From a virus, in the IMG/VR virus record IMGVR_UViG_3300012012_001295, positions 1 through 44,297 of that record: 44,297 nucleotides of DNA. One strand, written 5' to 3'. Both the position numbers and the translations under genes were made by a program. This document shows positions 1 through 44,297 of this stretch, one piece after another. The notes beneath the pieces were generated by a model that was not told the DNA's origin, searched no databases, and saw only the letters and a list, made by a program, of their open reading frames with translations. Positions within the stretch are counted from its first letter, which is position 1, and each line of letters starts with the position of its first letter.

Positions 1-62
1 GTAAATATTTTCTATTAATAATACGTCTTTGTTTCTCATTTATGTATTATTTATCGATTTAA

Positions 63-70
63 GATAAATA
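63..70 (+). promoter_or_regulatory. Late promoter box GATAAATA
   Basis: The box ends 5 nt before the ATG at 76. It fits the window consensus G(A/T)TAAATA, close to the T4 late box TATAAATA. Transcription would start almost at the ATG. Confidence 0.5.
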
Positions 71-75
71 TAAAC

Positions 76-576
76 ATGAAGTTCAATAATCTAGTAAAAT
101 CGTTAATGGAAAATTTTGGGGAACAATATGCTGATGGTGTTTATAGTGATAAGAATTCTATAAGAAGCCATCATGTTTTAGAATTGTCTGAGATAGAATT
201 CGAGTTTCAGGCTCCAATAAGAGGACAATTAGAAGATTTTACGGGAATTGCTGATGTGGACTATGGAATGTATTATGACCCCGGCCAAGATGGAAGATAT
301 GACAATCCTTTTTGGGATGCAGAAGAAGAGAATGTTACTCACATGGAAATTTATACCACTGATGAGCAAGGAAACAATACAACAGTCACTCCTTCAACTG
401 TAGGTGGAGTAAAAGAATTTTTGGAACTGGTAAAAATAGCTCTGAAAGCCATGAATGAACGAACACGAGATCAAATAGAATCTTATGATGGTGATGGAAG
501 CGACGAGCCAGATTACGATAATCCTAGGGGGGACATGGACAGAGATGAATATAGAGAGTGGGCAGGAATGGAATAA
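76..576 (+). CDS. Hypothetical protein with capsid-targeting-like N-terminus
   Basis: This 166-residue protein has no family I recognise. It opens MKFNNLVKSLME, matching the N-terminal motif shared by many proteins here, with LME as a possible (L/I)-x-E processing site. The C-terminal 40 residues are strongly acidic (Asp/Glu-rich, with DGDGSDEPDYD). The ATG at 76 is chosen because a GATAAATA box ends 5 nt upstream. It converges on the next minus-strand gene with no gap between the stop codons. A late virion-associated role is inferred from the N-terminus and promoter only. Confidence 0.8.
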   Translation: MKFNNLVKSLMENFGEQYADGVYSDKNSIRSHHVLELSEIEFEFQAPIRGQLEDFTGIADVDYGMYYDPGQDGRYDNPFWDAEEENVTHMEIYTTDEQGNNTTVTPSTVGGVKEFLELVKIALKAMNERTRDQIESYDGDGSDEPDYDNPRGDMDRDEYREWAGME

Positions 577-1173
577 TTAAAGCAGTTTATATATAAAACT
601 GTTTACTACATGTAAAGATTTTATACAGAAAGATGTTATAGATATTAAAAATCTTCCTATCCTTCTTCTACCCTTTTCCACAAACTTCATCAAGTATTTA
701 TATTTGAAACTGTTCATATAAACATTTCTTTCTAATGCTTCTTCTTTCCAAAGCTTTTCATTTTCTTTACGAGTTGCATTCGAATCTTTTTCTAGTTTTT
801 CTAGTGTTATCGAAGATATTACACCGTTTATTATAAGAGCCTTCCATTCAATCCAATAATCGTTTTCGTCTTGATTTTTGTTTATAGAAGAATAAAAACG
901 TATTACATGATCATCCTTAACCGTAATATGTTGAAGATTTACACCTTTACTATACCCTCCTAAAAAAGCTGTATCGTCATCAACCCATTCATAAGATTCG
1001 TAAGTTTCATATGTAACAGTTCCGTCTTCATTAAATGTATAACTAATCATAGAAGAATCAAAATCTTTAGTTTGATAGTTTTCTTCTTGTAGTTCTTCTT
1101 TAGTGAGAGAAGTTCCTGAAAGGTCTATATCAGGTAGTTTATATTTGCAATTTACGTTGTCGAATAATCCCAT
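577..1173 (-). CDS. Conserved phage-type hypothetical (MGLFD...C.Y.LP start)
   Basis: This 198-residue protein begins MGLFDNVNCKYKLPD. That opening recalls small phage hypotheticals starting MG(L/M)FD-x-C-x-(Y/M)-x-LP, whose function I do not know. The middle is rich in acidic and aromatic residues and may be beta-rich. The last 35 residues are basic and hydrophobic. It lies 15 nt downstream of the lysozyme gene on the same strand and is probably co-transcribed with it. Confidence 0.75.
   Translation of the reverse strand: MGLFDNVNCKYKLPDIDLSGTSLTKEELQEENYQTKDFDSSMISYTFNEDGTVTYETYESYEWVDDDTAFLGGYSKGVNLQHITVKDDHVIRFYSSINKNQDENDYWIEWKALIINGVISSITLEKLEKDSNATRKENEKLWKEEALERNVYMNSFKYKYLMKFVEKGRRRIGRFLISITSFCIKSLHVVNSFIYKLL
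583..601. terminator. Possible bidirectional hairpin between convergent genes
   Basis: CAGTTT and AAACTG form a perfect 6-bp stem around a 7-nt AT loop. It sits just inside the 3' end of the minus-strand gene, where two genes converge. It is AT-rich and weak, so terminator function is tentative. Confidence 0.3.
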
Positions 1174-1188
1174 ATGTTTAAAAAGGTG

Positions 1189-2001
1189 TTACCCATTATT
1201 AACATGTTTTTTATTAGATGTCAACTTTTTATTAACGTTATAATCATTATTTGCGAACATTCCCACTTCATCTGCCCTTCTGTTCATCAATCCTATGTTT
1301 TCTTTTCCCTCGAAATTTTTAAACAGTTTCATGTAATTTGATATATTCGACTTTTTACCACGACAATTTAATATAGCCTTTCGTCCTGCTCCTGTATTGT
1401 AGTCGAAACTAGTTAATGCATCCAATTCATTGCTATTAAGATGGACATTCGTTTTTTTAGCTGCGCTCAAAACTCTATTTCTATGGGTTTTTAATTCCTC
1501 TATCAACCTATTAAAAGCTTCTTGTTCTGTTATTTTCACCTTGCCACCTTCTTCTTCTGGTCTAGCTAAAGTTCCATATCCTATACTCCATCTTTGTGAA
1601 CCATCATCTTTCTTACCGTCCATATAAGCAAACTTGAAAAATCCGTTATCCGCTTCATATTTTTTAACGAAGTTTAGAAAATCTTGAGAGAATCCATGAT
1701 TTTCTCTTTTTGTTGGAACACTTACTTCCTCTTTTTTGTCTTCTTTATTTACTGGTTTAATATCGGCATCTTTTATTCGAGATTGTATTTGAGGATGTTT
1801 ACTCATATATTCATCTTTACTTTTCATGAATCCTCCTGTAAGTGCTCCCATTCCTACTAATCCAGCCAAAGCAGCTTTTCCCCAACCCTTTTCTAATATT
1901 ATTTCTATCTCTTCGTCAGTTTTTCCAGATTTTTTCAACATTTCTTTTACGAATAATGTTTGATTTTTAAGAATCTCTTGGTATTTACTGTCAAATTTCA
2001 T
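1189..2001 (-). CDS. GH24 (T4-type) lysozyme with long N-terminal extension
   Basis: This 270-residue protein has a C-terminal GH24 lysozyme domain from about residue 105. The T4-like catalytic pattern is visible: Glu116 in KKYEADNG, Asp128 in YMDG, then WSIGYGT. The family cleaves the MurNAc-GlcNAc bond of peptidoglycan. About 100 residues precede the enzyme domain: an MKF start, a Gly/Ala-rich hydrophobic stretch near 41-58 and a charged linker. The domain alone would be the size of T4 lysozyme, so the extension is unusual. It could anchor the enzyme in the membrane or route it into the virion. A late-type box lies 7 nt upstream. Confidence 0.88.
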   Translation of the reverse strand: MKFDSKYQEILKNQTLFVKEMLKKSGKTDEEIEIILEKGWGKAALAGLVGMGALTGGFMKSKDEYMSKHPQIQSRIKDADIKPVNKEDKKEEVSVPTKRENHGFSQDFLNFVKKYEADNGFFKFAYMDGKKDDGSQRWSIGYGTLARPEEEGGKVKITEQEAFNRLIEELKTHRNRVLSAAKKTNVHLNSNELDALTSFDYNTGAGRKAILNCRGKKSNISNYMKLFKNFEGKENIGLMNRRADEVGMFANNDYNVNKKLTSNKKHVNNG

Positions 2002-2008
2002 ATGTTAT

Positions 2009-2016
2009 TATTTAAC
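2009..2016 (-). promoter_or_regulatory. Late promoter box GTTAAATA
   Basis: It ends 7 nt before the lysozyme ATG (2001, minus). A plus-strand box, ATTAAATA (2024-2031), lies back to back with it for the gene at 2037, making a compact divergent late promoter region. Confidence 0.5.
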
Positions 2017-2036
2017 GTTATTGATTAAATATAAAT

Positions 2037-2249
2037 ATGAAATACCTATGTTTGATTTCTGTGGTTTGGGCTATTGCATACTCCGTTCCAACACATCTGG
2101 CGAAACAAAGAGAATTAAACATAATGGAAGAGAAGAACAAGTCTGACTATAAACTTAAAGAATTGCAAATCAAATTAGACTCTAATTGTTTAAATTTTCT
2201 GAGAAAGTTGATGGAAATGAACAGTTCAGAGCCTAAAAAGTTTTCATGA
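2037..2249 (+). CDS. Small protein with N-terminal membrane or signal segment
   Basis: This 70-residue protein has a hydrophobic segment at about residues 3-20, followed by a charged, probably helical region. There is no lipobox. It diverges from the lysozyme gene, so a lysis-related role (inner-membrane spanin-like or holin accessory) is possible but unproven. The start is supported by ATTAAATA ending 5 nt upstream. Confidence 0.65.
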   Translation: MKYLCLISVVWAIAYSVPTHLAKQRELNIMEEKNKSDYKLKELQIKLDSNCLNFLRKLMEMNSSEPKKFS

Positions 2250-2675
2250 TTCGTTCATATTCTCTCCAGCCCCAAACCCATTTTGTATTTTAGGGAGTTT
2301 ATATACTTGTTCTTGTATATCTATATTACTAGAAACATTGAAAAAATAATGAATATCATGACCCCTTTTATTCGTAGAGTATAATATGAAATTAGTGAAA
2401 CCGTTTGGATGTCCTGATCCGTTGGATATAAAATAAAACTCTTTATCAGAACCGTTTTTCGCTTTAATTGGAACACTATCAGAATTTACAAAAACGTAAA
2501 AATCGTTTTCCGATAATCTATATACGTTTTCATCATCTCCTAAAACATTTTGCATCCATTCTGCTGCATCTCCATCGTCCCCAAACTGTGAACACAAATC
2601 TACACAGTTACCTAAATAATCTGTTCCGTGTTCTAATTCTTCTAATATTTTATGTATTGTTGATACTATATTCAT
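2244..2675 (-). CDS. Hypothetical protein with targeting-like N-terminus
   Basis: This 143-residue protein matches no family I recognise. I place the start at the ATG at 2675, 4 nt after the stop of the upstream gene, rather than at an in-frame codon inside that gene. From there it opens MNIVSTIHKILEE, which fits the shared motif with Glu at position 13 and a possible LEE cleavage site. It appears to form an operon with the gene at 2680-2922. Confidence 0.7.
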   Translation of the reverse strand: MNIVSTIHKILEELEHGTDYLGNCVDLCSQFGDDGDAAEWMQNVLGDDENVYRLSENDFYVFVNSDSVPIKAKNGSDKEFYFISNGSGHPNGFTNFILYSTNKRGHDIHYFFNVSSNIDIQEQVYKLPKIQNGFGAGENMNES

Positions 2676-2679
2676 TGTT

Positions 2680-2922
2680 TTAAATATCTTTAAATTTTTC
2701 CCTCGTTTCACTTAATGCTTTCAATACATCCTCTTCTTTTGCTTTTATGTTTACAGAAAAGGTGCTTCCAGTTTTTAAATCTGTGAATAAGTGCATAGGA
2801 GGTATATTTTTATAACCTTCTTGTATGCCGTTATATTTGATATCTAACTTAGTTGCAATATCTTCCATACTATCAGGTTTAACCTCTTTTATAATATTCT
2901 CACACAGTTCCAAAAAATTCAT
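2680..2922 (-). CDS. Small hypothetical protein with targeting-like N-terminus
   Basis: An 80-residue product starting MNFLELCENIIKE fits the shared N-terminal motif exactly, with IKE as a possible (L/I)-x-E site. A start 17 codons further upstream is possible in frame. The ATG at 2922 is preferred because GATAAATA ends 5 nt before it and the plus-strand early promoter occupies the sequence beyond. Function is unknown. Confidence 0.7.
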   Translation of the reverse strand: MNFLELCENIIKEVKPDSMEDIATKLDIKYNGIQEGYKNIPPMHLFTDLKTGSTFSVNIKAKEEDVLKALSETREKFKDI

Positions 2923-2927
2923 ATAAT

Positions 2928-2935
2928 TATTTATC
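2928..2935 (-). promoter_or_regulatory. Late promoter box GATAAATA
   Basis: It ends 5 nt before the minus-strand ATG at 2922. The plus-strand early promoter at 2942-2969 lies next to it, so this 53-nt gap carries one promoter of each class in opposite directions. Confidence 0.55.
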
Positions 2936-2941
2936 AAACTA

Positions 2942-2969
2942 TTGACATTTATCATTAAAAGTGTATAGT
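2942..2969 (+). promoter_or_regulatory. Early sigma70-type promoter, TTGACA-N16-TATAGT
   Basis: A perfect -35 box is separated by 16 nt from TATAGT, which is followed by 6 nt and the ATG at 2976. A start point about 7 nt after the -10 would coincide with the ATG, giving a leaderless message. Confidence 0.65.
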
Positions 2970-2975
2970 GCAATC

Positions 2976-3635
2976 ATGAACATAGAAAAATCGGTTAAAA
3001 GATATACAAAATCTATACATACAAAGACAGTAGATGATTACATAAAACTTCCTAAGAACGAGAGGACTGTTAATGGCTGGTGGTATAGAAACATTGCATC
3101 ATTTACTATGGATTCGGCTTTTGATAGAACAGAACCAGACAAATATTACAATTTCCTGAAAAAGGAGTTCCCCGTTCAATATTTTTTCAGAGAATATCTA
3201 TACAGAAAATTGAGTTGGTATAAATTTTATTGGAATAATACATATTACGATAATATACGACCAATATTCGCCCCACAAAATACTAGACTAAGAAAAATCA
3301 TACCTAGAACTTGGTCTGACATTACAGAATTAATACCGAATTTCCTATTTGAATGTCTGAAAAAATTTAAAGAAGAAGAATGTGATAATATTAATTGGGA
3401 AAGCGATGAACCACATAAAAAATTCTACAATGAATTACAATTTTGGTATTCTTATATAACCATAGAACGAGATATAATGGATGTTAAAATTTCAAATTCT
3501 TATCCGCCTAGAAACGCGAAAGGGACATATGAAGAGTTATATGGTGAATTGAACAGATTAGAAGAAGAGTTGAAAACCAAAGACACGGAATGTTTGACAT
3601 GGATAATAAACAATCGTGAAGCTTTTTGGAGTTGA
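2976..3635 (+). CDS. Hypothetical early protein
   Basis: This 219-residue protein is rich in Trp, Tyr and Phe, with a basic N-terminal region. No known family was recognised. The ATG at 2976 is chosen over an in-frame GTG at 2961 because that GTG lies inside the promoter. The sigma70-type promoter directly at the start suggests early expression, so it could be a host-takeover protein. That role is inference. Confidence 0.75.
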   Translation: MNIEKSVKRYTKSIHTKTVDDYIKLPKNERTVNGWWYRNIASFTMDSAFDRTEPDKYYNFLKKEFPVQYFFREYLYRKLSWYKFYWNNTYYDNIRPIFAPQNTRLRKIIPRTWSDITELIPNFLFECLKKFKEEECDNINWESDEPHKKFYNELQFWYSYITIERDIMDVKISNSYPPRNAKGTYEELYGELNRLEEELKTKDTECLTWIINNREAFWS

Positions 3636-3705
3636 TTTTCGAGAAACTGTGATAAATAAAACGAAGTCCAGTGTTGTGCTGGCTAGATAACAATAAAATA
3701 AATAT

Positions 3706-3953
3706 ATGTTTGACATCCTTTATAGAGGGAAGAGTGGGAACTGTGGAGGAACTGTGGAGGAACTAAAAATTTAGAGGTTCATCACGTAAAACCGTTCCAT
3801 ATAGACCCAACTTTAGAATTAGACCCAACTAATTTAATTACACTATGCGAAGAGATGAGTAAAGAATGTCATTTAAAAAAAGGACATTTGGGGAACTGGA
3901 AAAAGGTGAACGAAAACGTTTTAAGTGATTGTGTAGCAATAAAATCAACTTAG
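3706..3953 (+). pseudogene. HNH endonuclease remnant broken by an 11-bp tandem duplication
   Basis: Reading from the ATG at 3706 gives a short peptide that stops soon after a tandem 11-bp duplication (3739-3749 and 3750-3760). Removing one copy restores one frame of about 78 codons to the stop at 3951. That frame contains NLEVHHVKPF, then LELDPTNLITLC, then CHLKKGHLGNWKKVN. These are the HNH landmarks (HH, N, C/H, GH-x-NWK) of small phage HNH endonucleases. The N-terminal zinc-binding part also looks reduced. The 3' end overlaps the next minus-strand gene by 9 nt. Confidence 0.75.
3739..3760 (+). repeat. Perfect 11-bp tandem duplication
   Basis: The unit AACTGTGGAGG occurs twice head to tail and is followed by a partial third copy (AACT). 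Eleven is not a multiple of three, so it shifts the HNH reading frame. Confidence 0.9.
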
Positions 3954-4670
3954 GTTTATTTTACTATAACCATTTTCGATAGCCCACTCGCACATCTTTT
4001 TAAGTTCTGATAATCTATGCTGTATTTCTTCTTTAGATAAACCAGTAATATGATGATTTCCTTCTTGAGAATATGGACGCTCGGATTTTTGTAATATGTA
4101 ATCGTTGTCTTCCACAGACTCTATTTTTATTAACAAGTCCCTAACGTCTAAAGATTCATAGTCGTTTATAGTATCTTGAGAGTAATTTAAAACGTCTTTC
4201 AATATTAAATTTGTGTTCATGTTGCTCCAATTTATTTCTGGTGCTGACACATCGTTTTTATGTTCTATTGAAATTTTAAATCTTATCACTAAAGAATCAT
4301 ATATTTTAGATTTTTCTTCTATCGGTTCCCCGATTAATTTTGCATAATTCCCTATATGGTATTTCACACCAGATATTGCTTTCTGTTTCAATTCTTGTGG
4401 AATATCTGAAACGTAAAAATTAATAACCCCATCTGTCTTGTCGAAATCCCCACCATCACTTGTTAACATATCGTGAGCATAAACTTTTTTAGGTGATATA
4501 TTGTTACCCTTTAAGAAATCATACAGGAAATCGTTTAAAACTGCAAAGGAAACGTCTAATATGGTTCTAGGTTCTCTATCAGATGAATCTTCAACAGAAA
4601 AGGAAACACTTTCAATTATCATAGATTGTTTATAACTGTTCCAAATTCTATCTGATTCTTTATCGTGCAT
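3945..4670 (-). CDS. Hypothetical protein
   Basis: This 241-residue protein is mostly charged and polar, with no membrane segment. Near the N-terminus it has SDRIWNSYKQSMIIESV. A D-x-IW-x-(A/S)Y stretch of this kind occurs near the start of various large-phage virion proteins, but I cannot assign a function. It diverges from the gene at 4715. The box AATAAATA lies 8 nt upstream of its ATG. Confidence 0.75.
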   Translation of the reverse strand: MHDKESDRIWNSYKQSMIIESVSFSVEDSSDREPRTILDVSFAVLNDFLYDFLKGNNISPKKVYAHDMLTSDGGDFDKTDGVINFYVSDIPQELKQKAISGVKYHIGNYAKLIGEPIEEKSKIYDSLVIRFKISIEHKNDVSAPEINWSNMNTNLILKDVLNYSQDTINDYESLDVRDLLIKIESVEDNDYILQKSERPYSQEGNHHITGLSKEEIQHRLSELKKMCEWAIENGYSKINLS

Positions 4671-4701
4671 ATCATTTATATTTATTAAAAATGTGAAATC
4701 G

Positions 4702-4709
4702 GTTAAATA
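4702..4709 (+). promoter_or_regulatory. Late promoter box GTTAAATA
   Basis: It ends 5 nt before the ATG at 4715. The surrounding CGGTTAAATAAT is identical to the box at 11006. Confidence 0.5.
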
Positions 4710-4714
4710 ATCTC

Positions 4715-5089
4715 ATGAGATTTCAAGAATTATTTAACGATACTATAGTAAAATTGACCACTGGCGGAAACATTTTAAGAGAGGATTTCCAAACCCCCAA
4801 TGATGTTAGGTTTTCGGCTTCTGCACATGTAGAAATTTGGGTTCTATCAGAGGATTTAAGAGATAGAGAAGACGCAACAACGATTAGAAACTCAAAGGAA
4901 TTGCAGCCTGAAGAAAAGGTTAAAATGTTAAAAGCTGTCATAATCAAGGTGGCACATGAAAAATTGCAAAAAAGAATAGGATTAGACGAAGATATTACAG
5001 TTCATGTGGAGTTGTCTTGGAATAACGTTAACACTGAAAGGTTGGATTGGGATGAATTGACAACACCTGAAGTAGAAGAAGAGTATTAA
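4715..5089 (+). CDS. Hypothetical protein with MRFQELF start
   Basis: This 124-residue protein starts MRFQELFNDTIVKL. It partly fits the shared N-terminal motif, with a possible LRE site only at about residue 23. The rest is a mix of charged helix and strand with no recognised family. It converges on the minus-strand gene ending at 5086, overlapping it by 4 nt. Confidence 0.72.
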   Translation: MRFQELFNDTIVKLTTGGNILREDFQTPNDVRFSASAHVEIWVLSEDLRDREDATTIRNSKELQPEEKVKMLKAVIIKVAHEKLQKRIGLDEDITVHVELSWNNVNTERLDWDELTTPEVEEEY

Positions 5090-5352
5090 CAGTTAAGTTT
5101 TCCAGCCTTTTCCATTTCTATTAGTTCTCTTATAGCATCTTCTACAGATACATTATGAACAATAGGAGTTTTAACATCGTTGTTCTGTTCTGTTGGGGTG
5201 GGAGGAGGTAAAGCATTGATAATCTGTTGAAACACATTATTTTCAAATCTCATTATATTAACATCCCTTTGGATTATAGGAATTCTGCCACCACAAGACA
5301 AGTTAGTGATAGGGGTATTAGGAACTGAATTGTATGCTTGTTCTAAACTCAT
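5086..5352 (-). CDS. Small hypothetical protein with proline-rich centre
   Basis: An 88-residue product has an ALPPPTPTEQ linker near the middle and a short acidic helix at the C-terminus. An internal ATG would give MRFENNVFQQIINAL, which resembles the shared targeting motif. The start may therefore be at 5253 rather than 5352. No family was recognised. Confidence 0.6.
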   Translation of the reverse strand: MSLEQAYNSVPNTPITNLSCGGRIPIIQRDVNIMRFENNVFQQIINALPPPTPTEQNNDVKTPIVHNVSVEDAIRELIEMEKAGKLNC

Positions 5353-5393
5353 TGAAATATTAACGCCTTATATGTTAAGTAATTATCAATATT

Positions 5394-6179
5394 ATGAACA
5401 TATTTCAAAATATAGCATCTTTATTTTCTAGCAAATCCGATAAAAACTCTACTCCAGAGCCAGTTAAACCCGCATCTCCTTCGCCAGAATCACCTATTAA
5501 AAAAGACGAAAAACCTTTTAAAGACACTATAATAAAAATTTTAAACTGTTTCGAAACTGGTAGTGCAAATACTGATTATAGTTCTGTTTTTAAATATAGA
5601 GATGGAGACAACGGTAAAAAGGTTCAAGTTACTTTAGGAAGGGGATTTACTGAATGTGGTGGAGCACTTTGGAAAGTGTTCGAACAGTATCAAAAGTTAG
5701 GCGGCGTAAATGCTTCTGAGTTATTATCATATAAAAAATATTCATGTCAAGAAAATCTGCCATATAATACCACTTTCCTAAATTTGATAAAAGCTTCTAA
5801 AGATGACGAACTGTTCAAAAAAGCGCAAGACGAAGTATATGACGAAGTATATTGGGCTGGAGGTGCTAAATGGTTTAATGATAAGGGGTTTAAACTACCT
5901 TTATCGTTAGCAGTTATACAAGATTCTATACTTCATAGTGGTAGTATGTTACAATTTTTAATGGATAAGTTTCCTGAAGTCCCACCAGTAAAAGGCGGCG
6001 ATGAAAAAAGTTGGATTATAGCATATGTAAATGCTAGACATAACTGGTTGCAAAATCATTCTAACAAAATTCTGAACAACACCATATATAGAACAAAGTT
6101 CTTAAAAGGTGAAATCGCTAAAAATAATTGGAACCTAGAAAACTTTCCAATTTATCCTAATGGTGTAAAAATAGCATAA
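5394..6179 (+). CDS. GH46-like (chitosanase-fold) putative peptidoglycan hydrolase
   Basis: This 261-residue protein has a Pro/Ser-rich linker (about 19-40) followed by a domain resembling phage GH46-like proteins. Visible landmarks are CFETG (Glu54), DYSSVFKYRDG (Asp70), VQVTLGRGFTECGG, LAVIQDSILHSG and a C-terminal ARHNWLQNHSN with IYR. GH46 uses one Glu and one Asp to cut beta-1,4-linked amino-sugar chains, so in a phage the likely target is peptidoglycan. It is a second muralytic enzyme, unrelated to the GH24 gene. The family call is from motifs only. Confidence 0.65.
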   Translation: MNIFQNIASLFSSKSDKNSTPEPVKPASPSPESPIKKDEKPFKDTIIKILNCFETGSANTDYSSVFKYRDGDNGKKVQVTLGRGFTECGGALWKVFEQYQKLGGVNASELLSYKKYSCQENLPYNTTFLNLIKASKDDELFKKAQDEVYDEVYWAGGAKWFNDKGFKLPLSLAVIQDSILHSGSMLQFLMDKFPEVPPVKGGDEKSWIIAYVNARHNWLQNHSNKILNNTIYRTKFLKGEIAKNNWNLENFPIYPNGVKIA

Positions 6180-6196
6180 TATCATAAATAATATAT

Positions 6197-6553
6197 ATGA
6201 CTTTAACGCCTAATTTATCTGTTCAACCACCAAATCCTAATGTAGGATTCAACTATTCTTGGGTTTCTGTTGATAATCCATCTAGAACTCTTTATGCCCA
6301 AGCAGTATATTCAGTAAATTCTGATGGTATAAATCCTTCAAGTGGTAGTGTTTTTGTTGATACAAGTGCAACGCAAACAGGCAATTTCACCATGTTCAAG
6401 GTTGTATCAGCATGTAAATTTATTGGTTTAACAGGGACGAACGTGACAGTTGGAAATTTGTCGGCATATGAATTACCTCAACAGTTTGAGTTTAAGGGAC
6501 AGTTTACACGATTTTCATTGAGATATGGTGCAATAATAGCATATAAAGAATAA
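6197..6553 (+). CDS. Hypothetical protein, possibly structural
   Basis: This 118-residue protein is rich in Ser, Thr, Asn, Val and Phe with few charges. That suggests a beta-sandwich such as a decoration or fibre-associated protein, but this is inference. A CATAAATA box ends 6 nt upstream of the ATG. It is followed 8 nt later by a pair of related small genes. Confidence 0.65.
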   Translation: MTLTPNLSVQPPNPNVGFNYSWVSVDNPSRTLYAQAVYSVNSDGINPSSGSVFVDTSATQTGNFTMFKVVSACKFIGLTGTNVTVGNLSAYELPQQFEFKGQFTRFSLRYGAIIAYKE

Positions 6554-6561
6554 AAATAAAT

Positions 6562-6795
6562 ATGAACATAACAATAAGAGAACAGGAAATAATAGCTTTA
6601 GATGAAATCGTAATCAATACCGTAAGGGATGAATTCTTGAGTAAATCTATCACTGCACGTATAAATGGATTGCCAAGGCCAATATTGTTATGGAGAGGTG
6701 CAGAGGAATATGAAGAAGCTGGCGTTTGGACTAATGAAAGTGTTATTGCCAGAGCCACAGAAATACTAAGTCTGTCTTCTGTCCGTTGGGCGTAA
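6562..6795 (+). CDS. Small hypothetical protein, copy 1 of a tandem pair
   Basis: This 77-residue protein is homologous to the next gene. Both share the pattern I-x-LW-x-G-x-EEYE-x-AG-x-WT-x-E followed by RATE-x-LSLS-x3-W. The C-terminal half is the conserved part. No family was recognised. The spacing suggests co-transcription with 6197-6553 and 6800-7036. Confidence 0.75.
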   Translation: MNITIREQEIIALDEIVINTVRDEFLSKSITARINGLPRPILLWRGAEEYEEAGVWTNESVIARATEILSLSSVRWA

Positions 6796-6799
6796 TTTC

Positions 6800-7036
6800 A
6801 TGATCAAGATTATACTGGAACCTGAAAAATACATAGAACTGGAAACGGTTAATGTATTGGCTGTAATAGATTCTAAACAGGGAAAAACCATAACAGCATA
6901 TATTGAAGGATTGAATAAACAGATATTCTTATGGAATGGAGAGGAAGAATATGAACAAGCGGGAAATTGGACAGACGAGGATGCTTTAGAACGTGCCACA
7001 GAAATGTTATCACTTTCTACTATACCTTGGGTTTAA
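6800..7036 (+). CDS. Small hypothetical protein, copy 2 of a tandem pair
   Basis: A 78-residue paralogue of the preceding gene, separated from it by 4 nt. The N-terminal half has diverged strongly, while the EEYE-x-AG-x-WT and RATE-x-LSLS blocks are kept. This indicates an old local duplication under selection. Function is unknown. Confidence 0.75.
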   Translation: MIKIILEPEKYIELETVNVLAVIDSKQGKTITAYIEGLNKQIFLWNGEEEYEQAGNWTDEDALERATEMLSLSTIPWV

Positions 7037-7040
7037 CATA

Positions 7041-7068
7041 TTGACATCCCAAAGTTCTATGTTATTAT
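7041..7068 (+). promoter_or_regulatory. Early sigma70-type promoter, TTGACA-N16-TATTAT
   Basis: It starts 5 nt after the previous stop codon. The -10 is followed by 12 nt and then the ATG at 7081, leaving a leader of only about 5 nt. It would drive the HD protein and the two or three genes behind it. Confidence 0.65.
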
Positions 7069-7080
7069 TCTTCTACTCAA

Positions 7081-7659
7081 ATGGAAGAAATAGATTACAT
7101 TAAAAAAATAGATGATTTGGCAGACAAACATTTAACTCGAATAGACGAGAAACGCCTAGTTAGGAGAGTAACCCGAAATGATAAATTTTGTATCTGGACT
7201 GGTTGTATTAACAATAAACACCATTACGGAAAATTCGGATTGGCGAAACATACATACGAAGTTTTACTACTCGCTTTTAACAGTAAAGAAACATTAGGAA
7301 TATCCGACATAGACAATGCAGAATTATTCTTCTCATGTTTGTTTCATGATATCGGAAAGATTTATGATTACGAACCAGTAGATGGAACTGATTATTCAGA
7401 ATGGACATCTACCGATCATAAAAGATTGATACATCATATCTCACGTTCTGGTATATATTGGAGTAATAACGTAAGTTTTTATCCAGAGATGTGTCTTAAA
7501 TATCACGATTCAGTATTACATGCTATTTTGGCACATCACGGCAGAAGGGAATTGGGAAGTCCAGTATCACCCAAATCTAAAGTGTCTTGGTTGTTGCATT
7601 TATGTGATGGTATCAGTGCCAGAATGAATGATTGGGACAGAATAGATTTAAGGAATTGA
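7081..7659 (+). CDS. HD-domain phosphohydrolase
   Basis: This 192-residue protein has the HD metal-binding set: His57, His89-Asp90 in LFHDIGKIYDY, His118/119, His152-153 in AHHGRRELGSP, and Asp176 in HLCDGISARM. The arrangement resembles the HD domain of YhaM-type 3'-5' exoribonucleases and related phosphohydrolases. The substrate may be a nucleotide or RNA 3' end and cannot be told from sequence. It is the first gene after an early promoter and is followed by a small zinc-binding protein. Confidence 0.82.
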   Translation: MEEIDYIKKIDDLADKHLTRIDEKRLVRRVTRNDKFCIWTGCINNKHHYGKFGLAKHTYEVLLLAFNSKETLGISDIDNAELFFSCLFHDIGKIYDYEPVDGTDYSEWTSTDHKRLIHHISRSGIYWSNNVSFYPEMCLKYHDSVLHAILAHHGRRELGSPVSPKSKVSWLLHLCDGISARMNDWDRIDLRN

Positions 7660-7660
7660 T

Positions 7661-7825
7661 ATGAAAAACTGTAAAATATGTAATTTGGAAATATATACAC
7701 CAGATCAAGATTTATATAATGAACTTTGTGATCTCGTTGATTATTACGGAATGGAATGTTTAAATGATGACCAGCAACTTTTAGTGGAACAAACTATATG
7801 TGAAACATGTTATACAAAAATATGA
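7661..7825 (+). CDS. 54-residue putative zinc-binding protein (two CxxC)
   Basis: The ATG lies 1 nt after the HD gene's stop codon. The product has CKIC at residues 4-7 and CETC at 47-50, with an acidic, aromatic middle. Paired CxxC knuckles at both ends suggest one zinc site. Its stop overlaps the next gene's ATG (ATGA at 7822), which supports translation as part of the operon. It is short and has no recognised family. Confidence 0.7.
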   Translation: MKNCKICNLEIYTPDQDLYNELCDLVDYYGMECLNDDQQLLVEQTICETCYTKI

Positions 7826-8322
7826 AAAAGAAAACAACCAATAAAAAGACAAAATCCAAAAAGAGCGAATTTCAAGAATTTGACTCTCATAAATTAGCCA
7901 AGAATTCACCTAAAAACTTAGAACATTTTGAAGCGGTGCAAACAACAGTTGACAGACTTAGAAAGGAACATATAGCTAAGTTACCAAAAGAAATACAAGA
8001 TAAATACAAGGCTTTAGAAGAAGTCATTTTACCACTTTTAGATAAACATAAAATTAAATACGCTTTGACTGTTTGGCCTGAAGGAGAAATAGGCGCAATA
8101 CAATATCAAGCATTTCATTATGGCCCACCTTATACACCAGAAGCCAGTAAAGATTTGATTACATATATCCCTCAATATTTGAACTCTGTTTTGAGAATGA
8201 TCACACTTCAAATGAATTATAAAATTTTAGTGATGCAATACTCTAAAGAAGGTAAGGATATACCTCTGGATGTATATCATTTAGGGGAACCACATCCAAT
8301 TAAACTTGATTTACCTCAATAG
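7822..8322 (+). CDS. Hypothetical protein with lysine-rich N-terminus
   Basis: This 166-residue protein starts at the ATG that overlaps the preceding stop. An in-frame ATG at 7807 lies inside the previous gene. The first 20 residues are mostly Lys, Thr and Ser, which could bind nucleic acid. A long helical stretch (about 30-75) and a more hydrophobic C-terminal half follow. No family was recognised. Confidence 0.75.
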   Translation: MKKKTTNKKTKSKKSEFQEFDSHKLAKNSPKNLEHFEAVQTTVDRLRKEHIAKLPKEIQDKYKALEEVILPLLDKHKIKYALTVWPEGEIGAIQYQAFHYGPPYTPEASKDLITYIPQYLNSVLRMITLQMNYKILVMQYSKEGKDIPLDVYHLGEPHPIKLDLPQ

Positions 8323-8341
8323 TCCTATTAAATAAGACATT

Positions 8342-8620
8342 ATGCACTTACCTACTCCTGAGAGAAAAGCCGAGATTTATGACACAATTCGAACTGGATT
8401 GGTTAACAGTGGAATCGTTCATCCAGAAGCAAACCCTCATTATGTTCTAGAGGCTATTTCTACAGTGTTTAAATCTCATACACATTGGCAAGATAAATTT
8501 AAAACACTGTCCAGTTTAATAGACGTATTTTTCAGTTTAGGTGAATGGGAATGTAAAAACATATCCCCTGAAAATAAACAAAGATTGTTTGATGATATAA
8601 AGAAAAACGCACAACTATAA
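8342..8620 (+). CDS. Hypothetical protein
   Basis: This 92-residue soluble protein is probably all-helical with no recognised family. ATTAAATA ends 7 nt before the ATG, so it may have its own late promoter inside an otherwise early-type gene run. It is followed 4 nt later by another small gene. Confidence 0.68.
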   Translation: MHLPTPERKAEIYDTIRTGLVNSGIVHPEANPHYVLEAISTVFKSHTHWQDKFKTLSSLIDVFFSLGEWECKNISPENKQRLFDDIKKNAQL

Positions 8621-8624
8621 AAAT

Positions 8625-8900
8625 ATGAATGAGGAAACATATGTAAAACAATGGAACGAAATTTGGAACAATTATCTACCAGATGTTCCATTTCAACAAG
8701 AATCGTGTTTATTCCACTTAGGTAAAACGTTTCTTTCTGATGAATACGAAAACTCTAGAAATTTGAGGTTCTGCATGGACGAAAATGTAGAGTCTTGTAA
8801 CAAATTCGAGGCTGCTAAAGAGGGAGAAAACCAATACGATTTCTATATGCCAACTAAAGTAGGATATATAAAAGTGGGGTTTGATTACGGTTTGTCGTAA
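8625..8900 (+). CDS. Hypothetical protein
   Basis: This 91-residue, Trp- and Asn-rich, acidic protein has no recognised family. It is closely spaced behind 8342-8620 and likely translated from the same message. Confidence 0.68.
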   Translation: MNEETYVKQWNEIWNNYLPDVPFQQESCLFHLGKTFLSDEYENSRNLRFCMDENVESCNKFEAAKEGENQYDFYMPTKVGYIKVGFDYGLS

Positions 8901-8917
8901 GATATTAACATATCCAC

Positions 8918-8925
8918 GTTAAATA
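8918..8925 (+). promoter_or_regulatory. Late promoter box GTTAAATA
   Basis: It ends 8 nt before the ATG at 8934 and would drive the two SprT-like genes. Confidence 0.5.
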
Positions 8926-8933
8926 TTTAAAGC

Positions 8934-9749
8934 ATGAACCTAAATGCTTTAATACACACAGTCTTAGCCGAAAACTCTATAAATTTCTCAGATTATGATC
9001 TAGGGAAAAAGTTCGATCATTATAACACTCTGCTTTTCAATGGCGAGATACCTAAAATTCCTGTATATTGGGCGAAATTAAAAGGGGTTGGGGGAGTAAC
9101 AGTGGCTAAAGTTATAAAACCTTCTAATGGAAGAGGTGGATATAATAGATATCATGGCGTAACATTAATAGAAGGTTCGCTAGAGATTAAAATTTCTAAC
9201 ATATTGAAAAGGTCTGAGGATGATTTAAATGGAATCATAATTCATGAAATGATTCATGCATACTTTATATCTAAACACATGTTTGATGTAAATCATGGAT
9301 ACAAATTTGTTGAAATGGTCAACAAACTATCTAAAATGGTAGGGTTCTCTATACCATTGACGGATGAAATGACAAACGTGGATTTGGTAGATGATAGTAT
9401 TATAAAACCAGTAGGAGTGATAATACTATCTAAAACAAATGGGACTCAATCATTTGCATTAGTGTCTCATAAACTTCTACAGTCTGCGGAATTCCTAGAA
9501 TCTTTGAAGATATATAGTTATAGATTGGATATGACTAAAATAGATGCATATACGATAAAATCTAAAAATTGGCACACTGTAAGCTTAATATTTCCAATAC
9601 AAAGATTGACATCAGATTCCATAAGAAGAGGGAAGATGAAATTATATAAAATGGATGACTCTAACACTGTAGTATCAGTTTCAAACCTCTTCATAGATTT
9701 GAAAGAAAAGGGAGAACTATTAAAAACTCATAAACGACATGAAATTTGA
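8934..9749 (+). CDS. SprT-like zinc metalloprotease, copy 1, with targeting-like N-terminus
   Basis: This 271-residue protein has a SprT/WLM-type metallopeptidase region at about 25-140. It contains HEMIH (104-108) for zinc binding and catalysis, with a third ligand at His121 in NHGYKF. The first 13 residues, MNLNALIHTVLAE, fit the shared motif exactly with LAE as a possible (L/I)-x-E site. The C-terminal 130 residues, beyond the protease core, are not recognised. SprT-family proteins act on DNA or DNA-bound proteins. A role in freeing or protecting injected phage DNA is inference. Confidence 0.82.
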   Translation: MNLNALIHTVLAENSINFSDYDLGKKFDHYNTLLFNGEIPKIPVYWAKLKGVGGVTVAKVIKPSNGRGGYNRYHGVTLIEGSLEIKISNILKRSEDDLNGIIIHEMIHAYFISKHMFDVNHGYKFVEMVNKLSKMVGFSIPLTDEMTNVDLVDDSIIKPVGVIILSKTNGTQSFALVSHKLLQSAEFLESLKIYSYRLDMTKIDAYTIKSKNWHTVSLIFPIQRLTSDSIRRGKMKLYKMDDSNTVVSVSNLFIDLKEKGELLKTHKRHEI

Positions 9750-10212
9750 TGATCTATATAACAAAGTATCTAAGAATTACATATCGTTTTCGAGATATAA
9801 TCTAAAAAGTAAATATAACACTTTCAACGCAAAATATTTTAAAAACATGTTGCCTAAAATTCCTGTTGTTTGGGCCAACTTAAAAGGCGTTGGAGGATTA
9901 GCCACATGTAAGATAATAACCCCAAAATTCAAAACTGGATTTGGGACATCTAAATATCAGTATTCTAGAATATCACCAAACTCTTTAAAAATACAGATAT
10001 CCAACACTTTAAAGCGTTCAGAGAAATCAATAGATAAGATATTGATACATGAGATGATACATGTATATTTCATGGTCACTAAAAACTTCGATGAGGGACA
10101 TGGAAGCAAATTTCAGAAAATGGCTCAAAAAATTAGTAAATCTTTCGGTCAAAAAATTCCTTTAGTGGATGTCATATATAAAACTGAACAAGGATATAAT
10201 TTCACTGTTTGA
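9739..10212 (+). CDS. SprT-like zinc metalloprotease, copy 2
   Basis: This 157-residue paralogue has HEMIH (104-108) and His121 (EGHGSKF) at exactly the same positions as copy 1. It also shares the IPV-x-WA-x-LKGVGG and LKRSE blocks. It lacks the C-terminal extension of copy 1. It starts inside the end of copy 1 (11-nt overlap) with MKFDDLYNKV, which has the MKF start but no clear (L/I)-x-E at position 13. The overlap indicates translational coupling after a tandem duplication. Confidence 0.82.
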   Translation: MKFDDLYNKVSKNYISFSRYNLKSKYNTFNAKYFKNMLPKIPVVWANLKGVGGLATCKIITPKFKTGFGTSKYQYSRISPNSLKIQISNTLKRSEKSIDKILIHEMIHVYFMVTKNFDEGHGSKFQKMAQKISKSFGQKIPLVDVIYKTEQGYNFTV

Positions 10213-10217
10213 TCTAC

Positions 10218-10245
10218 TTGATATTTGTCTTTCATATGTTATAAT
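10218..10245 (+). promoter_or_regulatory. Early sigma70-type promoter, TTGATA-N16-TATAAT
   Basis: It is followed by 6 nt and the ATG at 10252, the same geometry as at 2942 and 22957. This rules out the in-frame TTG at 10225, which lies inside the promoter. Confidence 0.65.
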
Positions 10246-10251
10246 TCGACA

Positions 10252-10992
10252 ATGAAGCATATATATCTAGCTGGCCCAATGTCGGGATTACCGTTATACA
10301 ACTTTGAAGAATTTAACAGGGTTACTAAAATATTAAGAGATGCTGGTTATTCAGTGTTTAGTCCTGCTGAAAAGGATTTATCTGACGGTTTTAATCCTAG
10401 CACAGACCCCCAAAAACCATTTTTGCATTACATGAAAATAGATTTACCAGAAGTGATGAATAGTGATTTTGTAGTTTTATTGAAAGGGTGGGAAAAATCT
10501 AAAGGTGCCAATTTAGAGGTAGTTGTAGCAAAAAATTGTGGAATACCAGTATGTGAATTTGTTGAAAATGACGATAGAACTTCTTGGGCTACAGTATATA
10601 TTAACCCTCCGTCAGCAGAAGCCACTATTAAAACAGAACCAGAACAGAAACCAAAACAGGAGATTAGACAATATTCAACTGGTGCAATTAGAGATTCGGA
10701 AGAAGGTAAGGAAGATTATACTGAAACTATTAGCTGGACGGCATTTAAACGATATGCTGAATATATGACTAGCAAAAAGAAACAATACGGTTCAGGAAAC
10801 TTCAAAAAGGGTATATCTATAGATTCTTATGAGAGGTCTTTAATGAGACATATATCAAAATATATGATTAATAAATACGAGGGTGGAGATTTAGAGAAAG
10901 ATTCTGACCATTTGGCTGCAATAGTTTTCAATATTTTTGGAATTATGCACGAAGAAGCCAGAAACTTACCTATAACAGTCGAAAACAGTTAA
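10252..10992 (+). CDS. Fusion of DUF4406-like and dATP/dGTP diphosphohydrolase-like domains
   Basis: This 246-residue protein starts MKHIYLAGPMSGLPLYNF, the signature of DUF4406 proteins related to nucleoside deoxyribosyltransferases. PAEKDLSDGF and SDFVVLLKGWEKSKGANLE follow. After a Glu/Lys linker (about 122-155), the C-terminal part has KKKQYGSGNFKKGI, SYERSLMRHISKY and KDSDHLAAIVFNIFG. This resembles the phage family formerly called DUF5664, now dATP/dGTP diphosphohydrolase. The expected role is removal or salvage of deoxynucleotides early in infection. The two halves are often separate genes. Confidence 0.75.
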   Translation: MKHIYLAGPMSGLPLYNFEEFNRVTKILRDAGYSVFSPAEKDLSDGFNPSTDPQKPFLHYMKIDLPEVMNSDFVVLLKGWEKSKGANLEVVVAKNCGIPVCEFVENDDRTSWATVYINPPSAEATIKTEPEQKPKQEIRQYSTGAIRDSEEGKEDYTETISWTAFKRYAEYMTSKKKQYGSGNFKKGISIDSYERSLMRHISKYMINKYEGGDLEKDSDHLAAIVFNIFGIMHEEARNLPITVENS

Positions 10993-11005
10993 TATCAACC
11001 TTTCG

Positions 11006-11013
11006 GTTAAATA
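11006..11013 (+). promoter_or_regulatory. Late promoter box GTTAAATA
   Basis: It ends 7 nt before the ATG at 11021. A small AACC-TTTC-GGTT hairpin overlaps its 5' side. Confidence 0.5.
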
Positions 11014-11020
11014 ATATATT

Positions 11021-13969
11021 ATGCCGAAAGATTTAAACCTGTTGATGAGTGCCTACAACTCTATATATTTTCTAGTAGAAGATGATGGTAAGATAGGAGG
11101 AGATGCTGTAAATGCATTAAAACACGAGTTGTCTGAAATGTATATTAAAGGTGCTCCTACAGAATGGAATGATCTAGGGTTTAATAAGAGCGATTGGGAT
11201 TGGTATACGAGATTGATAGCAACTACTGAATATAATTCAGACGTAATTTCCGTTGTAACAGCAATAAAAATGCTTAACGTTTTAGGACATTATAGAAATA
11301 CACAAGTGCCTAATTATGAACAATTAAACAACGATTTAGAAGATGCAATAGACAAGAGTAGAAACAAGGAACATGTAGGCGGAAAAGAAAGAACGAAAAT
11401 AATTATAAACAGAAACAAAAAAGACCCTTATGGTAAGATTTCTGTTTATATACCCATTGGAACAAAACCTCGTCTAATAAAAATTAATAGAATATTAGAC
11501 GCAGCACTAGCACAAGAGGGTGCAGTAAAATCACCAGATACTTACGGCAATTATCTATACCCTAGATATAAAAAATTATCAGCCGATAAAGCCAACACAA
11601 ATACGTATTTTATAGACTCTATATTATTACCTAAAATTTTGTCTGAGATATTTCCAGATTTTGAAGTAGTGGATGATTCAGGGGCACAGGAAAACGCGAA
11701 AACACCACAAGAGAATGGAAAACCAATAATTAAAATAGTCAAAAAAGAACAAACGAACTTCGGGGAAAAATTGCGAATAACATTAGGAGAAGACAGTTAT
11801 AAATCTAAAGGATTCTATTTCGGATTGAAAGCTATTCCCAATATAGTTCCTAAAATATTAGCATATGGCGGAAGCAGTGATTACCTGTTAAGCACCAGAA
11901 AAGAAGATTATGACATAATAAAACCACATCTGGAAAAAATGCTGGATGTTACAGCATTAGAAGATTTTTTCTCCTCATTACCTATAGTAGCTTCTAACGG
12001 AAAAGGAATTGAAAACAGCTTAATGTTTGAAGTTTACGGAAACGGGAAAACTTTAATAAGGATAGATTGGTCAAGATTCAACAATTTCCAAAAGGATAAA
12101 ATAAATCTAAAAAAGCTAATAAAGTATACATTTCCCGATATGGATTGGGAAACCGTTCCAATGTCATATATAGTTTCTGGAGATTATGATCAATATCACA
12201 TATTTGGAACTCTTCTTAAACGTGATGGATATAACACATCAAACTATAGAAAATTTTTCGATGATATGGTAAAATCTGATGTTATAGCACCTAGAAAACA
12301 TATATTAAAAACGAAAGAAGATATTAAAACAGCAATAGACGAAGAATTTAAAAACAGCATATTTGAATTATACGGTTTACAATATGATGGAATAAAGTTT
12401 TTATACGACAGGAAATATGCAATTTTAGGTTCTGAAACTGGTGGAGGTAAAACAATGCAGTTAATATATGCCGCTGCATTAAAAATGAATGAAACCCATA
12501 ACCCAACAATAATAGTAACTCTTAAATCGGTTCAGAAACAATTCGAAGATGAAATCATTAATGTCATGGGAGAAGACGAAAGAGATAATATATCCACTAA
12601 TATCAACAATATTAAAAAATGGAACATTTTCTATTATGACAATTTCTCTAAGGGTGAAGTTCAAAAAACCATAGTGGAAAAACTTAAAAATTGTGGTGCG
12701 GGCATTTTAATATTAGATGAATTACATCAGGTTAAAGGTAGCAGTGATAAAACTAAAGAGACATCCCCGAAGAAGTGTATAAATATATCAGAAGTTGCTA
12801 AAACTATACCTATTAAATGGGGGGCAACTGCAACAATTTCAGCTAATAAGCCATTAGATGTTAAAAATCAGCTATTGATGTTGGATCACCCTTTGGGTAA
12901 AATAACCGTAGGAAAATTTAAGCAAGATTTTCAGGCAATGATTCCTTCTGGTTACGATAATTCATATGAAGAAAATCCGAACTTCGAAGAAAGATTGAAA
13001 GCTGCCGAAAGTTTGAACAAATGGCTTAATTTATTTGGGGTTTATATCAGACACACTAAGGATGCAATGAGAGCAGCTAGAGGAGAGAAAATGCCCGATT
13101 TGATAATTTCTAAATCGGTTGGCGATTTAATATCACCAAAAGCTGAAAATTTCAGGAATGAATATCTAGCTAAAATTAAAAAATTCAAAAACGAGAATTT
13201 GGCAGTATCTCAATTGATGGCAAAGAGAGAACTAATTGCGATATATAAGGTTGATGCCACAGTTAAAAATGCTATAGAAATAATAACAAAAAATCAGCAT
13301 GATTCTGAAAATAATTACGCCGCCAGTAAAATATTAATATTTTCAGCGTTTAAAAAATCTGGACAGGATTTAGTTGAAAAGTTGCAAAACGAGTTGAGTA
13401 AGATCAACAAAGATTGGAAAGTTTTATCATATCTATCAAGCACATCCAAAAGTAAACGCTTGGCTGTTAAGTCTGAATCTATAAATCCTAATGTCAAAGT
13501 TTTAGTTATGAGTCTTGAAATGGGAGGAACTGGAATATCTTTCGCTAATACCTTCAAATCTATGATAGTAAATGACTATGATTGGACACCTGAATCTATA
13601 GAACAGAGTGAGGGGAGAATTTACCGTATTAACACAAATCACGATGTTAAAATAATATATACCTTAGATTCTGGATTTGATTCAGAATTATATGAAAAAG
13701 TGGAAAAAAAGATGAAACTTGCAAAGATTATACAGCAATATAGAGACATTTACAATAATGAAGTAAACGTCGATAATTCAGAGGCATTAAATAAAATAGT
13801 GGCTGCACAAAAGGAAATAATCAAGTTAAAACAAGAAACGGCAGAACGAATATCAACAGAAATAGGAACCAAGTTTGAAGTTGCTGACTTAGCCGAGAGT
13901 TTTAGTAGATATTTATATGTTTCTAATTTAAATGTTACAGAAGAGATTTTAAGCTGCATGAAAATGTAA
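11021..13969 (+). CDS. Large SNF2-like superfamily II helicase/ATPase
   Basis: This 982-residue protein has the helicase motor in its C-terminal half: Walker A GSETGGGKT (470-478), DELH box (566-569), motif III as GATATIS, motif V as SLEMGGTGISFA, and motif VI EQSEGRIYRIN (861-870). The pattern matches SNF2/Rad54-type DNA translocases. The first 460 residues are unrecognised and may bind DNA or other phage proteins. A late promoter box drives it, so a replication role is less likely than a late or virion-associated one. The N-terminus MPKDLNLLMSAYNSIY only loosely recalls the targeting motif. Confidence 0.85.
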   Translation: MPKDLNLLMSAYNSIYFLVEDDGKIGGDAVNALKHELSEMYIKGAPTEWNDLGFNKSDWDWYTRLIATTEYNSDVISVVTAIKMLNVLGHYRNTQVPNYEQLNNDLEDAIDKSRNKEHVGGKERTKIIINRNKKDPYGKISVYIPIGTKPRLIKINRILDAALAQEGAVKSPDTYGNYLYPRYKKLSADKANTNTYFIDSILLPKILSEIFPDFEVVDDSGAQENAKTPQENGKPIIKIVKKEQTNFGEKLRITLGEDSYKSKGFYFGLKAIPNIVPKILAYGGSSDYLLSTRKEDYDIIKPHLEKMLDVTALEDFFSSLPIVASNGKGIENSLMFEVYGNGKTLIRIDWSRFNNFQKDKINLKKLIKYTFPDMDWETVPMSYIVSGDYDQYHIFGTLLKRDGYNTSNYRKFFDDMVKSDVIAPRKHILKTKEDIKTAIDEEFKNSIFELYGLQYDGIKFLYDRKYAILGSETGGGKTMQLIYAAALKMNETHNPTIIVTLKSVQKQFEDEIINVMGEDERDNISTNINNIKKWNIFYYDNFSKGEVQKTIVEKLKNCGAGILILDELHQVKGSSDKTKETSPKKCINISEVAKTIPIKWGATATISANKPLDVKNQLLMLDHPLGKITVGKFKQDFQAMIPSGYDNSYEENPNFEERLKAAESLNKWLNLFGVYIRHTKDAMRAARGEKMPDLIISKSVGDLISPKAENFRNEYLAKIKKFKNENLAVSQLMAKRELIAIYKVDATVKNAIEIITKNQHDSENNYAASKILIFSAFKKSGQDLVEKLQNELSKINKDWKVLSYLSSTSKSKRLAVKSESINPNVKVLVMSLEMGGTGISFANTFKSMIVNDYDWTPESIEQSEGRIYRINTNHDVKIIYTLDSGFDSELYEKVEKKMKLAKIIQQYRDIYNNEVNVDNSEALNKIVAAQKEIIKLKQETAERISTEIGTKFEVADLAESFSRYLYVSNLNVTEEILSCMKM

Positions 13970-13976
13970 TAAAAAG

Positions 13977-13984
13977 GATAAATA
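13977..13984 (+). promoter_or_regulatory. Late promoter box GATAAATA
   Basis: It ends 8 nt before the ATG at 13993. Confidence 0.55.
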
Positions 13985-13992
13985 TAAGAAAT

Positions 13993-14802
13993 ATGAAATT
14001 CGACGATCTTTATAAAAGTATAATTAACGAAGCTGATGAATGGGGTGAACAGAGAGAAAGGGTAGAAGGAAGCGCACAAAATGATGCATGGAAAGAAGAA
14101 AAAGCCAAGGAAGTTAAGGAACCAGAGCCAGCAGAAGACACTGTTTCCAAATTTCCAGAGTTATCAGAAGAAAATAAAAACCTTTTGAACACTTTGAACA
14201 AAGCTTTAGCTAAAGGTGCTAAATTTACATCATTCATGTATAAAACCAATGGAACTGCTGATGTTAAAAAAGGAGCACCCGCAAATGGCCCAACTAAAAT
14301 TTATAAGGTTAATTTAGGCATAAGCTATTCTAACATTAAGGCCCATAATAAAACAGTTATCGAGGGATATGAACCTAAAGACGATTGGCAAAGAAAAGCT
14401 AAAGAAGAAATGATAGTAAGTTTGTCAAAACCATTCGTTCCAGAAGATGGTGGAACCAATGTTTATGTGTCTTTGGGAAAAGGAATAAGATATAACACTG
14501 AAAAAAAATGTTTGAACATATTAGGTCAAGTAACAGGAAAAGCCGAAGTGGTTGCAGACGGACAAGAAAAACCTAAAGAATTACCTCCTTTTAAATTATC
14601 TGTAAATAATGATGGAAGTCCTAGAGGTGGTGATAAGGCATATCTAGCAAAAGCCAAAAAGGAAATCAATTTCGCTTTAAAGGATTCTCTTCGTGGAGGA
14701 TTAACATCATACGATTTGGACTTGAACAAGATAGCAGGGATAAAAGTTAGCGGCGATATGATTGAATTTCACGCTGACGGAAAACAAGACATGAGAGCTT
14801 AA
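13993..14802 (+). CDS. Hypothetical protein with canonical targeting-like N-terminus
   Basis: This 269-residue protein opens MKFDDLYKSIINE, one of the clearest copies of the shared motif, with INE as a possible cleavage site. A charged region (14-60) follows, then a Lys/Gly-rich, probably beta-structured body with no recognised family. It sits between the helicase and the ArdC-like gene and has its own late box. It is 4 nt from the ArdC-like gene, so the two are likely co-expressed. Confidence 0.78.
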   Translation: MKFDDLYKSIINEADEWGEQRERVEGSAQNDAWKEEKAKEVKEPEPAEDTVSKFPELSEENKNLLNTLNKALAKGAKFTSFMYKTNGTADVKKGAPANGPTKIYKVNLGISYSNIKAHNKTVIEGYEPKDDWQRKAKEEMIVSLSKPFVPEDGGTNVYVSLGKGIRYNTEKKCLNILGQVTGKAEVVADGQEKPKELPPFKLSVNNDGSPRGGDKAYLAKAKKEINFALKDSLRGGLTSYDLDLNKIAGIKVSGDMIEFHADGKQDMRA

Positions 14803-14806
14803 ATAT

Positions 14807-16087
14807 ATGAATAAATTTGATTCTATACTTTTTGGAAGAGTATTCACAAATATCGAAGAGCTTCTAGGGGAAAATTTAATATTAAAAAAGAAAACTCTTA
14901 GTGATGATGAATTTGTTTTCGTAGTGACAAGTGACAATCCCGACATCACAAAGGGGCAAAATGAAACTTTCCGAAATCTAGACCTCATAAGAAATTCCGG
15001 CCTGTTTATTTTCGACAAAGCAAATATTAGAAAATGGATTTCTAAAAAGATATTTAACTTGAACGATTTTAATTTAAATGTTTCAAAATATAAACATGCT
15101 ATAAACACAATAAACGGTTTAGAAGACATAATAGATTCTGCTGAAGAGTTGGAAGAATATGGCGATATAGGGTTTAGTGACAGGATAAGCATGTTCATAG
15201 ATGAATTGAAAAATAAAGTAACATCTACTGCACAATCTAAAGAAGTTTTAGATTTCTTAAATTTTAAGAAGAGATTCCACAAATATTCTTTATATAATTC
15301 TATTTTGATTTTCATACAAAATAAAAATGCGACCTTGGTTAAAGGTGCGAGAAAATGGGAAAAAGAATTGGGGAGAAAAATTAAAGCTGGCGAAAAAGGT
15401 ATTTACATATATGTTCCTATTGGAAAGAAGAAAGATGAAGAAGAAGAACCAGAAGCATCATCTTCTCAGCCTCAAAATATTAAAGATTTAAGAACTACTA
15501 GATTTAAATTAAGGCCAATTTTCGACATAAGCCAAACTGAAGAGATTCCCGGAAAAGCTGTTAAAATACCAGACGAAATTAAATGGTATTCAGAGGAAGA
15601 AGCAGATGAAAAAACCAGAATAATTTATGATGCTTTGGTGGAATTGGCGAAAACTAAAGGCGTTACTGTATCTCTTGGGAATGTTGGTCATGAAGGTGCT
15701 AGAGGAGTTAGTAAAGGAGGAAGCATAAACCTTATAAACACTAACATAGCCACATTAATACACGAATTGGCCCATGAGATGTTGCACTGGAAAGACGATA
15801 GAAAGACCTTTTCTAAACAGGTTAAAGAGTTACAAGCAGAAGGTGTTGCACATGTAGTATTGGAAGAGTTCGGTCTACCTACAGGCACCACAGAAAACTA
15901 TCTAGTATTATGGAAAATAGACGCAGAACATATCAACAAAAATGAAGACATAATCAAAAAAACCTCTGAAGAGATAATAGATTTCATAAACGATTTCGCA
16001 ACAAAAGATGCAACTCCAGAAGTTCCTGTTACTGTTCCTGAAAGTTTAAACATGTTCCAAAAAGTCCTGAAAAAATATTCACTTTAA
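14807..16087 (+). CDS. ArdC-like antirestriction protein with metallopeptidase domain
   Basis: This 426-residue protein has two parts seen in ArdC-type proteins. One is an N-proximal ssDNA-binding-like region (about 145-240) with KYSLYNSILIFIQN, GARKWEKELGR and AGEKGIYIYVPI. The other is a zinc-peptidase region with HELAHEMLHW (319-328) and a downstream Glu345. ArdC proteins protect incoming plasmid DNA from restriction. About 140 extra residues precede the ArdC part, starting MNKFDSILFGRVFTNIEE, a looser form of the shared targeting motif. An acidic linker lies at 210-222. Confidence 0.82.
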   Translation: MNKFDSILFGRVFTNIEELLGENLILKKKTLSDDEFVFVVTSDNPDITKGQNETFRNLDLIRNSGLFIFDKANIRKWISKKIFNLNDFNLNVSKYKHAINTINGLEDIIDSAEELEEYGDIGFSDRISMFIDELKNKVTSTAQSKEVLDFLNFKKRFHKYSLYNSILIFIQNKNATLVKGARKWEKELGRKIKAGEKGIYIYVPIGKKKDEEEEPEASSSQPQNIKDLRTTRFKLRPIFDISQTEEIPGKAVKIPDEIKWYSEEEADEKTRIIYDALVELAKTKGVTVSLGNVGHEGARGVSKGGSINLINTNIATLIHELAHEMLHWKDDRKTFSKQVKELQAEGVAHVVLEEFGLPTGTTENYLVLWKIDAEHINKNEDIIKKTSEEIIDFINDFATKDATPEVPVTVPESLNMFQKVLKKYSL

Positions 16088-16090
16088 CAT

Positions 16091-16118
16091 TTGATTTCAC
16101 TGGATTTCATGATAAAAT
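16091..16118 (+). promoter_or_regulatory. Early sigma70-type promoter, TTGATT-N16-TAAAAT
   Basis: It is followed by 7 nt and the ATG at 16126. It would drive the 81-residue protein and dUTPase. Confidence 0.55.
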
Positions 16119-16125
16119 ACAATCT

Positions 16126-16371
16126 ATGACTACCGATAAATATAAAGAATTCACCGAAATATTATTAGCAGCCTCAAAAGAACGTGTGGCTGAATGTGGT
16201 GGGGAAGAAAGAGATGAAGAAATTTTGGAATTGGCGGAACGATTGGAAATAGGAAACGTTAAAAGAGTTGAATATTCTATAGCAGAACATGGAGATTGTT
16301 TAGATGCAGAAGACGGTGATTTGGTATGGTTTTGGGGGAAGGATTCAAGACAGTTGGAGTTTCAGTTTTAA
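16126..16371 (+). CDS. Small acidic hypothetical protein
   Basis: This 81-residue, strongly acidic protein has an N-terminal helix and an aromatic C-terminus ending FQF. No family was recognised. Its stop is 1 nt before the dUTPase ATG, and both follow an early promoter, so it is probably an early small protein of the nucleotide-metabolism operon. Confidence 0.7.
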   Translation: MTTDKYKEFTEILLAASKERVAECGGEERDEEILELAERLEIGNVKRVEYSIAEHGDCLDAEDGDLVWFWGKDSRQLEFQF

Positions 16372-16372
16372 T

Positions 16373-16846
16373 ATGATGATAATTCAAATTAAAAAATTAA
16401 ATGATAGTGGAATAATACCCACTCGCGGTTCGGATAATTCTGCTGGTTATGATTTATATTCCACAGAAGATTATGTTTTAGCTTACGGAGAAAGGAGATT
16501 GTTTAAAACAGGAATATCCATGAAAATTCCAAATGGATATTATGGTAGAATAGCACCACGTTCAGGTCTAGCTTTTAAAGAAGGGTTGGACACTATGGCA
16601 GGAGTAATAGATTCAGATTTTCTAGGGGATATTGGTGTCATATTAATAAACCTGAAAAAGGAGTATGTTAAATATGAAGGTGATAGACATGCCAAACTTG
16701 AGGGTGTTGATGTAGAAATCACTAAAGGTATGAGAATAGGACAGATAATCTTCGAAAAACATCACGAAGCATACTTTCATCGTGTCAATGAATTAGATAA
16801 AACATCTCGTGGAGAAAATGGTTTAGGTAGCACTGGAACCCATTAA
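16373..16846 (+). CDS. dut: dUTP diphosphatase (dUTPase)
   Basis: This 157-residue trimeric-type dUTPase has all five conserved motifs: DNSAGYDL (21-28), PRSGLA (62-67), GVIDSDFLGDIGV (77-89), GMRIGQIIF (119-127) and RGENGLGSTG (146-155). It hydrolyses dUTP to dUMP and diphosphate, keeping uracil out of phage DNA and supplying dUMP. The start at 16373 gives the normal family length. An upstream in-frame codon would add 23 unrelated residues overlapping the previous gene. Confidence 0.95.
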   Translation: MMIIQIKKLNDSGIIPTRGSDNSAGYDLYSTEDYVLAYGERRLFKTGISMKIPNGYYGRIAPRSGLAFKEGLDTMAGVIDSDFLGDIGVILINLKKEYVKYEGDRHAKLEGVDVEITKGMRIGQIIFEKHHEAYFHRVNELDKTSRGENGLGSTGTH

Positions 16847-17331
16847 GTTAGTAACAATTCATGCAAAAAATTCTCCCACTTTTCATGATTTTCTGAAATG
16901 TCTTCATGGTTATTTTTTATGAATATTTCTTTAGATATCCCCCTATAGTATTCTGGCCTTGGTGCCCCATATAAATCAGTTCTTCTATCCATAGCAGCTT
17001 TGAAGAGGGCTAAAGATATCAAAGTTTTTTCAGCAAATACTATTCCAGTATCTTCTGTGATATAAGGAAGAGGAGATTCGGATTTAAGTTGTCTATATAC
17101 TATAACGGCAACAGTTTGACATTCCACTTCAGATTTGGCGAATGTGCTGCCCATACAAATAAAAGATAAAACGTCCAATGGTTTCGATTCTATGAATATA
17201 TTTGACGAGGTTAATATTTTATCTGAAAATGCTTTATACAACAATCTATGAGTGGTGGGGTCATCCTTATACAACTTTTTAATAGCGTTGCACTCTTCAG
17301 TAGAGTATAAATTTTCTATCAAACTCTTCAC
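16843..17331 (-). CDS. Hypothetical protein with GTG start
   Basis: This 162-residue soluble, mainly helical protein has no recognised family. The start codon is GTG at 17331; reading ATG one base earlier gives an immediate stop. The N-terminus MKSLIENLYSTEE loosely recalls the shared motif. It overlaps the end of dUTPase by 4 nt (convergent) and follows the nucleotidyltransferase-like gene by 12 nt on the same strand. Confidence 0.7.
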   Translation of the reverse strand: MKSLIENLYSTEECNAIKKLYKDDPTTHRLLYKAFSDKILTSSNIFIESKPLDVLSFICMGSTFAKSEVECQTVAVIVYRQLKSESPLPYITEDTGIVFAEKTLISLALFKAAMDRRTDLYGAPRPEYYRGISKEIFIKNNHEDISENHEKWENFLHELLLT

Positions 17332-17343
17332 ATATAATACTTA

Positions 17344-18327
17344 TTAAATTATGCTTTTAATATCGGACAATAAAGACTCAGAATCTAAACATTTTAATTT
17401 AGATTCCATCCAAGGTGTGAGCGTTTTTATTTTTTCTCCCAACTGTTTATTTTCATAGCCTAGCCCTCTAACTATTCCTACTACTTTGTTTTTGATTAAT
17501 TGTCTAAGGCGTTTATCGTATATGAAATTTTCATATCTTTCCACTAGAGGTGTAGGATCAGAATCATTCTCCAAACCTCCCCAAACCTCCTGCACCATTT
17601 TTAACGTTTCTACAGAATTGAATTCTATTATAGGTTTCTTGGGTATATCTTTTATATAATCTAAGAAACTGTTATAGAAATCCCTCTTGCGATTTCTGAC
17701 TCTATTTATATGATTCAAGTTTTCAAAATCAAATATTGCAGAGTTGAAAAACGGAGAGTTTATAACATATTCAAAAACTTCTTCTTTAGTATCAAATCCT
17801 TTTTGGAATTTTTCCCAACTAAGCCCAATATTTTTAAATATTCTTTCAGGTGTTCTAGAAACAATCCAATCTTCGTATGATTGATTATTCGTGTCGTCTT
17901 TAACTGTGAACGATACTCCTTTGTGACCATACTTTAAATTGTATCTGAAATTATATAGCCTTCCTACTAAATTTCCTAAATCACCATACAGTAAATACAC
18001 CTTTTGAGTTTCCCAATCTTCAACAGACGACTTTATGAAATCGATCTGAAATTCCTTATAGTCGAAAGATATACAATCTCCATTTTTAAATATTTCAGAA
18101 GGATTAAAAGTGTTTTTTATGAAAGCAGTCAAATCTTCTCCTGAATTGGTTTCTGACAATACTAAAACGTCCATATCTCCAAAATCTGTTTTGTTTTTCC
18201 ATCCTGTGAATATATGAAATTTTTTAAGACCGTTAGACAATAGAGACTCCATTTCATCCTTTAAAGTATGAAACTCCTCAGAAGAATACCGTATAGTATA
18301 TGTGTTTTTTAATGCTTTTCCTCCCAT
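17344..18327 (-). CDS. Putative nucleotidyltransferase (Pol beta-like fold)
   Basis: This 327-residue protein begins MGGKALKNTYTIRYS, an opening I associate with phage nucleotidyltransferases. A GDMDVLVLS motif supplies the two metal-binding Asp residues and FQIDFI a probable third. The transferred nucleotide and acceptor are unknown. The start is put at 18327 because the promoter TTGATT-N17-TAACAT occupies 18338-18366, where an earlier in-frame ATG lies. The C-terminal half is unrecognised. Confidence 0.7.
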   Translation of the reverse strand: MGGKALKNTYTIRYSSEEFHTLKDEMESLLSNGLKKFHIFTGWKNKTDFGDMDVLVLSETNSGEDLTAFIKNTFNPSEIFKNGDCISFDYKEFQIDFIKSSVEDWETQKVYLLYGDLGNLVGRLYNFRYNLKYGHKGVSFTVKDDTNNQSYEDWIVSRTPERIFKNIGLSWEKFQKGFDTKEEVFEYVINSPFFNSAIFDFENLNHINRVRNRKRDFYNSFLDYIKDIPKKPIIEFNSVETLKMVQEVWGGLENDSDPTPLVERYENFIYDKRLRQLIKNKVVGIVRGLGYENKQLGEKIKTLTPWMESKLKCLDSESLLSDIKSII

Positions 18328-18337
18328 AATAGTTACA

Positions 18338-18366
18338 ATGTTAACATATTCCCCACTTAAAATCAA
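18338..18366 (-). promoter_or_regulatory. Early-type promoter, TTGATT-N17-TAACAT
   Basis: It lies 10 nt upstream of the ATG at 18327. The spacer is 17 nt, where most others in the window have 16. Its -10 is imperfect. Confidence 0.45.
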
Positions 18367-18371
18367 TAAAT

Positions 18372-18560
18372 ATGTTTGTGAATATTTCCCAAGTCGATTA
18401 TTTATTAGATATGTGCAGAGGTTGTTTGGAAAAATACCCTGAAGAGAAGATTCGAATTTTTCAAGATATTGACGAATTGTTGGATATCAGACTTTCATTG
18501 GAGAAACCTAAAACAAAATCAGTAAAATCGAAGTTGAAAAAGACAAACATTGATAAATAA
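18372..18560 (+). CDS. Small hypothetical protein with lysine-rich tail
   Basis: This 62-residue protein has a Cys-containing helical N-terminal part (MCRGCLEKYPEEK) and a basic tail rich in Lys. No family was recognised. The upstream sequence CAATAAAT directly abuts the ATG. It is followed by the lysine-rich protein gene. Confidence 0.62.
   Translation: MFVNISQVDYLLDMCRGCLEKYPEEKIRIFQDIDELLDIRLSLEKPKTKSVKSKLKKTNIDK
18552..18559 (+). promoter_or_regulatory. Late promoter box GATAAATA
   Basis: It lies at the stop codon of the preceding gene and ends 10 nt before the ATG at 18570. Confidence 0.5.
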
Positions 18561-18569
18561 TTAAAATAT

Positions 18570-18800
18570 ATGAAATTTGAACTATTATGCAACCAACTTT
18601 TAGCTGAAGCCAAAAAACCTAAATTTTGGGAAAAATTTAAAAAAGGTAAAGGTAAAGGTAAAGGTAAAGACAAAGACGAGGACAAAGACGACAAAAAAGA
18701 TAAGAAAGATAAACCAGAAGATAAAAAGGACTCTAAGAAGGACTCTAAAAAATCTTCTAAGAAGCCCCCTTTCTGGTTAAAATTTAAAAAGAAAAAATAA
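18570..18800 (+). CDS. Lysine-rich protein with targeting-like N-terminus; internal head protein candidate
   Basis: This 76-residue protein opens MKFELLCNQLLAE, an exact match to the shared motif with LAE at 11-13. The predicted mature part is over one-third Lys, with alternating Lys and Asp/Glu. It is bracketed by two related blocks, KFWEKFKKG near the start and PFWLKFKKK at the end. A targeting peptide plus a small basic body is the layout of T4 internal proteins packaged with DNA. The DNA carries short repeats of AAAGGT and GACAAAGAC type, so length may vary between relatives. Confidence 0.78.
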   Translation: MKFELLCNQLLAEAKKPKFWEKFKKGKGKGKGKDKDEDKDDKKDKKDKPEDKKDSKKDSKKSSKKPPFWLKFKKKK

Positions 18801-18802
18801 AA

Positions 18803-19351
18803 ATGAAACCCCTTTTATTGGCCATAATGCTATTGTTAACATCTTCATGTGTTAATACTAAGTATGTGGAAAAACAATCCAAGGCTTTGTCAGTTTCAGT
18901 ATATGCTGCAAAGGATTCATTTGATGTAGGGAGATTCGAGTATACTGAATCGTATTTAAATGAGGTTTGCAGAATTGTCATACCTCCAAGTCTCAAAGAC
19001 AGAATAAAAATAGAATCTATAACTGTAAATAAACAGAGACGTTTAATAATACCAGAAAAATTCAAAGATCAAAAAATTGTAATAACTGGTTCAGATGAAT
19101 ATAATGCACTTCTCGAAACTAAAGAGGTTGCAGAACAATTGAAAAAGGATAAACTAACTTTAGAACATCAGGTAGTAGAAGTAAACGTTCAATTAGACAA
19201 TCAAAAGAAAGTCACCAACGAAATGATTCTACGAATTGAGAGTGATAAGAAAATAATCGATGCACAAAAACATACAATATTCATTCTGAGAATGGCGATT
19301 GGCGGGTTGATTTTTTTAGCGGGTGTGCTAAAATTCTTCAAAATATTGTAA
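18803..19351 (+). CDS. Putative unimolecular spanin (lipoprotein with C-terminal membrane anchor)
   Basis: This 182-residue protein has a lipoprotein signal with lipobox LTSSC (Cys16). A periplasmic body includes a coiled-coil-like stretch (about 105-155), and a C-terminal transmembrane segment spans about 158-178. Lipid anchoring in the outer membrane plus an inner-membrane C-terminus is the u-spanin topology (as in T1 gp11), used to fuse the two membranes at lysis. It is longer than T1 gp11. It is not next to the muralytic genes. Another envelope protein with the same topology is possible. Confidence 0.68.
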   Translation: MKPLLLAIMLLLTSSCVNTKYVEKQSKALSVSVYAAKDSFDVGRFEYTESYLNEVCRIVIPPSLKDRIKIESITVNKQRRLIIPEKFKDQKIVITGSDEYNALLETKEVAEQLKKDKLTLEHQVVEVNVQLDNQKKVTNEMILRIESDKKIIDAQKHTIFILRMAIGGLIFLAGVLKFFKIL

Positions 19352-19352
19352 T

Positions 19353-19700
19353 ATGGAAGAAGAATCTGAAAAATTGAACAAAATTAAACAGGCTTTGAGT
19401 AAAATAGAAAATGATGTAATGGCTCAATCCACTGATTATATGGATGGAACTTTAACACCAGATGATTATAAGAAATCCTCGGAAAGTATTTCTGAAGGAG
19501 TAATCAACCTTTCTAATCTTTATAAAGCAATTGACAATTCTAGTAAAAAGACTGGTTATAATATGCCTACACCACAAGATGTAAGGAACATGGTGGATGC
19601 GTATGCCATAAGTTACAACGAATTAACAGGTAAGAATGTCCTAGTAATAGGGAAGTTGAATGGGGATAAAATGGATATAAATCTTTTCGAAACAGCTTGA
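19353..19700 (+). CDS. Hypothetical protein
   Basis: This 115-residue, mainly helical acidic protein begins 1 nt after the spanin candidate's stop, so the two are probably translated together. No family was recognised and no membrane segment is present. Confidence 0.7.
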   Translation: MEEESEKLNKIKQALSKIENDVMAQSTDYMDGTLTPDDYKKSSESISEGVINLSNLYKAIDNSSKKTGYNMPTPQDVRNMVDAYAISYNELTGKNVLVIGKLNGDKMDINLFETA

Positions 19701-19734
19701 TATTCAAAAACTCTAGGATAAATTAGAATATATT

Positions 19735-19869
19735 ATGGCAGGAAAAGGATCAAAACAAAGACCGACCAACATTAGAAAATTCAATTCTAATTTTGATGAC
19801 ATTAATTGGAACACCAAAAAAGGAAAAAACGTTAAAAATAAGAAGCGTGATATAGCTCTACCAGATTAA
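19735..19869 (+). CDS. 44-residue conserved phage protein (MAGKGSKQRP type)
   Basis: The product opens MAGKGSKQRPTN and contains FNSNFDDINW. This is the layout of a small, basic phage hypothetical family starting M-x-GKG-x-(K/P)-x-RP with a later (F/W)D-x-I-x-W. Function is unknown. GGATAAATT lies about 10 nt upstream of the ATG. It converges on the gp4-like gene, overlapping its 3' end by 4 nt. Confidence 0.7.
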   Translation: MAGKGSKQRPTNIRKFNSNFDDINWNTKKGKNVKNKKRDIALPD

Positions 19870-20327
19870 ATTCTCAAAGAAGATAGTTCCTTTTCGGTTA
19901 TAAGCATGAATTTAACATCCCCCTTTTTATCACACCATTCTACCGCAGCTTTCCATTTTGCTATGTTTTTAATATATGTAGCTTGTTGTCTAGGAGTGGA
20001 TTTAGTATGCCTTTTGACCTGTGGTGGTATAGTTTGACAATAAGGCTTAATCTCTATTAGATATTTTTTATGTTCTCCTTTATCGTTTCTAATGGTTACG
20101 CTGTTATCTACAAAGTATCTCCTAAGCTTTTTAACTGGTGATAAAGGGTCTTGATACGGTATTATCACAGATTCACTACCCCAACATACAACTCTAGGAT
20201 TACTATCTAACCACCTAAAAAATATCAGTTCGTAAGAAGAACGATATATAATAGGTAAACTTCCATTATATTTAGCGGGATTATTTGGCTTGAATATTCC
20301 CTGTTTAAACCCTCTTCCCTTTTTCAT
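19866..20327 (-). CDS. Head-completion nuclease, T4 gp4-like
   Basis: This 153-residue protein matches the T4 gp4 pattern: PNNPAKYNG, IYRSSYELIFFRWLDSNP, RRYFVDNSV, YLIEIKPY, and a C-terminal NIAKWKAAVEWC with ITEKEL. A PD-(D/E)XK-type active site is visible as Asp74 and Glu92-x-Lys94. gp4-type proteins act in late head maturation on packaged DNA ends. The start at 20327 gives the family length; an in-frame codon 16 residues earlier adds unrelated sequence. GATAAGTA lies just upstream, making a divergent late region with the gene at 20362. Confidence 0.85.
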   Translation of the reverse strand: MKKGRGFKQGIFKPNNPAKYNGSLPIIYRSSYELIFFRWLDSNPRVVCWGSESVIIPYQDPLSPVKKLRRYFVDNSVTIRNDKGEHKKYLIEIKPYCQTIPPQVKRHTKSTPRQQATYIKNIAKWKAAVEWCDKKGDVKFMLITEKELSSLRI

Positions 20328-20348
20328 ATAGAAATACTTATCGAAAAC

Positions 20349-20356
20349 GTTAAATA
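20349..20356 (+). promoter_or_regulatory. Late promoter box GTTAAATA
   Basis: It ends 5 nt before the ATG at 20362 and is divergent from the gp4-like gene. Confidence 0.5.
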
Positions 20357-20361
20357 ATACT

Positions 20362-21627
<1,266 letters not shown>

Positions 21628-21638
21628 ACAATAAAAAT

Positions 21639-21950
21639 ATGACTGATAAATTCACAGAGCTTTTTGAAAGCACATACCCAACATCATTAAAATTAATAAA
21701 AAGAACTATATACCCAAGAGAAATGAAATTCTCCAAAGAGTTCTTAGAATCTCTCAAATCCGAATATAATCGCCTTAAAGTCATAGAAGAGAATGGAGAG
21801 ATGCGTCCAATTAAAAATCTCCGTGAGAAATTCACGAAAGCTGTAGATTTTCGATTAAATGGCTTTGATGGGGATTTACCCTCCACTGACATTCCAGAAG
21901 ATATATTACCCTCAGAAGAGGCTGTAGAAGCCACAGAAGAGGCCAAATAA
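21639..21950 (+). CDS. Small hypothetical protein with acidic tail
   Basis: This 103-residue protein starts MTDKFTELFESTYPTS, a loose variant of the shared N-terminus. It has a charged helical centre and an acidic, Glu/Ala-rich C-terminus. No family was recognised. It follows the poly-Ala/Pro protein by 11 nt. Confidence 0.68.
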   Translation: MTDKFTELFESTYPTSLKLIKRTIYPREMKFSKEFLESLKSEYNRLKVIEENGEMRPIKNLREKFTKAVDFRLNGFDGDLPSTDIPEDILPSEEAVEATEEAK

Positions 21951-21954
21951 CACC

Positions 21955-22950
21955 TTATCCCGACTTCAATAAGGCTCTAGCACCCTCATACGAGTTTTCT
22001 ACTATAAACTTCCAAGGGAATTCGTCTATCTTTAAACTGGTGCAAATTTCGTTTATGTCTTTATATTTGTCGAATTTATCTGGCATCACGAAAATTCTTT
22101 TACCTGACTTAATCGCTTTACGGATTTTATCTGCTACCTCTTTATTATTTTTATCGTTGTCGAACACATAGATTACCTCCATTCCTAAGAATCTAGAAAG
22201 TTCCTTGGATTGTTCTAATGTTAATTCTAATCCTGACATTGCCAATCCATTCTTCACGAACATTGCATCAATAGCACCTTCAAATAAAAACAAATACGGA
22301 ATATCCACATCTACATTGTAAATTCCGTATAATGTTTTACATCCACCTTTACTCAAATATTTCGGATATTCATCAGAATTTAATGTTCTACTTTGATAAT
22401 AAGACACCTTACCGTCCATAGAATAAAACGGTATTATTATTCTGTTCTTATGTATAAAATCATTAAACGAGAAATATATAGACTTGGGTTTGTTAATAGC
22501 AGTAAACAATCTTCGTTTATTACAATATTCTATAGCCTTTTTTATAGCTGAATATTTTCCTCCTTTGTTGATATAAAACTCACAAGATTCATTATCTGTT
22601 AAATTAACACTGTCAAAAGGTATTGGAGGTATCTGTCTTTCTTCAGTTTTACTCGTGTCTATATGAGTAGTTGGTGTATTTTCGTAACTTGCCGACTCCT
22701 TTTTGATATCTAAAAAGCTTTTACGACTAACCAATTTCAACCAATTTATTTCAGTCCAAGATTTAGAACAATTGAAACATTGAAATCTATGTTCTTTAGG
22801 GTAATAAAACAACCTTCTTTTTTTACCACTGCTAGTGCCTTCATTGCAAATACAACACTCTGCATTGTATATCCCATTAGATTTTTTATATAATGGTCTT
22901 CTACAATAGGTGTAGATTTGTTGTATTATATAACTATATGGGAGTTCCAT
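21955..22950 (-). CDS. DNA primase (zinc finger plus TOPRIM)
   Basis: This 331-residue protein has an N-terminal zinc-binding domain with C-x2-C (32-35, ECCIC) and C-x2-C (58-61, CFNC). A TOPRIM core has Glu224 in FLFEGAIDAM and Asp264-x-Asp266 in VFDNDKNN. This is the layout of phage primases such as T4 gp61, which lay down RNA primers for the lagging strand. No helicase domain is fused. It has its own early-type promoter with 6 nt between the -10 and the ATG. Confidence 0.9.
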   Translation of the reverse strand: MELPYSYIIQQIYTYCRRPLYKKSNGIYNAECCICNEGTSSGKKRRLFYYPKEHRFQCFNCSKSWTEINWLKLVSRKSFLDIKKESASYENTPTTHIDTSKTEERQIPPIPFDSVNLTDNESCEFYINKGGKYSAIKKAIEYCNKRRLFTAINKPKSIYFSFNDFIHKNRIIIPFYSMDGKVSYYQSRTLNSDEYPKYLSKGGCKTLYGIYNVDVDIPYLFLFEGAIDAMFVKNGLAMSGLELTLEQSKELSRFLGMEVIYVFDNDKNNKEVADKIRKAIKSGKRIFVMPDKFDKYKDINEICTSLKIDEFPWKFIVENSYEGARALLKSG

Positions 22951-22956
22951 ATGAAC

Positions 22957-22984
22957 ATGTTAACACATGTTTGTAGAAAATCAA
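22957..22984 (-). promoter_or_regulatory. Early-type promoter, TTGATT-N16-TAACAT
   Basis: It is followed by 6 nt and the primase ATG, the same geometry as the promoters at 2942 and 10218. Confidence 0.55.
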
Positions 22985-23044
22985 GATATAAGCATCCTCT
23001 CAGGACTTAGCCGCCAGCAATCGGTAGCAGCAAGAGAATCAGCG
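22985..23044 (-). other. GC-richer intergenic island with pairing potential
   Basis: These 60 nt have about half G+C, far above the surroundings, and no ORF of note. On the minus strand, ATTCTCT can pair with AGAGGAT (one G-U), enclosing an inner GCTGC/GCGGC pairing. It lies directly after the stop of the gene at 23045-23473. It could be a 3' structure of that message, a terminator or a small RNA. There is no clear U-run. Confidence 0.35.
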
Positions 23045-23473
23045 TTATTGTTCTATTGGTTGTTCTGGAGCAGGAGCAGGAGCAGCAGCCGTTTCTGGTG
23101 CGTAAAGGTTAATATAACCCTTTAGCATTGTGGTGACACCAACAATTGATTCAGCAGCGCGGTTTATTTCGTGCCATAGTTCATCGGATATGCCCTCAAA
23201 AGCTGTTCCTTGTTTGTCCAAAACCTTCAGTAAACGCTGTAAAGAATCGGTTTCTGTTCCGTTTAGGGCATCTATTGCATTGTCTAGCAATGTAACGTAA
23301 TCAATAAGGGTTTTTGCGCCAGCAGCACCGTTTGCATCAGCACTAGGAGGAATTTCTCCGTTTACTGGTTGAACTGACGTTGGAACTGGTGCAGGTTCAA
23401 CCTTAATATCATTAGGATTAGGAACCCCACCTTCCTGTTCGTATATTTTCTTGTAAAGAGCGTCAAATTTCAT
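23045..23473 (-). CDS. Hypothetical virion-type protein with Ala/Pro linkers and targeting-like N-terminus
   Basis: This 142-residue protein opens MKFDALYKKIYEQE, close to the shared motif. A Pro/Ala/Val-rich linker (about 20-50), a helical core (55-120) and an Ala/Pro-rich tail follow. Its DNA is richer in G+C than its neighbours, which may reflect selected codon use in a highly expressed late gene. No family was recognised. GATAAATA lies 12 nt upstream. Confidence 0.75.
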   Translation of the reverse strand: MKFDALYKKIYEQEGGVPNPNDIKVEPAPVPTSVQPVNGEIPPSADANGAAGAKTLIDYVTLLDNAIDALNGTETDSLQRLLKVLDKQGTAFEGISDELWHEINRAAESIVGVTTMLKGYINLYAPETAAAPAPAPEQPIEQ

Positions 23474-23485
23474 ATGTAGTAAGAT

Positions 23486-23493
23486 TATTTATC
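23486..23493 (-). promoter_or_regulatory. Late promoter box GATAAATA
   Basis: It ends 12 nt before the minus-strand ATG at 23473. Confidence 0.5.
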
Positions 23494-23538
23494 TCAGATA
23501 CACCAATTTTCTTGAAATTAAGTGATATTTCGATATAT

Positions 23539-23877
23539 ATGATAGTGGAATACATTTTTAAAGATGCTTGTATAGTTTCAACCATATTGTTTTTATGGTT
23601 TAATACGGATTCCTTAGTGGAATATCTGAAATTGTTTAAATTAGATTTTCTGATAAAAGATTTTCTAGAAAACGGTGAAAACAAACCGATACATCAATAT
23701 ATTTTCTCTAAACGTTTAGTGGTGGAAAACAGAGTATGCAAATTTTTCATTAAATTGATATCTTGTCCTGTATGTTTAGGTATGATATTGTCAATTCTAT
23801 TGGAGAGAGACATTAACGCCTTTCCAGTATATATAACAACATTGATTATATATTTCACTGTTTTGAAATTGAAATAG
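23539..23877 (+). CDS. Membrane protein with CPVC motif
   Basis: This 112-residue protein has a hydrophobic segment near the N-terminus (about 5-20) and more at the C-terminus (75-110). KLISCPVCLGMILSIL sits at the start of the second hydrophobic region. An SCP-x-C-x-G motif before a membrane helix occurs in small phage and bacterial membrane proteins of unknown role. It could be a holin or envelope modifier. The ATG at 23539 is preferred over an in-frame TTG further upstream. The 3' end overlaps the minus-strand nuclease gene. Confidence 0.65.
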   Translation: MIVEYIFKDACIVSTILFLWFNTDSLVEYLKLFKLDFLIKDFLENGENKPIHQYIFSKRLVVENRVCKFFIKLISCPVCLGMILSILLERDINAFPVYITTLIIYFTVLKLK

Positions 23878-24661
23878 TGGATTTTACATGTTGAAGCAAT
23901 AGACCAGCTTCTTTTCTTCTATCTTCCATTTTAAAGATTTTATAATTATCATTCTTGGAATAAAACCAAACGGCATAATTACCTGCAATCTTTATGGTTG
24001 TATATTTTTCCAAAAGCAATTGATACAAGGACATTTGCAGAGCATATATATCATTTTCACAGACATCCAAATGCGATACTGGTTCTAGAAATTTATTATT
24101 GTATTCGCTTTTCATTTTAAACTCTCTATTGGTTTTGAAATCATATATTTCATATTCCCCTATTCGAGTGTTATAAACTAAAAGGTCTAACGTTCCACAA
24201 ATATTAGTGTCGTCTATGTCTCCCAACACGAATTCGTTTTTAATCGGTAAAAGGTGTTTATGATCGTTATAGAAATTATCGAAATATCCTATCAGGATTT
24301 TTAAATTGTTTCTCAGTTTACTTTTCGTTTCTGCGTCAAAAGAGTCGTGATTTTTATCAATGTCTTCAAAGGAAGATATTCTATTCCTGAAATAATTATC
24401 TATGTAATAGTGTAGTATTGTTCCCTGTTGTGTGGAAAACAGGTTTTTTATTCTCCATATTTCAAGTATCTCTTCTTGTGATACACCCAATTGATGTGCC
24501 TTTCTTTTTGATATCTCATCTGTAGCGAATTCTGGTTCGTAACATCCAATCAATTTAGAAACTGACATTGGAGCAGGTTTCCCATCTACTGTGTATTTGT
24601 GACCCTTTTCAAAAAATGTAATCTTATTAAAAATCTGTAAACTTAATAAATCTTTGAACAT
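23855..24661 (-). CDS. PD-(D/E)XK nuclease (RecB/Cas4-like exonuclease family)
   Basis: This 268-residue protein has the RecB-type nuclease signature: QQGTILHYYIDNYF (conserved His), GTLDLLVY (metal-binding Asp), EYEIYDFKTNRE (Asp-x-Lys) and YALQMSLYQLLLE (Gln-x3-Tyr). These fold as a Mg-dependent DNA exonuclease or recombination nuclease. There is no iron-sulphur Cys cluster as in Cas4. It begins 1 nt after the upstream Cys-containing gene, so the two probably work from one transcript. Confidence 0.83.
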   Translation of the reverse strand: MFKDLLSLQIFNKITFFEKGHKYTVDGKPAPMSVSKLIGCYEPEFATDEISKRKAHQLGVSQEEILEIWRIKNLFSTQQGTILHYYIDNYFRNRISSFEDIDKNHDSFDAETKSKLRNNLKILIGYFDNFYNDHKHLLPIKNEFVLGDIDDTNICGTLDLLVYNTRIGEYEIYDFKTNREFKMKSEYNNKFLEPVSHLDVCENDIYALQMSLYQLLLEKYTTIKIAGNYAVWFYSKNDNYKIFKMEDRRKEAGLLLQHVKSTISISKQ

Positions 24662-24662
24662 A

Positions 24663-25232
24663 TTATTTTTTGGGCATCTTTTTTATTCTACATTCACAAT
24701 CTTTAAAGAGTGGACACACTACGCAAGTTCTATCATTATCAAGATAGTAATCGGGTCGCCAACATGCACCCCTTGTCAAAATAGCAACATGCTCTGCTTT
24801 ATTAAGATCGTATGAATCTCTTTTAACATCACGATTGATAGAGTAGTTTTCTATGGTTCTGCTATTACTTTCTATTATATCTTTAATCAGTGCTTTCTTC
24901 TGTTTACGTTCAATTTTCTCTCTGTTTTTGAATTTTTTAACGTAACATTTCAATATGTTTAAAGGTATATATTTAGATATTTCGCAACTATATTTCTTTC
25001 TTATGTCTCCCTCTTTGAATCCCTCTTTTAAAAGTTTTCTAGCGTCTTTGCATATGTAATATTCAACATATTCTTCGACTGTGGAAAATTTTAATTTCTT
25101 CGCTTCCTTTTCTAATTTGGCTTTACTGTAATTGAATACTTTACCAGTTAAAATGCATGTTATGGAATTTTTCCTAGGATTTAAACGTGTTGTATCATCT
25201 TCATTTTTCTTCGGTTTTTCGGGTTTCGCCAT
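24663..25232 (-). CDS. Hypothetical DNA-associated protein with C-terminal Cys cluster
   Basis: This 189-residue basic protein has a CILTGKVFNYSKAKLEKEAKKL region and DARKLLKEGFKEGDIRKKY, which looks like a helix-turn-helix. The C-terminus has CWRPDYYLDNDRTC followed by C-x2-C-x5-C-x-C, suggesting zinc or an iron-sulphur site. The ATG at 25232 is preferred because TATAAT lies 7 nt upstream, but the ATG at 25277 is possible. Pairing with the downstream nuclease gene suggests a shared role in DNA processing. Confidence 0.6.
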   Translation of the reverse strand: MAKPEKPKKNEDDTTRLNPRKNSITCILTGKVFNYSKAKLEKEAKKLKFSTVEEYVEYYICKDARKLLKEGFKEGDIRKKYSCEISKYIPLNILKCYVKKFKNREKIERKQKKALIKDIIESNSRTIENYSINRDVKRDSYDLNKAEHVAILTRGACWRPDYYLDNDRTCVVCPLFKDCECRIKKMPKK

Positions 25233-25310
25233 ACCTTTAATTATACAAACGTCTTTTAAAAAAGGAGAAGGCGTCATATAAAATCTTTATTATTATGGTT
25301 TTACACCTGT

Positions 25311-25547
25311 TTATCGAGCAATTTTAACTTTGGCAAATCGACCACCGAAATCTCTAACATTATGATATCTAGCAACGAGAATAGCGTCACAAGTTCTATC
25401 TACACACCCCAAAAAGGTGTATTTCGAATGGTTTATATAATTCTCCACTAGAAAACTTTTAACTTCTCTGGATGCATTTGCGAGAGATGTTTTAACTCCT
25501 GCAATATCTTGGATTGATTTGATTACGATTGTATTGTTTATTTTCAT
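25311..25547 (-). CDS. Small hypothetical early protein
   Basis: This 78-residue protein has no recognised family. The ATG at 25547 is chosen because the promoter TTGACT-N16-TAGAAT lies 11 nt upstream. An in-frame start further upstream would fall in that promoter. It may be co-transcribed with the nuclease pair downstream. Confidence 0.65.
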   Translation of the reverse strand: MKINNTIVIKSIQDIAGVKTSLANASREVKSFLVENYINHSKYTFLGCVDRTCDAILVARYHNVRDFGGRFAKVKIAR

Positions 25548-25558
25548 ATTGGACAGGT

Positions 25559-25586
25559 ATTCTACCTCTTCCAACCATAAAGTCAA
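25559..25586 (-). promoter_or_regulatory. Early-type promoter, TTGACT-N16-TAGAAT
   Basis: It is followed by 11 nt and the ATG at 25547. It overlaps the end of the space after the gene at 25594. Confidence 0.5.
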
Positions 25587-25593
25587 TAACAAT

Positions 25594-25830
25594 CTAGTCT
25601 TTTTCTACACCAGAATCAATCATGGCAGTCATAGCTTCCTCACGAATATACTCCAACAACTCTTCTATTTTATCTGTAGGTTTATCTATCATCGTTATAA
25701 TGTTTTTCATTGAAGTAGATAAAACATCTCTAGATTTTGTCAGATCGGATTCTTCCAATTTTGAGGTTTTAACATCCTCTTCTTTTAATAAAACCTGTTT
25801 AGTGTAAATATTTTTTAATGAATTAGACAT
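25594..25830 (-). CDS. Small hypothetical protein
   Basis: This 78-residue, charged, mainly helical protein has no recognised family. AATAAATA ends 6 nt before the ATG, so it is probably late. It sits between two early-type genes. Confidence 0.66.
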   Translation of the reverse strand: MSNSLKNIYTKQVLLKEEDVKTSKLEESDLTKSRDVLSTSMKNIITMIDKPTDKIEELLEYIREEAMTAMIDSGVEKD

Positions 25831-25857
25831 ATTATATATTTATTGTTTTTAGTGATA

Positions 25858-26493
25858 TTATGGCGCGGTGATTAAACTTCCATCTTCTTCCCCGAAACAT
25901 TTGCCATTATTTTTAATGTATAAATGTAGTTGTTCCACCCTCAAATCTGGTGGGCCTTCAAGTCTAATCACTGCTGGACAGTCATTTATGGGGAAATATA
26001 TGCCCTTATTTTTATCGTATGTGCTGACCATAGCATCTAATATATAATTTATTTCTTTTCTATATGAAAGATTCTCGTCACATACCTTTCTACCCAATTT
26101 AATTTCTTCTCTTAATGGAGAGAAGAAAATCAAATCAAATTGTTTAATGGTTTGATTTATTATCACGCGAGAATCATTTATGAAATCATCATCTACTTTA
26201 CCAAGACCTTGAGAGTTCAGCCAAAGAGAATATGCCACATTTTCCACTATACATCCATCAAAAACCATGAATTCATCGTTGGATGCTGATGCTGATTGAA
26301 TTTCGTCAATCATCGCATCCAGTATAATCTTCTGACTTTTTTTATCGCCTTTTTGGTTCAGTTTTAATTTTTTATCCTTTATGGCGTCTCTATATTGGAA
26401 CTCTGTTCTTTTATACATTGGCCATCTTTGAAGAAAGTCTTCAACTAATTTAGTTTTCCCGTTGCTATGAGTGCTGACAAAGGCTATTTTCAT
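25858..26493 (-). CDS. P-loop NTPase (AAA_28/small kinase-like)
   Basis: This 211-residue protein opens MKIAFVSTHSNGKTKLVEDF, a P-loop (7-14) of the THSNGKT type seen in phage AAA_28 proteins. Those proteins resemble nucleoside or nicotinamide riboside kinases. FMVFDGCIVENVAY provides a probable Walker B/Asp. IFFSPLREEIKLGRKVCDENLSYRKEI resembles the lid region. The substrate is unknown. TTTAAATA lies 6 nt upstream of the ATG. Confidence 0.75.
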   Translation of the reverse strand: MKIAFVSTHSNGKTKLVEDFLQRWPMYKRTEFQYRDAIKDKKLKLNQKGDKKSQKIILDAMIDEIQSASASNDEFMVFDGCIVENVAYSLWLNSQGLGKVDDDFINDSRVIINQTIKQFDLIFFSPLREEIKLGRKVCDENLSYRKEINYILDAMVSTYDKNKGIYFPINDCPAVIRLEGPPDLRVEQLHLYIKNNGKCFGEEDGSLITAP

Positions 26494-26524
26494 ATTTTAT
26501 ATTTAAACGTTATCTCTGAGAATT

Positions 26525-26719
26525 TCAATACAGATTTTCTAATCTTTTTAAGCCGTGATGGGATACAAATTGTTCTATGTATGAAATTATGTTTTCCTTA
26601 CCTATTGGATTCATGGAATTAACTACATACCATTTTCTATAATCTTTTGGTAACTCCACCCATTTAACATTTTTTAAATCTCGTTCATCATCTAAGAACA
26701 AGTAATACGCTTCACTCAT
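26525..26719 (-). CDS. Truncated receiver-like domain (DDER motif)
   Basis: This 64-residue protein starts with YYLFLDDERDLKNVKWVELP. It matches the first half of the cyclic-phosphate-processing receiver-like domain found in many phages. The second half of that domain, normally with an ISFDHDLG-type motif, is absent. The frame ends at ENLY and no continuation was seen just downstream. It may be a decayed gene or a shortened variant. It follows its upstream neighbour by 1 nt. Confidence 0.6.
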   Translation of the reverse strand: MSEAYYLFLDDERDLKNVKWVELPKDYRKWYVVNSMNPIGKENIISYIEQFVSHHGLKRLENLY

Positions 26720-26720
26720 G

Positions 26721-27008
26721 TTAGATGTGTTCTTCTCTTATAAAGCCTGATAGTTCTTTAACTATATCTTCTGTTATAGTATCATGATACTCTTCGTTTT
26801 TAAACAGATATATATTTTCGAGGTTTATATCGTTTTTTAATTGTTTGTTTATATCTTTAACTGTGTTGATTGCTAATTTTGATTGCTTTTCCTTCCAATC
26901 ACTACATATATCAACCGATGAAGAGAATAGCAAAGCTTCTAAAATGGCATTGCATTGTTTTTTAGTTAAAGATAATTCTATTATTTCATTAGATGATGTG
27001 TTATTCAT
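26721..27008 (-). CDS. Small hypothetical early protein
   Basis: This 95-residue, mainly helical acidic protein has no recognised family. The ATG at 27008 is preferred over one 9 nt upstream because that codon directly abuts the TATAAT box and would lie before the transcription start. Confidence 0.68.
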   Translation of the reverse strand: MNNTSSNEIIELSLTKKQCNAILEALLFSSSVDICSDWKEKQSKLAINTVKDINKQLKNDINLENIYLFKNEEYHDTITEDIVKELSGFIREEHI

Positions 27009-27017
27009 ATTGAACAT

Positions 27018-27045
27018 ATTATAACACGTATAACTCCTATTTCAA
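27018..27045 (-). promoter_or_regulatory. Early sigma70-type promoter, TTGAAA-N16-TATAAT
   Basis: A perfect -10 box is followed by 9 nt and the ATG at 27008. It would drive this gene and the truncated receiver-like gene. Confidence 0.6.
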
Positions 27046-27048
27046 CTA

Positions 27049-27309
27049 TTATTTAGGCGGTAAGGCAATTTTCAAATCTTGAAACATCTTCAATATCTTA
27101 TTAGGGTCTGTCTCTTTAGCTATGTTTTGAATAGCTGGATGAGTAGAATCGTATGTAGTTGTAGGAGGCTTTGTTCCTGCTACTGGAGGAGTAGTTGGTG
27201 TTGCTGGTGTTGCTGGTGTTGTCGGAGCACCAGTGGTTGGCGCAGGAGATGTATACCCCTCTTCTAGTTCTGCGTTTACACGTTCAAAGATTTGTTCAAA
27301 TTTACTCAT
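27049..27309 (-). CDS. Small Pro/Thr-rich protein with targeting-like N-terminus
   Basis: This 86-residue protein opens MSKFEQIFERVNAE, a copy of the shared motif shifted by one residue. A low-complexity Pro/Thr/Ala linker (about 20-52) with ATPATP-type repeats follows, then a short helical C-terminus. The layout (targeting peptide, flexible linker, small domain) parallels the gene at 23045-23473. A late box lies 7 nt upstream. Confidence 0.75.
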   Translation of the reverse strand: MSKFEQIFERVNAELEEGYTSPAPTTGAPTTPATPATPTTPPVAGTKPPTTTYDSTHPAIQNIAKETDPNKILKMFQDLKIALPPK

Positions 27310-27316
27310 ATAACAC

Positions 27317-27324
27317 TATTTATC
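27317..27324 (-). promoter_or_regulatory. Late promoter box GATAAATA
   Basis: It ends 7 nt before the minus-strand ATG at 27309. The context GGATAAATA matches the box at 13977. Confidence 0.55.
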
Positions 27325-27889
27325 CTTTTGTATTGTTTTTTTCTATAGGCAATTCAGGGGGTTGAAGTTCAAGTTCTTCATTATCTATAAACCCATGACT
27401 AAATTGTTTCTGCTGTTTAAATTTTTTCAATATGCTAGTAAGTTTTTTAACGTTTGCGAATTTGGTTATCTTGTTATAGTCTATTCTATGTTTTTCAATA
27501 GTAGATATAGCAGCAGATTCCATCTCCTTGTCGTTGTATGTGGAGCATTTACAATAAGGGAAGGGAATAACCTTTAAAAGCTTTTCGAAAATTTTACTGT
27601 TTGCGAAAAAGTTAGCTATTTTATGGTTTTTCTGATAGTTCATGAATGGGTATAACAACAGAACCTTTGGATACTTGGACTTGCAGTTTTTATGAGCATA
27701 GAAAATATTCTCTATGCAAAAATGATAGAATAAATTATGCACATCCCCTGAACCCCTCCCTATGAAATTGAAAGGGATATTGTTTGTTTCACACGTATAA
27801 ATAACATCTTGAATGGATTTATACAGTATTGGGAAAGAGTCAATTACACAAACTCTAGATTTATCAAATTCTTTATAATTTAATTTCAT
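27320..27889 (-). CDS. Hypothetical protein
   Basis: This 189-residue basic, aromatic protein has RVCVIDSFPILYKSIQDV near the start and several Cys/His in the middle (FYHFCIEN, FPYCKCS). No family was recognised. Its ATG overlaps the stop of the zinc-finger gene upstream by 4 nt, which indicates translational coupling. A shared function is likely. Confidence 0.7.
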   Translation of the reverse strand: MKLNYKEFDKSRVCVIDSFPILYKSIQDVIYTCETNNIPFNFIGRGSGDVHNLFYHFCIENIFYAHKNCKSKYPKVLLLYPFMNYQKNHKIANFFANSKIFEKLLKVIPFPYCKCSTYNDKEMESAAISTIEKHRIDYNKITKFANVKKLTSILKKFKQQKQFSHGFIDNEELELQPPELPIEKNNTKG

Positions 27890-28476
27890 TTTATCAGAGC
27901 TTCCAATATTTCAAATGATATGTTATCTTGTTCCGCTTCATGTATCAACGAATGAAAATCTTCAAAAATCTTGTTTATTTTTGTTTCATATTCTAAAATC
28001 TTCTCATACTTCTCAACAGAGAAATTTAAAAGCTTTTGATTTTCTAATATTTCCATGTTTTCTATCAACTCTATTTTGGAACCTAAAAATCTCTTAATTT
28101 GGAAAAGGGTTCTATTGGCTGGTGACATTGCCATGTTCTCCTCTTCTGTTATGGGTTCTTTCAGTTTATTTCCCTTTTCGTTTATTAACCCCAATCTATA
28201 TGCATCAAACTCTGTGAACGGTTTTTTAAGCTCTGTTAACAATAGTTTGTTTGTTAGCACTTCTTCCATCCTCTCTTTCAACATGCTGTTATAGTTTATA
28301 CCATGAATATGCACTCCATTAGTAGAATACCTACATCCCTTTCCATAAGAGGTTGAACCACAATAAGAGCATTTTTTTGAATCGTCTGGATGAAAATGCA
28401 CTCCGTTTGTGGAATACCTACATCCCCTACCATAGGAGGTTGAACTGCAAAATACACATCGACTTAAATGATTCAT
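27886..28476 (-). CDS. Protein with two tandem CCC-HxH zinc motifs
   Basis: This 196-residue protein starts with two nearly identical 23-residue modules of the form C-x2-C-x5-G-x-G-C-x7-H-x-H. They begin at Cys7 and Cys36, a 29-residue period. Each probably binds one zinc. The rest (60-196) is helical, with a coiled-coil-like end. The DNA of the modules is also closely similar, so the duplication is recent. Nucleic-acid or protein binding is plausible but not shown. Confidence 0.78.
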   Translation of the reverse strand: MNHLSRCVFCSSTSYGRGCRYSTNGVHFHPDDSKKCSYCGSTSYGKGCRYSTNGVHIHGINYNSMLKERMEEVLTNKLLLTELKKPFTEFDAYRLGLINEKGNKLKEPITEEENMAMSPANRTLFQIKRFLGSKIELIENMEILENQKLLNFSVEKYEKILEYETKINKIFEDFHSLIHEAEQDNISFEILEALIK

Positions 28477-28485
28477 AACTTATTA

Positions 28486-28493
28486 TATTTAAC
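28486..28493 (-). promoter_or_regulatory. Late promoter box GTTAAATA
   Basis: It ends 9 nt before the ATG at 28476 and would drive the zinc-finger gene and the coupled gene downstream. Confidence 0.5.
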
Positions 28494-28506
28494 AATTATA
28501 ACAGGT

Positions 28507-28950
28507 TTAAATACTTTGTCCACGATTTAAATGTTCGTAGTGTTTTTTTAAATCTTTGGGCACACAGCCTATACGTGCATTTACGATCCCGTTGTATGCG
28601 TCATCTCTAAAAAGGACATTATTATCTATCTGTATTTTAAGTTCCTCGTATTTTATTTGCCATTTACAAGTGCATAGTTTCAATATAATACGTCTAAAGT
28701 TTTCCTTTCCGTGTTTCTCTACATCCTTTTTCAACTCTTCACTACTACCATAATAGTCTCTCCAATCTGATTCGGACACCTTTTTACGCTTCCTCTTCTT
28801 GCCTTTTAGTGGAGGCATCTTAGTTCTCTTAATGAACTGCTTACAACCCCAATAAAAGCGTTTCTCTCCCTGTTCTGCATTCAACCTTTCAATGCAGTAA
28901 ACGAAGCCAAACCAATTTTCTATATCTGCTGGTATATTTTCCCATTCCAT
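28507..28950 (-). CDS. GIY-YIG-like endonuclease (Seg-like homing nuclease candidate)
   Basis: This 147-residue protein has FGFVYCIERL followed by RFYWGCKQF, in the position of the GIY and YIG elements. A basic insertion, SDWRDYYGSS, KHGKENFRRIIL and YEELKIQIDNNVLF then follow. This order (W-x2-YYGSS, G-x2-NF-x-R-x-IL, YEE) is typical of phage Seg-like GIY-YIG endonucleases. The core motif is degenerate, so activity is uncertain. It may be a free-standing mobile gene. Confidence 0.68.
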   Translation of the reverse strand: MEWENIPADIENWFGFVYCIERLNAEQGEKRFYWGCKQFIKRTKMPPLKGKKRKRKKVSESDWRDYYGSSEELKKDVEKHGKENFRRIILKLCTCKWQIKYEELKIQIDNNVLFRDDAYNGIVNARIGCVPKDLKKHYEHLNRGQSI

Positions 28951-28964
28951 ATGTAATTTGTTTA

Positions 28965-28972
28965 TATTTAAC
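28965..28972 (-). promoter_or_regulatory. Late promoter box GTTAAATA
   Basis: It lies 14 nt before the minus-strand ATG at 28950, the longest spacing of the set. Confidence 0.4.
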
Positions 28973-29083
28973 TACTTACAACTATTTTAACTTTTTTCAA
29001 CTTTTTTCGTTTGAGTCGCTTGACAAATCAAAAATCGACGTTAAATGTTCTTTAAGAACTTCGGGGAGTTTGAAGATCACAGA

Positions 29084-29347
29084 TTATGGACTTTTACGTT
29101 TTTTGTTCTTTTTTGACTTCTTTTTTGACTTCTTTTTCCCTTTTTGTCCAATTATAATATTTTCAGGGAACTTTCTTTTGATTACTTTTCCCATACCAAA
29201 TGGTTTCCTACTATCCCCTTTTGCATATGTATCCCCTGAAAATTGATCTGGCACCCCACCTATTATAGAAGGTGTTCCGAAAGCGACACCTGATGTAATA
29301 TTCTCTTCTATCACATCATTAACTAGTTGTGTAAAATTTTTAATCAT
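29084..29347 (-). CDS. Lysine-rich protein with targeting-like N-terminus; second internal head protein candidate
   Basis: This 87-residue protein opens MIKNFTQLVNDVIEE, the shared motif with two extra residues and IEE as a possible processing site. A Gly-rich middle follows. The tail from about residue 70 is almost entirely Lys and Ser, with KKKSKK repeats. A basic tail behind a targeting peptide suggests a DNA-binding protein packaged in the head. CTAAATA lies 9 nt upstream. Confidence 0.72.
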   Translation of the reverse strand: MIKNFTQLVNDVIEENITSGVAFGTPSIIGGVPDQFSGDTYAKGDSRKPFGMGKVIKRKFPENIIIGQKGKKKSKKKSKKNKKRKSP

Positions 29348-29363
29348 AATTACTAATATTTAG

Positions 29364-29391
29364 TGGATTTTATTATAAACTGTGGTATAAT
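29364..29391 (+). promoter_or_regulatory. Early-type promoter, TGGATT-N16-TATAAT
   Basis: A perfect -10 box with a weaker -35, followed by 12 nt and the UvsY-like ATG at 29404. It would drive uvsY and uvsW. Confidence 0.5.
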
Positions 29392-29403
29392 TCTTATATA
29401 CTT

Positions 29404-29832
29404 ATGGAAGATTCTAATCAAAAAGAAAAAACCTTGAAAGAGCGTTTAGAGGAATATCACGAAAAAATAGGTAAAGCTGTTAAGATAGATGAATTTAACA
29501 TGAAAGACATTCAAATGGATTTACCCAACCAAAGACATTATTGGGTTGGTCGATTGATGTTGCATAAAAGCGAAATAATAAACCTTCAGAAACAAAGAAA
29601 AAAGGCTATTAAGATAATAACAGACAAATTGAAAAAAGATTTGCCAATAGGAACGCATCAAAAAACCATGAAAGATGCTGCTGAAGAAAATGAAATAGTT
29701 AAAAAGATAGACGAAAAGGTAATAGAAGAAGAACTTCTAATTGATTATCTTTCTAAAATAGAAGCTAATTTTAGATCGACAAGTTACGATTTAAAAAATT
29801 TGATAGAAATAGTTAAAATGGAGACGACATAA
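29404..29832 (+). CDS. uvsY: UvsY-like recombination mediator
   Basis: This 142-residue helical, charged protein is close to T4 UvsY in length (137 residues). It contains HYWVGRLMLHKSEIINLQKQRKKA, a good match to the central YSKWLNKHS...IKKEMLRIEAQKK region of T4 UvsY. UvsY loads the UvsX recombinase onto ssDNA. The gene stops 1 nt before a UvsW-like helicase, and these genes are also neighbours in T4. Sequence identity is low, so context carries much of the call. Confidence 0.7.
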   Translation: MEDSNQKEKTLKERLEEYHEKIGKAVKIDEFNMKDIQMDLPNQRHYWVGRLMLHKSEIINLQKQRKKAIKIITDKLKKDLPIGTHQKTMKDAAEENEIVKKIDEKVIEEELLIDYLSKIEANFRSTSYDLKNLIEIVKMETT

Positions 29833-29833
29833 T

Positions 29834-31294
29834 ATGATTAATGTTAAAATTGATTATGATACTGGAAGACGAAAAGGAATGATCGAATCGGATTATTTCT
29901 CGAATATTCGTGAGTATTTTTCAGTTGAAGATAAAAATCAGAAATATAAAAAGAAATACAGTGTAGGATATTCTATACCTTCTAGGAATTATGTAATAAC
30001 ACCACAAGGCAGGTTTGAGCCACGAATGTATAATGAACTGATAGACTATCTAAACACTTTAGATACACCTATAAATATTGAACTATCAGAGGAGTTTAAA
30101 AACATAGTTAATCCTCCATCATTAAAGGGTGAAATAATAAAATTAAACAACTTGGATAAATTGGGGATATCTTTAAGGGATTACCAAAAGGAATCTGTGC
30201 TTGTTGCTTTGCAGAAAGGATATGGAGTAATAATCTTACCAACTTCTGCTGGTAAAACTTTAGTGTTGTCAACTCTAATAGAATCAATTAGAAATCAAAT
30301 AAAGGATGTAATAACATTAGTGATAGTTCCAAACATACAACTGTTGAAACAAACATACGATGAATGTTTACAATACGGAATAAGCGAGAAAGATATAAGT
30401 TGTTGGGAAGGAGGAGCATCCCCTAATACTAAAATTGTAATAACGAACACTCAAATACTTCAATCTGAAACTCAGGACATTTCTTGGTTGAGTAGGATTG
30501 ATGTATTGATTTGCGATGAGTGTCATAAGTTCCGCCACGGCAACGAGATAAATAAGATAGTATCTAAAATACCTGCTAAATATCGTTATGGATTGACAGG
30601 GACTTTACCAGAATCTAAACTGGACAAGTGGTGCATCAACGGAATATTCGGGTCTGTCATATACACCAAAACATCCGAAGAATTGAGAAACAATAAACAG
30701 ATTTCCAAGGTTGTTATTTCCACTATTAAAGTTCATTATGATCCTAGCAGAAAATTTAAGAAACCTAATCATTTAAATCCTACTGAAGCATATGAAGAAG
30801 AAATAGATTTTCTCCACCATAATGAATTCAGAAACAATACTATTGTAAAATTAGTGAACAAGGTAGAAAAAAACGTTTTGATTATGGTAGATAGAATAGT
30901 TCACGGTGAGTTGTTATATGATTTACTATCGAAGGGAACTAATAAAAGAGTTTATTTCATACACGGTAAAATCGAAATTGAAGATCGTGAGAACATAAGA
31001 AAGTTGATGGAATCAGAAAATGATATTGTGTGTGTGGCAATATCCAACATATTCAGCACAGGTATTAATATCAAAAACTTGCATTATATTATTTTTGCTG
31101 CAATCGGAAAAGCTAAAATAAAATTAATACAATCTATTGGTAGAAGCTTGAGACTGCACCAATCTAAGGAGATGGCATATATTTTTGATATAGCTGATAT
31201 GTTAAGGTATGGATGGGAACATTATACTGAACGATTAAAGATATACATAAAAGAGAAAATACCAGTCAAAGAAACCCCAATAAGTGAAATTTGA
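29834..31294 (+). CDS. uvsW: UvsW-like RNA-DNA helicase
   Basis: This 486-residue superfamily II helicase has LRDYQKE (Q-motif-like), Walker A PTSAGKT (136-142), DECH (228-231), GLTGT (253-257) and QSIGRSLRLH (motif VI). Length and order match T4 UvsW (about 500 residues), which unwinds R-loops and branched DNA and drives the switch to recombination-dependent replication. The N-terminal 100 residues would be the accessory domain. It is translated right after the UvsY-like gene. Confidence 0.88.
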   Translation: MINVKIDYDTGRRKGMIESDYFSNIREYFSVEDKNQKYKKKYSVGYSIPSRNYVITPQGRFEPRMYNELIDYLNTLDTPINIELSEEFKNIVNPPSLKGEIIKLNNLDKLGISLRDYQKESVLVALQKGYGVIILPTSAGKTLVLSTLIESIRNQIKDVITLVIVPNIQLLKQTYDECLQYGISEKDISCWEGGASPNTKIVITNTQILQSETQDISWLSRIDVLICDECHKFRHGNEINKIVSKIPAKYRYGLTGTLPESKLDKWCINGIFGSVIYTKTSEELRNNKQISKVVISTIKVHYDPSRKFKKPNHLNPTEAYEEEIDFLHHNEFRNNTIVKLVNKVEKNVLIMVDRIVHGELLYDLLSKGTNKRVYFIHGKIEIEDRENIRKLMESENDIVCVAISNIFSTGINIKNLHYIIFAAIGKAKIKLIQSIGRSLRLHQSKEMAYIFDIADMLRYGWEHYTERLKIYIKEKIPVKETPISEI

Positions 31295-31318
31295 TTTATT
31301 TTTAAACTAGTGTATAAT
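31291..31318 (+). promoter_or_regulatory. Early sigma70-type promoter, TTGATT-N16-TATAAT
   Basis: It overlaps the stop of the UvsW-like gene. A small ORF starts 14 nt after the -10. The sigma factor gene lies further downstream and may depend on it. Confidence 0.6.
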
Positions 31319-31332
31319 ACAATACTCGATAT

Positions 31333-31506
31333 ATGAAAGATATAGAAAAACCTTACTATATGACACATTCAACACTTTGTCAAGAATTACATGAATGTGG
31401 GTGCGGTGGAGGGGCAGAAACCATACATGAAATTGGAACCACTGGATGTTATAACTTTATAACAACAACGAGGATAACAACAACACAAGTGCGGTTGTTG
31501 GTCTAG
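31333..31506 (+). CDS. Small ORF behind an early promoter, possibly frameshifted
   Basis: A 57-residue product starts MKDIEKPYYMTHSTLC and contains HECGCGGG. The 3' third looks unnatural in this frame (Thr-rich). Another frame, from about 31455 to the stop near 31530, reads as a typical peptide: NNNEDNNNT followed by AVVGLDMKEAITV. A one-base indel could have split a longer gene. The 31295-31547 region holds nothing else I can support. Confidence 0.4.
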   Translation: MKDIEKPYYMTHSTLCQELHECGCGGGAETIHEIGTTGCYNFITTTRITTTQVRLLV

Positions 31507-31547
31507 ACATGAAGGAAGCTATAACAGTTTAGATGTAATTTAAATAT

Positions 31548-32114
31548 ATGAAAAAAACTAAAATAAAAGACGATGACTTCTTCGAAGAATCTGGATTAGA
31601 TCACGACGATGAACTAAAACAAAAGATGCCTAAAAAGAGAGTTAGAAGAACTAAAGAGCAACTGAAAACTAATTATGTCGATCCTATTTACATGGAAGAA
31701 ATGATTAAACAATTCTATGAAACAGATGTATTCTCTAGTGAATTAGCGGATATGATTCAGAAGATAGCTACGAGATTGGGGTTCGCACAAAATTTTATAA
31801 ATTATTCATATAAAGAAGAGATGATTGGAGATGCTGTCATAAAAATGGTTACAGCTTTAAAACGTAGAAGATTCCTAGTAGGTTCAGGATATAACCCGTT
31901 TTCTTATTTTACTAAAGTTGCATTTAGAGCATTTCAAAACAGAATTAAAAAGGAAAAGAAAGATCATGATACAATAAAAAGATATCAAGCAAGTGTTTAT
32001 GGGTTATTAACTGAATCGGGCCAAATACCATACCAGAAAAAAGGCAATGATGATGACGAAAACGAAAACTCTTGGTATGACGCTGATTGTGAATCGTCGA
32101 ATGAAGATGAATAA
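31548..32114 (+). CDS. Late transcription sigma factor, T4 gp55-like
   Basis: This 188-residue protein is the length of T4 gp55 (185). The region YSYKEEMIGDAVIKMVTALKR, followed by YNPFSYFTKVAFRAFQNRIKKEKK, matches the sigma region 2 core, including the aromatic -10-recognition helix. gp55 directs host RNA polymerase to TATAAATA late promoters. Boxes of G(A/T)TAAATA type upstream of many genes here fit this role. The N-terminus is basic and the C-terminal 25 residues are very acidic. It overlaps the next gene by 14 nt. Confidence 0.85.
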   Translation: MKKTKIKDDDFFEESGLDHDDELKQKMPKKRVRRTKEQLKTNYVDPIYMEEMIKQFYETDVFSSELADMIQKIATRLGFAQNFINYSYKEEMIGDAVIKMVTALKRRRFLVGSGYNPFSYFTKVAFRAFQNRIKKEKKDHDTIKRYQASVYGLLTESGQIPYQKKGNDDDENENSWYDADCESSNEDE

Positions 32115-33165
32115 CATTTTAGAAGGTAGAAAAATAGGATTGTTTTCAGACTGCCATATAGGAGTTCATGGAAACAATGATAAATGGCACAAGATAAGTT
32201 TGGATTTTGCTGATTGGGCCATATCAGAATTCACTAAAAGAGGAGTGACAGACATAGTTTTTTGTGGGGATTTCTTCCATTATAGAGAAGAAGTAAATCA
32301 AACCACCTTAGATTGTGGAACGACTTTCCTCAAAAAATTTAAGGATTTTAATGTTGTGATGACAACAGGAAATCATTGTTGTTACTTCAAGAACAATTCT
32401 ACTATACACTCCTTGAAACCGTTTAGTGAATGGCCAAATGTAAAAGTTCTGGACACTTTAGTATCAGTTAAACAATTCAACAAAAATATATCATTTTGTC
32501 CTTGGGGTGTAGAAACTAAGGATATTCCTGATAGCGATATAATATTTGGACATTTTGAAATAGGTAACTTTAAGATAAACTCTGTAAAAATATGCGATCA
32601 CGGTATAGATTCATCCAAATTTTTAGAGAAAGGTAAGACTATTATTAGCGGACATTTTCACAACAGAGAACATAGAATATACGACGACAAGAAAGAGATT
32701 TTATATCTAGGTTCCCCTTATGAGCAAAATTGGGGAGAAGCAGGGCAGGAAAAAGGGATTACAGTATTAGACCTAGAAACAATGAAATACGAGTTCATTG
32801 TTAACAAAATATCTCCTAGACATTTGAAAATAAGTTTAGGAGAGATGTTAGAAGGTAAATCAGAATGGAAAGAACTGATAAAGGATAACATCATAGAATT
32901 GACGGTAGATGAAAAAATACCAGATGAAAAACTCAATATGGTATTGTTGAAATTGAACAATATGAATCCCATTCAATTGAAAACGAACTTTGTGTTAGAG
33001 ATGGATGACTTGACACCAACAAAACAAATGGAAAACGGTGGATATATTGATATAGATTCATCATTGAAAGAATTTATAAAGCTATTAAATACAGAATTAG
33101 ACAAGGACGAAATATATGAAAAATGCATTGATATCTACAGAAACAGCCAAACAGATTCAAACTAA
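32101..33165 (+). CDS. Recombination nuclease subunit, T4 gp47/SbcD-like
   Basis: This 354-residue metallophosphoesterase has IGLFSDCHIGVH, DIVFCGDFFHYR, TTGNHCCYF, FGHFEIG and ISGHFHNRE, the five metal-binding motifs of Mre11/SbcD/gp47. With a gp46/SbcC partner, such nucleases resect DNA ends for recombination. No gp46-like gene follows, so the partner must lie outside this window. The start overlaps the sigma gene; ATG 32107 is an equal alternative. Confidence 0.88.
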   Translation: MKMNNILEGRKIGLFSDCHIGVHGNNDKWHKISLDFADWAISEFTKRGVTDIVFCGDFFHYREEVNQTTLDCGTTFLKKFKDFNVVMTTGNHCCYFKNNSTIHSLKPFSEWPNVKVLDTLVSVKQFNKNISFCPWGVETKDIPDSDIIFGHFEIGNFKINSVKICDHGIDSSKFLEKGKTIISGHFHNREHRIYDDKKEILYLGSPYEQNWGEAGQEKGITVLDLETMKYEFIVNKISPRHLKISLGEMLEGKSEWKELIKDNIIELTVDEKIPDEKLNMVLLKLNNMNPIQLKTNFVLEMDDLTPTKQMENGGYIDIDSSLKEFIKLLNTELDKDEIYEKCIDIYRNSQTDSN

Positions 33166-33838
33166 GGTTAAATTTGTAATATTCGACAGGTTTGAATCCA
33201 CTTTAAACACGGATTTTGACGAGGAGGGAAACATCTCATTAGATTCTTCCGTTGTTAAATATACCAAAGAAGATAATACCACACAATTGAAAAACGCTGC
33301 ATTGAGAATTTTTTTCAATTCAGAAAATGAATATTGCGTATTGTGGAAATCGGATATTAGATTATCGCAACAAAGCTTAGAAAGGGTTAAGGATACGATA
33401 GGTAAATATATTAAAGCCGTTGAAGACACTAACATTCCTTATTTCACTGGCGCATTAAAAATATCCTTAAAGGTTGATTACGGTGGACAAAACATTAGTA
33501 TAGGGACAGGCTTAGGACAAAGAATAACAATAGAAGTCATTAGGAAAGATGCGATTGAGACTGTTGGTTATTTTGATGTTCGAATGACAGATTATTCGTG
33601 TATGATTGATTACGTTAATAGATTATCCAACAAAGGAAAAATGCCAAGGATAGAATATAAACAAACGCCTTGGTTCTTCGATGTTGAAAGCGATAACAAA
33701 GTATTAGAACAACCAGAAATGGATGAATATTCTAGTCAGTGGTATCTATATAAATACGAAGATTTGCCTTGGGAGCAGAGTGCTGGAAATTTGGAACATC
33801 TTAAAGAAGATTTGAAAAAAATTAAACTTGGTAAATAA
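33116..33838 (+). CDS. Hypothetical protein overlapping the gp47-like gene
   Basis: This 240-residue soluble protein shows mixed strand and helix and no recognised family. Its ATG lies 50 nt inside the gp47-like gene, an unusually long overlap here. No later ATG comes before mid-protein, so either this start or a non-ATG start is used. The stop directly abuts the ATG of the first glycosyltransferase, so it heads or bridges that operon. Confidence 0.7.
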   Translation: MKNALISTETAKQIQTKVKFVIFDRFESTLNTDFDEEGNISLDSSVVKYTKEDNTTQLKNAALRIFFNSENEYCVLWKSDIRLSQQSLERVKDTIGKYIKAVEDTNIPYFTGALKISLKVDYGGQNISIGTGLGQRITIEVIRKDAIETVGYFDVRMTDYSCMIDYVNRLSNKGKMPRIEYKQTPWFFDVESDNKVLEQPEMDEYSSQWYLYKYEDLPWEQSAGNLEHLKEDLKKIKLGK

Positions 33839-34684
33839 ATGAACGATAAAATAGGAATAGGCGTAATAACTTGTAACAGACACGAATATTTGGCTAAATG
33901 TTTAGGGTCTTTATTTAATCCTGCATATTATTCTGAATTAGTAGTTGTAAACGATGGAGAACCACATGAAGATTTTGAAAAACTTGAAAAATTAAATCTT
34001 GCTACGAAATATATACAAAACGAAAAAAATTTAGGAATCGGTAAATCTAAAAATAGAGCAATTAAATATCTTATGGATGCAGGATGTGAACATATTTTCA
34101 TTCTGGAAGATGATATAACAATAAAAAACATGATTGTTTTCCAAAAATATATTGAAGCATCTAAAGAGACTGGAATTTTACATTTAAATTATGGATTGGG
34201 AACACCATTTAACAAAAAGCAATCCGTCCAATTCGATTTACATAATAGACATGAATTAGACAATGACGGAGAACCTAATCCTAGAATAATAGTAGAATAT
34301 GAAAATATTAAAATGGCTTTCTATCCCCACATATGCGGAATGTTTTCATATTACAATAGAAAGGTGATAGAATCAATTGGGTATATTGATGAACAGTTTT
34401 ACAATGCGTGGGAACATGTTGACCATACATATCAAGCAATTAAAAAAGGGTTCCATCCTCCTTTCTGGTGGTTTGCGGACATATACAATAGTGGCGAGTA
34501 TATATCACCACAGAAAGATGCTATAAAGAATAGTGTCACTGCTAAAAATACAGACGCATGGATGGAAAACGTGCAAAAAAACGCAGATAAATACAGGATC
34601 AAAAACGGGACATATCCTGCACAAACACCACAGGTAAGTCAAGACGATTTTCTTAAAACTCTTAAAGATATAAAAAATGGATAA
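33839..34684 (+). CDS. Glycosyltransferase family 2-like, GT-A fold
   Basis: This 281-residue protein opens GIGVITCNRHEYLAKCLGSL, with VVVNDGEP (37-42), the GT-A nucleotide-sugar core. FILEDDI (Glu90-Asp91-Asp92) is in the DxD position. AFYPHICGMFSYYNRKVIESIGYIDE and NAWEHVDHTYQAIKKG resemble the acceptor side of GT2 enzymes. It is the first of the glycosyltransferase run. Donor and acceptor are unknown. Confidence 0.85.
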   Translation: MNDKIGIGVITCNRHEYLAKCLGSLFNPAYYSELVVVNDGEPHEDFEKLEKLNLATKYIQNEKNLGIGKSKNRAIKYLMDAGCEHIFILEDDITIKNMIVFQKYIEASKETGILHLNYGLGTPFNKKQSVQFDLHNRHELDNDGEPNPRIIVEYENIKMAFYPHICGMFSYYNRKVIESIGYIDEQFYNAWEHVDHTYQAIKKGFHPPFWWFADIYNSGEYISPQKDAIKNSVTAKNTDAWMENVQKNADKYRIKNGTYPAQTPQVSQDDFLKTLKDIKNG

Positions 34685-35405
34685 TATAACACTACTATCA
34701 TGCTCGTATAATACACCAGATGTTACTATATCTATGTTGAAATCATTTTTTAGTTTACATGAAAAAACGAAAGTCTTAATATGCGAAAATTCCACGAACG
34801 ATGATACAGTAAAATTACTTGATGAGCACTCAGTCCCATATATCAGAAATGTTGGAGGATTACATAGTCCATCTGTAGATATTCTTATAGAGAATTGTAA
34901 AACTGATTATGCATTGCTAGTAGATACTGATGTAATCTTTCTGAAAAATCATGAACAGGTGTTTGACGAGTTTAAAAAATGTGGTGCAACTCTTCTTGGG
35001 ACTGTTTGTGGTGACAGAGGAGGAAAAAAACTCCATTATAGGGTTCATCCTTGGCATTGCTTTATAAACATTAAGCACATAAAAGAACACGGAATAAAGT
35101 TTTTTGATGTAGTTAGACAGTCAGATAAAACAGGGAGAATTTATGATGTAGGTGCCACTTTTTTCGAGGATGTTAGAAAATGTGGTCTTAAAATAGGGGA
35201 TGTAAACTTACAAGATGATTATTATATACATTATGAAGGAATGTCTTGGAGGACATTAAAATACGGAGAAAACGATGGAGATATTGATTTAAATCCGTCA
35301 GACACTCATAATAATTTAGATTTATATAAACATGGATTATTGATAGAGAGTTTATACAAAGATAGAACACCTAAATATGATGGTGTTCTCATAAAATCCA
35401 TTTAA
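34677..35405 (+). CDS. Glycosyltransferase family 2-like, GT-A fold
   Basis: This 242-residue protein has SCSYNTPDVTISMLKSFF (N-terminal GT-A strand-helix), ICENSTNDD and LLVDTDVIFL (Asp83-x-Asp85). The C-terminal half has His residues that could complete a metal site. It overlaps the previous gene by 8 nt and is distinct in sequence from it. Confidence 0.8.
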   Translation: MDNITLLSCSYNTPDVTISMLKSFFSLHEKTKVLICENSTNDDTVKLLDEHSVPYIRNVGGLHSPSVDILIENCKTDYALLVDTDVIFLKNHEQVFDEFKKCGATLLGTVCGDRGGKKLHYRVHPWHCFINIKHIKEHGIKFFDVVRQSDKTGRIYDVGATFFEDVRKCGLKIGDVNLQDDYYIHYEGMSWRTLKYGENDGDIDLNPSDTHNNLDLYKHGLLIESLYKDRTPKYDGVLIKSI

Positions 35406-35442
35406 ATCGTAGATATTTTCGGAAAATACAATAATATATAAC

Positions 35443-36129
35443 ATGAAAACATTATCAGAGCTAGCAAACTTATATGCAACAGATAAACGAGAAGCAGATC
35501 ATAATTACGTCACATTTTATGAAAAATATTTCGAACCTCTAAGAGATTTGAAACTCAATATATGCGAAATAGGGATTCTAGAACATCCAGATAAAATAAA
35601 TAGACCCTATGGTGGAGCATCATTATTAATGTGGAGAGATTATTTTCACAATTCTGGAATATATGGAATTGATATAAACGACCATTCGTATTTAAACAAA
35701 GAGGAAAGGATTAGGACGTATGTAGCAGATCAAAGCAATAGAGAGCAACTAGGTAAGATGTTTAACGATTTGCAAATGGATATAATAATAGAAGATGGAG
35801 GACACTGGATGCATCAGCAACAAATAAGCCTAGGAATGTTATTTAAAAATGTTAAACCCGGCGGAATCTTCGTAATAGAAGACTTGCACACATCTCATCC
35901 TGATAAATCATATAATAATGAACCTTCCTTATGTAGTGGTCAAATATTTAAAAGATACGAAAACGAAACATTGACATTGGACATGTTAGAAAAATATTGT
36001 GAAACTAATGTTATAGAAAGTAATGTTATGACAACACAGGAAATACAATATCTAAATGATAATATCGATAAAATTGTTATCGAACACGCCAGATTCTCTC
36101 CTATAGCCTTTATATTTAAAAAACGATAA
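35443..36129 (+). CDS. SAM-dependent methyltransferase
   Basis: This 228-residue protein has LYATDKREADHNYVTFYEKYF and CEIGIL (motif I, 41-46). GGASLLMWRDYF, GIDIND (75-80) and IIIEDGGHWMHQQ follow. This set is typical of class I methyltransferases found in glycan and antibiotic gene clusters that methylate sugar hydroxyls. Sitting among glycosyltransferases, it may O-methylate a sugar of the same glycan. The 37-nt gap upstream is the largest in the cluster. Confidence 0.82.
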   Translation: MKTLSELANLYATDKREADHNYVTFYEKYFEPLRDLKLNICEIGILEHPDKINRPYGGASLLMWRDYFHNSGIYGIDINDHSYLNKEERIRTYVADQSNREQLGKMFNDLQMDIIIEDGGHWMHQQQISLGMLFKNVKPGGIFVIEDLHTSHPDKSYNNEPSLCSGQIFKRYENETLTLDMLEKYCETNVIESNVMTTQEIQYLNDNIDKIVIEHARFSPIAFIFKKR

Positions 36130-36130
36130 T

Positions 36131-36841
36131 ATGAAAATTAAAGCATACACTTTATTCACAGATTCCCATAAAAAATTCTTAACCGATTATTTTCTACCTA
36201 CGTTTCCGTTTAGAAGTGAAATAGAATTGACCATACTACACAGGCAACAACATTGTAAAACGGCAACTTTTGAAACTCTTGGATGGAAAGATACGATGAA
36301 AGATAAAGCTGAATGTTTTTACGAGAATATAAAAAAGTGCAATGATGATGAAATATTCATGTTTATCGATCCAGATATTCAATTTTTTGGTGATTTTTAT
36401 GATGATATAGTAGAAAGAATTAAAAATGTAGACATACTATGGCAGAACGATGTAATTGGAGGGGTAAATACTGGATTTTTTGCTGTTAGGAACAATTCTA
36501 AAACTAGAAGTTTTTTTAAAACTTTGTTAGGCAACTTAGAATCTGAGAACTTCAGTCAAGAACAAGTGTTGGCGAATTATATACTGAGAGAATATGGTGC
36601 TAACGATTCCATAAATGTTAAATGGAAATTTTTACCAGATGAATATTGGACATATGGACACATTGCAGCAACCTTTAATAAAGCTGGAACCAGCCTAAAA
36701 GGGTCTTGGACGGAAGATGCAGAAGACTTTGAAATACCTAATAACATGATAATACATCATGCGAACTGGACAGCAGGTATCGAAAACAAGATTAAACTTT
36801 TAAATATTGTCAAAAATAAGAAGAATGGAAATCAATTTTAA
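36131..36841 (+). CDS. Nucleotide-diphospho-sugar transferase, GT-A fold
   Basis: This 236-residue protein has FMFIDPDIQFFGDF (Asp80-x-Asp82) and GGVNTGFFAVRNN, with HHANWTAGIENK near the C-terminus. Together these match the nucleotide-diphospho-sugar transferase family with a DxD and a C-terminal His. It begins 1 nt after the methyltransferase stop. Confidence 0.78.
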   Translation: MKIKAYTLFTDSHKKFLTDYFLPTFPFRSEIELTILHRQQHCKTATFETLGWKDTMKDKAECFYENIKKCNDDEIFMFIDPDIQFFGDFYDDIVERIKNVDILWQNDVIGGVNTGFFAVRNNSKTRSFFKTLLGNLESENFSQEQVLANYILREYGANDSINVKWKFLPDEYWTYGHIAATFNKAGTSLKGSWTEDAEDFEIPNNMIIHHANWTAGIENKIKLLNIVKNKKNGNQF

Positions 36842-37688
36842 AAATTTAAGACCATCAGCAAACTATCCAGTATACCCACCATATCATACTGGATTATATT
36901 TGGAGGAATATTTTTATGATTTCTACATAAAAAATAAACCATTATTTGACGAAACTGGATATACTTTGATACCTGTATTTTGGACTAATGTTTATATAAC
37001 TAACGTAAATAGAAACCTACTACAGCATTATTTGAATTTATTGCCTAAAGGTAAATATTTCACGGTTTCTCAGCATGATGATGCAGTTAGTGAAAAACTA
37101 CCAGAAAACACTTTAAGTTTTGAAGCAGGAGGCAATAAAAATGGGATACCTATACCATTAATTTGTAGTCCAATACCAGAAAAGTATAAAACATATACAG
37201 ACAAGACGATGTTATGCTCTTTTACGGGTTCTATGACACATGAGATAAGAAATAAAATGTTTTCATTTTATGGGGATGATAAAGATTTTCATTTCAATGT
37301 TAAAATTTGGGAACCTACTGTAAGCGACAAGAATTTGAATGTTTTTATAGACAGTGCCAAACGGTCTAAATTTACTTTATGCCCTCGTGGATATGGGGGT
37401 CAAAGTTTTAGAATATATGAAGCTATACAATTAAATTCTGTTCCAGTTATAATATATGATAAAAAATGGTTGCCTTTTGAAGATGTTATAGATTGGAATG
37501 AATTCTGTGTTTTAGTTGATCTGAAAAATTTACATAATATTAAAAAATTGTTGATGGATATAAGTGATGATAAATATCATGAAATGTTAGAATTTGGGAA
37601 ATTTGTATATTCCAAATACTTTAACATGGAAGGCATGTCGAGAAAAATATTGGAGATGTTGACAGATTTTGGTAGAACTGATAAGTAA
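36825..37688 (+). CDS. Exostosin-like (GT47-type) glycosyltransferase
   Basis: This 287-residue protein has FTLCPRGYGGQSFRIYEAI, then SVPVIIYDKKWLPFEDVIDW, the C-terminal nucleotide-sugar-binding signature of exostosin-type enzymes. MLCSFTGSMTHEIRNKM marks the start of the second Rossmann-like domain. The ATG at 36825 is used; an upstream in-frame TTG is less likely. It overlaps the previous gene by 17 nt. Confidence 0.78.
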   Translation: MEINFKNLRPSANYPVYPPYHTGLYLEEYFYDFYIKNKPLFDETGYTLIPVFWTNVYITNVNRNLLQHYLNLLPKGKYFTVSQHDDAVSEKLPENTLSFEAGGNKNGIPIPLICSPIPEKYKTYTDKTMLCSFTGSMTHEIRNKMFSFYGDDKDFHFNVKIWEPTVSDKNLNVFIDSAKRSKFTLCPRGYGGQSFRIYEAIQLNSVPVIIYDKKWLPFEDVIDWNEFCVLVDLKNLHNIKKLLMDISDDKYHEMLEFGKFVYSKYFNMEGMSRKILEMLTDFGRTDK

Positions 37689-37698
37689 GGTGTTTACA

Positions 37699-38613
37699 AT
37701 GGAACTTAAAATACATATACCTGAATATGTCCAAGATAAAGATTTGTGTAATTTCACAGAGCTTTTTCTGTTGATTCCTTTTATAGAGTATAAGTGGTAT
37801 AATGAAGTGTGTAAAAATATGAATTGGTGGAACGATGGATTATTCACTAAATTATTCTTTAATTGTAGAGGATTGATTAAAACTTCGATAGATTCTTGCG
37901 ATGTAGTATATTTACCGTTCAAATACAATTCCAAAGATTGGAGAGTTGATGAAATATGTGGACAAGCTAAACTGCACAATAAGCGCGTAGTTGCGTTTTA
38001 TAATGACGATAACATGGAAATTTTTAAACTTCCAGAAAATTTGATACTTTTTAGGTCTTCTACGTGTAGAAATACCATTCAGAAAAACGAAAGAATTTTC
38101 CCTGCACTGGTAGCAGATCATTCAAATGTTAATGAATTGGGACAAATCAGATATGATAAAGGTGTAGGGTTTTGTGGTCATTATGAAGGAGCAAGAGAGA
38201 GGATCATAAACAAGATGGAAGAAGTTCTTCCCAATAACTGTAATTTCATAAAAAGAAACGGTTTTTACCATTCTTCGGATAGAGTTAACGCTAATACAAA
38301 ACGTCAATATTATAAAAATATAACGGAAAATAGATACACCTTATGTATGAGAGGAGCAGGGAATTTCTCGTATAGATTCTATGAAACTTTATCTTTAGGG
38401 AGAATACCCGTTCTAATTAGTAGTGATGATATTCTACCTTTTAACGATTTGATAGAATGGGAGAAATATATAATAAGAGTTCCAGAGGTTGACATAATAC
38501 ACTTAAAAGATATGATAGAGCAATGCGAAATCTCTCCAGAGAGCGTTAGAAATCTTTGGGTTGATTATTTCTCACCAGAGGGTTACGCAACAAACTTTAT
38601 AAAAGAAATATGA
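37699..38613 (+). CDS. Exostosin-like (GT47-type) glycosyltransferase
   Basis: This 304-residue relative of the previous gene has YTLCMRGAGNFSYRFYETL, then RIPVLISSDDILPFNDLIEW. GVGFCGHYEGARERIINKM sits where its neighbour has the FTGS block. The shared C-terminal order suggests an old duplication with divergence of the acceptor domain. The ATG at 37699 is preferred; an in-frame codon at 37669 lies within the preceding gene. Confidence 0.78.
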   Translation: MELKIHIPEYVQDKDLCNFTELFLLIPFIEYKWYNEVCKNMNWWNDGLFTKLFFNCRGLIKTSIDSCDVVYLPFKYNSKDWRVDEICGQAKLHNKRVVAFYNDDNMEIFKLPENLILFRSSTCRNTIQKNERIFPALVADHSNVNELGQIRYDKGVGFCGHYEGARERIINKMEEVLPNNCNFIKRNGFYHSSDRVNANTKRQYYKNITENRYTLCMRGAGNFSYRFYETLSLGRIPVLISSDDILPFNDLIEWEKYIIRVPEVDIIHLKDMIEQCEISPESVRNLWVDYFSPEGYATNFIKEI

Positions 38614-39347
38614 AAATAGCATTAATGTGTCCATCTCGTGAGAGAATAAATAAAATTTTAACATTTATTAGCAGTATTATAATAACAGCTAAAGATATTA
38701 ATAATATAACCCTAGTTCTTGGAGTAGATGAAGATGACCCTAAAATTAAAACTTATGAAAGAATAGGAAACAATTTAAATTTTGTTAAACTTGTTAAAAT
38801 ACCTGCTGGTCATTTCAAAAGTCATGGGCTTTCAGGCTTGTGGAATTATATGTATGGTTTTGTTGAAGATGATATAATAGCAATGGTTGGGGATGATATG
38901 GTATTTGAAACCTTTGGATGGGATGAGACGATAATAAACACCTTCAAAGAAAATAGTTACGGTGACAACTTTTTCATGGTTCACTGTAACGATGGCATGA
39001 GAGGCAAGGGAAATAAATACCAAAACGTTGAACCCTTGGCGGTTAATTCATTTGTCCATAAAGACTATACGAAATTAATAGGACATTATGTGGAAGATAT
39101 CGAAAAGAATATATATGAAGATACATATATACATACAGTTTTTGATATTCTAGGTAGAAGAATTTACAGACATGATATTATGATACGCCATATGCACTTT
39201 TCAGAATTTGGTAATCAGGATGAAGTATCTACAAGAATGGAGAACTTGAGAACTGGTGTTGTGAACGATCACGTTTGGACTAATAAAATTATGCCAGAGA
39301 TAAGAAAAGAGGTTGAATTGATAAGAAAAAATGTTAAATTAATATAA
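38610..39347 (+). CDS. Glycosyltransferase, GT-A fold
   Basis: This 245-residue protein has MKIALMCPSRERINK at the start, LGVDEDDP, GLWNYMYGFVEDDIIAMVGDDMVF (Asp-Asp metal site) and MIRHMHFSEFG near the end. This fits a GT2-like GT-A enzyme. It overlaps the previous stop by 4 nt (ATGA). Confidence 0.75.
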   Translation: MKIALMCPSRERINKILTFISSIIITAKDINNITLVLGVDEDDPKIKTYERIGNNLNFVKLVKIPAGHFKSHGLSGLWNYMYGFVEDDIIAMVGDDMVFETFGWDETIINTFKENSYGDNFFMVHCNDGMRGKGNKYQNVEPLAVNSFVHKDYTKLIGHYVEDIEKNIYEDTYIHTVFDILGRRIYRHDIMIRHMHFSEFGNQDEVSTRMENLRTGVVNDHVWTNKIMPEIRKEVELIRKNVKLI

Positions 39348-40141
39348 TGGTAATATACAAAACAGTATCGGGATGCAGACACGGAAATCAACTATGTCAA
39401 TATATGACAGCTAGGATAATATCCGAAAAGTTGAAATATAAGCTGTTCGGCATAAACAAAGGAGACGCAGAATTCTGCCTTAACAACATAGACCTGCAAT
39501 ACAATCAAGAGGGATATAAGGCTTACGAAACACCCATACAAAGGATAGGGGGTGCCACAGAATCCACAAGAGACTCCCCTACAGAGTGTATACATCCCAA
39601 CATAGAACTTGAGGATATATACAATGACACCACACCGAGAAAAATTGTTTTAGATGGATACTTTCAAAAGAAAAGATTCTTCATACCACATACAGAGGAC
39701 ATTAAGAAATGGTATGGTTATATAAATTATAATATTCCAAAAGATGATGCGATAATACATATACGACTAGGGGATTTAAGACAGACTAATCACCCCGACT
39801 TACTGCCTATAGAATATTATAAACAAGCAATCGAAATGTTGAATTTCAATAAACTTACTATATGCACAGATACACCAAACGACTCTGAATATATTTTACC
39901 GTTAGTGAAAAAGTATAATGCGGAAATATTTAAAGGTGACGAAAAGGAAACCATATGTTATATGGCATCTCATAATAATCTTATATTAAGCGTGGGAACA
40001 TTTAGTTTTTGGGCAAGTCTGTTCAGCAGTGGGGAGAATATCATAAATGCAATACCCACAAAGGGTAATAATAGAATAGATGAAAGCAATGGAGTAGATT
40101 TATTAATACAGAGTGAAAGACACAAATACATAAAATTATGA
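39347..40141 (+). CDS. Alpha-1,2-fucosyltransferase-like (GT11)
   Basis: This 264-residue protein has the GT11 landmarks: GCRHGNQLCQYMTAR (usual form G-x-LGNQLFQ), AIIHIRLGDLR (HxRxGD) and SVGTFSFWASLF. GT11 enzymes move fucose from GDP-fucose in alpha-1,2 linkage. The Leu usual before GNQ is replaced by His. The start overlaps the previous stop (TAATG). It lies beside another fucosyltransferase-type gene. Confidence 0.8.
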   Translation: MVIYKTVSGCRHGNQLCQYMTARIISEKLKYKLFGINKGDAEFCLNNIDLQYNQEGYKAYETPIQRIGGATESTRDSPTECIHPNIELEDIYNDTTPRKIVLDGYFQKKRFFIPHTEDIKKWYGYINYNIPKDDAIIHIRLGDLRQTNHPDLLPIEYYKQAIEMLNFNKLTICTDTPNDSEYILPLVKKYNAEIFKGDEKETICYMASHNNLILSVGTFSFWASLFSSGENIINAIPTKGNNRIDESNGVDLLIQSERHKYIKL

Positions 40142-40929
40142 CATTAATAAAAGCTACTAACAAGGGATTTTTTGCGTGTGTAAATGACACCGCTCGCCAA
40201 ATATCCCAATGTATTAAAAATGATGAGGAATGGTATATAAAATGGGGGGAAGAAAGTTTATATTACGATGCTGTAAGAGCGGGAAACGTTTGGGAATATT
40301 ATTTCAAACAATCTTTCGATTATTGTGAATGTGATAAAGTTACATCTGACTACATAGACCTATATAAATTTAAAGAAGATAATTTTAGAAAAACCATGAA
40401 TTTCATATATTCTAATTATTTTAAATTGAATGAAGAAACCGAAAAAATATTGAGAGATACTATTCAAATGTTTGACAATTCAAAGGTTTTAGGTTTACAT
40501 GTTAGAAGGACTGATAAATTTCTAATAGGTCAACATGGAACAACGTATCAACATTCTCCAGTAGATTTAGATAAATTCAAACATGAAGTGGATAATATAA
40601 AGGATGAATACGATTATATATATCTGGCAACAGATTGTCACGATGCATGTGAATACTTTAAAGCCATTTATGGCGAAAAACTGATTTATAATAAGAACTG
40701 CATTAGGAGTAAAGATAACATAGGAGTTCATAATAACCATAATAACGTTTCTGGTTATATAAAAGGATTGAATGTGGTGACAGATGCTATATTATTATCG
40801 AAATCTAAATTTCTTATAAGGTCTAATTCTAATGTGTCAATGGCTTCATTGTATATGAACTTAGAACTGGAATACTTGAACATGAATGAAAAATACTTGG
40901 GAGACAACGAAGATGACCTTATACAATAA
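40138..40929 (+). CDS. GT23/NodZ-type fucosyltransferase-like
   Basis: This 263-residue protein has LGLHVRRTDKF, the HxRRTDK signature of alpha-1,6-fucosyltransferases (FUT8/NodZ type). YIYLATDCHDA and FLIRSNSNVSMASLYMN complete the GDP-fucose-binding fold. It overlaps the GT11-like gene by 4 nt. Two fucosyltransferase types side by side suggest a fucosylated glycan made with host GDP-fucose. No GDP-fucose synthesis gene is visible here. Confidence 0.78.
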   Translation: MTLIKATNKGFFACVNDTARQISQCIKNDEEWYIKWGEESLYYDAVRAGNVWEYYFKQSFDYCECDKVTSDYIDLYKFKEDNFRKTMNFIYSNYFKLNEETEKILRDTIQMFDNSKVLGLHVRRTDKFLIGQHGTTYQHSPVDLDKFKHEVDNIKDEYDYIYLATDCHDACEYFKAIYGEKLIYNKNCIRSKDNIGVHNNHNNVSGYIKGLNVVTDAILLSKSKFLIRSNSNVSMASLYMNLELEYLNMNEKYLGDNEDDLIQ

Positions 40930-41695
40930 AAGCAGTTGGCCTACGTTTGAAGAATCTATGAAAAGAGCCGTTAATTATAACGAATCCAGAATAGAACAAA
41001 ATAAATGGGATTTGTTAGTGTCTAGGTATAATATAATTAAAGATAGACCAGTTTCAACACCTAAAATTCCTAAGATAATACACCAGATTTGGATAGGAGG
41101 AAATATGCCAAAAATACAAAAGGAGTTGTGTGAAAACGTTAAGAGTTTTTTATCTTCTGATTGGACTTATATGTTTTGGACGGAAGAAGATGTATATAAA
41201 TTGAAAACTTTTAAGAATTTAGATGAATATATGAAAACCCCCAATATGGGTCAGAAATCAGATTTATTAAGATATGAAATATTGAATCAATATGGAGGGA
41301 TTTACTTAGATACTGACTTTATAATGGTCAAAAATTTTGACGAGATGTTAGATTTAGACTTCTTCTGCGGAGTCGCATTTGATTCGTCTCCTAACCTCTT
41401 AAATGGGTTAATAGGAACAACTGCTGGAAATCCATTGATTGAAGATGTTTTAAATTTGGATGTTCCTATAGGATATAGTGATGGGATGGATGTTATTAAC
41501 TCTACTGGCCCATATTTGGTAACACGAAAATTATTTAATAATATTGAAAAAATGGATAATGTTGTTGTTTTCCCTGCATCTTTTTTTTACCCCTTTCCCA
41601 ACACTGATATAAATAAAAACCCCGACTATAAGACATATATAGAACCAGAAACTATATGCTGTCATGTTTGGCATGGATCATGGATGATATTATGA
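40913..41695 (+). CDS. DxD-motif glycosyltransferase (GT32, OCH1-like)
   Basis: This 260-residue protein has IPKIIHQIWIGGNMP, then KSDLLRYEILNQYGGIYLDTDF with the DxD, NSTGPYLV and CHVWHGSW at the C-terminus. These are all hallmarks of the Gly_transf_sug/GT32 family. The ATG at 40913 is used; it overlaps the previous gene by 17 nt. Confidence 0.88.
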   Translation: MTLYNKSSWPTFEESMKRAVNYNESRIEQNKWDLLVSRYNIIKDRPVSTPKIPKIIHQIWIGGNMPKIQKELCENVKSFLSSDWTYMFWTEEDVYKLKTFKNLDEYMKTPNMGQKSDLLRYEILNQYGGIYLDTDFIMVKNFDEMLDLDFFCGVAFDSSPNLLNGLIGTTAGNPLIEDVLNLDVPIGYSDGMDVINSTGPYLVTRKLFNNIEKMDNVVVFPASFFYPFPNTDINKNPDYKTYIEPETICCHVWHGSWMIL

Positions 41696-42546
41696 TAGAC
41701 TATATTACAGGTGAAAAATTTCAGGGTTTGGCTGATGTATCTCTCATCCCAAATGGCAGAGATGTAGGAGAGAGTGAATGTGATTTCGTAATAGAGCAAA
41801 ATCGCAACAATGGATATAAAACTTTCTACTATGATGAAAACACTAAAGAATTACCAGAATATGTTAAAAACGCTAAGGTGTTGTTTGTAAACACTTGGAC
41901 TCTAGATAGATTTTTCAGATGTATATACGATTTATTGCCGAATAAATATGTTTTCATTTCTCATAATTCGGATAATTCCTTCTCTAATAAGCACGAGAGA
42001 TATTTAAATGATGAAAAGGTTATAAAGTGGTATAGTCAAAATGTGATAATATCTCACGACAAGCTAATCCTATTGCCTATAGGATTAGCGAACAGGCAAT
42101 ACAAACACGGAAATTTGAGTTTAATGGATAGAATAGTTAACGAAAATAGCAGCAAGATGAATTTAGTATATAAAAACTTCGATATTTATACTAATTTTAA
42201 TGTGAGAAACGATGTTAATAACATAACAACAAAAAACAATATTGTCATGAATCCTAGAGTAGAACAGGAAGAGTATTTGCGAAATTTGGCTAATAGTATA
42301 TACTGTATAAATCCAGAGGGAAACGGGATCGACTGTCATAGAATGTGGGAGTGCTTCTATTTGAAAACTATCCCTGTTGCAAAATTTCAACAAGGGTATG
42401 AGAAATTTAAGAAGTTCCCTATTTTATTTGTGGATTGTTGGGAAAGAGTCACGTTGAATTTTCTAAACGAGAATATCTCAAGTTTCAACTTTGATATTAG
42501 TGAACTTAATTTTAATTATTGGAAGGATATAATAAAACATGGATAA
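41692..42546 (+). CDS. Exostosin-like glycosyltransferase
   Basis: This 284-residue protein has YCINPEGNGIDCHRMWECF, then TIPVAKFQQGYEKFKKFPILFV, the same C-terminal order as the two GT47-type genes. KLILLPIGLANRQY lies before it. It begins with an ATGA overlap on the GT32 gene. An earlier in-frame ATG at 41656 is inside that gene and less likely. Confidence 0.72.
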   Translation: MIDYITGEKFQGLADVSLIPNGRDVGESECDFVIEQNRNNGYKTFYYDENTKELPEYVKNAKVLFVNTWTLDRFFRCIYDLLPNKYVFISHNSDNSFSNKHERYLNDEKVIKWYSQNVIISHDKLILLPIGLANRQYKHGNLSLMDRIVNENSSKMNLVYKNFDIYTNFNVRNDVNNITTKNNIVMNPRVEQEEYLRNLANSIYCINPEGNGIDCHRMWECFYLKTIPVAKFQQGYEKFKKFPILFVDCWERVTLNFLNENISSFNFDISELNFNYWKDIIKHG

Positions 42547-43300
42547 AAATTATTGCGTAGTGTTACTTACTAATGATGCATATTTCGATAAAATGATTAT
42601 GACATTATCTCAACTGTTTTCGGTTGGATATAAAGAAGATGTGTGTATTGTGATAGGGGATGATTTAAAAGATTCTGAAAAATTGAATAACGTATTATTA
42701 AATAATGATAGATTGGTTATAAAACATTTTAAAGATTTGCAATTTTCTTCAGAATTCATAGATGTTTTCAATACTATGAAAAGGGATGAAAAGTGGGGTT
42801 CTAAAATATTCCAATACCATAAATTGTATTTGTTTCACATATTCTTTAAAAAATGGGATTATATACTGTATATAGATTCTGGTGTAACTATATTAAATCC
42901 TATTACCCCAATTTTAGAATGTGTTATGCCCGATAAAGTTATAGCTCATTCAGATTCATATCCAGATTATAACTGGAAAATGAGTATACAATTTGATGTA
43001 GACGATTTAAATTTTTTAAAATATTCCGAAAATTTCAATTTTGAGGTAGATTATCCACAGACCACAATATTATTATACGACACGAATATAATTAATGCTG
43101 ATACGTTCGAAAAACTTTATAAACTTTCTGAAGATTTAAAATGTTCAAAGACCAATGATCAAGGAATAATAGCTTTATATTTAGTAATGAATGGGTTATG
43201 GAAACAAATTCCTGTAGGAGATGAAAATTTCTGGTATTATGACTATGAGTTAAGATGGAATAAAAAGAATAAACCACATATTATGATTAAAAATATTTAA
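42539..43300 (+). CDS. GT8-like glycosyltransferase, GT-A fold
   Basis: This 253-residue protein has CVVLLTNDAYFDKMIMTLSQL, KLYLFHIFFKKWDYILYIDSGVTILNP (DxG in place of DxD) and a later NDQGIIALYLV. These resemble GT8/glycogenin-like enzymes. The replaced second Asp could weaken metal binding. It overlaps the previous gene by 8 nt. Confidence 0.72.
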   Translation: MDKNYCVVLLTNDAYFDKMIMTLSQLFSVGYKEDVCIVIGDDLKDSEKLNNVLLNNDRLVIKHFKDLQFSSEFIDVFNTMKRDEKWGSKIFQYHKLYLFHIFFKKWDYILYIDSGVTILNPITPILECVMPDKVIAHSDSYPDYNWKMSIQFDVDDLNFLKYSENFNFEVDYPQTTILLYDTNIINADTFEKLYKLSEDLKCSKTNDQGIIALYLVMNGLWKQIPVGDENFWYYDYELRWNKKNKPHIMIKNI

Positions 43301-43305
43301 TTATT

Positions 43306-44157
43306 ATGGAGACTTTAGTAAATATGAAAATAGGGATAATATGTGATTTAGGATATAAAAAATCTATATGCATGGCTAATTATTACCATGCTTTGTGTAA
43401 TATTTTTGACGATGTTAAAACAATAAAAAACGTGGAAGATTTGAAAGATATAGAGGTTTTATTTATAGGTAATGATCATTACGAACCACATAAAACAATA
43501 TGGAAGAACGATAATTTTATAAACATATGTAATTCTAATCAAATTAAAGTGTGTGTATATACTGCTGAAAATATACTTCATAGTATATATCCACATAATA
43601 TTAAAATTCAGCGAGATTTAGAGAGATTTGATAATCTTTATCAAAGAGTAATAGACCCTGATGATGCAATTATCTTAAATAAAAAAATTGCAAGATGTTC
43701 ATGTTCTAAACATTATAAAGATGCTATATCAATACCACCGCAAAAAATGAACAAATGCGTTTTTATTGGATATATGTATGACCATCGACGAAATTTGATA
43801 AATAAACTTAAACATAATATAGATATTGATGTTATAGAGCCAATAGAATCATGGCAAGAGTATATGTCCACATTAGCAAAATATAGATTTGTTCTTTCGC
43901 CCAACTCATATGTAGCAAATTGTTTTCATTTAAAATTTTATGAAGCGTTACTAGTAAATTCCATACCGATACATCAAGTTCATGATAATACTTTAGAATA
44001 TTATCCTATTGAAGCGAAATATGAAGACGCACTATATTTTAAAACAGGTGACGAAATTCCTGATTTGATTAAAAATTGTAGTGTTGAAACAAGCTATAAT
44101 AAACCTTGGCTAGAGGATGAATTGATTGATTTTTTTGAAGAGCATGATATAATATAA
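43306..44157 (+). CDS. Glycosyltransferase-like protein, GT-B/exostosin type
   Basis: This 283-residue protein has a Rossmann-like start, MKIGIICDLGYKKS, reached from ATG 43324, a possible alternative start. VFIGYMYDHRRNLINKL lies mid-protein. FVLSPNSYVANCFHLKFYEALLVNSIPIHQV parallels the exostosin-type C-terminal block of the neighbours. A Cys-rich CSCSK lies mid-protein. The exact family is uncertain. Confidence 0.65.
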   Translation: METLVNMKIGIICDLGYKKSICMANYYHALCNIFDDVKTIKNVEDLKDIEVLFIGNDHYEPHKTIWKNDNFINICNSNQIKVCVYTAENILHSIYPHNIKIQRDLERFDNLYQRVIDPDDAIILNKKIARCSCSKHYKDAISIPPQKMNKCVFIGYMYDHRRNLINKLKHNIDIDVIEPIESWQEYMSTLAKYRFVLSPNSYVANCFHLKFYEALLVNSIPIHQVHDNTLEYYPIEAKYEDALYFKTGDEIPDLIKNCSVETSYNKPWLEDELIDFFEEHDII

Positions 44158-44163
44158 TTTACA

Positions 44164-44297
44164 TGATAAGTTTACTGACACCTACTAGAGACAGATTTAT
44201 GGCTAGGTGAAATTGCAAGAAGTTTAAAAATAATTAAAAAGGTAAACATTAAATGTAATATTTTCAATCCAGCAGATGGATCACAACATAATATGGG
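44164..44297 (+). pseudogene. Glycosyltransferase-like fragment, frameshifted, at the window edge
   Basis: The ATG at 44164 gives MISLLTPTRDRFMAR and then a stop. An overlapping frame then reads WLGEIARSLKIIKKVN and FNPADGSQHNM to the window end. MISLLTPTRDR is a typical opening for GT2-like enzymes, so the two frames look like one gene split by an indel or small deletion. The 3' part is outside the window. Confidence 0.5.

Follow-up and report, generated by a model that had tools for sequence, protein, structure and literature searches.

A phage ArdC protein with a T4-type capsid-targeting-like leader: a candidate antirestriction protein probably carried in the virion

Introduction

In this article, I discuss an ArdC gene of an uncultured, distantly T4-like phage whose product begins with what looks like a T4-type capsid-targeting leader. 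The ArdC protein of plasmid R388 counters HsdRMS, its protease activity is unneeded for this and the protein is required in the recipient (PMC7213743). Among phages, T4 injects internal proteins that then block type IV restriction enzymes (PMC12373910), and P1 packages its DarB protein by means of the N-terminal 30 residues, which are sufficient (PMC9024508). In T4, leader residues 4 and 7 are responsible for targeting and the gp21 protease cuts after L/I-x-E (PMC9026906). For polyvalent proteins that join ArdC-N to a metalloprotease domain (MPTase), transfer together with the DNA was predicted by Iyer et al. (2017, PMC5512222). Packaged antirestriction proteins, ArdC itself and a predicted transfer of ArdC-N proteins with DNA are therefore already known, and what appears to be new here is the T4-type leader on an ArdC; a literature search found no report of this combination.

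The DNA analysed (the window) comprises the 44,297 nucleotides at positions 1 to 44,297 of IMG/VR record IMGVR_UViG_3300012012_001295, which continues from position 44298 with a run of N, a scaffold gap at the window end. Its features are collected in Table 1. The reading that I favour, and consider probable, is that the ArdC protein is made late, packaged in the head and co-injected; packaging, cleavage and antirestriction are what I infer from the sequences described below.

Table 1. Features of the ArdC locus in the window (arrows mark predicted cut sites, here and in the text)
Feature	Position	Strand	Basis or remark
SprT-like metallopeptidase, leader MNLNALIHTVLAE↓N	8934..9749	+	N-terminus, domain match
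982-aa SF2/SNF2-like helicase, second leader type (LLMSAYNSIYFLVE↓D)	11021..13969	+	phrog_62; opens the syntenic G014 cluster
T4-late-promoter-like ATAAATA	13978..13984	+	15 nt before ATG of 13993 gene
269-aa protein with leader, directly upstream of ArdC	13993..14802	+	G014 orthologue starts MKFDDLFKLVMED
ArdC gene (leader, small domain, ArdC)	14807..16087	+	426-aa ORF, ATG start
Leader, residues 1-22 (MNKFDSILFGRVFTNIEELLGE), T4 capsid-targeting-like	14807..14872	+	Alignment, pLDDT, pattern test
Conserved small alpha/beta domain, residues 23-103 (or 24-103)	14873..15115	+	Alignment of subfamily
ArdC-N (ssDNA-binding) domain, about residues 120-256, invariant FDISQTE	15164..15574	+	Pfam ArdcN 143-223, alignment of relatives
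ArdC-type zincin metalloprotease domain, residues 262-400	15590..16006	+	6sna/6i89 match

A complete ArdC behind an extended N-terminus

A first-pass annotation, made from the sequence alone, had named the product ArdC-like, and this identity was borne out by Pfam ArdcN (E 1.4e-5; 25.7 bits against a cut-off of 22.6), by PHROG 7245 anti-restriction (2e-11) and by structure. The best structural partners of an AlphaFold2 model (28-sequence alignment; mean pLDDT 72) are the R388 ArdC entries 6sna (Z 8.7, 130 residues, 3.9 Å; a modest Z, to be weighed together with the sequence evidence) and 6i89, and the match spans both domains, with model residues 135-399 against R388 ArdC 14-292. A profile compared directly with the PDB ArdC gave no sequence match at E <= 1, and the link is visible by structure only. 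The C-terminal part has the HExxH and downstream glutamate helix of a gluzincin metalloprotease, with HELAH at 319-323 and E341/E345 kept in the aligned relatives, so that the C-terminal 280 or so residues are a complete ArdC (ArdC-N plus HExxH metalloprotease) and more than an ArdC-N fragment. Cultured phages gave partial matches alone (26-42% identical, none covering the leader), one scan of bacterial genomes gave two distant ArdC fragments and nothing more, PADLOC and NCBIfam added nothing specific to ArdC, and the Rfam and tRNA scans were empty.

That HExxH is invariant among the aligned relatives, though the protease activity of R388 ArdC is dispensable for antirestriction, points to the leading rival of the favoured reading, namely that ArdC is packaged and injected in order to cleave a defence factor or regulator of the host, with ArdC-N serving only to hold it on DNA. 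Host-protein cleavage has been suggested for the ArdC-like and SprT-like peptidases of jumbo phages (PMC7824862), and SprT-like peptidase genes share the cluster with ArdC here; however, plasmid ArdC keeps its catalytic motifs too, the stretch of highest conservation in the alignment is the FDISQTE block of ArdC-N, and no substrate is known, which together make this explanation unlikely.

The same annotation had placed about 140 extra, targeting-like residues ahead of the ArdC part. An extension is indeed present, but it measures about 120 residues, because the Pfam match begins inside the profile (at position 27) and the relatives match earlier (from position 9-11); moreover, it consists of a leader limited to residues 1-22 and a separate, folded and conserved domain (24-103) that had been missed. 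This small domain is modelled with a pLDDT of 83 in the version from locus L012, and it is confined to this ArdC subfamily, since all loci found with it (20/20) are family members and a search for it in other proteins found none. Comparison with the PDB (Foldseek, VIA-align) gave no clear fold match and nothing above Z 4.8; a guess from the NKDFIKxLGFKWN...RRW stretch that the domain is DUF5710-like or HARP-like was dropped, with no Pfam match and no structure match above that same Z.

The leader and its conservation

The leader itself is modelled poorly, with a pLDDT below 50 for residues 1-19. It carries F4 and I7, and LGE22 and IEE18 as L/I-x-E, and the predicted prohead-protease cut (L-L-G-E22↓N23) falls in the same column as the L-x-E of the aligned relatives, with IEE18↓L19 as a second candidate site. 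Among these relatives, which were taken from IMG/VR, the leader aligns with MISFKNIKxxLxE↓K and with MSKFDDVLSRILDE... of the closest one, and three divergent versions are seen: MSKFDDVLSRILDEEETSLFGE↓NLILKK in the closest relative (contig G014, 58% identity), where ILDE and FGE are the candidate cut-site motifs; MISFKNIK(T/S)xLxE↓KL(V/I)LKK in a large group; and MNDYFIIQKIYEQLLNE↓DLKL in locus L044. Positions 4 and 7 are F4/V7, F4/I7 or Y4/I7 in the relatives, and L/I-x-E then follows.

Put as a pattern (aromatic at 4, hydrophobic at 7, then L/I-x-E; that is, aromatic-x-x-hydrophobic...L/I-x-E), this arrangement fits 14/14 full-start family members that carry the extension and 0/13 ArdC proteins without it. 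In reading this count, one should bear in mind that the pattern was set post hoc and that the relatives are not independent, so that the honest unit is the three divergent leader versions. Over three contigs, it fits 22/297 gene starts and 19/1083 internal methionines (P 5e-6). The T4 controls IPI, IPII/III and gp22 (from the T4 record) show the same leader type, and the pattern also catches non-core T4 proteins such as lysozyme e, so its presence is insufficient in itself. The first-pass annotation had called the window leader a looser form of a shared N-terminus, and the features are there (F4, I7, LGE22), but this leader is weak alone, as shuffled residues fit in 8.6% of trials (P 0.086) and internal methionines in 1.8%; judged from the alignments, its support comes from conservation in the relatives, in many of which the leader is shorter and clearer. 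The T4 DNA end protector gp2 begins MAIFQIINE↓S, like a capsid-targeting leader, and is absent from the core-protein list; either the motif reaches its limit here or gp2 is a case that has been overlooked.

Head machinery in the relatives

Among the contigs of relatives, the two largest are G014 and, at a greater distance, G012, and both encode a gp21-type protease (Peptidase_S77; 8.5e-24 and 1.6e-29, respectively) in which the T4 His and Ser motifs are retained in the alignment. The window's own record, a 59-kb fragment, gave no gp21 match, so the protease of the window phage is presumed from these relatives; none of the gp21 type was found in 14 contigs (38-162 kb) with an unextended ArdC, fragments that may lack one. 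The gp22-like scaffold of G014 begins MKNFKELLKEQFTDLSE↓D, the same leader type as that of the ArdC gene.

A separate line of evidence, in which the pattern was not used, comes from small leader proteins (window 29084-29347 and its homologues) that fuse a leader to a stretch of capsid protein after the presumed cut site. The G012 capsid protein reads INE↓DNTAGNGGVFG and the leader protein of G013 reads (I)LNE↓DNTAGPGGVFG (E 4e-23), which connects the leader's end with a likely processing site of the capsid protein. In the G012 major capsid protein, the likely cut site lies further in, at this INE↓D. The 29084-29347 product (minus strand) is an 87-aa leader-bearing protein with a lysine-rich tail and homologues in G014 and G013, and it has the look of a basic internal protein that arose from a gp23-like capsid protein.

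Late-promoter motifs and leader-bearing neighbours

T4 late promoters have ATAAATA as their core. One such element precedes the 13993-14802 gene, and the ArdC ORF begins 4 bp past the stop of that gene, so ArdC would be co-transcribed with it; the earlier description had a gene right behind a late gene with the canonical signal, and that upstream gene, probably late by its motif, does begin MKFDDLYKSIINE↓A. In G014, the syntenic helicase-263aa-136aa-ArdC cluster has ATAAATA 15 nt ahead of its first gene, and in L044 the element stands 13 nt upstream of ArdC. Many of the loci L001-L013 have TATAAATA some 20 nt upstream of ArdC, and others have versions that differ by one base, such as TGTAAATA. 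Counted within 40 bp upstream of genes, ATAAATA has a strand bias of 31 vs 6 in G014 (P 4e-5), which is lower in G012 (14 vs 4) and not significant in the window record (9 vs 5).

The genes 13993, 14807, 20362, 23045, 25594, 27049 and 29084 have leaders in the window and in G014 alike, as does the helicase in the second form, LLxxAYxxI...E↓D, which also occurs on an unrelated 136-aa protein beside ArdC in G014 (L028:5493-5903). Several of the other loci have further small leader-bearing genes downstream of ArdC. By these starts, the 982-aa helicase is possibly packaged in the head, and the SprT-like metallopeptidase is a possible further packaged neighbour. The helicase was also considered as a DarB orthologue and this was rejected, DarB being phrog_1685/11801 as against phrog_62, with a blastp E of 0.003 over 43 residues only.

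Other genes of the window deserve mention in their own right. Adjoining the 8934 gene, 9739-10212 (plus strand) encodes a shorter protein with a weak SprT match that starts MKFDDLYNK and is without a nearby L/I-x-E. The genes 23045-23473 and 27049-27309 (both minus strand) encode small Pro/Ala/Thr-rich leader proteins with ATAAATA 14-19 nt upstream, and in G014 their leader is conserved and their body diverged. Positions 33116-44157 (plus strand) hold a long gene run, several members of which are glycosyltransferase-like by eye, and some have G014 counterparts, flanked there by the homologues of the window genes 32047 and 54052.

With a pattern background of 1-2% per methionine, false positives in T4 and a window leader looser than that of many relatives, one could argue that this is a late cytoplasmic ArdC that is never packaged, the likeness of its leader being due to chance or to a recruited start region without targeting function. 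I regard this as quite improbable, given that 14/14 versus 0/13 is unexplained by chance, that three divergent leader versions carry the same features, that late-promoter motifs are present, and that the gene sits among leader-bearing genes in two lineages.

A proposed route from prohead to the next cell

Taken together, the favoured reading would work as follows. The ArdC gene would be transcribed late with the other leader-bearing genes, the leader would dock the protein into the prohead core (a gp22-type scaffold), and a gp21-type prohead protease would cut after L-x-E, most likely at E22. The mature protein (small domain, ArdC-N and metalloprotease) would be kept in the head and enter the next cell with the DNA. 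There, much as plasmid ArdC counters type I restriction, it would shield the entering genome, probably by DNA binding, and cleavage of a host target may contribute to the protection. Late expression and a leader would suit any head protein, and T4 gp2 is annotated as protecting DNA ends, so ArdC might instead act inside the head, in processing or in binding of DNA ends, and play no part in the new host; however, R388 ArdC acts on incoming DNA in recipients, and the SNF2-like helicase and SprT neighbours look like effectors, unlike assembly parts, and I consider such a head factor very improbable.

Further points speak against a packaged shield. ArdC binds ssDNA, whereas tailed phages inject dsDNA, and R388 ArdC is effective when synthesized by the recipient cell, with its protease activity dispensable there. 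The idea of head packaging, which the first-pass annotation had put forward by inference, nevertheless gains support from the leaders, the gp21-type proteases of G012 and G014, the leader of the G014 scaffold, the late motifs and the leader-bearing neighbours. Its further suggestion, that packaging solves the problem of having ArdC present in time, survives in part: since R388 ArdC works when recipient-made (PMC7213743), delivery along with the DNA is plausible as an answer to the timing problem, yet the need for it is unproven.

More tentatively, and with slightly less than even expectation, I would extend this proposal to distant T4-like phages that inject a multi-enzyme entry kit, in which ArdC, an SNF2-like helicase and an SprT-like peptidase travel under T4-type leaders and the small domain is a phage-specific adaptation. 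If the favoured reading is true, a leader-tagged ArdC would join phage-injected antirestriction and a plasmid shield, delivered ready-made in the virion, and would make the prediction that phage ArdC-N proteins are transferred with DNA simple to test. From sequence alone, the leader rule would also allow proteins that uncultured T4-like phages are likely to inject to be listed.

Comparison with known systems

The polyvalent ArdC-N proteins have the same order of ArdC-N followed by metalloprotease, but they belong mostly to conjugative elements and, in the available portion of the source, are described without a capsid-targeting leader (PMC5512222). R388 ArdC (6sna, 6i89) shares the whole architecture, an ssDNA-binding N domain and an HExxH metalloprotease; unlike the window protein, it has neither the leader nor the small N domain, and it is synthesized in the recipient and has its role in conjugation. 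P1 DarB is a 2255-aa methylase-helicase of other PHROGs, from another phage lineage, and is alike in that an N-terminal signal steers an antirestriction protein into the head, with delivery thought to occur on infection (PMC9024508). The T4 proteins IPI, IPII and IPIII, injected inhibitors of the GmrSD type IV enzymes (PMC12373910, PMC3012670), are small, specific and unrelated to ArdC, and none is described as a protease or ssDNA binder; their antirestriction role is known in T4 and would be shared by the window ArdC, which resembles them in its N-terminal capsid-targeting-like sequence and L/I-x-E gp21-type site.
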